From the NCBI GenBank assembly GCA_019912885.1, contig JAIOHV010000218.1:1-42272 (forward strand): DNA of 42,272 nucleotides, given 5' to 3'. A program made the position numbers and the translations under genes. This stretch comes from a bacterium. GTDB taxonomy: Bacteria > Lernaellota > Lernaellaia > JACKCT01. Shown here piece by piece: positions 1-42,272 of the stretch (within the stretch, counting starts at the first letter, position 1; the number at the start of each line of letters is the position of its first letter). Under the pieces are notes generated by a model. The model saw only the letters and a program-made list of their open reading frames with translations. It ran no database searches and was not told where the DNA came from.

Positions 1-74
1 GCGCCGGCGGCCTTCGCGCGCAATTCGTTAACGCTCTGACAAGAACATCCGATAAGTACAAGGAATGCGAGCAT
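1..74 (-). CDS. N-terminus of a predicted lipoprotein (partial, runs off left edge)
   Basis: Reading the minus strand from an ATG at 74 gives 24 codons beginning MLAFLVLIGCSCQSVNE and open to the window edge. The start has a short hydrophobic stretch followed by L-I-G-C, which fits a lipobox, so the mature protein would begin at a lipidated Cys10. An AAGG ribosome-binding site sits 7 bases upstream of the ATG. The gene is divergent from the GGDEF gene with only about 50 bp between the starts, so the two may share a control region. The function cannot be read from so few residues. Because the reading frame also stays open upstream of the ATG, the call rests on the lipobox and the ribosome-binding site only. 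Confidence 0.5.
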   Translation of the reverse strand, partial: MLAFLVLIGCSCQSVNELRAKAAG

Positions 75-123
75 TTCCGTGCCTTCGTCAGGTGCGGGAA
101 CGTAAGGGGGGAGGCACGCATTG

Positions 124-1911
124 ATGGCGAAACCTCGCGGAAAAACGGCGGTCAATCCCACGGCCAAGTCGGCGGCCCGCTGCAAGGCGTCCGTCGAAAC
201 CCTCGAAAGGGAAAAACGGCGCCTCGAACGCGAGGCGGCTCGCCTTGAGACCGAGCTTTTCGAAACGCGGGAGATCATCGCGGGCGTCAAGGCCCTGGAT
301 CGCGTTTCCGAACTGACCGAAAAGGTCAAGATTTTCAATACGATCGTCCGCGAGCGTACCGGCTCGCCGATCTCCATTTTTTATCTATACTGGCCGGATC
401 GCGACGCCTTCGAGCTGGTCGAATGCACCGGAAACTGCGTCGGCGCCGACGCCGACCGCAAGGTGCGGCTGACCGATTGCCAGGGGCGTTGCGCGAACAG
501 CCGGGTGGGGCACACATTCGCGCGCACCGACGGGCTTTTCTGGGAACTTGTCTGCCAGGGCGAGATTTTTCCCGTCCACGCGCCCGGCGGACGGCATCGC
601 TTCGAAGACGTTTTCACGAACGCGGGCCTGCTCGGGTGGGATATCACGTCGATCGTGCCGCTGACCTTCGGCGGAACCCCGATCGGCTTCGCCGCGTTTC
701 GACCCGATCTGTCGTCCGTTCACGAGAACGAAGCGTACGTGCGCCGGTTCGCGACGCAGGCGGCGTCGTCCATCAAGACCGCCATGCTCTATTCCGCGAA
801 CCAGGACGATAAGGCCGCTTTGAACCGCACGCTGAAGAACCTGAAGATGCTCTACAACATCGGCCAGATGATGGCGCATATCACGGAGCTGAAGGAGCTG
901 TTGCGCTTCATTCTCGACGAGGCCTGCAAGACGACCGACGCGGAAAAAGGCTCGCTGATGTTGCTTGACGAGGAACACCAGCGCCTGGTCGTGCGCGTCG
1001 TACGGGGCCTTCCCGACAAGGACGCCGAGGATCGCATCAACAACGGCGAGACGGAGTGCACGAGCCTTTCGATCGGCGAGGGCGTCGCCGGGACGGCGTT
1101 CATGGAATGCAAGCCGATGATCGTCAACGACGTTCAAAACGACCCCAAGTTCAAGACCCAGAGCAAACACGTGAAGTCGATCCTGTGCGTTCCGCTGATC
1201 GCGAACGACGAAGCGATCGGCGTTATCAACATCACGAACAAAAACGACGGCGCGGGATTTTCCGGCGAGGACGCGCAACTCATCAGCGCGCTCGCGAACC
1301 AGGCCGCGATCTCCATCCATCGTTCGCGGCTTTACAACCTCGCGATCATGGACGAGCTGACGGGGCTTTATGTGCGCCGGTATTTCGCGCACCGCCTGCA
1401 AGAGGAGATCAAGCGAGCCGACCGTTTCGGCACGAAGTTCTCCGTCATCATGTTCGATATCGATCACTTCAAAAGCGTCAACGACACTTTCGGCCATCAC
1501 GCCGGCGATCAGGCGCTGGTGACCGTCGCGAACACGCTGAAGGCGGCGGCGCGCACCACCGATTTGCCGGCGCGATTCGGCGGCGAGGAATTCGTAATCC
1601 TTTTGCCGGAGACCAACGGCAAGGGCGCGACGATGGTGGCCGAGCGGATCCGGAAGACGGTCGAGCAGACGCACGTCTCCGACATCGGCCGATCGCTGAC
1701 GATTTCCGCGGGCGTTTCGGTCTATCCGGACCACGGCAGCGAGATGCTGGGGCTCGTCAAATCCGCGGACATGGCGTTGTACGAGGCCAAACACGGCGGG
1801 CGCAACCGCGTCGTACTGTGGGAGCTTCTTGGAGCGCCGGCGGACGAGGAAGAGCACGAATCCGCGGCGGTTGCGTCGCTGACGCCGCGCAAGCGCCTGG
1901 CTGCGATTTAG
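124..1911 (+). CDS. GAF-domain diguanylate cyclase (GGDEF)
   Basis: Predicted cytoplasmic sensor that makes cyclic di-GMP from two GTP. Residues about 20-50 form a charged coiled coil. A degenerate GAF-like region (about 55-220) contains two CX3C pairs (C101/C105 and C119/C123). A clear second GAF domain covers about 245-405, and a GGDEF domain about 410-575. The active-site motif GGEEF is at 486-490. An RTTD inhibitory site lies exactly five residues before it, so product feedback inhibition should be intact. No membrane segment or signal peptide is visible. A GGGGGGAGG ribosome-binding site (about 106-113) precedes a TTG at 121 and an ATG at 124; I chose the ATG, and the alternative adds one residue. 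The gene stands alone between a divergent lipoprotein gene and a convergent peptidase gene. The input signal is unknown; the Cys pairs hint at metal or redox sensing. Confidence 0.9.
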   Translation: MAKPRGKTAVNPTAKSAARCKASVETLEREKRRLEREAARLETELFETREIIAGVKALDRVSELTEKVKIFNTIVRERTGSPISIFYLYWPDRDAFELVECTGNCVGADADRKVRLTDCQGRCANSRVGHTFARTDGLFWELVCQGEIFPVHAPGGRHRFEDVFTNAGLLGWDITSIVPLTFGGTPIGFAAFRPDLSSVHENEAYVRRFATQAASSIKTAMLYSANQDDKAALNRTLKNLKMLYNIGQMMAHITELKELLRFILDEACKTTDAEKGSLMLLDEEHQRLVVRVVRGLPDKDAEDRINNGETECTSLSIGEGVAGTAFMECKPMIVNDVQNDPKFKTQSKHVKSILCVPLIANDEAIGVINITNKNDGAGFSGEDAQLISALANQAAISIHRSRLYNLAIMDELTGLYVRRYFAHRLQEEIKRADRFGTKFSVIMFDIDHFKSVNDTFGHHAGDQALVTVANTLKAAARTTDLPARFGGEEFVILLPETNGKGATMVAERIRKTVEQTHVSDIGRSLTISAGVSVYPDHGSEMLGLVKSADMALYEAKHGGRNRVVLWELLGAPADEEEHESAAVASLTPRKRLAAI

Positions 1912-1924
1912 CAGGCGGCCGATA

Positions 1925-1939
1925 CGGGTCCGCGACCCG
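1925..1939. terminator. possible bidirectional hairpin between convergent genes
   Basis: CGGGTC, a CGC loop and GACCCG form a perfect 6-bp stem in the 54-bp gap between the convergent stop codons at 1911 and 1966. There is no T-tract on either strand, so intrinsic termination is only a suggestion from the position and the stem. Confidence 0.25.
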
Positions 1940-1965
1940 GGTTCGTCATCGCTATTCCCGATCGT

Positions 1966-3318
1966 TCAAGACGCCGGATCGCCGTTTTCGGGAGCCGGTT
2001 CGGGCTCGCCTGAGGGCGGCGGTTCGTTCGCATTCGTTTCGCTGCTGGTCGGTTCAGCTTCCGGCGCATCCGCGGTGACCGTCGAAGCCGCCGCTTCGGC
2101 GTTTACGACCGCGTCCGCCGGGCCGGCGACAATGGTCGGCGCCGCGTCTTCGGGCAACTTGCACTTTTCCGCGATGATCGTGTCGATGCGGGCGGGGTTC
2201 TCGTTCCAGAATTCCGGGTACCAGCGGCGGTAAGTGGTCCACAGGTTTCGCGTTTCGTCGCACTTTCCCGAACGCACAGTTGACCAGAAAACGCCCCAGG
2301 CGGCCCATTCGGAATAGATCGTGTCACCGAAATCGCCGCGACGTAACGTATCGTAATGGGTGGCGGATTCGTCGTAGCGCTTCAATTTGCGCAACGCCTT
2401 GGCCAAATAATATTTGTAGGATTGGGCGAAGGGCGATGCGGGCGTTTGCGTAAGACCGGCGCTTGCCGCGTCGACCACCGCCTGCCAGTCCTTTCGTCGA
2501 TCCGCCTTGCGGACTTCCCAATACGGACCGGATTGGTCCACCGCGTTTTGCATGACGACGCGGATGCACGCGTCGGTCTTCTTTTTCGTTGCATTCAATT
2601 TTTCGCGCGTGGCCGAGGCCAGCGACGATTTCCAGTCCTTGCCCTTGTAGAGGCGTTTGATGAAGTCCGCGTGGACGTCCTCGCCGTAAACGGACTTGAT
2701 GCAACGAACGAAAAGTCGTTCGCGAAGATAACGACGCTCGTGGCGCACGCCCATGAGATAGTTGATATCGAGTTTTCTCAGATCGCCGTCCCGGCGGTTG
2801 ATGGTGAGATACGCGCGCTCCACGCCGTTGTTGCCGACATCGTAGGCCAGGCCTTCGGAGACGTATGATGGCCAATCAACGGCTTGGCGAAAGCTGATCC
2901 GGTGCTCGAAGGTGGCGTGCGTCAGTTCGTGCGCGAGTAGGTTTTGCAGCTCGATCATGCCGGTGAAGGCGGCTTGCGCGTCGACGCGGATCGATTCCAC
3001 GCCTTTGAGCGTATTCGCGTACCAGTGCCGGCTGAGACCCCAGTAACCGTCGTCGGGTGTGTCGACAATCTGGACGTAAGTCGTTTGAAAATATTTCCGT
3101 GCTCCCTCGTCCCCAACGTACGCCACCACGCGATCCATCGCCTTCGGAAACTCCTCCTCGATGCGGCGCGTCAATTCGGCGAGTTCTTCGGCGTTCAGCT
3201 TAAGCCCGCCGGGCGGCGGCTGGACGATGAGCTTGTATCCTTTCGCGTCCGCTGCGGCGGCGGGGAGCGGCAAGCAGAACGCCAGAACGATAAACGCCAC
3301 GATCGCGAAACGCATCAT
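1966..3318 (-). CDS. exported HEXXH metallopeptidase-like protein with C-terminal helical repeats
   Basis: About 450 residues. The N-terminus (MMRFAIVAFIVLAFCLP then PAAAADA) is a Sec signal peptide, so the protein should be periplasmic or outside the cell. A gluzincin-type HELTH motif is followed by a Glu in SEGLAYDV about 30 residues later, the usual third zinc ligand of the peptidase MA-like family. The region after about residue 260 looks like TPR-type helices, and the last 60 residues are a low-complexity Pro/Glu/Ala tail. The frame can be extended to a TTG at 3351, but that codon falls inside the predicted promoter. The ATG at 3318, with GGGGG just upstream, is preferred. The substrate is unknown; relatives are often annotated only as peptidase MA family or tetratricopeptide proteins. 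Confidence 0.75.
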   Translation of the reverse strand: MMRFAIVAFIVLAFCLPLPAAAADAKGYKLIVQPPPGGLKLNAEELAELTRRIEEEFPKAMDRVVAYVGDEGARKYFQTTYVQIVDTPDDGYWGLSRHWYANTLKGVESIRVDAQAAFTGMIELQNLLAHELTHATFEHRISFRQAVDWPSYVSEGLAYDVGNNGVERAYLTINRRDGDLRKLDINYLMGVRHERRYLRERLFVRCIKSVYGEDVHADFIKRLYKGKDWKSSLASATREKLNATKKKTDACIRVVMQNAVDQSGPYWEVRKADRRKDWQAVVDAASAGLTQTPASPFAQSYKYYLAKALRKLKRYDESATHYDTLRRGDFGDTIYSEWAAWGVFWSTVRSGKCDETRNLWTTYRRWYPEFWNENPARIDTIIAEKCKLPEDAAPTIVAGPADAVVNAEAAASTVTADAPEAEPTSSETNANEPPPSGEPEPAPENGDPAS

Positions 3319-3342
3319 GAACCCCCGCAGTGTTATGGGGGA

Positions 3343-3371
3343 ATTATCCAATATTTTTGCGCGGAGGTCAT
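3343..3371 (-). promoter_or_regulatory. sigma70-like promoter for the minus-strand peptidase gene
   Basis: On the minus strand, ATGACC (3371-3366, 4/6 match to the -35 consensus) and GATAAT (3348-3343, 5/6 match to the -10 consensus) are separated by exactly 17 bp. Transcription would begin near 3336, giving a leader of about 18-20 nt before the ATG at 3318. This agrees with the chosen start. Position and spacing support it; no experiment does. Confidence 0.5.
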
Positions 3372-3465
3372 CGGGGTATTCGGAGCAAACCGCGACTCCG
3401 ACTTGAGCGGCGCGCCGTCAGAGCCGAATCGGCAAATCGTCCAACCCGGCCTCCATTTCCATTCG

Positions 3466-3492
3466 GTCCATGATGTCCATCGTGTCCATTCG
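3466..3492. repeat. three tandem 9-bp units (GTCCATNNN)
   Basis: GTCCATGAT, GTCCATCGT and GTCCATTCG follow one another without gaps in the divergent intergenic region between the peptidase gene and lysS. Read on the minus strand the units encode a Met-Asp-rich string, but no supported gene uses that frame. The role is unknown. Confidence 0.6.
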
Positions 3493-3559
3493 CGTCGCCG
3501 GCCGCGGGCGCGCGATCGCGCCGGTGCGTTTCCCACAATTTTCGATCCTTCCCGCCGCC

Positions 3560-3588
3560 TTGACCCTTTCGCGGCATCCCCGTAAAAC
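3560..3588 (+). promoter_or_regulatory. sigma70-like promoter for the lysS-lol-bam-lpx operon
   Basis: TTGACC (3560-3565, 5/6 match to the -35 consensus) and TAAAAC (3583-3588, 4/6 match to the -10 consensus) are separated by 17 bp. The start of transcription would be near 3595, leaving a leader of roughly 65 nt before lysS. It is the best match I found on the plus strand in the 343-bp gene-free interval 3319-3661. Apart from this site, the opposing promoter, the 9-bp repeats and the leader hairpins, I see nothing else in that interval. Confidence 0.45.
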
Positions 3589-3591
3589 ATG

Positions 3592-3639
3592 CCGGACTTT
3601 TCCGGGGGCGGACGCGTCGCAGGCGCATTTTTGCCCCCG
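3592..3639 (+). promoter_or_regulatory. structured lysS leader with two overlapping hairpins
   Basis: A small hairpin, CCGGA-CTTT-TCCGG (3592-3605), and a larger one pairing CGGGGGC (3603-3609) with GCCCCCG (3633-3639) share bases 3603-3605, so both cannot form fully at once. The structure lies just 5' of the lysS start, which lacks a strong ribosome-binding site. A role in translational or transcriptional control is only inferred; there is no T-box signature. Confidence 0.3.
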
Positions 3640-3661
3640 CCCGACCTTGCGAGCCCCGCCC

Positions 3662-5149
<1,488 letters not shown>

Positions 5150-6410
5150 GTGCGCCTGCGGAGTTTTGAAAGCTTCGTCGGACTGCGTTTCCTGCGTCCG
5201 CGCCGCAAGCAGCTTTTCCTTTCCGTCACCACGATCATCGCCATCGTCGGCGTCATGATCGGCGTGGCGACGCTCATCATCGTCATCAGCACGTTTTCGG
5301 GCTTTCAGGACTACCTGCACAAAAAGACGCTCGAGGCGTATTCGCACATCGTCGTGCTGTCGTTCACGGGGATGATCGAGGAATACGGCGGGCTCGTCGA
5401 ACGGCTCGAAAAGGAGTACCCGGAGGTGCGGGCGGCGGCGCCTTTCGTGTATCAGGAAGTGATGATGAGCTTTCGCGACAGCGTCACCGGCGCGGTGTTG
5501 CGCGGGGTGGACGCCGATTCGTTCGGGCGCGTTTCGTCGATCGGCCGTCAAATGGAGATCGGCCGCATGGAGGATCTCGTTGAGCGCCACGCGGCGCCGG
5601 TGGCCGAAGGCGAGGAGCCGCGCACGTATCCGGCGATCATCCTTGGCTCGGAGCTGGCCGGGCAGCTCCACGTATTTCCCGGCGACGTCATCAACGTCAT
5701 CACGCCGCTTGGCGAGGAAACGCCGATGGGCAGCGTGCCCAAGGTGCGCAAGTTCGTCGTGACCGGGCTTTTCAACCTGGGCTTTCAGGAATACGACTCG
5801 AAATTCGCGTTCATCCCCAAGACCGAGGCGCAGGATTTTTTCGGCATCGGCGATCGCGTGACGGGCGTCGAGATCGCGCTTGCGGATATCTGGTCGGCGC
5901 GCGACGTGGCGCTGCGGATGAGCCAGGACTTCGGGTGGCCGTACAAGTTCCTCGACTGGACGCGGATGAACGAGAAGATTTTCTCGGCGCTCAAGCTTGA
6001 AAAGCTCGTCATTTCGATGATCCTGTGCATGATCGTGCTGGTCGCCTCGCTCAACATCTTCACCGTGCTTTACATGATGGTGCTCGACAAGAAACGCCCG
6101 ATCGCGATTTTGCGCAGCATGGGCGCCACCGCGCGCTCGATCCGGCGCATCTTCCTCGTGGAAGGCACCTTCATCGGCGCGGTGGGCTCGACGCTGGGGC
6201 TTCTCGTCGGCACGGCGGTTTGCCAGGCCCAGATCAAGCTGCGCATCGTGCGTCTCGACCCCGAGCTGTATTTCACGAACACGCTGCCGATGAAATTCGA
6301 ACTGGCCAACTACATCTGGATCGCGACCGCTGCGATGCTGATGGCGGTTCTGGCGACGTGGATCCCCGCGTCGATCGCCTCGCGCGTCGACCCGGTGAAG
6401 GTGCTGCGCT

Positions 6411-6418
<8 letters not shown>
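5150..6418 (+). CDS. lolC: lipoprotein-releasing ABC transporter permease (LolC/LolE/LolF type)
   Basis: Inner-membrane permease that, with LolD, extracts outer-membrane lipoproteins for transfer to the periplasmic carrier. The 422 residues show the MacB/Lol topology: a first membrane helix (about 20-45, after FVGLRFLRPRRKQLFLS), a large periplasmic domain (about 46-280), then three membrane helices (about 283-310, 330-355 and 380-405). It ends in the typical PASIASRVDPVKVLRYE tail. The start is a GTG directly after the lysS stop codon, and the gene overlaps lolD by 8 bp. Only one permease gene is present, so a LolF-like homodimer is possible; whether it is strictly LolC or LolE cannot be decided here. 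Confidence 0.92.
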
Positions 6419-7096
<678 letters not shown>

Positions 7097-7100
<4 letters not shown>

Positions 7101-9400
7101 GGATGCGTGCCGTCATCGCGCTTTGGGCGCTTGCGATTCTGTTCGCTGCGGCGGCGCCGGCGATGGCCGCGCCGGCGGTGACGCGCATTGACGTCGAGGG
7201 CACGCGGCGCATCGAGGTCGACGCGGTGCTCGTCAAGCTGCGAACGCAGGTCGGCGACGAATTCAACCCCGCCGTTATCGACGAGGACGTTCGCGCCATT
7301 TACAAGACCGGGTATTTCGACGACGTGCGCGTCGAGCAGGTCGAGTCCGAAGGCGGCGTCGCCCTGATTTTCGTCGTCGTCGAAAAGCCGTCGGTCAAGG
7401 AATTCGTCTTCGTCGGCAACAAGAAATTCGACGAGGAAAAGATCGGCGAAAATACGGAATTCAAGCCCAACACGATCCTCTCGGACGCGAAGATCAAGGA
7501 CAACATCTTCAAGATCCGCAAGATGTACGAGGACGAGGGCTTTTTCATGGTGGACATCGATTACCGCACGGAGGAGCTGCCGCAAAACCGCGTGCGCGTC
7601 ATCATCGAGATCACCGAATACAAGAAGGTCTACGTCAAGCGGATTAATTTCATCGGCAACCGCGCGTTTTCCGACGAAGAGCTGAAGAAAAAGCTGCTCA
7701 CCAAGGAAGGCGGCACGTGGTCGTTCCTGGGGAGTTCCGGCGTTTATCGGCCGGAGATGTTCATGAATGACGTGCAGATCCTGCGCGCGCACTATCTCGA
7801 CCACGGTTATATCGGCGTGAAGGTCGGGGATCCGCAGGTCTCGCTGTCGCCCGACCGGCGCTCGATGTTCCTCACCGTCCCGATCGAGGAGGGCGATCAG
7901 TACTACGTCGGCAAGGTGGATATCGAAGGGGACCTTCTGTTCAAGAAGGAAACGCTGATGGAGCTTGTGACGATGAAGACCGGCGAGGTCTTTTCGCGCT
8001 CCAAATTCGAGCAGAGCACGACCGCGCTTCGCTCGCGCTACACCGACATCGGCTACGCGTTCGCCGAGGTCACCGCCGACACGCCGACCAACGCCGAGAC
8101 GCGCGTCATCGACGTGATCTTCAAGGTGAACAAGGGCAAGCTCGCGTATTTCGAAAAGATCTCGATCGAGGGCAACCTCTCCACGCGCGACAAGGTCATC
8201 CGCCGCGAGCTGTTCATCACCGAAGGCGATCTCTATTCCGGTCCTGGCATCCGCAAGAGCAAGGAACGCCTGATGCGGCAGGGCTACTTCGACGAGGTGG
8301 CCATGTCGACCGAACGCGGCTCGCACCCGGAGGCCGTCAACCTCGTCATTCGCGTCAAGGAGCGGATGCAGGGCAACTTCGCGATCGGCGTCGGCTTCAG
8401 CTCGATCGAGGATTTCATCGGCACCGCGTCGATCAGCCACAACAACCTTTTCGGTTACGGCACGAAGATCCAGCTTAACGCCGAGGTCAGCCGCCTGCGC
8501 AAGAACTTCCAGTTCGACGTGCGCGAACAGCACCTGTTCGACACCGACTGGATCGGAACATTCGGCCTGACGCACTCCGAGCGCGATTTCTTCCAGTACG
8601 ACCGCGTCGATCGCGCGGCGCAGATGGCGCTCGGCCATCCCCTGTATTGGGATATCGAGTGGCTGGTCGGATACCGGTACGAGTCGATCGAAATCCGCAA
8701 CGTGCAAAACCAGGCGGCGAACTTCCTCATCACGCAGGAAGGCAAGACGCTTTCGACCAGCACGATCTATACGCTGCAGCGCAACACGGTGAACTCGCCG
8801 TTCGATCCCACCGACGGCTCGCGGGTGTCGGCGTCGGTGGAGTGGGCGAGCAGGAATTTCGGCGGCGACCTGGAGTTCATGAAATATTCGTTGCAGGGTC
8901 GCCGCTACGTGCCGATCGTCTGGGATATCTCGGTGATGCTGAACGGCGAGGGCGCCTACGGGTATCCGCTCGACGGCGGACGGCTGCCGATCACCGAGCG
9001 CTATTTCCTCGGCGGCCTGAACTCCGTGCGCGGTTTCCGGTTGTTGTCGCTCGGGCCGACGGAGGAATCCACGATCCCGACCGATCCGAACGACCCGGCG
9101 ACGACGCTCACCGACGTGGTTTCCAACATCGGCGGCGACAAGTATCTTCAGGGCAACGTCGAGCTGCTTATCCCCATCGTGAAGGAATTGAAGATCAAGG
9201 GTTTGATCTTCTACGACATCGGAAACGCCCTGCCGGAGGACGTATGGTTCTCGAACGACGGATTCCGTCAGGCGTGGGGTTTCGGATTGCGATGGATCAG
9301 CCCGATCGGACCGCTGCGTTTCGAGTGGGGCTATCCGCTCTACAAGCAGCAGGGCGAACGGCGGCAGGTGTTTGAATTCGGTATCGGAACCTTCTTCTGA
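7097..9400 (+). CDS. bamA: outer membrane protein assembly factor BamA
   Basis: Central subunit of the complex that inserts beta-barrel proteins into the outer membrane. The 767 residues start with a Sec signal peptide ending in AMAAPA. Five POTRA domains follow; recurring patterns such as YKTGYFDDVRVE, MYEDEGFFMVDID and MRQGYFDEVAMS mark them. A 16-strand barrel fills the C-terminal half, with the conserved VRGF motif in GGLNSVRGFRLL. The last residues, EFGIGTFF, end in Phe, as expected of a BAM-recognised beta-signal. Two close in-frame Met codons (7097 and 7103) make the exact start uncertain by two residues. It overlaps lolD by 4 bp and is followed 38 bp later by ompH. Confidence 0.97.
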
Positions 9401-9438
9401 TCGCGAAAACGTCGCGAGAAGCGTTTAAGGAGCAAGCG

Positions 9439-9963
9439 ATGCGAAAGACGATGATCGGATTGGCGATGGCCCTGGCGCTCGCCGCGACGCCGGCCCTGGC
9501 CGAGGGCGTGGCCTGGGTCGACCTGGACAAGGTCATGGAACTGACGGCCAAGGGCAAGGAGACGATGCAAAAGCTCGCGGCGATGAAAGACGACCTCGAG
9601 CTAAAGGTGCGCCAGAAGGAGATGGACCTCAAGAAGGCGTACGAAGAGCTGGCCACGCAAAAGGACGTGCTGGCCGAGGACGTCCGCAAGACGAAGGAAG
9701 AAGAATTCCAGAAGGGCATGATGGAGTATCAGAAGATGACGGTGGAGCTCCCGCAGAAGTTCGAGGAGTACCGCGTCAAGCTGCTGCGCTCGTTCATCGG
9801 CGATCTCGAGGCGGTGACGCAGGACGTCGCCAAGGCCGAGGGGAAGTCCGTCGTCATGCTCAAGGCGCGCGATTACGCGACGATGAGCTCGGTCGTCCTC
9901 TACGGCGATGCGTCCGCGGACCTTACCGACAAGATCGTCAAGAAGCTCAACTCGGGGTCCTGA
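9439..9963 (+). CDS. skp: periplasmic chaperone OmpH/Skp family
   Basis: Predicted periplasmic holdase that protects unfolded outer-membrane proteins on the way to BamA. The 174 residues comprise a clear signal peptide (MRKTMIGLAMALALA then ATPALAEG) and a long charged helical region at about 45-125 (KDDLELKVRQKEMDLKKAYE and following), matching the tentacle helices of Skp. The C-terminal KARDYATMSSVVLYGDASADLTDKIV resembles the OmpH family ending. An AAGGAG ribosome-binding site lies 6 bases before the ATG. The bamA-ompH-lpxD order is widespread in diderms. Confidence 0.92.
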   Translation: MRKTMIGLAMALALAATPALAEGVAWVDLDKVMELTAKGKETMQKLAAMKDDLELKVRQKEMDLKKAYEELATQKDVLAEDVRKTKEEEFQKGMMEYQKMTVELPQKFEEYRVKLLRSFIGDLEAVTQDVAKAEGKSVVMLKARDYATMSSVVLYGDASADLTDKIVKKLNSGS

Positions 9964-9982
9964 CCCGAAAACGCACGGAACC

Positions 9983-11023
9983 ATGATCCGATTGGGCGAC
10001 ATCGCCGAACACGTCGGCGGACGCGTCGCCGGTGATCCCGAAACGCCGATCGCCGACATCGCGCAGGTCGATGACGTGCGCCCTGGCGAAATCACGTTCG
10101 CGGTGAACGCCGGTTTTCTCGCGCGCGCTATCGAGCGAGGCGCGGCGGCCGTGCTCGTCCCCGCCGAATTCGAAGCGCCCCTGCCGCGCGTCGTGGTCGC
10201 CGAAGCGAGGCTCGCCGCGATCATGACCGCCATGCTGCTGCATCCCCCGCGCGAGCGCGCCGCGGGCCGTGTGCCCGATGCGCACGTCGATGCGGACGCG
10301 CTTGTCGATCCGTCCGCCACGATCATGCCCGGCGCGTACGTCGGCGCGGGCGCATCGATCGGCGCGGGTTCGGTGCTGATGCCCGGCGCGGTCGTGGAAG
10401 AAGACGCGCGTGTCGGCGCCGCGTGCGTGCTGCATCCGAATGTCACCGTGAAGGAACGATGCATGCTGGGCGATCGCGTCATCCTGCATGCGGGCGTCGT
10501 GATAGGCGCGGACGGCTTCGGCTATTTCGAGGAAGGCGGCCGTCGCGTGAAGATCCCGCAACTCGGCACGGTCATCGTCGAGGACGACGTGGAGATTGGC
10601 GCTCACTCGTGCGTCGATCGTGCAACGATCGGGCGCACGGTGATTGGCGCGGGGACGAAGATCGACAACCTCGTACAGGTCGGCCACAACTGCTTGATCG
10701 GGAAAAACTGCATCCTCGTGTCGCAGGTCGGGCTCGCCGGTTCCGTGCGCATCGGCGACGGCGCGATCCTCGCGGCGCGCGCCGGCGTCGCGGACAACGT
10801 CGCGGTCGGCGCGCACGCGGTGGTCGGAGGCATGAGCGGCGTGGCGCGTGACGTTCCGGAGGGCGCCCAGGTCGCGGGGGCGCCCGCGTATTCCGGCGTG
10901 GATTGGCGGCGCAACGTCGCCATCATGCCGGATCTGCACCGCACGGTGCGCCTGGTGCAACGCCTGTCGGAGCGCGTCGAGGAACTCGAAGCGAAAATCG
11001 CGTCGAAGGAGGACAAATCTTGA
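9983..11023 (+). CDS. lpxD: UDP-3-O-acylglucosamine N-acyltransferase
   Basis: Third step of lipid A synthesis: transfers a 3-hydroxyacyl chain from acyl carrier protein to the 2-amino group of UDP-3-O-acyl-glucosamine. The 346 residues show an N-terminal uridine-binding domain (MIRLGDIAEHVGGRVAGDPE, with the ITFAVN region), then left-handed beta-helix hexapeptide repeats from about 105 to 300 with HAGVVIGADGFGYF, QVGHNCLIGKN and VSQVGLAGS. A C-terminal helix (VRLVQRLSERVEELEAKI) completes the fold. The frame extends upstream into skp, but homology begins at the ATG at 9983. The stop overlaps the lpxA TTG start by 4 bp. fabZ, which often separates lpxD from lpxA, is absent. Confidence 0.96.
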   Translation: MIRLGDIAEHVGGRVAGDPETPIADIAQVDDVRPGEITFAVNAGFLARAIERGAAAVLVPAEFEAPLPRVVVAEARLAAIMTAMLLHPPRERAAGRVPDAHVDADALVDPSATIMPGAYVGAGASIGAGSVLMPGAVVEEDARVGAACVLHPNVTVKERCMLGDRVILHAGVVIGADGFGYFEEGGRRVKIPQLGTVIVEDDVEIGAHSCVDRATIGRTVIGAGTKIDNLVQVGHNCLIGKNCILVSQVGLAGSVRIGDGAILAARAGVADNVAVGAHAVVGGMSGVARDVPEGAQVAGAPAYSGVDWRRNVAIMPDLHRTVRLVQRLSERVEELEAKIASKEDKS

Positions 11024-11796
11024 CGGCGCGCGTTCATCCCACCGCCGTCGTGGCGGATTCCGCGCACCTCGCGGACGGCGTCGAAATCGGCCCGCATGCG
11101 GTCATCGAGGACGGCGTATCGATCGGCGAGGGCACCCGCGTTTTCGCCGGCGCGGTCATCAAGACGGGAACTTCGCTTGGCGCCGGCAATGTCGTGAAGG
11201 AACACGCGGTGCTTGGCGGCGATCCGCAACACACGGGATACCGCGGCGAGCCGACGTACCTGGTCATCGGCGATCGCAACATGATCGGCGAAGGCGTCAC
11301 CATCCATCGCGCCTATCGCGCGGGCGAGGCGACGCGCGTCGGCAACGGCTGCTACCTCATGGCGCTTTCGCACATCGGGCACGATTGCGCCGTCGGTGAC
11401 GGATGCGTGATGACGAACTTCGCCGCGCTCGCCGGGCATTGCGTGATGGAGGATCGCGCGATCCTCGGCGGATACGCGGCGGCGCACCAGTTCTGTCGCA
11501 TCGGCACGCTGGCCATGCTCGGCGGCGACGCGAAGACCGCCCGTGACGCGGTGCCGTACATGACTTATCTCGGAGCGCCCGCGCACCCGATCTCCGTCAA
11601 TCTCGTCGGCCTTCGCCGCGCGGGAATCTCCGAGGAAACGCGCACGGCGATCCGCCAGGCGTACCGCATCCTGTTCAAAAGCGGCCTTGAGCCCGACCAG
11701 GCGGCGGTGCGCCTGCGCGAGGACATCCCGGCGTCGCCGGAGCGGGATCACATCATCGAATTCATCGAGACGACCAGGCGCGGCATCGCGTTTTAG
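11020..11796 (+). CDS. lpxA: acyl-ACP--UDP-N-acetylglucosamine O-acyltransferase
   Basis: First step of lipid A synthesis: O-acylation of UDP-GlcNAc, or of its 3-amino analogue in some species. The 258 residues have a hexapeptide-repeat beta-helix with VHPTAVVADSAHL, LGGDPQHTGYRGEPT, VTIHRAY and SHIGHDCAVGDGC, which carries the catalytic-type His. The C-terminal helical domain begins near NLVGLRRAGIS. I chose the TTG at 11020, which overlaps the lpxD stop as TTGA and follows a strong AAGGAGG at about 11006. The longer open frame upstream has no homology. It is followed 16 bp later by a Gfo/Idh/MocA gene with its own GGAGG, which bears on the acceptor sugar. Confidence 0.95.
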   Translation: MTARVHPTAVVADSAHLADGVEIGPHAVIEDGVSIGEGTRVFAGAVIKTGTSLGAGNVVKEHAVLGGDPQHTGYRGEPTYLVIGDRNMIGEGVTIHRAYRAGEATRVGNGCYLMALSHIGHDCAVGDGCVMTNFAALAGHCVMEDRAILGGYAAAHQFCRIGTLAMLGGDAKTARDAVPYMTYLGAPAHPISVNLVGLRRAGISEETRTAIRQAYRILFKSGLEPDQAAVRLREDIPASPERDHIIEFIETTRRGIAF

Positions 11797-11812
11797 CCGC
11801 GCGGAGGACGAC

Positions 11813-12802
11813 ATGCTTCAGAAGGTACGGATTCCGCCCATGCGCGTCGGCGTCGTGGGCGTGGGGCACATGGGGCAATATCACGTGGGCGCGTACAGCG
11901 AAATCGCGAACGCCCAGATCGCGGGCGTCGCCGATCCGCGCGCCGAGGGCATCCGCGAGTTGGCGGGATCGCTCGGCATCGACGTCTTCGAGGATTACCG
12001 GGATCTCTACGGCAAGGTGGACGCGGTATCCGTCGCCGTTCCGACCAGCCTGCATTTCGGCGTGGTGAAGGATCTGCTCGAACAAGGCATCCACGTGCTC
12101 GTCGAAAAGCCCATCGCGCCGTCGATGGACGAGGCGCGCGCGCTTTTCGAGATCGCCGGTCAAAGGAATCTTCAACTGCAAATCGGGCACGTCGAGCGAT
12201 TCAACGCGGCGGTGCTCGAGATCAAGAAAATCATCGACGCGCCGTACCTCATCGAAAGCCGCCGCATCGGGCCGTTCACCGGGCGCTCCACCGATATGGG
12301 CGTCGTGCTTGATTTGCTGATCCACGACGTGGATATCGTCATGAATCTCGTGGACCGGCCGGTGACGCGCGTGCTGGCGCTGGGGCGCCCGATCGTTTCG
12401 GAACGCGAGGATCTCGTGAGCGTGCTTTTGGAGTTCGAGGGCGGCGCCATCGCGAATCTCACCGCGAGCCGCGTGTCGGAGTTCAAAAGCCGCACGTTGT
12501 CGGTCAGCCAGAAGGGCGCGTACATCGCGCTCGACTACACGAACCAGGAAATCGACATCCACCATCAGGCGGCGTCGAGCTATGTCCTTTCGACGACGCA
12601 GCTCAAATACAAGCAGGAAAGCTTCATCGAGCGCATCTTCGTGCACAAGCAGAATCCGCTGCGCCTGGAGCTGCAACATTTTCTGGAGTGCGTCGCGGGC
12701 GTGACGCCGCGCATGACGACGCCGGAGCAGGAGCTGCGCAGCCTGCGCGTCGCGCTCGACGTTCTGGCGCTGACGCGCAAGTCGGAGGGCGCGCCTTCGT
12801 GA
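11813..12802 (+). CDS. Gfo/Idh/MocA-family oxidoreductase, possible UDP-GlcNAc 3-dehydrogenase
   Basis: NAD(P)-dependent sugar oxidoreductase of 329 residues. An N-terminal Rossmann fold carries GVVGVGHMGQYH (about 13-24). The family's conserved EKP is in VLVEKPIAPS (about 100-109), and the C-terminal alpha/beta domain includes LLIHDVDIVMNL, with the usual catalytic-region His-Asp. Lying between lpxA and lpxI, it should act on a nucleotide sugar in lipid A synthesis. GnnA of Acidithiobacillus and Leptospira belongs to this family and oxidises UDP-GlcNAc at C3 so that GnnB can aminate it, but no GnnB-like aminotransferase gene is in this window. The substrate is therefore inferred from position only. 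The start is the ATG after GCGGAGGACGAC; the stop overlaps the lpxI GTG by 4 bp. Confidence 0.88.
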   Translation: MLQKVRIPPMRVGVVGVGHMGQYHVGAYSEIANAQIAGVADPRAEGIRELAGSLGIDVFEDYRDLYGKVDAVSVAVPTSLHFGVVKDLLEQGIHVLVEKPIAPSMDEARALFEIAGQRNLQLQIGHVERFNAAVLEIKKIIDAPYLIESRRIGPFTGRSTDMGVVLDLLIHDVDIVMNLVDRPVTRVLALGRPIVSEREDLVSVLLEFEGGAIANLTASRVSEFKSRTLSVSQKGAYIALDYTNQEIDIHHQAASSYVLSTTQLKYKQESFIERIFVHKQNPLRLELQHFLECVAGVTPRMTTPEQELRSLRVALDVLALTRKSEGAPS

Positions 12803-13653
12803 AAAAGGCGCGGCCGACGCTGGGGCTCATTGCCGGGGCGGGCGATCTGCCGTCGGAGGCCGCGCGTTCGGCGCGCCGGCAAGGCTATCGCGTCATCGCC
12901 GCCGCGCTTGCGGAGGCAAACGCGCGCATCGCCGCGACCCTGGCCGACCGCGTCGAAACGCTGTCGATCGGCAAGGCCGGCGCGCTCATCGACCTGTTTC
13001 GCGGCGAGGGCGTCACGGATGTGGTCATCGTCGGCAAGGTCGACAAGTCTCTGAATTTCGCGAATCTGGAGTTCGACGAAGCGGCGCTCGCGATCCTTTC
13101 GCGTCTGGCTTCTCGCGCGGACATGGCTATCGGCCATGCGCTCATCGACGAGCTGACCGATCAGGGTTTCGCCGTGCGCGCGCAGACCGATTTTCTCGAC
13201 ACGCTTGTCGCACCGAAGGGCGCCATCGCAGGCACGCTCGCGAACGAGCGCGGAACGGATGTCGTCGCCGGTTTGCGGGTTGCGCGCGCTCTCACCGAAC
13301 TCGATGTGGGACAGACGGTTGTCGTGCGCGCGGGCGCGGTCATCGCGGTGGAGGCGTTCGAGCACACCGATGCGACGATCCGCCGCGCGGGGCGCCTTGC
13401 GCACGGCGATCTCGTGGTCGTGAAACTCGCGCGGCCCGATCAGGACATGCGTTTTGACGTGCCGGCCGTCGGCGTGAAGACACTGCGCGTCATGGCCGAT
13501 GCCGGCGCCGACGCGCTTGCGATCGAGGCCGGCAAGACGCTGGTGCTCGACAAGCCGCGTTTTGCGCGTCTTGCCGAAAGGCTTGGCATCGCGGTCGTCG
13601 GCGTTGCGCGCGACGACGAGGAGATCGCGCCGTGCGAGCCGGCCGCCTCCTGA
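12799..13653 (+). CDS. lpxI: UDP-2,3-diacylglucosamine pyrophosphatase LpxI
   Basis: Cleaves UDP-2,3-diacylglucosamine to lipid X and UMP, replacing LpxH in many non-enteric diderms. The 284 residues begin KKARPTLGLIAGAGDLPSEA, the hallmark N-terminus of the family (formerly DUF1009). The C-terminal domain has LARPDQDMRFDVPAVG, which contains the conserved Asp-containing catalytic motif of LpxI. The start is a GTG overlapping the previous stop as GTGA. Its 3' end overlaps the next gene by 22 bp. Confidence 0.94.
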   Translation: MKKARPTLGLIAGAGDLPSEAARSARRQGYRVIAAALAEANARIAATLADRVETLSIGKAGALIDLFRGEGVTDVVIVGKVDKSLNFANLEFDEAALAILSRLASRADMAIGHALIDELTDQGFAVRAQTDFLDTLVAPKGAIAGTLANERGTDVVAGLRVARALTELDVGQTVVVRAGAVIAVEAFEHTDATIRRAGRLAHGDLVVVKLARPDQDMRFDVPAVGVKTLRVMADAGADALAIEAGKTLVLDKPRFARLAERLGIAVVGVARDDEEIAPCEPAAS

Positions 13654-15242
13654 TTGCGCTTGCGCTCGCGACGCTCGTTCTCCAGACGCCGTTTGGCGCG
13701 CTTGCGGACGAGAGTGCGGATGATGGTGAAGAAGAAACCGAATCCGACGATGCGGACGCTTCGGAGGCGCGCGTCGAGGCTCTCGAGAAGCGCATCCTTG
13801 AACTTGAGGCGCGCGACGCCTTCTCGCGCGATCACATCGGCTCGCTCGAATGGGACGCGGATCGCGATTACCTCGTCACGCAAAACCGCTGGTTCGTCAC
13901 GACGCACGGCTATCTGCGCACGCGCGCGGTGCTCGAGGCCAACACGGTCAACGGTTATACGAACGCGGCGGGCGAGGAGATTTTCGCCTACGATCCGCGC
14001 TCGACGTTCAAGAACGACTACGGCTGGTGGGATACGCGCCTGTCGTCGAAGACGATCGTCAATTTCGGCGACACCGCGGAGATCGTGCTGTGGCTGCAAC
14101 TCGGGGATTGGGTCTGGGGAACGCAGTCGCCCGCTTTCGGCGGCACGGGAAGGGGCAAGTTCGATTCGGCGGGCTTGCAGGCGCGCGAGGCGTGGGCGCG
14201 CTACGAACTCGAGTTCATCCCCGTCGCGATGGAGTTCGGGCGCATGCCCTGGGTGCTCGGCAACGGCATCATCCAGGGCAACGAACAGGACGGCGCGCGG
14301 CTGTACTGGTTTAACAAATGGATCGACGTCGGATTCGGCGCGTTTCGACAGTACGAGGGCGAAAACATCGAGATGTCGCAGCGCTTCAACGACGACGAGG
14401 ACACGTTCGTCTTCTGGGCGACGCCGCGCCCGGGCCGGGGGCATGAGATCGAGCTGTTCGGCTGGCTCAATCTTTTCGAAACGCCCGAACTTCCCGCGCG
14501 CATGAATCCGGACAGCCCACTGTTTCGCCTGCCCGGATACACGCAAGCGCGATACGCCTCGCAGGGCAGCGAGTTGTGGAACGTCGGCGCAAACTGGCGC
14601 GGTGAGCTTGGCGCCGGGTTCGCGATCGACATCGAGATCGACAAGCAGTTCGGCGAAATCAAGCCGGCGGCGGATCGCGCGGATGTGGAAGCGATCGAAT
14701 TTTCGGGCGCCGCGGCGTACGGGAAATTGTCGTACCATTACAACGATCGCGACCAGATCGCGCTTGCCGGCGGATACGGCACGGGCGACGATCCGGACAC
14801 GCGCGCGTTCGAGGGCTACTTCGCGCCCGATCACCGCTTCGGCTGGTACGACGAGGTGCCCGAAGAGCCGATCCGCCACGCGTTTTTCGGCGTGTACGAC
14901 CACACCGCGCCGGGTGCGGGCGTGCCGGGGCGCTATCGCGACAACCTCGGCGCGGGCGGACTCGACAACACGCAGTTCGTCAACCTCGCCTGGGACACCT
15001 GGCGTTTTCTACGCAACCACCATTTCTACGTCTCCGTCGGTGCGATCTCCGCAAGCCGCGCGAACCCGGATACGGACGCACGCTTCATCGGCATCGAGAA
15101 CGACATGTGGATGGACTACATCTTCTCCAACAACGTGACGTTCTCGCTCTACGGCGGGCATTTGTTCCTGTTCGACGAGTATTTCCAAAAGGACAATCAC
15201 GACGCCGCGATCCTGCGCGGCGACTGGAAGCTCTCCTGGTGA
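13632..15242 (+). CDS. outer-membrane beta-barrel protein, alginate-export-like
   Basis: The 536 residues start with a signal peptide (MRAGRLLIALALATLVLQ, cleaved near GALA/DE). Then come an acidic stretch (about 27-45) and a short coiled coil (EARVEALEKRILELEARD). From about 75 onwards there are alternating amphipathic strands rich in Trp, Tyr and Gly. Segments such as EFGRMPWVLGNGIIQGNEQDGARLYW resemble the alginate-export/porin family. The final residues, DWKLSW, end in an aromatic, as in BAM substrates. The start is a GTG inside lpxI. The alternative annotation is simply a hypothetical porin. A place in the lipid A operon suggests an envelope role, perhaps sugar export or sensing, but the substrate is unknown. 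Confidence 0.8.
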   Translation: MRAGRLLIALALATLVLQTPFGALADESADDGEEETESDDADASEARVEALEKRILELEARDAFSRDHIGSLEWDADRDYLVTQNRWFVTTHGYLRTRAVLEANTVNGYTNAAGEEIFAYDPRSTFKNDYGWWDTRLSSKTIVNFGDTAEIVLWLQLGDWVWGTQSPAFGGTGRGKFDSAGLQAREAWARYELEFIPVAMEFGRMPWVLGNGIIQGNEQDGARLYWFNKWIDVGFGAFRQYEGENIEMSQRFNDDEDTFVFWATPRPGRGHEIELFGWLNLFETPELPARMNPDSPLFRLPGYTQARYASQGSELWNVGANWRGELGAGFAIDIEIDKQFGEIKPAADRADVEAIEFSGAAAYGKLSYHYNDRDQIALAGGYGTGDDPDTRAFEGYFAPDHRFGWYDEVPEEPIRHAFFGVYDHTAPGAGVPGRYRDNLGAGGLDNTQFVNLAWDTWRFLRNHHFYVSVGAISASRANPDTDARFIGIENDMWMDYIFSNNVTFSLYGGHLFLFDEYFQKDNHDAAILRGDWKLSW

Positions 15243-15246
15243 CGCC

Positions 15247-17085
15247 ATGACCGGCGTTCTTGACGCGATCCTCGCCTGGGACCGGCGCTGGTTTCTTTTG
15301 ATTAACGCGATCGACTTTCCCGGTTGGGTTTACATCGCCGGGATCGGCACGGATCTTGGCCTCGGCCTCGTCCTGACGCTGCTGCTTCTTGCCGGTTTGC
15401 GCGTGTTTGATCCCTATCGTTTTCCGAAAAACTTCATCGTGCTCGGCCTTGCGATTGCGATGGCGGGGATCGTCAACGCGGGCGTCAAGTCGACTGTCAG
15501 CCGCGCGCGGCCGCTCGGCGACGCGACGTTCCGCGCGTTGCCCACGGACATAAAAGAACAGGCGTTCAATTTCGGTATCGACGTGCGCAGCTACGCGCTC
15601 GATTCCGACGACGAGGCCTTTGCCGATCGCCGCCTGCGCGTGATCGGAGACGCCTATAAGCGACGCAGTTTTCCCTCCGGCCACACCGCCGCGTCCTTCG
15701 CCGTGGCGGCGGGGTTGATTTACGCGTTCCGCTCGCGCCGCCGCTGGCTCTGGCTCGTTCCCGCGGCGTTTGTCGGGTTGACGCGCGTGGCGGTCGGCGC
15801 GCATTTTCCGCTCGATGTGATCTTCGGCGCGTTCGTGGGATTCGGTACGGCAGGCGCGGGATTGCGCGCGTTCGAGATATTCCACGGGCTTGGCAGCCGC
15901 CCGGAGACTTATCCGCTTCCCGCGCGCGCGTCCGGCGCGCCGCCCCGCGTGATGATGGTCGCCGGCGAAGCGAGCGCGGACGTGTACGGCGCGCGCGTTG
16001 TCGAGGAAATGAAAAAGGCCGCGCCGGACGTGAGAGCTTTCGGAGTCGGCGGCGATGCCATGCGCCGTGCGGGTTTCGACGTGATCGCGGACGCGCACGA
16101 ACTGTCGATCGTCGGGTTCACCGCCGTATTGACGTCGCTTGGCGCGATCGTGCGCATCTACATGCGACTTGTGCGCGAGCTTGTAGCGCGCCCGCCGGAT
16201 GCGCTGGTGTGCATCGACCTGCCGGACTTCAACCTCATGCTCGCGACGCAGGCGCGCCGCCGCTCGATTCCCGTGGTGTTCTACATCAGCCCGCAGTTCT
16301 GGGCGTGGCGGAGCGGGCGCGTGCACGGGATGCGCGAGAGCGTCACCAGGATGATCGTCGCGTTCGGTTTTGAGGAGCCGTATTACCGCGACGCGCGCGT
16401 GCCGGTGTCGTTTCACGGGCATCCGATTCTCGAGGTGCTGCGCCGGCGGCACGCGACGCGCGAAGAAGCGCTATCGCATTTCGGCCTCGATCCGCGAAGG
16501 CGCACGCTCGTGCTCGCGCCGGGTTCGCGGCGCAACGAATTCAAATACGTGCGCGCCGCGATGTTCGAGGCGGGCACGCGAATTCTGCGCGAGATGCCGG
16601 ATTGGCAGGCCGCCGTGCCGATCGCGCCGCGCGCGGATGAGGACGAAATGCGCGCCGCGGCAAACGCGGCGGGGTTGTCGGCGACGTTCACGCGCGGCGA
16701 CAATTTCGATCTGTTCGCGGCGGCGGATTTCGGCATCATGTGTTCGGGCACCGCGACGCTCGAGGCCGCGGTTGCCGAATTGCCGCAGGTCATCGTCTAT
16801 CGCGGGCATCCGCTGAACATCTTGATCGCGCGCACGCTCGTGAACATCGACCGGATCGGACTCCCGAATATCGTCCTTGGCGGCGACACGCCGACGTTTC
16901 CGGAACTCGTGCAGGAGGACGCGACAGCCGGCCCGCTTGCCGCGCGCGTGCTTGCGATCTTGAAGGACGAAAACGAGTGTGAAAGACTCCGCGCCGCCTG
17001 CCGCCGCGTCCGCCAGGCTCTTCGCGCCGGCGAGACAAGTCAAAACGTGGCGCGCGAAGTCCTCGAACTGGCCCGCACCCGATGA
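15247..17085 (+). CDS. lpxB: fusion: PAP2-family lipid phosphatase and lipid-A-disaccharide synthase
   Basis: A 612-residue two-domain protein. Residues 1-220 form a membrane PAP2 phosphatase with all three catalytic motifs: KX6RP (K81, R88, P89), PSGH (143-146) and RX5HX3D (R180, H186, D190). Residues about 232-612 are a full-length LpxB (GT19), which joins lipid X and UDP-diacylglucosamine into the tetra-acyl disaccharide 1-phosphate. Its family motifs MMVAGEASADVYGARVV, ISPQFWAWRSGR, LAPGSRRNEF and CSGTATLEAA are all present. The PAP2 half may dephosphorylate a lipid A 1-phosphate (LpxE-like) or recycle a polyprenyl or phospholipid phosphate; the sequence alone does not say. The stop overlaps the msbA ATG as ATGA. 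Confidence 0.93.
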   Translation: MTGVLDAILAWDRRWFLLINAIDFPGWVYIAGIGTDLGLGLVLTLLLLAGLRVFDPYRFPKNFIVLGLAIAMAGIVNAGVKSTVSRARPLGDATFRALPTDIKEQAFNFGIDVRSYALDSDDEAFADRRLRVIGDAYKRRSFPSGHTAASFAVAAGLIYAFRSRRRWLWLVPAAFVGLTRVAVGAHFPLDVIFGAFVGFGTAGAGLRAFEIFHGLGSRPETYPLPARASGAPPRVMMVAGEASADVYGARVVEEMKKAAPDVRAFGVGGDAMRRAGFDVIADAHELSIVGFTAVLTSLGAIVRIYMRLVRELVARPPDALVCIDLPDFNLMLATQARRRSIPVVFYISPQFWAWRSGRVHGMRESVTRMIVAFGFEEPYYRDARVPVSFHGHPILEVLRRRHATREEALSHFGLDPRRRTLVLAPGSRRNEFKYVRAAMFEAGTRILREMPDWQAAVPIAPRADEDEMRAAANAAGLSATFTRGDNFDLFAAADFGIMCSGTATLEAAVAELPQVIVYRGHPLNILIARTLVNIDRIGLPNIVLGGDTPTFPELVQEDATAGPLAARVLAILKDENECERLRAACRRVRQALRAGETSQNVAREVLELARTR

Positions 17086-18866
17086 AGCTCATGCGCGAAT
17101 ATCTCGCCCGCTATTTCGCCAAGGATCCGGAAAGCCTTGCCGACTTCCGGCGCCTGTGGGGCTATTTCCGTCCTTACATCGCGCGGCTGGCGATTTCGCT
17201 GGCGTGCGCGCTCATCGTCGCGGGCACAACGGCCGCGACCGCCAAGCTGCTCGAACCGGTGATGAACGAGATTTTCGTGAACAAGGATCGCGGATTTCTC
17301 TACCTCGTCCCTTGGCTCATCATCGGACTGTTCGGGCTCAAGGGCGTGTTCCGCTTTTTGCAAAACTACATCCTGCGTTCGGTGGGCGAGCGCGTCATCC
17401 GCCGGGTGCGCGGCGAACTGTATCACCACTACCAGTATCTCGACCCGGCGTATTACGCGGAAAACAACGTCGGCGTGATGATGAGCCGCATCACCAATGA
17501 CGTGAACATGATGCAGCGCGCGATTCCGTCGCTCGAATCGCTCGTGCGCGAGCCGGTGACGATGCTCGGCCTGGCGATCGTCGCGTTCTGGCAGTTCTGG
17601 CAGGGCGCGCTCGCGATCCTTGTCGTCATTCCCGTGACGGCGGTGCCGATCGTCATCTTCGGACGCAAGATCCGCAAGTGGGTGCGCCGCGGACAGGAAC
17701 GCATGGGCGAGATGAGCTCCATCCTCAAGGAGACGTTTTCCGGCGTGCGCGTCATCAAGGCGTTCGGCATGGAGGAATACGAGATCCGCCGTTTTGACCG
17801 GGAAAACAAACGCGTGTTCGAGGCCAATTTGCGCACCATGTTCCTGGACGAGCTGTCGAGCCCGCTCATCGAGTTTCTCGCCGCGCTCGGCGGAGCGGTC
17901 GTCGTCGTCAGCGGCGGCCTCATGGTGATGAACGGCCGCCTGACGACCGGCGCGTTCTTTTCCTTCATGGCGGCGTTCGGCCTGATGTACGAGCCGCTGA
18001 AGAAAATCAACAAGATGAACGTCAATTTCCAGGCCGCGCTCGCCGCCGCGCGCCGCGTGTTCAGCGTTCTCGACACGCCGCCCTCGATCGACGACGCGCC
18101 CGGCGCGACGGAACTTTCGCCCATCGAAAACAAAATCCATTTCGACAACGTGCGTTTTCGCTATCGAGACGACGGCCCGTTCGTGCTCGACGGCATCGAC
18201 GTCACCGTCCGCACCGGCCAGGTCGTCGCGCTTGTCGGAAGCTCCGGCGCGGGCAAGACGACGTTCGGCAACCTTCTACCGCGCTTCTGGGACGTCACGG
18301 AAGGCGCGATTCGCATCGACGGCGCCGACATCCGCGGCGTGACGGTCAAATCGCTGCGCCGGCAGATCGGCATGGTCACGCAAGACACCTTCCTGTTTAA
18401 CGACACGGTGCTCGCCAACATCGCCTACGGCGACGAAAACGCGGACAGGGAGCGCGCCCGCGCGTGCGCGCGCACGGCGCACGCGGACGGCTTCATCGAG
18501 CAGATGCCGAACGGCTACGACACGGTGATCGGCGAGATGGGCGTCAAAATCTCCGGCGGCCAGCGGCAACGCCTGGCGATCGCGCGCGCGCTCTACAAAG
18601 ACGCGCCGATCCTGATTCTCGACGAGGCGACAAGCTCGCTCGACGCGGAAAGCGAGCGCGAGGTGCAGGCGGCGCTCGAACAACTGCTTGTCGGGCGCAC
18701 GTCGTTTGTCATCGCGCATCGCCTCTCGACGATCCGCCGTGCCGACCGCATCCTCGTTCTGCGCGACGGCCGGGTTGTCGAGGACGGGACGCACGACGAA
18801 CTGATTGTGCGTGACGGCGAATACGCGCGCCTTTACAAAATGCAGTTCGCCGAGACCGGCGCATGA
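17082..18866 (+). CDS. msbA: lipid A export ABC transporter, MsbA type
   Basis: Homodimeric inner-membrane flippase that moves lipid A core to the periplasmic face. The 594 residues have six membrane helices in about 30-330, with the ABC_membrane signature RRVRGELYHHYQYLDPAYYAE. The nucleotide-binding domain has Walker A GSSGAGKTTFGN, Q-loop MVTQDTFLFNDTVLANIAYG, signature SGGQRQRLAIARAL, Walker B ILILDEATSSLDAESE and H-loop VIAHRLSTIRRAD. Position between lpxB and waaA supports MsbA over a drug exporter of the same family. Both ends overlap their neighbours by 4 bp. Confidence 0.94.
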   Translation: MKLMREYLARYFAKDPESLADFRRLWGYFRPYIARLAISLACALIVAGTTAATAKLLEPVMNEIFVNKDRGFLYLVPWLIIGLFGLKGVFRFLQNYILRSVGERVIRRVRGELYHHYQYLDPAYYAENNVGVMMSRITNDVNMMQRAIPSLESLVREPVTMLGLAIVAFWQFWQGALAILVVIPVTAVPIVIFGRKIRKWVRRGQERMGEMSSILKETFSGVRVIKAFGMEEYEIRRFDRENKRVFEANLRTMFLDELSSPLIEFLAALGGAVVVVSGGLMVMNGRLTTGAFFSFMAAFGLMYEPLKKINKMNVNFQAALAAARRVFSVLDTPPSIDDAPGATELSPIENKIHFDNVRFRYRDDGPFVLDGIDVTVRTGQVVALVGSSGAGKTTFGNLLPRFWDVTEGAIRIDGADIRGVTVKSLRRQIGMVTQDTFLFNDTVLANIAYGDENADRERARACARTAHADGFIEQMPNGYDTVIGEMGVKISGGQRQRLAIARALYKDAPILILDEATSSLDAESEREVQAALEQLLVGRTSFVIAHRLSTIRRADRILVLRDGRVVEDGTHDELIVRDGEYARLYKMQFAETGA

Positions 18867-20401
18867 AGATTCGCCCGACGCTCGCGGTCGCGGGCGCGGT
18901 CGCGCTGTTGACCGGCGTGCGCCTTGCGCTTGTCGGCGCCACCGACCTCATTCCCGACGAGGCGTATTACTTTTTCTGGTCGCGCACGGTTGCGCCCGCC
19001 TACTGGGATCAACCTGGCGGGATCGCGTTCGCGAATTTTCTGATCGCCGCGATCTTCGGCGCATCGACATTCACCGTGCGCCTTGGGGCGGTGATCCTGG
19101 CCGCCATCACGACCGCGTTCGTGTACGACCTCGGCCGCACGACCCTTGGCGATGACCGCCGCGCGGCGGCCGCCGCGATTCTCGCAAACGTGGTGCCGGT
19201 CTTCGCCGCGGGCTCCGTCCTGATGCTGCACGACGCGCTGCTCGGCGCGGCGCTTGCCGCGACAATAGCGTTTTTCGCGCGCGCGATTTTGCGCAACCAG
19301 CCGGCCGCGTGGTACGCCGCCGCGCTCGCGGGGTCCGTCGCGCTGTACGCCAAGCTTTCCGCGGCGATCCTCGGCGGCGGGCTGCTCGCGTTTTTCGTGC
19401 TCTCGCGCCACGCCCGGCGATCGCTTGCACGCGTGGAGCCGTTTGTCGCCGCATTGATGGTCGCCGCGTTTTTCGCCCCCGCGTATCTTTGGATCCGCGC
19501 GCACGAATCCGTGACGCTTCTTGCCGTCAAGAAACTCGCTTCCGACGCGAGCCTGTCGGGACTATCCCGCGTCGTGTCGTTTCTCGACTTCGCCGGCGCG
19601 CAGGCGCTCGTGGCGACGCCGATCGTGTTCGCCTTCGTCGCCCTCGCGACGTGGCGCGTGCTTCGCCGACCGGATGTAGCGGGCGAGGGGCGCGTGTTCC
19701 TGGCGGCATTGACGGCCGGTTTCGCGCTGTATTTCGCCGCGCAGTCGTTTGCCGCGAAGGTGCAGGGCAATTGGGCCGCGCCGATGTACATTCCGGGCTT
19801 CATCCTCGCGACGGATTACGCCATCGCGCGGCTTGATCGCGCGCGCGTGCGCAAATGGGCGCTTGGCGGAATCGCGCTTGCGGCATTCGTGACCGTCGCC
19901 GGTTTCGTGCACGCCGTGCACCCGCTGCCTTTTGTCCCCGCCGGCATGGACCCGGCGACGCAGGCGCACGGGTGGTCGGAACTGGCCGATCGCGTCGAGA
20001 CGATCCTCGACGAGCACCCCGGCGCGGCGATCCTCGCGCGGCGTTACCAGATCGCCTCGGAGCTTGCGTTTTACGTCCCGGAGGCCGACGTCTTTTGCGC
20101 GTCGCACGTCTCGCGCGGAAGCCAGTTCGATATCCGGCAAGACTACGACGACCTTGTCGGGCGCGACGTGGTGTACGTCGATTATCAGGGCCGCTCGCGA
20201 AAGCTCTTTTTGCACTTTGATGCGTGGGAGGAATTGCCGCCGCACGTTCTGGGGGCGCGCGGCGCGGCGGGTAAACGCCTGAACGTATTTTTTCTGCGCG
20301 GCTTCAGGAAAGACGGCCCCTACGCGGACTACTTCCGCGCGCCATTCGACGCCGCGCTTGTGAATCTTCGCGCGCGCATCGACGAGGGGAGCGGGCGTTG
20401 A
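18863..20401 (+). CDS. ArnT-like (GT83/PMT family) membrane glycosyltransferase
   Basis: The 512 residues contain about ten hydrophobic helices and a soluble C-terminal part (from about 370). The first loop carries LIPDEAYYFFWS and YWDQPGG, the acidic pattern of polyprenyl-phosphate-sugar dependent glycosyltransferases such as ArnT and protein mannosyltransferases. It would transfer a sugar from an undecaprenyl-phosphate donor to lipid A or core on the periplasmic side. The donor sugar is unknown, as no arnABC/D genes are in the window. The ATG overlaps the msbA stop, and its own stop overlaps the TTG start of waaA. Confidence 0.82.
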   Translation: MKIRPTLAVAGAVALLTGVRLALVGATDLIPDEAYYFFWSRTVAPAYWDQPGGIAFANFLIAAIFGASTFTVRLGAVILAAITTAFVYDLGRTTLGDDRRAAAAAILANVVPVFAAGSVLMLHDALLGAALAATIAFFARAILRNQPAAWYAAALAGSVALYAKLSAAILGGGLLAFFVLSRHARRSLARVEPFVAALMVAAFFAPAYLWIRAHESVTLLAVKKLASDASLSGLSRVVSFLDFAGAQALVATPIVFAFVALATWRVLRRPDVAGEGRVFLAALTAGFALYFAAQSFAAKVQGNWAAPMYIPGFILATDYAIARLDRARVRKWALGGIALAAFVTVAGFVHAVHPLPFVPAGMDPATQAHGWSELADRVETILDEHPGAAILARRYQIASELAFYVPEADVFCASHVSRGSQFDIRQDYDDLVGRDVVYVDYQGRSRKLFLHFDAWEELPPHVLGARGAAGKRLNVFFLRGFRKDGPYADYFRAPFDAALVNLRARIDEGSGR

Positions 20402-21723
20402 TCCGCGTGGCTTGGGCCATCGTCACCGCGCTGTTGTCGCTCGTGGCGCTGCCCGTTGCGCTTTTCGTCTCGATCTTTCGCCCGCATTGGCGCACCGGGC
20501 TCGAAAGCCGCCTGGGACGCGTCACGCCGTCGGCGTCGCCGCGCCTTCTGATCCACGCCGCGAGCGTCGGCGAGGTGGCGATGGCGGATCGCCTCATCCG
20601 CGCGGCGCTCGATCGTGCCGGCGCCGACGGCCTTGTCGTCTCCACGACGACGCCCACGGGCCATGCCGAGGCGTCGCGCCGCTTTCCCGGTATCCGCGTC
20701 GAATATTTTCCGGCGGACGCGGGGTGGGCGCCCGGCGTGTGGCTCTCGCGTCTTCGCGTCGACCGTGTGGTTCTGGCGGAAACGGAGCTCTGGCCGCTAT
20801 TCATGATGACATGCCGCGCGCGGCGGATTCCCGTCGCGATTGTGAACGCGCGCATCTCCGATCGGAGCTACCCGCGCTTTCGCATCTTCCGCTTCCTGCT
20901 TTCGCGATGGCTTCGCGACCTGACCCTCGTCGCCGCGCAATCGGAGATCCATCGCGATCGGCTGGTGCGTCTTGGCGTGCCGACCGGGCGCGCGCACATC
21001 TCCGGCAACCTCAAATTCGACGTCTCCGACGCGGCCGACGACGGGCCCGCGCGCGCGGCGGTTCGGGCGTTTCGCGCGCATCGGCCGCTCATCATTTTTG
21101 CGAGCACGCACGCTCCGGAAGAGCAGGCCGCGCTTGCCGTGGTGCGCGGGTGGCGAGCCGAAGGCGTCGCCGCGTGCGCGCTCGTCGCGCCGCGCCACGC
21201 CGAGCGATTCGGCGAGGTGGCGCGGCTATTCGAGGCGAGCGGGGAGGATTACGTGCGCCGGTCGAACTTCGACGCGGCGGCGGCCAACGGCCATCGCTCG
21301 CCTTCCGCATTGATGCTTCTCGACACGCATGGCGAGCTGGCCGGCGTCTGGCGCGAAGGGGTCGCCGCATTTGTCGGCGGATCGCTCGCGAAGGTCGGCG
21401 GGCACAACGTTCTGGAGCCGGCGCGTGCGGGGCTGCCGGTCGTGGTCGGCCCGAACACCCGAAACTTTCGCGACGAGGTGGCGCTGCTTTCGGACGCTGG
21501 AGCCCTGGCCGTCGTTGGGGATGCCGGCGAGCTGGCCAGCGCCATCGCGGGCATCCTCGCGGACCCCGACCTCGCCCGGCGGCGCGGGGACGGCGGACGC
21601 GTCGTCGTTGAACAGAATCGCGGGGCGCAGGCGGCGACGCAGCGCCTGCTTGAGGAATACGGATTCTTGCCCGCGACGGCCGATCCGGACGCTCAAGGCG
21701 AGCGGGAGGCTCCGGGAGCGTGA
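20398..21723 (+). CDS. waaA: 3-deoxy-D-manno-octulosonic acid (Kdo) transferase
   Basis: Adds Kdo from CMP-Kdo to lipid IVA at the inner leaflet of the inner membrane. The 441 residues show an N-terminal membrane anchor (about 5-25) and the Kdo-transferase signature LLIHAASVGEVAMADRLI with the catalytic Glu. ADRVVLAETELWPLF, SGNLKFDV, FASTHAPEEQ and GGSLAKVGGHNVLEPA, all typical of GT30, follow. The start is a TTG overlapping the preceding stop as TTGA. It is the last gene of the lipid A operon. How many Kdo residues are added cannot be told from sequence. Confidence 0.95.
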   Translation: MIRVAWAIVTALLSLVALPVALFVSIFRPHWRTGLESRLGRVTPSASPRLLIHAASVGEVAMADRLIRAALDRAGADGLVVSTTTPTGHAEASRRFPGIRVEYFPADAGWAPGVWLSRLRVDRVVLAETELWPLFMMTCRARRIPVAIVNARISDRSYPRFRIFRFLLSRWLRDLTLVAAQSEIHRDRLVRLGVPTGRAHISGNLKFDVSDAADDGPARAAVRAFRAHRPLIIFASTHAPEEQAALAVVRGWRAEGVAACALVAPRHAERFGEVARLFEASGEDYVRRSNFDAAAANGHRSPSALMLLDTHGELAGVWREGVAAFVGGSLAKVGGHNVLEPARAGLPVVVGPNTRNFRDEVALLSDAGALAVVGDAGELASAIAGILADPDLARRRGDGGRVVVEQNRGAQAATQRLLEEYGFLPATADPDAQGEREAPGA

Positions 21724-21868
21724 GGCGGGACACAGATCGGCGGTCCCACGGTCCGCACGCTAGGAAAACGGGCGCAATTTCGCTATATTTTTTGGCTAAT
21801 GTCCGAACGGACGAGCGCGCGGCCCGCCGAGGCCGCGGCACGCGCGCGGGAACGGGAGACTCGTTTCG
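21724..21868 (+). promoter_or_regulatory. intergenic region with candidate promoter for the radical SAM operon
   Basis: This 145-bp gap is the only non-coding break between the lipid A operon and the next eight genes. An AT-rich island around 21774-21800 contains TATATT (21784-21789), a possible -10, but no convincing -35 lies at the expected distance. Read-through from waaA is equally possible. There is no visible cobalamin riboswitch, although five downstream domains are predicted to bind cobalamin. GGGAG at about 21854 serves as the ribosome-binding site of the next gene. Confidence 0.3.
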
Positions 21869-24800
21869 ATGAACATTCTGATGCTTCATCCGCACGACAT
21901 CTACTCGAATTCCGAGCCGTGGACCGTCCGCATCACGTATCTCGCGACGGAATTCGTGAAGCGCGGCCACAACGTGCGTCTGATGTATCACCTCATCGAC
22001 CCGCGCCTTGACCTTAAGGACGCGACCGCGCGCCAGGAATATCCGTTCGTCACGATTCCCTGCTATCGCCACCAGATGGCGCTTATCGGCAAGATGCGTT
22101 CGGTCATGGAATTCGCGCGCTGGGCGGACGTGATCCATTTCCAGAAGTGTTTCCCGCACGTGTCCGTGCCGGCGCTCTGGGCGGGCTATCGCCTCGGCAA
22201 GCCGGTCCACTACGACTGGGACGACTGGGAATTCGGCATCTACAATTACAATCCCATGAACCGCCTCGTCGGCGCGTCCATCGAAACGTTCGAGCGCGTC
22301 CTGCCGCGCATGGCCGATTCCGTCTCTGTCGCGTCGGAGGCGCTGCGCAAGATGGCGATCGAGCGCGGCGTGCCCGAGGCGCGTATCTTCGACGGCCACG
22401 TCGGCGCGGACATCGACCGCTTCCGGCCGGATATCGACGGATCGCGCGTGCGCGAGGAGCACCACATCGAAGGGCCGATCGTGCTCTATCTCGGGCAGCT
22501 TCACGGCGCGCAATACGCCGAACTGTTCCTGCAGGCGGCCAAGCTCGTGCTCGACCGCGGCGAGAATCCGACGTTCCTCGTGGTCGGCGGGGGCGAGCGT
22601 TTCGGCGAGCTTTTCCAACTCGCGGAAAACTACGGTGTCGGCCACCGCGTCATCTTCACCGGCAGCGTCGATCACGAAGTCATTCCCGAATACGTCGCGG
22701 CGGCGGACGTCGCGGTCGCGTGCTTCGCGGATACGCCGCAGGTTGCAACCAAGTCACCCCTGAAGGTCTGCGAGTATCTCGCAAGCGGCAAGGCGATCGT
22801 GGCAAGCAACGTCGGCGAGGTGCCGCGTATGATCGGCGACGCGGGCGTCCTCGTTCCCGCGGGTGACGCGCCGGCGCTGGCCGACGGCATCGTGCAACTT
22901 CTGGCGAATAAGGAGTTGCGCGTTCGCCTGTCCGCGAAAGCCCGGCAGCGCGCCGAAACCGAGTTCAACTGGGGCGTCACCGCGGAAAACCTGCTGCGTG
23001 CGTACGACATGATTTTGCACGAAACGCGGCTGCTCTACTGGAAGACGGGCAAGGATGCGCGCTCGCGCTCGCCGTTCCTCGTCACCCCGTCGGGCGCGCC
23101 GCGCGGAATTCCGACCTCCAAATGGGTCAAGCCGCCGGCGGCGAAAACGGAGACGGCGCCGATCCCGGCCGCGAAGGCGGACCCGAAAAAGTCCGGCGGC
23201 GGAAACGGCGTGCCGCGAGGCTCGACAGGCGGCAACGGTAACGGCAACGGTTCGCGCGAATTCGTGGCAAGCGCGCCGGCGGCAAGACCCGAAAAGGTCG
23301 ATGCGAAATCCGCCTCGGATGCGCCCGGCGATGGCGAAAAGGTTCCCGAAGGCTTCGTCCCGGTTCAATTCGTGACGACGAAAATCAAGACGTCCGACGC
23401 GGGCGGCCTTGCGGTGGCGACAAGCGAGACGACCGCGATTCCCGCGCGCGAGACCACGCCGGATGCGCCGTCGGTTCACGACGAGGAAAAACCGCGTCCG
23501 AGTCGCCTGGCCAATGGCAACGGCAAGTCGAACGGCAACGGGTCGGCCCGCGTCCCGAATGGAAACGGTGCGGCCAACGGCAAGTCCACGTCCAACGGTT
23601 CCGCGAACGGAAATGACCCAAACGGCGGTGGCGAAAACGATCCCGGCACGAACGGCAACGCGGCGAAAAAACGCGTCGATCCGTTCGCGAACAAGGGCGC
23701 GCGGCCGCCGCTTCCGAAGATCGCAAATCCGCCAAAACCGCTCGATTACAACCTGGGCCCGTTTGCGCCGTTGCGTGGATTCATCGAGGCGAACCTCGAC
23801 GTTGTGGGCGTGCTCGACGGGCGCTTCGCGTATATCGGCCCGCATACCGTGCAGTTCGATCCGACGGACATGTGCCCGAACGACTGCATCGCGTGCTGGT
23901 GCCGCTCGCCGCTCCTGCTCGACAAGCTGATGCCGTGGGAGGAGCAGAAGCAGCGGCTCGACCTGTCGATCCTGGAGGATGTGCTCGACGACCTCGTCGC
24001 CACGGGAACGAAGGAGATCTACATCGCCGGCGGCGGCGAGCCGATGGCGTACCCGAAGATCCTCCAGCTTTGCGAATCGATCAAAAAGCGCGGGCTGATC
24101 TGCAACATCAACACGAGCTTCATCAACGTCACCAAGGACGTGGCGCACGAGCTGGCCCGCATGAAGGTCGACTACATGACCGTCAGCGTATGGGCCGGCA
24201 CGCCGGAGACCTATGTCCTGACGCACCCGAGCAAGACCGAAGAGGCGTTCTGGGATCTCAAGGAGGCGCTGACGTACCTGAACGAGGTCAAGGACGTCGT
24301 TCCGTACATCAAGACCTACCACGTGCTGTCGAATCTGAACTTCCACGAGATGAAAAAGATGGTGGACTTCGCCATCGACACGCGGTCGGAGTCGATCGAG
24401 TGGACGCTCGTCGACACGATGCCCGACCGCACCGACTCGCTGCTGCTTTCCGCGGAGCAGTCGAAATGGCTTTACGAGGAGGCGCTTCGCATCAAGCAAT
24501 GGATTGTCGGCGACGAAAAGGAGGCGCGCGTTCACCTGTTCATGTTCGATCAGTTCCTGAACCGCATCTCCGGCGATCACACGACGCGCGGGGAGCACGA
24601 TCGCCTCGTGATCGACTCCATGCCGTGCACGGTCGGCTGGCAGTTCGCGCGCGTGCTCGCCAACGGCAACATCAATAGCTGTCTCAAGAGCCATCGCATT
24701 CCCACCGGATCGCTGTACCAAAAGCGGTTCATGGATATCTGGACGAACGAGAAGCAGGAGGAGTTCCGCGAGAAGACGAACGTCTACACCAAGGCGGACC

Positions 24801-25042
24801 CCTGGTTCTCCAATATCGGAAACGACCCGAACGCGAAATGCGGATGCTACAAGTCGTGCGACGATCTGGGCCGCATCAAGCATATGTACAACCGCGTTCG
24901 CGGCCTTTCGCGCACGCAGCTCGCCGTGCTCCGCGCGGCGCAAGTGTGGCTGCGCGCCACCGGCCAGTACATCGGGTCCGAAAAGATGCAGCCGCGGATC
25001 GAAAAGCGGCGGGCCGATGTCCGGGCACGTTTATCGGGATGA
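21869..25042 (+). CDS. fusion: GT4 glycosyltransferase and radical SAM/SPASM enzyme
   Basis: A 1057-residue protein of three parts. Residues 1 to about 385 are a GT-B glycosyltransferase of family 4, with FVKRGHNVRLMY, GPIVLYLGQLHGAQYAE and the donor-site helix SPLKVCEYLASGKAIVASNVG. Residues about 390-620 are a disordered linker rich in Ala, Pro and repeated Asn-Gly (NGNGNGS, NGNGKSNGNG). Residues about 625-1057 are a radical SAM domain with CX3CX2C (C669, C673, C676), GGGEP for SAM binding, and a SPASM-type cysteine region (PCTVGWQF, NINSCLKS, CGCYKSC). The fusion suggests a radical modification made on the sugar before or after transfer. The radical SAM part is closely similar to that fused to the carbamoyltransferase gene at 25637. 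The gene overlaps the next by 26 bp. Confidence 0.9.
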   Translation: MNILMLHPHDIYSNSEPWTVRITYLATEFVKRGHNVRLMYHLIDPRLDLKDATARQEYPFVTIPCYRHQMALIGKMRSVMEFARWADVIHFQKCFPHVSVPALWAGYRLGKPVHYDWDDWEFGIYNYNPMNRLVGASIETFERVLPRMADSVSVASEALRKMAIERGVPEARIFDGHVGADIDRFRPDIDGSRVREEHHIEGPIVLYLGQLHGAQYAELFLQAAKLVLDRGENPTFLVVGGGERFGELFQLAENYGVGHRVIFTGSVDHEVIPEYVAAADVAVACFADTPQVATKSPLKVCEYLASGKAIVASNVGEVPRMIGDAGVLVPAGDAPALADGIVQLLANKELRVRLSAKARQRAETEFNWGVTAENLLRAYDMILHETRLLYWKTGKDARSRSPFLVTPSGAPRGIPTSKWVKPPAAKTETAPIPAAKADPKKSGGGNGVPRGSTGGNGNGNGSREFVASAPAARPEKVDAKSASDAPGDGEKVPEGFVPVQFVTTKIKTSDAGGLAVATSETTAIPARETTPDAPSVHDEEKPRPSRLANGNGKSNGNGSARVPNGNGAANGKSTSNGSANGNDPNGGGENDPGTNGNAAKKRVDPFANKGARPPLPKIANPPKPLDYNLGPFAPLRGFIEANLDVVGVLDGRFAYIGPHTVQFDPTDMCPNDCIACWCRSPLLLDKLMPWEEQKQRLDLSILEDVLDDLVATGTKEIYIAGGGEPMAYPKILQLCESIKKRGLICNINTSFINVTKDVAHELARMKVDYMTVSVWAGTPETYVLTHPSKTEEAFWDLKEALTYLNEVKDVVPYIKTYHVLSNLNFHEMKKMVDFAIDTRSESIEWTLVDTMPDRTDSLLLSAEQSKWLYEEALRIKQWIVGDEKEARVHLFMFDQFLNRISGDHTTRGEHDRLVIDSMPCTVGWQFARVLANGNINSCLKSHRIPTGSLYQKRFMDIWTNEKQEEFREKTNVYTKADPWFSNIGNDPNAKCGCYKSCDDLGRIKHMYNRVRGLSRTQLAVLRAAQVWLRATGQYIGSEKMQPRIEKRRADVRARLSG
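23516..23541 (+). repeat. Asn-Gly linker repeat, copy 1
   Basis: A 26-bp stretch in the GT4-radical SAM linker, encoding part of NGNGKSNGNG, matches bases 39799-39824 in the giant radical SAM gene with a single mismatch (G or A in the middle Ser-Asn junction). Neighbouring linker DNA repeats the AACGGCAACGG theme several times. Confidence 0.8.
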
Positions 25043-25637
25043 CCGCGGCGGGCGGATGTTTCGCGTCCGCTGGCCGAACTTTCGCATCGAGCGCCCCGGG
25101 CGCATCGAGGATGAGGTCGCTCGTCTTCTCGCCGGGCGCCTTGTCGTCGGCGTCGTGTGGGGGCGATCGGAATTCGGACCCCGTGCGCTCGGTCGGCGCA
25201 GTATCCTGGCCGATCCCCGGTGGGACGGCATGCGCGATCACCTGAACGATCGCGTCAAGCACCGCCAGTGGTTTCGTCCGTATGCACCGGCCGTTCTCGC
25301 CGAACACGCGCGCGACTGGTTCGAACTCGATCACGAAAGCCCGCACATGCTGCTGGTCGCCACGGTGCGCGCGGACAAGCGCGAAATCGTCCCGGCGATC
25401 ACACACGTCGATGCCACCGCGCGCCCGCAGACGGTGCCGGAAGACGGGTCACGCTTGCGCGGCGTCGTCGAGGCATTTCATCGCATCACCGGCGTGCCGA
25501 TCGTATTGAACACGAGCTTCAACGATCACGGCGAGCCGATCGTGGAAACGCCGCTCGACGCGTTTCAGTGCTTCGCGGGGACGGAGCTCGACGCGATCGC
25601 CATCGGCGGCAACCTGCTTTTGAAAGAGACCGCGTGA
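25017..25637 (+). CDS. stand-alone carbamoyltransferase C-terminal domain (NodU/TobZ family)
   Basis: 206 residues matching only the C-terminal, YrdC-like half of NodU/TobZ O-carbamoyltransferases, the half that makes carbamoyl-adenylate from carbamoyl phosphate and ATP. The family motifs are FGPRALGRRSILADPR (near residue 55), FRPYAPAVL, HVDATARPQTV and VLNTSFNDHGEPIVETPLDA. The catalytic N-terminal half is missing from this gene but is encoded by the next one (25637), so the pair should form one enzyme from two chains. Because the halves are in reversed order relative to the normal protein, a simple frameshift cannot explain the split. The ATG lies inside the 3' end of the GT4-radical SAM gene. 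Confidence 0.88.
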   Translation: MSGHVYRDDRGGRMFRVRWPNFRIERPGRIEDEVARLLAGRLVVGVVWGRSEFGPRALGRRSILADPRWDGMRDHLNDRVKHRQWFRPYAPAVLAEHARDWFELDHESPHMLLVATVRADKREIVPAITHVDATARPQTVPEDGSRLRGVVEAFHRITGVPIVLNTSFNDHGEPIVETPLDAFQCFAGTELDAIAIGGNLLLKETA

Positions 25638-28456
25638 TGCCGCGATTTGTTCTTGGCACGGTCGTCTCCGACCACGACAGCGCCGCGTGCCTGCTCGCCG
25701 ACGGCAAGCTCGTGGCCGCGGTGAACGAGGAGCGCATCTGCCGCGTGCGTCGCGGGGATCGGCGCAATTCGATCCGCCGGGCGATGGGCGCGGTGCTCGA
25801 CGCGGCGGGCATCGAACTTGCCGGCGTGGATGCGATCTTCTGCGACACGGACCACTACTTTGCGCCGGGCGGCGCTCCCGTGCCCGTCTTTCCGGATTAC
25901 CCGCGCCCGGAGCGCATTTTTCAGATCACGCACCACGTCGGCCACGCCGCGAGCGCGTTTCTGGCGTCGCCGTTTGACGACGCGGCGTTCCTGACTGTGG
26001 ACGCCTCGGGCGGCATCGCGCCGGTCATCGCCGACGAGAACGACAAGCGCTACTGGAGTTTTTCGCCGCGCGAGCTCGATTTCATCGGGCGGGGTTTTCG
26101 CGCGGCGCACACGCACCCGAAACTCGACGAGTTGCTCACGCGGCTTCCTGGCGGCGAGGCGCGCAACTACCCCGCCGAAAGCCTGACGGCGGGATACGCC
26201 GTGCGCGGCAAGCCGATGGTGGAACTGTTCGACGCATTCGCGGAATCGTCGCTCGGCTACTTCTACGCCCTTTGCTCGCACCTTCTCGACATGGAAGAGG
26301 GCAGCTTCATGGGCCTGGCGAGCTACGGCCGGCCGGGGCCGATGGTCGAGGCGATGCGCGACGTTCTGCGCCTTCAGCCCGAAGGGCGGATTCGCATCGA
26401 CAAGTCGGCGATGGACTTCTGGCACGAAGCGTACGTGCTCGAAAATCCGACCGCGCTCTCGCGGCTGTCCACGCGCTTTTGCAAGACGTTCGGCCCGGGG
26501 CGCAAGTTCTTCGAGGCGATCACGCCGCGCCACATGGACTTCGCGTACGCCGCGCAAAAGCGCCTCGAGGACGCGATGGTCCACGTCGCGACGCACCTCG
26601 CGCGCGAGACGGGCCGAAAGAATCTCGTGCTGGCGGGCGGCGTCGCGCTGAATTCGGTCGCAAACGGCCTTGTGCTGCAAAAGACACCGTTCGATCGGAT
26701 CTTCATTCAGCCCGCCGCCTCGGACGACGGCCTTGCGCTTGGCAACGCGCTCTTTGGGCACTACGTACTCGAGAATCTGCCGCGCGCGCGCTTTTTCGAC
26801 ATGGGCGACGCCGCGCTCGGCCCGGATCGCGAGGACGAGGCGGACGCGTTCGTCGACGCGATCGCCGAGGGGAAACTGCCGGTGGAGTACGTCGATTCGC
26901 TGCCGTATGTCGATGGCGTGGATGTGCTCTGGAAAGGCGAGGGCGACGCCGAATACAGACGCGTCGCGATGGAGCGCATCTCGCCGCACCGGCACTTCGC
27001 GGAATTGCCGATCGGCCGCGCGGGCGGCGTGGAATACTATTTCGAGGTCCGCGCGAAAAATCCGATGGAGTACGCGAAACCGGTGCCGGCGATGGAGGCG
27101 GCGGTGGAGCGCAAACGCGCCGCCAACGACGATATCGATTTTTCCGGAGCGATCGGGAATATCGAGATCGTCGCATCCGGGGACGGGCACGGGCACGGGC
27201 AGGGGAGCGGCAACGGGGATTTGGTGCTGAAGCATCCCGAACCTGACCTGGCCGCCGATCCGCGTCGGCCGGCCGATCCGTTCGAGATGTTCCTTTACGA
27301 TCACCGCGATGTGGCCGGCATTCTCGACGGGCGCCGCGCGTTCGTGGGTCCGGAGCAGGTCGTTATCGATCCGACCAACCGCTGCGACAACAACTGCCTC
27401 GCGTGCTGGACGAAATCGCCGCTGCTCGGCCGCTTCTCCCCGCCCGAGGAGTGGCATCGTGAACAGATGCCCGCGGATGTCATGCACCGCACCATCGACG
27501 AACTGGCGGACCTTGGCACGAAGCGCATCCGCTTCACCGGCGGCGGCGAACCGTTCGTGCATCCGCAGATGATCGAGTTTCTGGAACACGTGAAGGCGCG
27601 CGGGATGATCGCCGCGTTGACGACGAATTTCACCGCGCTGACCGAAAAGAAAGTCGAGCGCATGGCCGGGATCGGCGTTGACGAGGTGACCGCGTCGATT
27701 TGGGCCGGCACCGCGGACATGTACGCGCGCAGCCATCCCGCCAAGACGCAAAAGACCTTCGAGAAAATCGAGCAGCTTTTGCGCCTGTTCTGCGCGAACA
27801 AGGCGCCGCACGCGCAAGTGATCGTCGCGAACGTACTGTTTTCGATGAATTACATGGAGGCGCGCGAGATGCTCGATTTCGCGCTTCGCGTAGGCGCGGA
27901 CGGCGTTTATTACGCGGTGGTCGATCCGGTCGCCGATCCGATGAACGGCCTTTTGCTCAACGCGAATCACCTTGGCGTCGTGCGCGCGCATCTTGTGGAG
28001 GTCGCCGAGCGCGTGGAAAAGATCAACCGCACGCGGCCACGCCCGTTCATCCTGGACAATTTTGAGGGCACGCTGCGCCGCGTGAACGCCACGGGCGCCA
28101 TAACGGGCGACTACGATCGCGTCGCGGTGGACGAGGTGCCCTGCTACATCGGCTGGATTTTCTGCCGCATCCTGACCGACGGCACGGTGGTGCCGTGTTG
28201 CCGGGGCGTGGAGATGCCGATGGGCAACTTGCACAAGCAGACGTTCACGGACATCTGGCGGGGAAAGGTGTACGACCACTTCCGCCAAATGGCGCTTGTC
28301 GAAAAGAAGACGCACCCATTTTTCCGGTCGATCGCCTGCCACCGCACCTGCGACAACCTGATGCACAACCAGGACGAACACCGGCGCATCGGCGCGCTCT
28401 CGGAAACGGAAAAGGAACATCTGGTGCGTTTTGTCGTGCGCGGGGAGGCCCGTTGA
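25637..28456 (+). CDS. fusion: carbamoyltransferase N-terminal domain and radical SAM/SPASM enzyme
   Basis: 939 residues. Residues 1 to about 385 are the Kae1-like N-terminal half of a NodU/TobZ carbamoyltransferase, which transfers the carbamoyl group: VVSDHDSAACLLADGKLVA, ITHHVGHAASAF (metal-binding His), FMGLASYG and LVLAGGVALNSVANG. The usual C-terminal half is absent and supplied by the preceding gene. A spacer with GHGHGQGSGNGD (about 515-528) leads to a radical SAM domain with CX3CX2C (C583, C587, C590), FTGGGEP and SPASM-type cysteines (PCYIGWIFC, VVPCCRG, CHRTC). The start is the ATG sharing one base with the previous stop; a GTG one codon earlier is an alternative. The long open frame upstream of it has no homology. 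Carbamoylation and a radical step are thus physically linked. Confidence 0.9.
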   Translation: MPRFVLGTVVSDHDSAACLLADGKLVAAVNEERICRVRRGDRRNSIRRAMGAVLDAAGIELAGVDAIFCDTDHYFAPGGAPVPVFPDYPRPERIFQITHHVGHAASAFLASPFDDAAFLTVDASGGIAPVIADENDKRYWSFSPRELDFIGRGFRAAHTHPKLDELLTRLPGGEARNYPAESLTAGYAVRGKPMVELFDAFAESSLGYFYALCSHLLDMEEGSFMGLASYGRPGPMVEAMRDVLRLQPEGRIRIDKSAMDFWHEAYVLENPTALSRLSTRFCKTFGPGRKFFEAITPRHMDFAYAAQKRLEDAMVHVATHLARETGRKNLVLAGGVALNSVANGLVLQKTPFDRIFIQPAASDDGLALGNALFGHYVLENLPRARFFDMGDAALGPDREDEADAFVDAIAEGKLPVEYVDSLPYVDGVDVLWKGEGDAEYRRVAMERISPHRHFAELPIGRAGGVEYYFEVRAKNPMEYAKPVPAMEAAVERKRAANDDIDFSGAIGNIEIVASGDGHGHGQGSGNGDLVLKHPEPDLAADPRRPADPFEMFLYDHRDVAGILDGRRAFVGPEQVVIDPTNRCDNNCLACWTKSPLLGRFSPPEEWHREQMPADVMHRTIDELADLGTKRIRFTGGGEPFVHPQMIEFLEHVKARGMIAALTTNFTALTEKKVERMAGIGVDEVTASIWAGTADMYARSHPAKTQKTFEKIEQLLRLFCANKAPHAQVIVANVLFSMNYMEAREMLDFALRVGADGVYYAVVDPVADPMNGLLLNANHLGVVRAHLVEVAERVEKINRTRPRPFILDNFEGTLRRVNATGAITGDYDRVAVDEVPCYIGWIFCRILTDGTVVPCCRGVEMPMGNLHKQTFTDIWRGKVYDHFRQMALVEKKTHPFFRSIACHRTCDNLMHNQDEHRRIGALSETEKEHLVRFVVRGEAR

Positions 28457-29412
28457 GCCGCGTCCTGATTACCGGCGGCGCGGGCTTCATTGGCCATCAT
28501 CTGGCGCGGCATATGCTGACGCGCGGGTGGTCGGTGGCCGTCATCGACAACGAAGCCACCGGCCGTCGGGAAGACGTGCCCCCGTCGTGCGACTACCTCA
28601 AAGGCGACGTTCGCAACGTCGCCGACGTGCGCGAGGCGTTTGCGACCCAACCGGACGTCGTTTTTCACTGCGCGGCGCAGGCGAGCAACATCCGGTCCTT
28701 CGACGATCCGCTCGCCGATCTGAATACGAATTTGCTGGGGACCGTGAACGTAACCCTGCAATGTATCGAACAAAAAGTGCCGAAGCTCGTGTACGCGGGT
28801 TCGATGACCGAGTATGGTGTCCTGAGCGCCCTGCCCGTGGGCGAGGCGCATCCTCTTGTGCCGATCTCGTATTACGGGGTCGGCAAGGCCGCGGCGGAAC
28901 ACTTTCTGATGGCGACCGCGAATCGCGTCGACCTGGGGGCGAAATTTTCCGTCACCGTGCCGCGGATGTTCAACGTGTACGGACCCGGACAGAGTCTGAC
29001 GAACCCCTATCAGGGCGTCCTTGCGATCTTCATCGGCCAGGTGCTGCGCGGCGAGCCGTGTACCGTGGACGGCGACGGAACGCAGTCGCGCGATTTCGTT
29101 TACGTCGACGACGTGTGCGAAGCGTGGGAGCGCATGTCGCGTCCCGGTGTTGCCGACAACACCGCCGTGAATCTCGGTTCCGGCGTTGAGCGCTCGGTCA
29201 ACGACCTGGTTCGCGAAGTGTGCCTGGCCGCGGGCAAGGACCCGGCGGTTTATCCGATCATGCGCCGGCCACGAAGGCCGGGCGATCAGGAGCGCTGCGC
29301 GGCGGACATCGCGCGCGCGAAGGAACGGCTCGGATGGGCGCCCGCGGTCACGTTCGCCGAAGGCCTCGCGCGCACGATGGCGTGGGCGCGCGCAAGCGGG
29401 GGGGGCGTCTGA
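28453..29412 (+). CDS. NAD-dependent sugar epimerase/dehydratase (extended SDR)
   Basis: 319 residues with the extended short-chain dehydrogenase fold. The NAD-binding motif is GGAGFIGHH (8-16) and the partner strand is VAVIDNEATGR. The catalytic Ser lies in YAGSMTEYG, and YYGVGK provides the Tyr-Lys pair. The C-terminal RDFVYVDDVCEAWERM and SDLAR-like AADIARAKERLGWAP are typical of nucleotide-sugar epimerases (GalE/WbpP group). It should prepare or epimerise a nucleotide sugar for the GT4 enzyme of this operon; the substrate is not identifiable. The start is a TTG in a TTGA overlap with the previous stop codon. The last base of its stop is the first base of the next ATG. Confidence 0.9.
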   Translation: MSRVLITGGAGFIGHHLARHMLTRGWSVAVIDNEATGRREDVPPSCDYLKGDVRNVADVREAFATQPDVVFHCAAQASNIRSFDDPLADLNTNLLGTVNVTLQCIEQKVPKLVYAGSMTEYGVLSALPVGEAHPLVPISYYGVGKAAAEHFLMATANRVDLGAKFSVTVPRMFNVYGPGQSLTNPYQGVLAIFIGQVLRGEPCTVDGDGTQSRDFVYVDDVCEAWERMSRPGVADNTAVNLGSGVERSVNDLVREVCLAAGKDPAVYPIMRRPRRPGDQERCAADIARAKERLGWAPAVTFAEGLARTMAWARASGGGV

Positions 29413-30500
29413 TGTCGCTTCTTTCCGGAATCAAGTCGCAGGTCATCAACATGCGGGCCTTCCGCCCGTTCTTCACGCCGCTTCGCGTCGCGCGCGACGC
29501 GATCACGTTCCCCGTCGATTACTACCTCGGCGACGGGCGCGTGCACGGCATGCCGAGCATCGTGAACCTGAACATCACGACGGTCTGCAATCTCAAGTGT
29601 CCGTTCTGTTTCAATAACGACATTCTCGGCAAACGCACGGAACTTTCGACGGCGGAAATGGTCGAACTTGTCGATCAACTCTCGAAGACCGGCGCGGGTT
29701 TGTTTCTCTCCGGCGGCGAGCCTTTCGCGCGCAAGGACATTTACGACATCATCGTCGAGGCCAAGCGGCGGGGCATGCCCGTCGGCGTCGTCACAAACGG
29801 CACGCTGTTGAAAGAGCCGCAGGTGACGCGCCTTCGCGACATCGGCCTTGACGTCGTCATCCTGAGTTTTCACGGCACGCGCGAGGCCCACAACAAGGCC
29901 GTGCTGATGGACGGCGCGTACGACAAGACGATGCACGCGCTCGACCTGTTCCGCGCCGCGTGGCCGTCGCCGGGGCCGATGATCAACTACGTCATCACCG
30001 CGGAGTCGCTGCCCCACCTGCCGGATTTCGTGCGGGAGCTCGACGGGCGCGACAACCTCGTCATGCGCCTGTCGCACCTGAACTTCGTGACGCCGACGGA
30101 AGCCGAGGCCAACCGTAACTACTGGATCGAAAACTTCGGCGAGGCGCCGGACAAGCTCCTGCACTTCCAATACGAGCCGCCCGAACGCATGTACGAGCCG
30201 ATCCTCGACATCCTCGAAAAGAATCGGGAGATCTTCACCAAGCCGGTGTTGAACGCGGACGAGATGAAGACCTGGTACAGCCCGAAGTTCGACCTCGACC
30301 GCCGGTGCGTTTTCATCTGGCGTTCGACGTACGTGAACTCCGACGGCGACGTCTATCCCTGCCAGTTCCTCTACATGAAGATGGGGAACATCAAGGAGAA
30401 GCCGCTCGCCGAGATCTGGAACGGCGAACGCTACCGCCGCTTCCGCGCGCTCCTGCGCAAAGGACTCACTCCCGGCTGCGCCCGGTGCTGCAAGCTTTGA
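29412..30500 (+). CDS. radical SAM/SPASM protein
   Basis: 362 residues. After a 50-residue N-terminal extension, the radical SAM core has CX3CX2C (C59, C63, C66, in CNLKCPFCF), FLSGGEPFARKD for SAM binding, and VVTNGTLL. A SPASM-type C-terminus has RCVFIWRST, NSDGDVYPCQF and the end GCARCCKL, suggesting at least one auxiliary iron-sulfur cluster. It differs in its core motifs from the modules fused to GT4 and to the carbamoyltransferase (CPFCFNN here, CXACW there), so it is probably not a recent copy of them. The substrate is unknown; context suggests the sugar or lipid product of the operon. Translation starts at the ATG overlapping the epimerase stop by one base. Confidence 0.9.
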   Translation: MSLLSGIKSQVINMRAFRPFFTPLRVARDAITFPVDYYLGDGRVHGMPSIVNLNITTVCNLKCPFCFNNDILGKRTELSTAEMVELVDQLSKTGAGLFLSGGEPFARKDIYDIIVEAKRRGMPVGVVTNGTLLKEPQVTRLRDIGLDVVILSFHGTREAHNKAVLMDGAYDKTMHALDLFRAAWPSPGPMINYVITAESLPHLPDFVRELDGRDNLVMRLSHLNFVTPTEAEANRNYWIENFGEAPDKLLHFQYEPPERMYEPILDILEKNREIFTKPVLNADEMKTWYSPKFDLDRRCVFIWRSTYVNSDGDVYPCQFLYMKMGNIKEKPLAEIWNGERYRRFRALLRKGLTPGCARCCKL

Positions 30501-30504
30501 CGGC

Positions 30505-32211
30505 ATGATCGTTCTCGGCATCTCCGACAACCACGGAGCCGGGGCGGCCGTCGTCATCGACGGGCGCCTCGTCGCCGCCGTCAACGAAGAACGCATCGAC
30601 CGTGAAAAAAATTCGATGGCCTTCCCGTGGGGCGCCATCGACGCATGCCTTTCCATCGCGGGGGTGACTCCGGACGATGTCGATCTCGTCGCGGTCGGCA
30701 GTGAGTTCACGCCGATTTTCGGCCTTCGCCTCGTGAAGGGCTGGCATCGGCGCGTCAAACGAAGCGCCGGCCAGTTCAGCTTCCTGTTCGATCTGTACAT
30801 CATGTACCACCTGCTGGCGCGGGCCATTTCCGTGTTGCGTTCCATCGAAATTCGCCTGTCGCGCTGGTGGATCGGGCGCGGCTTGCGCGCGCACGGCTAT
30901 GACTGCGACGTCCAGCTTTTCGATCATCACCTGTGCCACGCCTGGTCCGTGTACCTCACCGCGCCATTTGACGACGCGGCGGTCGTCACCGCGGACGCGA
31001 TGGGCGACGGCCTGTCCGCAACCGTGTCGATCGCCTGCGCCGGGCGCGTATCCCGCATCTTCGCCCAGGATGGCCGCTGCGCGTTCAACCCGTATTACTC
31101 GCGCATTACCGAATACCTCGGTTTCATCCCGAACCGGCACGAGGGCAAGGTCACGGGCCTCGCGGCGTACGGCGATCCGTCGTTGCTACTCGACGAATTC
31201 GAAAAGAGTGCGCATTTTCGCGGGCCGGGTTTTTCGACGTTTCGCGTCTGGATGCCGAACCCGCGCGCGTGGGGGCTTTATCGAAAAATTCGCGGCCACA
31301 GGCGCGAGGACATCGCGGCCGCCTGCCAGCGCAACCTCGAGGCGCAAATGGGCAGGTTCGTTTCCCGATGGCTTGAGCGCACCGGCAAGTCGCGCCTCGC
31401 GCTCGCGGGCGGCATCTTCGAGAACGTCAAGTTGAATCAGCGCCTGCACGAGCTTTCGGGCGTGCAGGAAATCTACATCTTCCCGAACATGTCCGACGGC
31501 GGCCTCGCGACCGGCGCGGCGCTTGGCGCTTCGCGCCGCGGTCGAAAGACTCTCGAGACGCCCTATCTCGGCATGGCGTACGGCGAGGACGAATTGGAGG
31601 CGGCGATCCGCGACGCCCGGCTCGAACACGAGCGGCCCGACGATCTCGCGACGGCGGTGGCGCGGCTTGTCGCCGATCGCAAGATCGTGGCGCGTTTCGA
31701 CGGCGGCATGGAATACGGCCCCCGCGCGCTCGGACACCGGTCGATCCTTTTTCGCCCGGACGACCCGTCGGCCAACGACTGGTTGAACGAGAAACTGCGC
31801 CGCAGCGAGTTCATGCCATTCGCGCCGGCGGTGCGCGCCGAGCGGGCGCCGGACCTGTTTGTGGGGATCGCCGGCGCCGAATTCACGGCGCGCTTCATGA
31901 ATATCTGCTTTGACTGCACGGACGAGATGAAAACGAAGTGCCCGGGCGTCGTCCACGTGGACGGCACGGCGCGCCCGCAGGTGTTCAAGAGGGCCGAAGA
32001 CGCGCTATACTATGATATTCTGGCGCGTTTTGAGGATCTGACGGGTTTGCCGGCCATCCTCAACACGAGCTTCAATATGCACGAGGAGCCGATCGTCGCC
32101 ACGCCGCGGGATGCGATCCGGGCTTTCCTCGCCGCCGGGCTCGACGCGCTCGCGCTCGGCCCGTTCCTGGTTCGTCCGCGGCGAAAGGCAGCGAATGTCG
32201 ATGTTCATTAA
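30505..32211 (+). CDS. complete NodU/TobZ-family carbamoyltransferase
   Basis: Transfers a carbamoyl group from carbamoyl phosphate, via carbamoyl-adenylate, to a hydroxyl of a sugar or small molecule. The 568 residues are the normal length, with both halves. The N-terminal Kae1-like domain has ISDNHGAGAAVVIDGRLVA, FDHHLCHAWS, VTGLAAYG and LALAGGIFENVKLNQ. The C-terminal YrdC-like domain has YGPRALGHRSIL, FMPFAPAV, HVDGTARPQ and LNTSFNMHEEPIVATP. It is therefore a second carbamoylation system beside the split one at 25017-28456. An insert (about 70-125, with a hydrophobic stretch FSFLFDLYIMYHLLA) is unusual and may touch the membrane. The 3' end overlaps the next gene by 17 bp. Confidence 0.93.
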   Translation: MIVLGISDNHGAGAAVVIDGRLVAAVNEERIDREKNSMAFPWGAIDACLSIAGVTPDDVDLVAVGSEFTPIFGLRLVKGWHRRVKRSAGQFSFLFDLYIMYHLLARAISVLRSIEIRLSRWWIGRGLRAHGYDCDVQLFDHHLCHAWSVYLTAPFDDAAVVTADAMGDGLSATVSIACAGRVSRIFAQDGRCAFNPYYSRITEYLGFIPNRHEGKVTGLAAYGDPSLLLDEFEKSAHFRGPGFSTFRVWMPNPRAWGLYRKIRGHRREDIAAACQRNLEAQMGRFVSRWLERTGKSRLALAGGIFENVKLNQRLHELSGVQEIYIFPNMSDGGLATGAALGASRRGRKTLETPYLGMAYGEDELEAAIRDARLEHERPDDLATAVARLVADRKIVARFDGGMEYGPRALGHRSILFRPDDPSANDWLNEKLRRSEFMPFAPAVRAERAPDLFVGIAGAEFTARFMNICFDCTDEMKTKCPGVVHVDGTARPQVFKRAEDALYYDILARFEDLTGLPAILNTSFNMHEEPIVATPRDAIRAFLAAGLDALALGPFLVRPRRKAANVDVH

Positions 32212-33790
32212 CGGACCCGGCGCGAACGGCCGCGCCAACGGCGCGCGCGAGCCAGGGGCGTCCGCGCGGCCCGTGGACATCCTTTTGTTCTCGCCACCGC
32301 CGTGGCTGGTGACCGGCCCGCCGCTGGGGCTTGCCGCGTTGTCCGCCTGGCTTCGCGGGCGCGGCTGGAATGTCGCGGTCATCGACGGCAACACGCGCGC
32401 CTATCACAAGACGGACACGTCGCTGCGCCCGCTATGGCTGTGGGACAACAGCGCGTTCTGGGAAGATCCCGAACCGGTCGAGGTGAAATTCGGCCCCCTT
32501 CTGCGCGAATTGGCGGACGAGGTCGCGACGCATCGCCCGCGCGTTCTCGGCATCAACGTCGTTTCGCGAAAAGAAGCGGCGAGCGCCATCTTCCTTGCAC
32601 GCCTGAAGGAGCGCTTGCCCGATCTCAAGGTCTTCGTCGGCGGGCCCGGAGCGGGCTGGCGCGAGTCGCGCGATCACATCCGCCAGCTTTGCGGCGATCT
32701 CGTGGACGGCTTCATCGTCGGCGAGGGGGAGCTGGCCTGCGACGAGTTGCTGAGGCGCCTGCGCGACGGTGCGCCGCTCGCGAATCTGCCGGGGTTCGTG
32801 TCCGGACGCCCCGACGGCGAGGAGTGCGTCATCCCGGGGCATTTCATCACGGATATGAACCAGCTTCCGATCCCCGACTTCTCCGATTTCCGCCTCGCGG
32901 ATTACGAGGAGCAGGGGCTCGTCGTCGAGTGGAACCGCGGGTGCGTCGCGCGGTGCACGTATTGCAGCATCAACGATTACTGGAACGCGTTCCGCTTCAA
33001 GGCGCCCGAAAAGGTCGCCGACGAGTTGCGTACGCTGCACGAGCGCCACGGCATTTCGCGCTTCACGATCGTCGATCCGATGGTCAACGGCGATCCGGAA
33101 TTGCTCGATGCGATCTGCGACGCGATCGTCGCGACAGGCATCCATGTGAAATGGTCCGCGGGCATCTCGCCCAATCGTATTGTGGGCAAATCCACGTTCG
33201 AAAAAATGAAGGCCGCGGGCTGCTTCAAGCTTGAGTTCGGCGTCGATTCCGGCAGCCGCACGATGCTTCGCAAGATGGGCAAGCGCTTCAAGCCCGACGA
33301 GGCCGGCCAGATGATGCGCGACTGCAAGGACGCCGGTATCCAGGTGATGCTCTACCTCATCGTCGGCTTCCCCGGCGAAACGGACGAAACGGTGCAGGAG
33401 ACGTGCGACTGGCTCGATCGATGGGGGGGCGCGGTCGATATGATCCGCAATCTTTGCAGCCTGACGATTGAATACGGCACCGCCATCGAAAAGCGCGCCG
33501 ACCTGTTCGGCGTCGAGTTCGACCGTCACGACGTGCAGTGGAAGGACAACTGGCAGGGCAAGGGCGACGACACGCCGCTGCGCCGCGCGATGCGCGTGCG
33601 CAAGGTGATCGACAAGGTGCACGATCTCGGTATTCCGATCGAAACCGAGGTCATCACGGATCCCGAACACGCGACGCACGACGAACACGGCCAGTGGGCC
33701 GGCGGCGAGGGCGCGTCCGACGCCCAAAAGGTCGCGCAGCCGCGCAGCTCGATCATGTGCGCGTCGTTCCCCACGGGTTCGCAGTCGTGA
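32195..33790 (+). CDS. cobalamin-binding-type radical SAM protein (stand-alone module)
   Basis: 531 residues. An N-terminal tail rich in Asn-Gly (MSMFINGPGANGRANGA) precedes a B12-binding-type Rossmann domain (about 25-190; ILLFSPPPWLV, GLAALSAWLRGRGWNVAVIDGN, FIVGEGELACDELL). The radical SAM core has CX3CX2C (C250, C254, C257, in RGCVARCTYC), IVDPMVNGDPELLDA and IVGFPGETDETV. The domain lacks the DXHXXG cobalamin motif, as do many class B family members. Such enzymes usually methylate unactivated carbons or phosphorus, or rearrange rings. It is closest to the second module of the next gene (shared DPMVNXDP and WSAGXSPNR). Two Met codons (32195 and 32201) are possible starts. It overlaps the giant gene by 4 bp (GTGA). 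Confidence 0.88.
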   Translation: MSMFINGPGANGRANGAREPGASARPVDILLFSPPPWLVTGPPLGLAALSAWLRGRGWNVAVIDGNTRAYHKTDTSLRPLWLWDNSAFWEDPEPVEVKFGPLLRELADEVATHRPRVLGINVVSRKEAASAIFLARLKERLPDLKVFVGGPGAGWRESRDHIRQLCGDLVDGFIVGEGELACDELLRRLRDGAPLANLPGFVSGRPDGEECVIPGHFITDMNQLPIPDFSDFRLADYEEQGLVVEWNRGCVARCTYCSINDYWNAFRFKAPEKVADELRTLHERHGISRFTIVDPMVNGDPELLDAICDAIVATGIHVKWSAGISPNRIVGKSTFEKMKAAGCFKLEFGVDSGSRTMLRKMGKRFKPDEAGQMMRDCKDAGIQVMLYLIVGFPGETDETVQETCDWLDRWGGAVDMIRNLCSLTIEYGTAIEKRADLFGVEFDRHDVQWKDNWQGKGDDTPLRRAMRVRKVIDKVHDLGIPIETEVITDPEHATHDEHGQWAGGEGASDAQKVAQPRSSIMCASFPTGSQS

Positions 33791-36700
33791 ACGCCCGCGA
33801 GGCCAAGTCCATCGAGTTCCCGAAACACTTGATGGTCCAGACGGTCTCGCGCTGCAACAGCGGGTGCGTCATGTGCCCGTGGCCCGATACCGCAAAGACG
33901 CAGGCCCAGGGCGAGATGGACGACGCGGTGTACGCGCGCCTCGTGGACGAGGTGAAGCGCTTCCCCGATCTGTCGCGCGTTCTGCTCTATCTGATGAACG
34001 AGCCGACGCTCGACAAAAAGCTCCCCGCGCGAATCGAAATGATGCGCCGCGCGTTGCCGCACGCGGAGATCTACATCATCACGAACGGCCTGTTGCTTGA
34101 CGGCGACTTCGGCGAGCGGCTGATCGACTCGGGTCTGTCCTGGCTGGGCATCTCCATCCACGCGCTCGAACCGGACACCTACGAAAAAATCACCGGGCGC
34201 AAGGACTGGGCGACGGCGCGGCCGAGGCTCGAACGTTTCATCGACCGCGCCCTCGCGGTGCGTGGCGATAATTTCATCCAGGTGAACATCACCAAGGTGC
34301 GCCCGCACATCACACCCGGGGAATACGCCCGCGCCGCCGAACATTGGCGTGAGATCGGCGTGACGCGCGTGGACCTCGACGACGGCTACATCTCCCGCGC
34401 GGGCAGCGTGCCGGTTTACGGACACGAGCGCGCGTACACGCCGCGCACGTCCGGTTGCAAGACGATCTGGGCGTACAAAATGGCGCACGTGTTGTTCAAC
34501 GGCGATGTCATTCCCTGCTGCATGGACTGGCGGCGCAAGGTCGTGTTCGGCAACGTCGCCCGCGACGGCGGCCTGGCGGCGGTGTGGCGCGGCGAAGGGC
34601 GCGCGCGATTTCTCGATGCGCTCGGAAGCGGCGAGCGCCTCCCCGACGAATTTCTTTGCGTGAGTTGCGAGGACGCCATTCCCGCCGAGGGCGCCAACCT
34701 CGCCCAGGATCGCGATCTTTCCGTTGCCGCGACCGGCCCCCATCCAGGCGCCGGGGATTTCGTCGCGGTCAACTTCATCGGCAAGCCGAACGTGCCGATT
34801 GACACGCGCGACGCGGAACCCGAAACGCCGGGTTGCGATGTCAGTGCCGCGAGCGATAGCGAGCGGTCGGTCGCGAACCCGCGCCCGCTTCCGCCTAACG
34901 CCGGCGACGATTCGCCGGCGAGCTACGATCTTGGCGACGCGGTGACGATTGACCCGGCCGCGCCCGTCGGTCCGGCGACCGAAATGGAGGCCGCGGAAGA
35001 CGGCAACGCGGATGCGCTCTTTTTCCTTCCGCCGCCGTGGCAGGTATCGGCGCCGCCGCTCGGCATCGGGGCGATCACCGGCTACCTGCGCGAAAAGGGC
35101 TGGCGGGTGAAGGTGCTCGACGGCAACGTGCGGCTTTACAACATGTCCGATCCGCCCAAGCGCAACCTTTGGGATTGGGAACGCGGTCCGTTCTGGGAAG
35201 GCGAGGAACAGGTGGACGCCGCGTTCGGTGACGATCTGCGCACGCTCGCGGAAGAAGCCGCCGCGTCCGGCGCGAAGGTCTTCGGCATCAACATGGTCTC
35301 GCGCAAGGAGGTGCCGACGCGAATCTTCCTGAAGCGCCTGAAAGAGCTTGCGCCGGATTCGTTCGTTTTTGTCGGCGGCCCGCATGCCAGCCATATCGAC
35401 CTGCGCCGCCACGTGACGTCGTTCCTGCACGAGTTCATCGACGGATTCCTCGTCGGCGAAGGCGAAGCCGTCATGGAGGCGCTGTTGACGCGCATCCGCG
35501 AGGGGCGCGACATCCTCGATTGCCCCGGACTTGCGCGCTGGGATCGCGTGGAAGGCGAGGAGACGCTGAACGCGCCCGCGTTCTTCCCCGACCTCGCCGC
35601 GTTGCCGCCGCCGGATTTCCGCGATTTCGACGCGAACGCCTACGGCTCGCCCGCGCTTGTCGTCGAGTGGAGCCGCGGATGCGTCGGGCGTTGCACGTTC
35701 TGCAACATCCCCGACCTCTGGCAGGACGCGCGCTACAAGCCCGCCGCGAACGTCGTCCGCGAACTTCGGACGCTCGTCGAACGTCACGGCACGAAAATCT
35801 TTTCTGTCGTCGATCCGATGGTGAACAACGACCCGGCGATGCTCGAGGCGATCTGCGACGGCATCATCGAGGCCAACCTCGATGTCACGTGGTCCGCGGG
35901 CATGTCGCCAAACCGCCCGCTGACCGCCGAACAATTCCACAAGATGAAGCAGGCGGGGTGCTATCGCCTGGAGTTCGGCGTCGAGTCCGGCTCCGATCGC
36001 GTGCTGCGCCGGATGAACAAATATTACGACGCCGCCGAGGCCGGGCGCATGCTGCAAGACGCGCACGCGGCGGGGATCGACGTGGTCATCTACCTCATCG
36101 CGGGCTTCCCGGGCGAGACGGACGAGGACGTCGAGGCGACGCTGCGTTTTCTCGAGGAAAACCGCGAGTCGATCGGGCTGGTGCGCAGTTTGAACGGCCT
36201 TGTCATCATCCACGGCACGCCGATTGAGAAGAAATCTCACGTTTTTGGCATTGAACCGATCGACCGACTGGAGAATGGTTGGACCAATCACTGGGTTTCA
36301 GGTGACAATACGCCGGATTTACGCGCAAAACGCGTGGCTCGTATCGAACGTAAGCTCCATGAGCTCGGCATACGGATCGAGTTCCAGAACACGGAAGACG
36401 TGATGCCAAGCGAGATGCTCTACGCGAAGAAGATCGAGGATACGCAATCCCGGCTCGACGCGGTCGGCGCCGAGTTGATCGCGCTGATGGGCCGCGTGGA
36501 CAAGGTTTTGCGCGGCGAGCCGGTGCGCGAGGTTCCGGGCCACAACGAGGTCGCACTCGTGCTCTGCCCGGTTTGGGGCGTGGACATGCCGCCGCTCGGC
36601 ATGGCGACCGTCGCGGGCTTCATGCGCAATCAGGGCTACGACCCGCTCGTGGTCGATCTCAATATCGAGTTGTATCAGGCCGCGTCTCCGGCGCTTCGGC

Positions 36701-39700
36701 GCTTCTTCGAGGAAGACAGCTTCCGCCACTGGACGGATGAAGACTCGTGCCGGCGCATCGTCGCCGCGTTTTCGCGGCCGATCGACGCCGCCGTGGCGCG
36801 CATCATCGAGTCCGGCCGGCGTGTCGTCGGCTTCACCGTCTATTCGCCCAATCGCCTGTTCACGATCGAGGTGATGCGCCGGCTGCGCCGCGCGAATCCC
36901 GAGATCATCCACATCATCGGCGGGCGCGGCATCCAGACCGAAAACGAGCGGCGCCTGTTCCCGCACGATCTCGTCGACCACTTCGTGATCGGCGAAGGCG
37001 AGGTGACGTTCATTCCGCTTCTCGAACGCATTTTTCGCGGTGGCGACCCCACGGGCCTGCCCGGCACGGATCGTTTCGTCGGCCGCGATCTGGCGGGATA
37101 CACGCCGCGCCCGCGCCTGTCCGACCTGACGCTCCTGCCGCCGCCGGCGTACGATCTGTTCCCGCTCGACGCCTATCGCGGCGAGGATCTGCCCGTGCAG
37201 TTTTCGCGCGGGTGCGTCGCGTTTTGCACGTTCTGCAACGACAACAATCGCAACACGGGCTTCCGCACCCGGCCGGGAAGCCACATCGCCTCCGAGCTTC
37301 GGCACCTTGTCGAAACCACGGGACGCAAAAGCTTCCGCTTCAACGACCTGCTCATCAACGGCGACCTCCAGGTTCTCGAGGAGCTGTGCGACGACCTGAT
37401 CGCGATGGACCTCGGCATCCGCTGGATTGCGCTCTTCCAGCCGCGCGGCGACATGACGGGCGAGCTGCTGCAAAAGATGGCCACGGCCGGCTGCTATACC
37501 CTGAACATGGGCGTGGAGTCCGGCTCGGACCGCGTTCTGAAGCGCATGGGCAAGGGCTTCCGCGTCGACGACATGGAGCGCGCGCTCAAGCAGGCGCGAA
37601 GCGCCGGCATCAACACGATGCTCAACTTCTTCGTCGGCTTCCCGGGCGAGCAGGAAGAAGACGTCGACATCACCATCGACTTCATCCGCCGCAACCGCGA
37701 GTGGATTTGCGGCATCACCTCGCTGAACTCGTGCATCCTCCTCGAGGACGCGCCGATCGAGAAGAACTGGCACAAGCTCGGCATCGAGTTCGACGACTAC
37801 GCGACGCGCGACGTCGGCTGGCGCCTCGGCGACAACACGCCCGAGGTGCGCATGGCGCGCCTCGCGAAGCTCACCGCGGCGGTCAAGGAGCTTGGCCTGC
37901 CGATCGTGGTGACCAACGCGGCCGAACGCGCGGCGGATATCGACGTGCTGCCCGAGCCCGTCGCGGAACCGGAGATCTTCGAGGAAGAAACGACCGTCGT
38001 GGGCGCGAATCTGCTTTCGACGATGGCGACGTGCGCGCCGGCGCTTGACGATTTCGACCCGTCCAAGGGTGAGCCGCGCTGGGAGACGGTGCCGGCGGAT
38101 TTCGCGCACGTCATGCTCATCAAGTGCCCCGTTTGGGGCGTCGATGTGCCGCCTTTGGCGATCGCGTATCTCGCGCAGGTCTCCCGCGACGCCGGGTTCA
38201 AGGTTGTCGCGGTCGATATGAACGTGAAGATCCACAACCGCTGCCACGATCGTTCGCTCTGGCGCATGGACCGCTACAAGGAGTGGGCCGATCCGGAGTT
38301 CTTCCCGGCGACTTACGAATCGCTGTGGGAGCTGACCGAACATTACCTGAAACAGATCGCCGCGCACCCCGCGAGGCTCGTCGGGTTCTCCGTTTGCACG
38401 TCGAACTACCTTTTTACGATGGAAACCGCGCGGCGCCTCAAGAAGTTGGCGCCCGAAAAGGTCATCGTGTTCGGAGGCCCGGCGATCACCAACAGCTTCG
38501 ACGTGCAGACGCTCACGCCCGCGGACGGCGACTACCTGTTCTTCGGCGAGGGCGACGTCGGTTTTCCGGAGATCGTCAGCGCGGCCAACGAGAATCGCGC
38601 GCCGAAGGACGTCTACGGCCTGGTGAAGATCGGCACGAGCTTCACGTACGACAGCGTCGATCGCGCGCTCGTCAAGAAGGGCACGTCGATCCCCACGCCG
38701 ACGATGGAAGAGCTGAACGTCAACGAATACACCGGCACCGCGATTCCGCTTTTGGGCAGCCGAGGGTGCGTTCGCAAGTGCACGTTCTGCAACGACCACC
38801 AGATCTATCAGAAGTACCGCCACCGGCCCGCGAAGGAGATCTTCGCGGATATGGAGTGGCACGTGCTCCATCGCGGCGCGCACCACTTCACGTTCCTCGA
38901 CCTCTTGATGAACGGCCACGTCGGGGTGCTTGAGGAGTTCTGCGATCTCATCCTCGAGAAGGGCTATCAGGTCGCCTGGGGCGGGCAGTGCATCATCCGC
39001 AAGGAGATGACGCTCGAGCTGCTCTCCAAGATGCGCAAGGCCGGGTGCATGAGCATCGTGTACGGCATCGAGAGTTTCAACAACAAGGTCCTTCGCGTGA
39101 TGCGCAAGTACTACACGCAGGAGCTGGCGAAAGAAGTCCTCGGCAACACCGTGAAGGCGGGAATCGAACCGATCATCAACATCATCTGCGGCTTCCCGGG
39201 CGAAGGCGAGGAGGAATTCCTCGACACCTACAACTTCATCCGCGACAACCGCGACATCATCGGCCAGGTCGCCTCCGTCTCGCCGTGCCTCGTGAATCTC
39301 GGCAGCGAGCTTTTTGAGCGGTTCGAGGATTTCGACATTCGTTTCGCGCCCGAAGGCGGGTCCGTCAAATGGTTCACGGCCGACGGCTCGAACACATACG
39401 AAAAGCGCCTCGAGCGCGTCATCCGCGTCACGTCGCTTCTGGCCGAGCGCAACAAGCACATCCACACGGTGAACATTTACGACGAGGCCGACCGCGATCA
39501 GCGCGACGTCGCCGACAACGCCGCCCGCGAACGCGCGCGTATGGAAAAGATTCGGCGCGAGGCCGAAGCGGCTCTGGCCCGCGAAGCCGGCGGCGAGGCG
39601 GCATCCGTGGAATCGACCATCGACTTTGATTCATTGTCGCCCGAAGCGCGCGAGGCGCTCGCCAACGGCCTTGCCACCGCGGCGCTGGCGACCGACGTCA

Positions 39701-41292
39701 ACCGTTCGTTGTCGGAAAAGGCCGCGCGTGTTCCGCGTCGCATGGCGATGGCCGAGCACATCGGTCATGGGGACGACGCAAACGGCAAGACCGGAAACGG
39801 CAACGGCAAGTCAAACGGCAACGGCCATTCGGACACGGACGCCGGCCCGCTCGACGCGATGTTGCTGCTCGCGCCGCCGTGGGGCGTGAACTTCCCGCCG
39901 ATGGGCATTGCGTCCATCGCGACCGCCGCGCGCGAAAAGGGATTCGCGGTCGTCGCGCGCGACCTGAATGTGGAGTGTTACGCGTCGTGCGACGAGCGCC
40001 TCAAGCGCTGGTGGGAGCCCGAGAACCTCAAGTTCTGGCAACCGGGCGAAAAGTTCGACGCGGTGGCAAAGGCGGTCGAACCGCGCGTCGATGCGTTCAT
40101 CGGCGAGGTGAAGCGGCGCAAGCCCCGCGTCGTCGGCCTTTCGACCAACGAATCGAACCTGCCGTTCTCCTGCCGCGTTGCTCGCCGCGTGCGCGAGGTG
40201 TTGCCGGACGCCAAGATCATCCTCGGCGGGCCGGGCACGGCCTGGCCGGTCGATCGGCAAAAGCTCGTCGGCGAGGCGTTCGACGCGGTGATGCTCGGCG
40301 AGGGCGAGTTGAACTTTCCGCGCTTTCTTTCGGCGCTGCGCGACGGTGAGGATCTCTCGGAACTTCCGGGCATCGAGTGGATGTCCGACGATCCGGAAAA
40401 GATTTGCCGCAAACCGACGATCGACGAAACGGTGCGCCCGCTCGATCAGATCCCCGTGCCGTTGTTCGACGATTTCAACCTCGACCTCTACCGCACGCGG
40501 CAGTTGCCGCTGATGATGGGGCGGGGATGCGTCAACCGCTGCACGTTCTGCAACGATCCGCAAATCACGCCGAAGTACCGATACCATTCCGCCGAAAAGA
40601 TGCTGGAGATCGTGAAGTTCTACCAGGACCGCTACGGCGTGACGGACTTCCAGTTCAACGATCTGCTCATCAACGGCTACCTCAAGAACCTGCGGCGCTT
40701 CGCGGAGCTCGTCATCGAGAACAACGTCGAAATGCACTACTCCGGCCAGGCGATCATCGACACGCGCATGGACGACGAAACGCTGCTTTTGCTTCAGCAG
40801 TCCGGTTGCACGAGCCTGGTGTTCGGCGTGGAGAGCTTTTCGGACAAGGTGCTCGGCCTCATGAAAAAGGGCTTCACCGCGGCCGAGGCGCGCGAGGTCA
40901 TGGAACGCTGCACACGCGCCGGCATCAAGGTCATCGTCAACCTCATCGTCGGCTTCCCCGGCGAGACGGAAATCGAACTGACCGAGACGATGGATTTCCT
41001 GCGCGAGAACCGCGATCTCATCGACAGCATCTCCGCCCTGTCCGCGTGCATCGTCACGGCGCAAAGCCCGCTCGAAAACGATCCGAAGCGATTCGGCATC
41101 GTTTTGCCCAAGCCGGAGCACTGGTGCCAGTGGTATTCCGAGGACGGTATGAATACTTACGAAGTGCGTCAAAAACGCCTGTATCGCATGTTGAAGCTCA
41201 TCGAAGAACTTCGCATTCCACACGGGATGACAAACCGCTATTTGGAGATGGTCGGTGCCGAACCGGCCGTCGCCGCCCCGCCGATCGCCTGA
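33787..41292 (+). CDS. giant 2501-residue protein with five radical SAM domains (one SPASM-type, four cobalamin-type)
   Basis: One uninterrupted frame of 2501 codons starting at a GTG in a GTGA overlap. Module A (1-300) is a SPASM-type radical SAM domain: C23, C27, C30; GDVIPCCMDW; LCVSCED. Modules B (about 409-920), C (921-1440), D (1441-1900) and E (2023-2501) each have a B12-binding-type domain opening with a P-X-W pattern and PP(L/M)(G/A), a GEG(E/D) turn, then a radical SAM core. Cluster cysteines are 632/636/639, 1143/1147/1150, 1661/1665/1668 and 2248/2252/2255. Every module keeps the FPGE segment and a tail like GDNTPXXRXXR or DGXNTYEXRXXR. Linkers are acidic or helical (about 1900-2000) or Asn-Gly-rich (NGNGKSNGNG, about 2005-2015). 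Expected mass is near 275 kDa with at least five [4Fe-4S] clusters. It could run an assembly line of successive radical methylations on one substrate. I know of no characterised protein with this architecture. Confidence 0.88.
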   Translation: MNAREAKSIEFPKHLMVQTVSRCNSGCVMCPWPDTAKTQAQGEMDDAVYARLVDEVKRFPDLSRVLLYLMNEPTLDKKLPARIEMMRRALPHAEIYIITNGLLLDGDFGERLIDSGLSWLGISIHALEPDTYEKITGRKDWATARPRLERFIDRALAVRGDNFIQVNITKVRPHITPGEYARAAEHWREIGVTRVDLDDGYISRAGSVPVYGHERAYTPRTSGCKTIWAYKMAHVLFNGDVIPCCMDWRRKVVFGNVARDGGLAAVWRGEGRARFLDALGSGERLPDEFLCVSCEDAIPAEGANLAQDRDLSVAATGPHPGAGDFVAVNFIGKPNVPIDTRDAEPETPGCDVSAASDSERSVANPRPLPPNAGDDSPASYDLGDAVTIDPAAPVGPATEMEAAEDGNADALFFLPPPWQVSAPPLGIGAITGYLREKGWRVKVLDGNVRLYNMSDPPKRNLWDWERGPFWEGEEQVDAAFGDDLRTLAEEAAASGAKVFGINMVSRKEVPTRIFLKRLKELAPDSFVFVGGPHASHIDLRRHVTSFLHEFIDGFLVGEGEAVMEALLTRIREGRDILDCPGLARWDRVEGEETLNAPAFFPDLAALPPPDFRDFDANAYGSPALVVEWSRGCVGRCTFCNIPDLWQDARYKPAANVVRELRTLVERHGTKIFSVVDPMVNNDPAMLEAICDGIIEANLDVTWSAGMSPNRPLTAEQFHKMKQAGCYRLEFGVESGSDRVLRRMNKYYDAAEAGRMLQDAHAAGIDVVIYLIAGFPGETDEDVEATLRFLEENRESIGLVRSLNGLVIIHGTPIEKKSHVFGIEPIDRLENGWTNHWVSGDNTPDLRAKRVARIERKLHELGIRIEFQNTEDVMPSEMLYAKKIEDTQSRLDAVGAELIALMGRVDKVLRGEPVREVPGHNEVALVLCPVWGVDMPPLGMATVAGFMRNQGYDPLVVDLNIELYQAASPALRRFFEEDSFRHWTDEDSCRRIVAAFSRPIDAAVARIIESGRRVVGFTVYSPNRLFTIEVMRRLRRANPEIIHIIGGRGIQTENERRLFPHDLVDHFVIGEGEVTFIPLLERIFRGGDPTGLPGTDRFVGRDLAGYTPRPRLSDLTLLPPPAYDLFPLDAYRGEDLPVQFSRGCVAFCTFCNDNNRNTGFRTRPGSHIASELRHLVETTGRKSFRFNDLLINGDLQVLEELCDDLIAMDLGIRWIALFQPRGDMTGELLQKMATAGCYTLNMGVESGSDRVLKRMGKGFRVDDMERALKQARSAGINTMLNFFVGFPGEQEEDVDITIDFIRRNREWICGITSLNSCILLEDAPIEKNWHKLGIEFDDYATRDVGWRLGDNTPEVRMARLAKLTAAVKELGLPIVVTNAAERAADIDVLPEPVAEPEIFEEETTVVGANLLSTMATCAPALDDFDPSKGEPRWETVPADFAHVMLIKCPVWGVDVPPLAIAYLAQVSRDAGFKVVAVDMNVKIHNRCHDRSLWRMDRYKEWADPEFFPATYESLWELTEHYLKQIAAHPARLVGFSVCTSNYLFTMETARRLKKLAPEKVIVFGGPAITNSFDVQTLTPADGDYLFFGEGDVGFPEIVSAANENRAPKDVYGLVKIGTSFTYDSVDRALVKKGTSIPTPTMEELNVNEYTGTAIPLLGSRGCVRKCTFCNDHQIYQKYRHRPAKEIFADMEWHVLHRGAHHFTFLDLLMNGHVGVLEEFCDLILEKGYQVAWGGQCIIRKEMTLELLSKMRKAGCMSIVYGIESFNNKVLRVMRKYYTQELAKEVLGNTVKAGIEPIINIICGFPGEGEEEFLDTYNFIRDNRDIIGQVASVSPCLVNLGSELFERFEDFDIRFAPEGGSVKWFTADGSNTYEKRLERVIRVTSLLAERNKHIHTVNIYDEADRDQRDVADNAARERARMEKIRREAEAALAREAGGEAASVESTIDFDSLSPEAREALANGLATAALATDVNRSLSEKAARVPRRMAMAEHIGHGDDANGKTGNGNGKSNGNGHSDTDAGPLDAMLLLAPPWGVNFPPMGIASIATAAREKGFAVVARDLNVECYASCDERLKRWWEPENLKFWQPGEKFDAVAKAVEPRVDAFIGEVKRRKPRVVGLSTNESNLPFSCRVARRVREVLPDAKIILGGPGTAWPVDRQKLVGEAFDAVMLGEGELNFPRFLSALRDGEDLSELPGIEWMSDDPEKICRKPTIDETVRPLDQIPVPLFDDFNLDLYRTRQLPLMMGRGCVNRCTFCNDPQITPKYRYHSAEKMLEIVKFYQDRYGVTDFQFNDLLINGYLKNLRRFAELVIENNVEMHYSGQAIIDTRMDDETLLLLQQSGCTSLVFGVESFSDKVLGLMKKGFTAAEAREVMERCTRAGIKVIVNLIVGFPGETEIELTETMDFLRENRDLIDSISALSACIVTAQSPLENDPKRFGIVLPKPEHWCQWYSEDGMNTYEVRQKRLYRMLKLIEELRIPHGMTNRYLEMVGAEPAVAAPPIA
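39799..39824 (+). repeat. Asn-Gly linker repeat, copy 2
   Basis: Second copy of the 26-bp linker sequence found at 23516-23541, one mismatch apart. It encodes part of NGNGKSNGNG in the linker between modules D and E of the giant radical SAM protein. Confidence 0.8.
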
Positions 41293-41374
41293 CATCCGCC
41301 AATCAAGGTGCGTAATAAATAAGGCGAAAGGTGACGCGCTCTTACCGCTCGCGCGGCGCGCTCCTCCCATTCGT

Positions 41375-41402
41375 TTGCGTGCGGTTACCCGCAACTTCGC
41401 AA
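41375..41402 (+). terminator. possible terminator hairpin after the radical SAM operon
   Basis: Nested inverted repeats: TTGCG (41375-41379) with CGCAA (41398-41402) outside, and TGCGG (41380-41384) with CCGCA (41389-41393) inside a TTAC loop. The outer and inner stems are separated by an ACTT bulge. The DNA downstream is AT-rich (TAATTT) but has no clean T-tract, so function as a terminator is uncertain. Confidence 0.35.
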
Positions 41403-41525
41403 TCGTGTAATTTCGTAATGCTGTGCGACTTATGCCGTATATTTTTCGTCTATTCATTTGAATAATTTATATATATTCTGGCAGCGTCGAAAAATTCGCG
41501 CTTGCGCAAGAAAAAGGAGCAAACA
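41403..41525 (+). promoter_or_regulatory. AT-rich upstream region of the secreted-protein gene
   Basis: Base composition drops sharply here compared with the rest of the window, with the minimum around 41430-41480 (several TATAT and ATTTTT runs, including TATATT at 41472-41477). It is the likely promoter zone for the gene at 41526, but I cannot pick one -35/-10 pair with confidence. An AAGGAG ribosome-binding site is at 41514-41519, six bases before the ATG. Confidence 0.4.
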
Positions 41526-42272
41526 ATGCCAGGGAACCGTCTTCTGACCGTTTTCGGAATTTGCCTGATCGCCGGGGGATTGACGGCCGCTTTTCTTGCG
41601 GCGGATCTTGATCGCGCGCCGGACAACGCGCTTGCGGTCGCTGATGGTTCGGCCCTCGCGCAAACGGCGGTTTGGGACTGGGAGCTTGCCGACGACGGTT
41701 TGCTGCACGCCGTCTGGTTCTTCGATGGCGAATATGACCTGATCGGCGCGATCCTCGACGACTGCGGTGACGTCGTCTGGGAATCAATGATCGAGGACGA
41801 CGGCACCGCCGAAGGCGAAACGCCGATCAACGACGGCCTGTCCGCGATCGTCGCCTGCCTTTCGCCGTCGCAATACCCCAGCTATCTGCGCGAAATTTCC
41901 GCTTACATCACGCAGGTCAATGGCGGCACGATGCGCTGGGTTGTGTACGAAGATCCGGACGGCAACGGCCCGCCGGACGGTTTCATCTGGGAGTCGTCCA
42001 CGTTCACCCCGATCGCCGGAGCGTGGAACGACGCGTCCGTTTCGGGGATACCGGAGTTCGACGATCCGATCGTGAGCGGATCCTGGTGCGTCGGCCTTCG
42101 GCGCATCGCGGGCGGCGTGAACTATGTCGGCCGCGATGAAGACAACGACGACGACCATAGCTGGGTTCTCAAAGACACGCAGGGATGGCGCCCGATGAAC
42201 GATTTTCACGCGGGCAACGCCATGATCCGCGCCAACGTGGATAACTGCCAGGGGACGACGACCACGACGACC
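41526..42272 (+). CDS. secreted protein with Thr-rich linker (partial, runs off right edge)
   Basis: The frame opens at an ATG preceded by AAGGAG and stays open for 249 codons to the window end. It starts with a signal peptide (MPGNRLLTVFGICLIAGG, helix to about 27). The mature part is acidic and Trp/Gly-rich, with segments such as GSWCVGLRRIAGG and a DEDNDDDH run, and looks like an extracellular beta-sandwich domain. At the very end NCQG is followed by six consecutive Thr codons, the start of a Thr-rich linker that normally leads to further surface or secreted domains. I do not recognise the domain family. Four Cys after the signal peptide could form disulfides. The upstream terminator-like hairpin and AT-rich region suggest separate transcription from the radical SAM operon. 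Confidence 0.75.
   Translation, partial: MPGNRLLTVFGICLIAGGLTAAFLAADLDRAPDNALAVADGSALAQTAVWDWELADDGLLHAVWFFDGEYDLIGAILDDCGDVVWESMIEDDGTAEGETPINDGLSAIVACLSPSQYPSYLREISAYITQVNGGTMRWVVYEDPDGNGPPDGFIWESSTFTPIAGAWNDASVSGIPEFDDPIVSGSWCVGLRRIAGGVNYVGRDEDNDDDHSWVLKDTQGWRPMNDFHAGNAMIRANVDNCQGTTTTTT

Follow-up and report, generated by a model that had tools for sequence, protein, structure and literature searches.

An insertion with paired CX3C motifs in a GAF loop of variable length in a bacterial diguanylate cyclase

A diguanylate cyclase encoded near the start of a 42,272-nucleotide contig from a Lernaellota bacterium (the window, by which we mean this whole stretch of DNA) carries four cysteines arranged as two CX3C pairs in a loop of its first sensor domain. 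We propose that they belong to a lineage-specific insertion in a GAF loop whose length differs between family members, and that a local zinc-thiolate or disulfide hairpin is the most likely form that the insertion takes (probability about 0.45). Among the genomes examined the four-cysteine loop is private to this one. Metal or redox sensing by the insertion is a putative role, and since the insertion is found in one genome alone, selection on its cysteines cannot be shown.

Results

Domain architecture of the cyclase

The mechanical start of the open reading frame is a TTG at position 121, and the residue numbering of an earlier, sequence-only reading of this DNA fits the ATG at position 124, which is residue 1 throughout. 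The protein consists of a long helix, a diverged GAF domain (GAF1), a second GAF domain (GAF2) and a GGDEF domain (Table 1). We infer from the structure model that the N-terminal helix would form a coiled coil and serve in dimerisation. The GGEEF signature is found in 40 of the 45 rows of our alignment (the window protein and 44 relatives), and the RxxD motif five residues ahead of it lies at what we take to be the position of the product-inhibition I-site. With both GGEEF and RTTD intact, the window protein looks like an active diguanylate cyclase under product inhibition, and it appears by eye to be cytoplasmic.

Table 1. Positions of the features discussed, in the window unless a locus is named
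Feature	Residues	Position	Strand	Basis or remark
Diguanylate cyclase gene	1-595	124..1911	+	595 aa, stop codon inside coordinates; PF00990, PF13185
Long N-terminal helix	12-59	157..300	+	AlphaFold model
Diverged GAF1	64-192	313..699	+	PDB profile match, AlphaFold, Foldseek
C101, end of GAF1 strand 95-103	101	424..426	+	Sequence, AlphaFold model
Stretch holding the ~18-residue insertion	~104-124	433..495	+	Edges alignment-dependent
C105	105	436..438	+	Sequence
C119	119	478..480	+	Sequence
C123	123	490..492	+	Sequence
GAF2	255-399	886..1320	+	PF13185 GAF_2, E 3e-27
C312 in GAF2	312	1057..1059	+	Cys in 20/45 rows, window included
C355 in GAF2	355	1186..1188	+	Cys in 26/45 rows, window included
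GGDEF catalytic domain	407-562	1342..1809	+	PF00990, E 1e-49
RTTD (RxxD)	477-480	1552..1563	+	Five residues ahead of GGEEF
GGEEF active-site signature	486-490	1579..1593	+	Read in sequence
B12-binding + radical SAM genes in same-class relatives		L216:4077-5384, L218:6261-7373, L217:8712-9746		

No GAF family of Pfam matches residues 1-239 at E values up to 1. A profile built from the GAF1 alignment (A1) matches GAF domains in the PDB, with PDE5 GAF (3lfv) at E = 1.3e-12, and the GAF1 model matches GAF domains or GAF-containing proteins in Foldseek (3ci6_B and 3oov_B, each with TMt 0.66). On the strength of the profile and Foldseek matches, GAF1 is a GAF fold that Pfam missed; the earlier description of the sensor region as GAF-like is thus borne out, though without a Pfam GAF match. 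The AlphaFold model of residues 1-239, made from a 14-row alignment (mean pLDDT 82.4, pTM 0.77), places the N-terminal helix before the GAF fold, which continues into a long helix (residues 196-238) on the way to GAF2.

The four-cysteine motif

The cluster reads CTGNC, 13 residues, CQGRC (CX3C-X13-CX3C), so that both pairs have the form C-x-G-x-C, and the two pairs lie at 424-492 with exactly the residues and the spacing that the sequence-only reading had given them. To gauge the clustering, we placed the protein's 10 cysteines at random among 595 positions in 200,000 draws, using measures that are post hoc, as they were framed after the motif had been seen: two CX3C motifs starting within 22 residues arose in a fraction of 0.00044 of the draws, at least two CX3C motifs anywhere in 0.0087, and four cysteines inside any 23 residues in 0.028. 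Of the window's 118 stop-to-stop frames that reach 150 aa, the cyclase gene alone has a CX3C-X6..25-CX3C. Across the whole genome (G000), the CX3C-X13-CX3C pattern has 20 matches at the DNA level, which is no excess given that the reversed control pattern has 248 forward and 285 reverse matches. Seven of the 20 contain a stop and 13 are open, and just three fall in frames that reach 150 aa: the cyclase frame of 601, one of low complexity (371) and a further one of 180. The idea that the motif is a module repeated in this genome was dropped on these counts, with just two such frames besides the cyclase, one of them of low complexity. GC3 is 0.875 in residues 101-124 and 0.822 over the gene as a whole, so that by this measure the stretch looks native and in frame.

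The insertion is in-frame, about 18 residues long, sits between two strands of GAF1 and supplies three of the four cysteines. It is absent from the aligned relatives, which agrees with the earlier remark that the motif interrupts a GAF-like domain. The domain model is confident for most parts of GAF1 outside this loop, and residues 106-126, which include C119 and C123 and begin just after C105, have pLDDT values below 50. When residues 91-135 were excised and modelled alone from the single sequence, two helices were obtained (93-110 and 116-125), each with one CX3C; this peptide model is weak (pLDDT by ten-residue block 60, 76, 74, 60 and 42; pTM 0.37). The two models disagree, with residues 95-103 a strand in the domain model and helical in the peptide model, and the helix-loop-helix with one CX3C per helix is seen in the weak peptide model and not in the domain model, where the loop is below pLDDT 50. 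A Foldseek search with the weak peptide model returned nothing at E values up to 0.001 (best E 2.9). In a PDB sequence search with residues 91-130 the single match was a vicilin hairpin peptide (6o3q), at a non-significant E of 1.5.

Distribution of the insertion among relatives

The phylum comprises seven genomes, the window's own included, and provides 5 of the 44 aligned relatives. Searched with the whole protein, five of the six other genomes have a match at E values up to 1e-40 that spans a large part or almost the full length of it and is the best of its genome: one of the same family (G002; 58% identity over residues 30-570), three of the same class (G004, G005 and G006), and a fourth of that class in which the match is limited to residues 204-566 (G003). 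The sixth genome (G001; same family, 99% complete) yielded no whole-protein match at E up to 1e-40 and no GAF1 match at E up to 0.01. Residues 48-239 match nothing in the window's own genome except the cyclase gene itself, and no relatives of these residues were found in viral contigs or in plasmids.

The A1 profile was also searched against samples of other phyla (149, 377, 395, 39, 345 and 290 genomes) and against the 15 genomes of earlier loci. Two of the six samples overlap, so that about five groups are covered; the larger phyla are represented by samples, and in the larger samples part of the first-look candidates per genome were scored (e.g. 8 of 38 for G020). At least 109 loci matched A1. 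The 44 that reached at least 90 bits were aligned with the window protein, and the 65 below 90 bits were used just in a scan of open frames for the motif. The 44 rows are not independent, as they contain near-copies (e.g. L125, L160, L161 and L162; L228, L230 and L231), and the closest homologue compared belongs to another genus of the same family, with 54-58% identity to the window protein.

Conservation of the cysteines among homologues had been put forward as one check on a sensory role, and its absence from close homologues as a refutation; in the 44 aligned relatives such conservation was not found. In the columns of C105, C119 and C123 none of the 44 aligned relatives has a cysteine, and in that of C101 a single one does (L099, loosely aligned there). 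Loop cysteines of any kind are scarce in the relatives, with six having a single one and none having two. A conserved four-cysteine sensor is accordingly ruled out for the set examined, in which 0/44 aligned relatives have the four cysteines. Nor did CX3C-X6..25-CX3C occur in any of 145 other open frames with an A1 match (0/145), drawn from the 109 loci plus 80 loci of an earlier search.

In the window protein the loop has 35 residues; 25 relatives have 14-17 and the other 19 have 25-26. Those 19 (L159, L173, L174, L176, L177 and L220-L233) form a clade with the longer GAF1 loop and no cysteine pair, which shows that loop length at this site is variable. The tree places the window protein and L095 (from G002) as sisters with support of 100/100, and both lie inside a five-row clade of the window's own phylum (98/91). 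L095, the nearest relative, is without the insertion, so the simplest account is that it was gained once, on the branch of the window protein; loss in L095 and the others is less simple.

Cysteines outside the loop are shared more widely. C312 and C355 in GAF2 are the window protein's cysteines most shared in the family, and the rows that have C312 always have C355. We considered this pair as the real redox site and set it aside: both are absent in 19 of 45 rows, a pattern that is clade-linked. By GAF strand order, we take the two not to be neighbours.

Neighbouring genes

Elsewhere in the window, positions 33832-41289 (+) hold an uninterrupted frame of 2486 residues in which radical SAM stretches occur five times (PF04055, E 6.5e-105) and B12-binding stretches four times (PF02310, E 1.1e-49). 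Five CxxxCxxC motifs recur along it at intervals of about 510-610 residues, and it appears to be a fusion, in tandem, of several enzymes of the radical SAM type. Directly upstream of it, at 32111-33787 (+), is a separate B12-binding and radical SAM protein with one CxxxCxxC. In G005, G004 and G006, the diguanylate cyclase gene is preceded, at a distance of no more than about 1 kb, by a gene for a B12-binding and radical SAM protein (Table 1); the window contig starts 123 bases before the cyclase gene, so this upstream comparison covers those three genomes alone. Positions 1966-3351 (-) encode a 461-residue protein that has no Pfam match at E up to 0.001 and in which HELTH (HExxH) can be picked out by eye; it is possibly a metallopeptidase.

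Discussion

A possible role for the insertion

The sequence-only reading had suggested that the two CX3C pairs bind zinc or an iron-sulfur cluster or form redox-sensitive disulfides, so that cyclic di-GMP output might follow metal, oxygen or redox state. What stands of this is a compact four-cysteine module in a GAF fold of an apparently intact cyclase, with a spacing that has known chemistry; the notion of a conserved sensor finds no support in the relatives examined. In the reading that we prefer, the twin CX3C would fold on itself as a small hairpin. In a reduced cytoplasm, the four thiolates would most likely coordinate one Zn2+, and oxidation could release the zinc and form two disulfides. 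Since the insertion is on GAF1, which runs into the helix that leads to GAF2, the state of the hairpin could, via GAF1, tune dimer geometry and the synthesis of cyclic di-GMP. It would act as a peripheral, lineage-specific add-on, as relatives with the same domains manage without these cysteines. The boldest form of this proposal, in which a complete helical hairpin with twin CX3C, like that of small Tims and alpha-hairpinins, has arisen in a GAF loop and placed the cyclase under zinc or thiol control as a redox switch of one lineage, on a scaffold otherwise without such a site, we consider unlikely as it stands. The titles and openings of abstracts listed in our literature searches mention no twin-CX3C insert within GAF domains or within diguanylate cyclases.

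The insertion may also be a near-neutral, disordered extension at a site that tolerates changes in length, with four cysteines that have no specific role. Such an extension fits a family in which the loop ranges from 14 to 26 residues, and in which 19 of 44 relatives have the longer form without a cysteine pair; it fits equally the pLDDT below 50 in the domain model and the confinement of the insertion to one genome among those examined. However, chance would seldom produce four cysteines with a regular 3-13-3 spacing and CxGxC pairs that match, and such cysteines are rarely free in the cytoplasm. We regard this explanation as doubtful, if the most serious competitor that the zinc or disulfide hairpin has. 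A metal-free hairpin that relies on thiols alone, with disulfides C101-C123 and C105-C119 made and broken in response to redox stress and arranged as in alpha-hairpinins, strikes us as quite unlikely. Helix-loop-helix with CX3C-Xn-CX3C is the signature of those peptides (according to PMC7191063) and the excised segment was modelled, weakly, in just this shape, but the domain model has C101 in a GAF strand, at odds with a helix, and the cytoplasm is described as typically kept reducing (PMC8846402).

The case for an iron-sulfur cluster, which would make the cyclase a sensor of oxygen, NO or redox state, is one of precedent. Four cysteines of the N-terminal region of AirS are reported to hold a [2Fe-2S] cluster (PMC4601167), and the chloroplast sensor kinase (CSK) is reported to bind [3Fe-4S] with a conserved cysteine of its GAF domain (PMC6949291). 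The AirS spacing, however, is C-X7-C-X-C-X17-C, a pattern unlike the CX3C-X13-CX3C of the window protein, and the CSK cysteines are described as conserved from cyanobacteria to plants (PMC6949291), whereas those of the window protein occur in one genome; we hold a cluster here to be decidedly improbable. Least probable by far is a bilin photosensor akin to the insert-Cys cyanobacteriochromes, in which a cysteine of the insertion loop would provide a second linkage. C119-QGR does read as CXXR, the type of motif that PMC5240096 gives for insert-Cys GAF loops (CXXR/K, beside a canonical CH motif), and phytochromes and a dual sensor kinase that senses light are among the top Foldseek matches of the GAF1 model. 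This likeness is general to GAF folds, though, cyanobacteriochromes are reported by the same source from cyanobacteria alone, and the reading fails because the canonical cysteine and its following histidine are absent, there being no Cys-His pair anywhere in residues 1-239.

Should the hairpin prove to bind metal or to respond to redox state, this cyclase would be a clear case of a signalling enzyme that has gained an input by one short insertion, and its insert-free relatives, in a family where the loop was already variable in length, would be natural controls. Otherwise the case is a caution that a family does not necessarily sense through a cysteine motif that is striking in a single genome.

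Comparison with known systems

The nearest standard of comparison is the GAF-GAF-GGDEF family itself, the 44 relatives of which all match GAF1 at 90 bits or more, by selection; the same domain layout was read in those from the window's phylum. Within the 45-row set, the window protein alone has the four-cysteine insertion, with a loop of 35 residues as opposed to 14-26 in the relatives. Among proteins with like cysteine spacing, Tim9 and Tim10 share the CX3C-Xn-CX3C arrangement, and we see in them a parallel in spacing and not a homologue: they are proteins of the mitochondrial intermembrane space, whereas the insertion is in a bacterial GAF loop, and no small Tim family of Pfam matched the window protein at E up to 1 (a search in which the HMMER filters drop most weak matches). 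Reduced small Tims with their twin CX3C are reported to bind zinc 1:1, with binding abolished by the loss of any one cysteine (PMC3759932). The alpha-hairpinins, which according to PMC7191063 are helix-loop-helix peptides of the form CX3C-Xn-CX3C with bonds Cys1-Cys4 and Cys2-Cys3, and the vicilin-buried peptides have the same cysteine motif as the window protein, and the excised window peptide is weakly modelled as such a helix pair. They are, however, short plant peptides with disulfides, and the parallel is one of spacing only, with no homology to the window protein shown.

Other systems resemble the cyclase in the place or the logic of the sensor. In AirS, the N-terminal region of which is GAF-like, and in CSK a cysteine-held cofactor lies in the N-terminal or GAF sensor region; their output is that of a kinase, while the window protein is a cyclase. 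Zinc sensing by a diguanylate cyclase is known from DgcZ, which has a CZB domain. That domain is a helical bundle with three histidines among its zinc ligands, in contrast to the four-cysteine loop described here, and CZB is not among the Pfam families that the window protein matches at E up to 1. More generally, a 2022 review describes the control of some GGDEF enzymes by zinc or hypochlorite through CZB domains, and lists bilin GAF sensors and periplasmic cysteine switches among further stimuli of cyclic di-GMP enzymes (PMC8846402). In the place that the cysteines occupy, the insert-Cys cyanobacteriochromes offer a parallel, as there too the insertion loop of a GAF domain carries a functional cysteine, one in their case as against four in the loop region of the window protein.

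Follow-up and report, generated by a model that had tools for sequence, protein, structure and literature searches.

The window, which is the whole stretch of DNA analyzed (42,272 nucleotides), makes up the entire contig G000:C218 of a 4.8-Mb genome that is 99% complete. Its organism belongs to Lernaellota; Candidatus Lernaellota is the proposed name for phylum FEN-1099 (PMC13248872). A tightly packed run of genes on the forward strand, from 21869 to 41292, carries nine radical SAM domains within 19.4 kb (Table 1). The intergenic gaps of this run were inspected and none was large enough to hold another gene. Two neighboring members of the run are multidomain fusions. The gene at 21869-25042 (1057 residues) matched the Pfam models for a GT4 glycosyltransferase, Radical_SAM and SPASM, and that at 25637-28456 (939 residues) matched Carbam_trans_N, Radical_SAM and SPASM. 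Their radical SAM domains are referred to below as a (GT4-linked) and b (carbamoyltransferase-linked).

Table 1. Domains and genes of the radical SAM run in the window.
Feature	Position	Strand	Basis
GT4 glycosyltransferase domain, residues 1-390	21869..23038	+	Pfam Glyco_trans_1_4, E 3e-26; subfamily with motif M(N/K)ILM.HPHD.YS..EPWT.RI
Gly/Ala/Pro/Asn low-complexity linker, 238 aa	23039..23752	+	Length in relatives 38-238 aa
Radical SAM/twitch domain, subfamily a (C-x3-C-x2-C-W-C)	23753..25042	+	Pfam, alignment, trees
YrdC-like C-terminal carbamoyltransferase half, separate gene, 206 aa	25017..25637	+	Pfam Carbam_trans_C, E 7e-63
Kae1-like N-terminal carbamoyltransferase half	25637..26761	+	Pfam Carbam_trans_N; metal ligands H99, H103, D122, D363
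Inter-domain segment: end of Kae1-like half, small predicted beta domain (about 26873-27055), Gly/His-rich tail	26762..27274	+	Predicted structure, alignment
Radical SAM/twitch domain, subfamily b (CCRG at auxiliary-cluster region)	27275..28456	+	Pfam, alignment, trees, model
NAD-dependent sugar-nucleotide epimerase/dehydratase	28453..29412	+	Pfam Epimerase, E 8e-51; TTG start inferred
Separate radical SAM/SPASM protein, distant kin of a and b	29412..30500	+	Pfam, pairwise comparison
Intact carbamoyltransferase (Kae1-like + YrdC-like)	30505..32211	+	Pfam
B12-binding radical SAM protein	32195..33790	+	Pfam; start inferred
Chain of about 2500 aa, one SPASM radical SAM and four B12-type radical SAM domains	33784..41292	+	Pfam: 5 Radical_SAM, 5 B12-binding stretches; start inferred

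The original prediction held that a and b share a distinctive core, and its elements (DV.G.LDGR, GP, DPT, C..NC.ACW, SPLL and GGGEP) are all present in both genes. The two regions, each recognized by Pfam Radical_SAM (E 2e-14 and 3e-15), are 32% identical over 391 residues with a score of 251 bits (E about 1e-84), and the best score obtained when one of them was shuffled 500 times was 24.6 bits, which confirms their homology. The N-terminal partners, the GT4 domain and the Kae1-like carbamoyltransferase half, had been described as unrelated, and no significant similarity was found between them. The occurrence of a shared radical SAM module on two unrelated enzymes is real and beyond chance. 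Elsewhere in the operon, the gene at 29412 scored 70 bits against b and 33 bits against a, and the other SPASM domains about 20 bits. Low-complexity linkers had been predicted in both fusions. This description fits the GT4 side; on the carbamoyltransferase side, the domains are instead joined by a conserved segment with a predicted beta domain and a short Gly/His-rich tail.

The gene at 25637 does carry half a carbamoyltransferase, as had been proposed; the complementary YrdC-like half is encoded immediately upstream by a gene that overlaps its neighbors on either side and has one base in common with the 25637 gene (TGATG). The iron ligands of GdmN, H133, H137, D156 and D333 (PMC9633730), align with the four metal ligands of the 25637 protein, in an alignment that assumes an inferred shift of 20 residues in the PDB chain. 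Of the class III NodU/TobZ/GdmN O-carbamoyltransferases, the two catalytic halves and the four metal ligands are all found here, but in two adjacent genes rather than in one chain, in reversed order with the YrdC-like half first, and with a predicted beta domain and a radical SAM domain borne by the Kae1-like half. The gene order GT4-a, C-half, N-half-b is identical in all genomes of the phylum. Judged from the sequences, the carbamoyltransferase is naturally divided between two genes. Formation of carbamoyl-adenylate would be the task of the 25017 protein, and transfer of the carbamoyl group would fall to the 25637 protein. In nine non-Lernaellota genomes tested, no close relative of the N-half of the b fusion was found, and the other carbamoyltransferases there are 35-42% identical to it over half its length. 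AlphaFold modelled this carbamoyltransferase half poorly (mean pLDDT 46), with local values of 58-81 in the small beta domain. Two candidate identities for this small domain were rejected, namely the GlgE N/S domain (Pfam E 0.15, not significant) and the exporter-shared domain of about 200 residues described below (hhalign probability 0.2%).

The locus of the pair is kept in seven of seven Lernaellota genomes and is therefore not an artefact of assembly; in G002 the frames are broken, and in G004 they are broken and the contig starts inside GT4. The epimerase gene adjoins b in four of the seven. The domain order of the large chain at 33784-41292 is identical in G001, G002 and G003, and a version with two B12 domains occurs in Omnitrophota (L119-L121). 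Two other radical SAM chains of the same genome are conserved across the phylum: a fused chain of two radical SAM domains (L018:2870-6487, contig G000:C178), and a single chain with three B12-radical SAM domains and a c-type radical SAM domain (L019:5328-11537, contig G000:C169). Genes for LpxB, MsbA, PMT39 and a KdtA-like protein precede the operon in the window and in G001, and these lipid A neighbor genes were seen in those two genomes only among the seven. Here LpxB (lipid A disaccharide synthase) reads as a fusion with a PAP2-type phosphatase (15247-17085), also in G001; the PMT39 and KdtA-like assignments are backed by Pfam, and the PAP2-LpxB and MsbA-like ones were made by reading only.

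Relatives of the two domains were sought in five phyla or groups besides Lernaellota. Since the large surveys scored the best few candidates per genome, the counts are lower bounds. At E <= 1e-100, the radical SAM family was found in at least 52 of 384 Omnitrophota genomes, at least 3 of 7 of the Caldisericota group, at least 1 of 9 in the phylum of G007, at least 1 of 5 in that of G010, and at least 3 of 279 in the archaeal phylum of G009. In one Omnitrophota genome (G173, L148:1-19001), more than ten radical SAM genes follow one another, and a GDSL-type hydrolase gene lies within the row.

Trees were built from 44 and from 124 domains, the latter by a quick search without bootstrap. In both trees, a grouped with the a-type domains of G007, Omnitrophota and Caldisericota, and b with the b-type domains of the same lineages. 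Because each subfamily spans the same other lineages, the split between them is older than the carbamoyltransferase fusion and, judging by the trees, a and b diverged long ago. The two recur as neighbors in three lineages, among them Omnitrophota and Caldisericota, and in many cases share one chain with a third subfamily, c, which has an insert with four invariant cysteines. Single chains of about 1400-1930 residues in Omnitrophota contain c, a and b in that order, some of them headed by a B12-radical SAM domain. A true b directly follows a in 22 of 23 loci; the subfamily HMM labels were built partly from tree sequences, so that they restate the tree and are not independent of it. The search for stand-alone homologues and other fusion partners thus gave both, the former in L012 of G007, where GT4 is fused to a and a lone b gene lies directly behind. 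Fusions seen in Lernaellota are GT4-a, carbamoyltransferase-b, B12-c and SPASM-B12x4, and in Omnitrophota c-a-b and B12-c-a-b. Outside Lernaellota, GT4-a was present in G007; carbamoyltransferase-b was found in Lernaellota only, in all seven genomes. From this distribution the two fusions look independent; that to GT4 is the more widely spread, and that to the carbamoyltransferase looks specific to Lernaellota.

The C-x3-C-x2-C motif of the SAM-binding cluster is invariant across all a, b and c sequences. In total these have seven cysteines in common, three of the SAM cluster and four auxiliary ones (Cys 301, 319, 374 and 378 in the numbering of a), the latter invariant in A2 and 94-100% conserved across the wider set. 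Members of the full SPASM subfamily have seven cysteines and two auxiliary clusters; the twitch type, which includes BtrN, has four cysteines after the barrel and one auxiliary cluster. Despite the Pfam SPASM match, only four auxiliary cysteines are shared here, as in the twitch type, and the auxiliary-cluster region of BtrN was matched as well (E 1e-7). The pattern of three plus four cysteines points to one extra Fe-S cluster beside the SAM cluster in the a/b/c family, as in BtrN. The AlphaFold model of b (pLDDT 93; 15 sequences) had as its nearest folds in Foldseek SuiB, SkfB, DesII, BlsE, anSME, PqqE and BtrN, all of them radical SAM enzymes with SPASM or twitch domains. The best matches were the peptide-modifying SuiB and SkfB; DesII, BlsE and BtrN act on sugars or cyclitols. 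The barrel is shared with BtrN, DesII and BlsE, but identity to these is 12-17%, and the conserved LDGR...GP N-terminal segment, the GT4 and carbamoyltransferase fusions and the c-a-b arrays set the present family apart. All scores of a and b against named NCBIfam radical SAM families were far under the cut-off; for the tungsten cofactor maturase family TIGR04317 they were 72 and 100 bits against a curated cut-off of 380.

There are definite differences between the subfamilies. Domain a always carries a fourth cysteine (C-x3-C-x2-C-W-C); b and c have CC(R/K). At five more positions, on barrel strands 1, 2, 3, 5 and 6 of the predicted secondary structure, a and b each have a fixed residue, but not the same one. 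The barrel strands are the usual place of substrate binding in radical SAM enzymes. These fixed differences therefore argue for two different reactions, and a and b probably catalyze different steps. The conserved neighborhood ties both to one pathway. The proposal that both act on or recognize the same substrate is plausible if the substrate is one glycan or complex, and a common reaction is unlikely. Restated in this way, with a and b as distinct members of a conserved and probably glycan-tailoring set that are joined to different partners from phylum to phylum, the shared-substrate idea is reasonable.

Gene content around the related loci bears on the nature of the substrate. Most related loci have GT4 copies that are 42-84% identical, compared with 21-37% for other GT4 genes there, and a GT4 of the same subfamily (42-63% identical) was found in 23 of 40 stretches from other lineages, several of which end at contig ends. 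Omnitrophota clusters contain genes for an ABC-2 permease, a Wzt-type ATPase, GT2 and GT4 glycosyltransferases and an amine-oxidase-type flavoprotein, and an intact carbamoyltransferase is present in five Omnitrophota stretches. The Wzt-like ATPases of these clusters end in one to four copies of a domain of about 200 residues. This domain is also found on B12-radical SAM/radical SAM chains and as small stand-alone proteins, with about 130 copies in all (for example L126:3642-4241); it has no useful relative in Pfam, NCBIfam or the PDB, and was absent from all seven Lernaellota genomes, from G007 and from the archaeon G009. The C-terminal domains of Wzt bind the finished glycan, and the radical SAM enzymes thus presumably modify the same glycan. 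The clusters resemble Wzm/Wzt O-antigen systems in their Wzm/Wzt-type genes and glycosyltransferases, in Omnitrophota and in one Lernaellota cluster, but differ in being full of radical SAM and B12-radical SAM enzymes and in having, as the Wzt C-terminal repeats, an undescribed domain that radical SAM enzymes carry as well.

No Wzm/Wzt export genes were found among the genes of the window itself. Wzt_C proteins are encoded in seven of seven Lernaellota genomes; on G003:C119 the genes for a permease of the Wzm type, a radical SAM protein of distant kinship and Wzt follow one another with overlaps, and in G004, G005 and G006 Wzt_C and radical SAM matches lie at interleaved coordinates. The exporter linkage would apply to the window's organism only indirectly, through these other Lernaellota loci and through other phyla. 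A few genes from GT4-a in G006, an ORF (L052:5035-6378, contig G006:C42) looks, by reading, like a class I methyltransferase that carries Wzt_C at its C-terminus. Immediately upstream of the conserved GT4 there is often a gene whose product finishes with a hydrophobic helix and, after it, a C-terminal tail like '..KKLRRMIIFPGS'. This ending occurs in 13 of 952 ORFs of 200 or more residues (loci L013, L052-L054, L119-L121, L135 and L139-L143, with a variant in L012) and is absent in the window. A block resembling these clusters by gene content is carried by a Brachyspira hyodysenteriae plasmid, on which radical SAM genes accompany a group 1 glycosyltransferase, an NAD epimerase and rfb genes; lipooligosaccharide synthesis was proposed for it, and the passages on it report no fusions (PMC4267127).

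We somewhat favor the view that a and b are subfamilies within a conserved group of enzymes whose task is to tailor a lipid-linked glycan of the cell surface. Taken as a recent event, the original prediction has a single module duplicated and then attached to two enzymes, both of which recognize a common substrate through it. The homology is genuine and both fusions sit in neighboring genes, but this history is very improbable: the domains are one family, yet both trees place a and b in separate old subfamilies common to other phyla, which contradicts the timing; the fixed differences lie on the barrel strands, and in L012 b is a lone gene beside GT4-a. It is also rather improbable that the radical SAM domains are maturases of a ribosomally synthesized peptide (RiPP) that the GT4 and carbamoyltransferase decorate. 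The best structural matches, SuiB and SkfB, agree with such a role, and the large B12-radical SAM chain, with its four domains summed, passed the threshold for a RiPP C-methyltransferase subfamily. However, the run at 21869-41292 leaves no space for a precursor gene, there are four auxiliary cysteines, against seven in a full SPASM domain, and the clusters sit amid glycan export and glycosyltransferase genes.

The strongest competitor, although itself unlikely, is a secreted small-molecule natural product, such as an aminoglycoside-like compound or an oligosaccharide antibiotic. NodU/TobZ-type carbamoyltransferases and DesII-, BlsE- and BtrN-like radical SAM enzymes are known from antibiotic pathways, and the GT4, epimerase and B12-radical SAM enzymes would be compatible with one. 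Against this, the genes are syntenic in all seven genomes of the phylum, whereas antibiotic clusters are typically patchy, and in other phyla they are linked to a Wzm/Wzt exporter and share a domain with Wzt.

In the surface-glycan pathway that we favor, GT4 would add a sugar, which a and b would next modify by two distinct radical reactions, most likely oxidation, epimerization or deoxygenation of sugar carbons. The B12-type radical SAM domains would add methyl groups and the two carbamoyltransferases carbamoyl groups, and in many lineages the finished chain would leave through a Wzm/Wzt-type ABC transporter. The fusions would keep the members of one pathway linked, and a and b would act as adjacent partners. 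The analysis establishes the homology, the subfamilies, the fusions and their adjacency, the conserved ligands, the shared domain and, for other phyla, the link to exporters. We infer the order of the steps, each reaction and, for the window's organism, the glycan as substrate. More tentatively, and with the balance somewhat against it, several candidate phyla and DPANN archaea may possess an assembly line of several radical SAM enzymes that work on surface glycans, held together by combinatorial fusions, in which the exporter-shared domain in some phyla would let only correctly modified chains be handled and exported.

Radical SAM chemistry is well known from cofactors, peptides and antibiotics. 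In the open-licence literature on radical SAM enzymes with Wzt or O-antigen, on carbamoyltransferases with SPASM domains and on polysaccharide biosynthesis, this system was not described; the architectures and the system are new, and the individual folds were already known. Given the fusions and the exporter-shared domain, a loosely defined group of hypothetical radical SAM proteins becomes a pathway open to testing, in which every enzyme has a named partner. If the proposed role is correct, large uncultured bacterial groups would harbor, in whole radical SAM arrays devoted to a surface polysaccharide, a new reservoir of unusual sugar chemistry.

Follow-up and report, generated by a model that had tools for sequence, protein, structure and literature searches.

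Five radical SAM cores in a single polypeptide

The window, by which we denote the whole 42,272-nucleotide stretch of DNA analysed here, encodes in one uninterrupted frame a protein of 2501 residues (giant A) that carries five radical SAM cores, four of them of the cobalamin type. On the forward strand the frame runs from a GTG at 33787 to a TGA at 41292 without internal stop, remaining open upstream to 33472, and there is a 4-nt overlap between its GTG start and the stop of the preceding gene. Along the chain there are five CX3CX2C motifs (residues 23, 632, 1143, 1661 and 2248) and four GFPGE motifs (residues 773, 1284, 1802 and 2389), and a Pfam search with the full protein returned five Radical_SAM domains, four B12-binding domains and one SPASM domain, the BtrN-like SPASM module being placed first and the four B12-binding radical SAM modules after it. 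The signature of the radical SAM superfamily, a CX3CX2C motif inside a Radical_SAM domain, is present five times. Clearly, the size, the number of cores and their types all agree with what a preliminary description of this DNA had proposed, and we consider it practically certain that giant A is one intact five-core chain. The protein and its modules are distributed as follows:

33787..41292, forward strand: giant A, five-core radical SAM protein, 2501 aa (ORF, motifs, Pfam; one ORF in 6/7 phylum genomes)
33787..34704, forward strand: module A1, aa 1-306, radical SAM/SPASM, BtrN-like (Pfam Radical_SAM and SPASM; BtrN match)
34999..36501, forward strand: module A2, aa 405-905, B12-binding and radical SAM, core CVGRCTFC at aa 632 (motif, Pfam, tree)
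36502..38031, forward strand: module A3, aa 906-1415, B12-binding and radical SAM, core CVAFCTFC at aa 1143 (motif, Pfam, AlphaFold2 model)
38074..39591, forward strand: module A4, aa 1430-1935, B12-binding and radical SAM, core CVRKCTFC at aa 1661 (motif, Pfam, tree)
39823..41289, forward strand: module A5, aa 2013-2501, B12-binding and radical SAM, core CVNRCTFC at aa 2248 (motif, Pfam, tree)

Conservation and origin of the five-core arrangement

We have compared seven genomes (G000-G006) from three families (f1, f2 and f3) of FEN-1099, which is the GTDB name for Ca. Lernaellota (PMC13248872, PMC11382960); the window is an entire contig from a 4.8-Mb genome, 99% complete. The order of the five cores is identical in all seven genomes and six of them encode the protein as one ORF, with stop-to-stop lengths of 2363-2606 aa, so that the arrangement is far beyond chance. 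Frame breaks between the modules, which the preliminary description had held would speak against a single chain, are found in one assembly only (G002), where giant A is split into several frames; since the neighbouring genes are broken likewise, these breaks look like uncorrected indels. A search of 60 relatives at E <= 1e-60 recovered giant A in all six other genomes of its class and gave no match outside that class. In a sample of some 380 genomes from beyond the class, matches at E <= 1e-50 came from four, and none of these had five cores.

The comparison of G000 with G001 evidences a pattern of coding constraint in the modules (position 3 > 1 > 2) and a pronounced divergence of the linkers (0.74 and 0.59 amino acid difference), and in spite of this fast linker change the inter-module junctions are free of stops in six genomes. 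Within the window, modules A2-A5 have a mutual identity of only about 31-36%. In trees comprising the seven genomes, A3, A4, A5 and the modules B1-B3 of a second giant protein (see below) each form one clade with 100% support, and the A2 positions form one clade within which the stand-alone gene at 32111-33790 (S) is nested. Since each module position constitutes a clade of its own, the fusion is, to judge from these trees, ancestral and older than the families of the phylum, and its modules are old and distinct, not recent copies. All three core cysteines are retained in 47 of 47 B12-type modules of the seven genomes, and A1 keeps its three core cysteines and five further ones in every genome, in agreement with the earlier claims that the catalytic cysteines persist throughout and that no module looks decayed; the accompanying claim that FPGE is kept in every module was too broad, as this motif belongs to the four B12 modules and is naturally lacking in the SPASM module.

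Module folds and predicted chemistry

Module A1 has its core (CNSGCVMC) at residues 23-30 and extra cysteines at positions 224, 244, 245, 291 and 294, a set that would fit one auxiliary Fe-S cluster. Its closest solved relative in a PDB search is BtrN, the butirosin 2-deoxy-scyllo-inosamine dehydrogenase (E 9e-15), which matches over two stretches corresponding to the core and to the SPASM-like end; the Pfam SPASM domain and the five invariant extra cysteines give A1 the core plus C-terminal auxiliary-cluster cysteines of BtrN-like SPASM proteins. The AlphaFold2 model of A1, computed from a two-row alignment, is poor (pLDDT 54), and the SPASM fold thus rests on sequence. Unlike A1, which is distant in sequence and fused at the head of giant A, BtrN is a free-standing aminocyclitol enzyme.

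The class 1 cobalamin-dependent radical SAM enzymes, such as OxsB, TsrM, TokK and CysS, have a Rossmann B12-binding domain followed by the radical SAM domain (PMC13331322). The same domain layout is predicted for A2-A5: for A3 it is present in the AlphaFold2 model (pLDDT 83.9, pTM 0.83), and for A2, A4 and A5 it is assigned by homology. The top PDB fold matches of the A3 model are OxsB, TsrM, MgmA, AprD4, CysS and TokK, at an identity of only about 14-19% to the class 1 structures. These enzymes have a single core, whereas giant A strings together four such modules and a SPASM module. We have also analysed a position that marks class 1 enzymes, namely the residue that lies beneath the cobalt, in the loop following strand 3 (OxsB N186, TokK W76, TsrM R69). 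In a profile alignment, which is distant in view of the low identity to OxsB, the position of OxsB Asn186 is occupied by Tyr in A3 (7/7), by Asn in A5 (6/7) and by mixed residues in A2 and A4, which hints that the modules may be chemically specialised.

AprD4, a radical SAM 1,2-diol dehydratase with an aminoglycoside substrate, is matched by A3 in sequence as well as in fold; it differs in having a single core, and the modules of giant A score far below the curated AprD4 cut-off. AprD4 has the B12-binding fold yet works without cobalamin, and consequently this fold is not in itself proof of cobalamin binding. When A2-A5 were scored singly against NCBIfam, no curated equivalog cut-off was reached, and no curated NCBIfam model fits the five-core architecture.

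Gene neighbourhood

The genes that precede giant A in the window are the following:

32111..33790, forward strand: stand-alone B12-binding radical SAM protein, at most 559 aa, A2 paralogue (Pfam, tree; overlaps giant A by 4 nt)
30505..32211, forward strand: O-carbamoyltransferase of the GdmN/NovN/TobZ/NodU type (Pfam Carbam_trans_N and C; PDB GdmN 8e-67, TobZ 1e-58)
29412..30500, forward strand: radical SAM/SPASM protein (Pfam)
28453..29412, forward strand: NAD-dependent sugar epimerase/dehydratase (Pfam Epimerase 8e-51)
25628..28456, forward strand: carbamoyltransferase N half fused to radical SAM/SPASM (Pfam; in 7/7 genomes)
25017..25637, forward strand: carbamoyltransferase C half, separate small gene (Pfam Carbam_trans_C 7e-63)
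21869..25042, forward strand: GT4 glycosyltransferase fused to radical SAM/SPASM (Pfam; in 7/7 genomes)
9983..21723, forward strand: lipid A/Kdo genes LpxD, LpxA, oxidoreductase, LpxI-like, porin-like, PAP2-LpxB, MsbA-like, GT39/ArnT-like and KdtA (Pfam, sequence reading)

The O-carbamoyltransferase, with the Kae1-like N domain and the YrdC-like C domain of its GdmN, NovN and TobZ relatives, adjoins giant A in all seven genomes, and the stand-alone A2 paralogue does so in G000 and G001 only. In families f1 and f2 giant A is preceded by the GT4-SPASM fusion, the split carbamoyltransferase and the epimerase; in f3, giant A and its carbamoyltransferase are located apart from the block of the GT4-SPASM and carbamoyltransferase-SPASM genes and from the Lpx genes. 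The SPASM protein of the 29412..30500 type is near the giant cluster in G000, G002 and G003 and is found within the GT4-SPASM block in f3. A PDB sequence search with the radical SAM part of the GT4-SPASM fusion gave no match. The lipid A/Kdo genes are directly upstream of the cluster in G000-G002, their order being kept in G001 and G002; since in f3 giant A lies away from the Lpx genes, the link to LPS is direct only in f1. Within the lipid A region, a PAP2 phosphatase and LpxB are encoded as one 612-aa ORF (15247-17085), and downstream of giant A a secreted-looking protein (41502-42272) ends at the contig edge within a threonine-repeat tract.

Other multi-core radical SAM proteins

A second protein of this kind, giant B, is about 1950-2100 aa long and ends in a C-terminal SPASM module, ahead of which there are three B12-radical SAM modules. 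This four-core form is present in G000, G001, G003, G004 and G006, a three-core form occurs in G005, and the gene is broken in G002. The representative from G000 is located as follows:

G000:C169:57327-63539 (L049:2327-8539): giant B, 2064-2070 aa, three B12-radical SAM modules and C-terminal SPASM module

In module B2 of this protein GAPCE replaces GFPGE. Other radical SAM proteins of the phylum include a chain of 1183 aa bearing two radical SAM/SPASM domains of the CxxxCxxCW type (G000:C178:2867-6418, L002), which has relatives elsewhere in the phylum, another two-core ORF on G000:C176, and a protein of 1015 aa that combines a single B12-radical SAM module with a long C-terminal region (L047:3780-6827, G003:C132). 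There are 90 radical SAM matches genome-wide in G000, more than 12 of which fall within 25 kb (G000:C48:1-25000; L005, L006).

Elsewhere, homologous modules occur singly or in different combinations. In a second phylum, two genomes have single ORFs with three B12-radical SAM cores (1497 and 1542 aa), and a third has a frame-broken one; the trees place the modules of the 1497-1542-aa chains as A3-like, as A4- or A5-like (with weaker support) and as B3-like. Two genomes of this phylum also encode a free-standing A1 homologue of 292-297 aa. In one of its members, G389, two adjacent three-core chains (C18, L087:8132-17135) follow genes for a Wzm/Wzt-type ABC exporter (the Wzm permease by sequence reading), a flavin oxidoreductase, a WecA-like protein and a GT4 protein, and a 1505-aa chain of the same genome joins relatives of the GT4-SPASM (46%) and carbamoyltransferase-SPASM (40%) domains of the window. 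This operon and the links between SPASM and carbamoyltransferase domains therefore place the giants, the SPASM fusions and the carbamoyltransferases in what would be one surface-glycan pathway.

Homologues with three or more cores, whose existence the preliminary description had made a point to be checked, are thus found in giant A itself (7/7 genomes), in giant B and in the three-core chains of the second phylum. The same description had regarded tandems of even two cores as rare, which is not upheld for two, as FbiC (FO synthase, a CofG-CofH fusion) has two radical SAM cores that each generate their own 5'-deoxyadenosyl radical in one pathway (PMC11917521), but stands for three or more: in the open-access literature we found no description of radical SAM proteins with three or more cores, and no described family with the five-core architecture came to light. 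FbiC resembles giant A in having more than one core per chain. However, its two cores come without cobalamin domains or SPASM and make the F420 precursor FO, and giant A matches it neither in sequence nor in architecture; no FbiC, CofG or CofH model is among the best 25 NCBIfam matches of giant A.

Proposed function and alternative readings

At the level of sequence, several observations point to sugar chemistry, namely the match of A1 to BtrN, the presence of AprD4 among the matches of A3 and the carbamoyltransferase that adjoins giant A throughout the phylum, and a probable glycan context is pointed to by the Lpx/KdtA genes upstream in G000-G002, the GT4-SPASM fusion in 7/7 genomes and the Wzm/Wzt operon of the other phylum. 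The reading we favour, which we regard as an evenly balanced call, is that giant A is a multi-step radical tailoring enzyme for a cell-surface glycan, with carbamoylation by its partner. A BtrN-like SPASM module acting as a dehydrogenase would be followed, in fixed order, by four modules of the class 1 cobalamin type with an OxsB/TsrM/CysS-like fold, A1 oxidising one alcohol and A2-A5 most likely carrying out C-methylations or related C-C chemistry with cobalamin and SAM. The substrate would be the sugars of a surface glycan, either LPS core or O-chain or an exported polysaccharide, which the partner O-carbamoyltransferase would carbamoylate, and the GT4-SPASM fusion, the carbamoyltransferase-SPASM fusion and giant B would act in the same tailoring pathway. 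We infer the use of cobalamin, the reactions, the shared substrate and the order of action; the fusion of the modules would hold several oxygen-sensitive steps together at the same glycan intermediate.

A different kind of substrate has to be considered. The four B12 modules might be iterative peptide C-methyltransferases of the TIGR03975 (rSAM_ocin_1/ApyD) type, maturing a ribosomal precursor, and indeed this model scores highest in NCBIfam, both for the whole chain (554.8 bits) and for every B12 module. However, the single modules reach only 129.2-164.0 bits, about half of the curated cut-off of 281.85, and the whole-chain score is the sum over four sub-threshold modules, so that we have rejected membership of giant A in this family. 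No conserved intergenic small ORF was found at a distance of up to 5 kb from giant A, and the small-ORF matches across genomes fall inside or antisense to larger genes (a distant precursor is conceivable), and the neighbours are glycosyl- and carbamoyltransferases, with no peptidases or leader-recognition proteins; RiPP maturation is thus quite improbable. Action on a membrane lipid, by B12-radical SAM chemistry of the hopanoid or ladderane type, would agree with the lipid A genes upstream and with weak matches to TIGR04072 (ladderane) and to the HpnJ/HpnR models, but these scores are far under the cut-offs and inspection by eye near the giants revealed no ketosynthase, acyl carrier or terpene genes, which makes it very doubtful.

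Other readings concern the chain itself. The fusion could bundle independent enzymes for the sake of stoichiometry, co-folding or a shared electron supply, each acting on a different free intermediate with no hand-over, and the flexible, fast-changing linkers, the single or otherwise combined modules found elsewhere and the stand-alone A2 duplicate of f1 are all compatible with it. Nevertheless, the phylum-wide constancy in the number and order of modules and the recurrence of three-core chains in another phylum exceed what random fusion would give, and we hold such bundling to be unlikely. That separate genes were joined by assembly, or that single enzymes arise in the cell by cleavage of the protein or by re-initiation, could be argued from the fact that genome assemblies are the only data and from the inter-module breaks of G002, but these breaks also affect neighbouring genes and a single frame is kept in six independent assemblies, on the basis of which we have rejected the assembly artefact; repeat collapse is unlikely because the modules are only about 31-36% alike. 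Altogether, we consider a spurious or processed fusion extremely improbable.

Within the reading of giant A as a glycan-tailoring enzyme, we tentatively put forward a more specific hypothesis, which may well prove wrong: the five-core and four-core chains could be modular megaenzymes that work as an assembly line comparable to NRPS and PKS systems, where one carrier-bound glycan intermediate is decorated at one radical and cobalamin site after another, in modules chemically specialised by position, and one whole phylum and a second one would build their envelopes in this way. Action on one substrate fits the fixed module order, the constant partners and the occurrence of three-core homologues in a polysaccharide operon.

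Significance

Work on radical SAM enzymes normally deals with proteins of one core per chain, and the described multi-core precedent that we found, FbiC, has two. The parts of giant A are known; it is the five-core arrangement that is new to us, FbiC being the nearest described precedent found. If the proposed reading is correct, multi-site radical catalysis would be a recurring design, realised in five-core, four-core and three-core chains, and channelling, electron supply and cobalamin loading along a single chain would become testable questions. Ca. Lernaellota would then be predicted to carry an undescribed surface glycan that is heavily radical-modified and carbamoylated.
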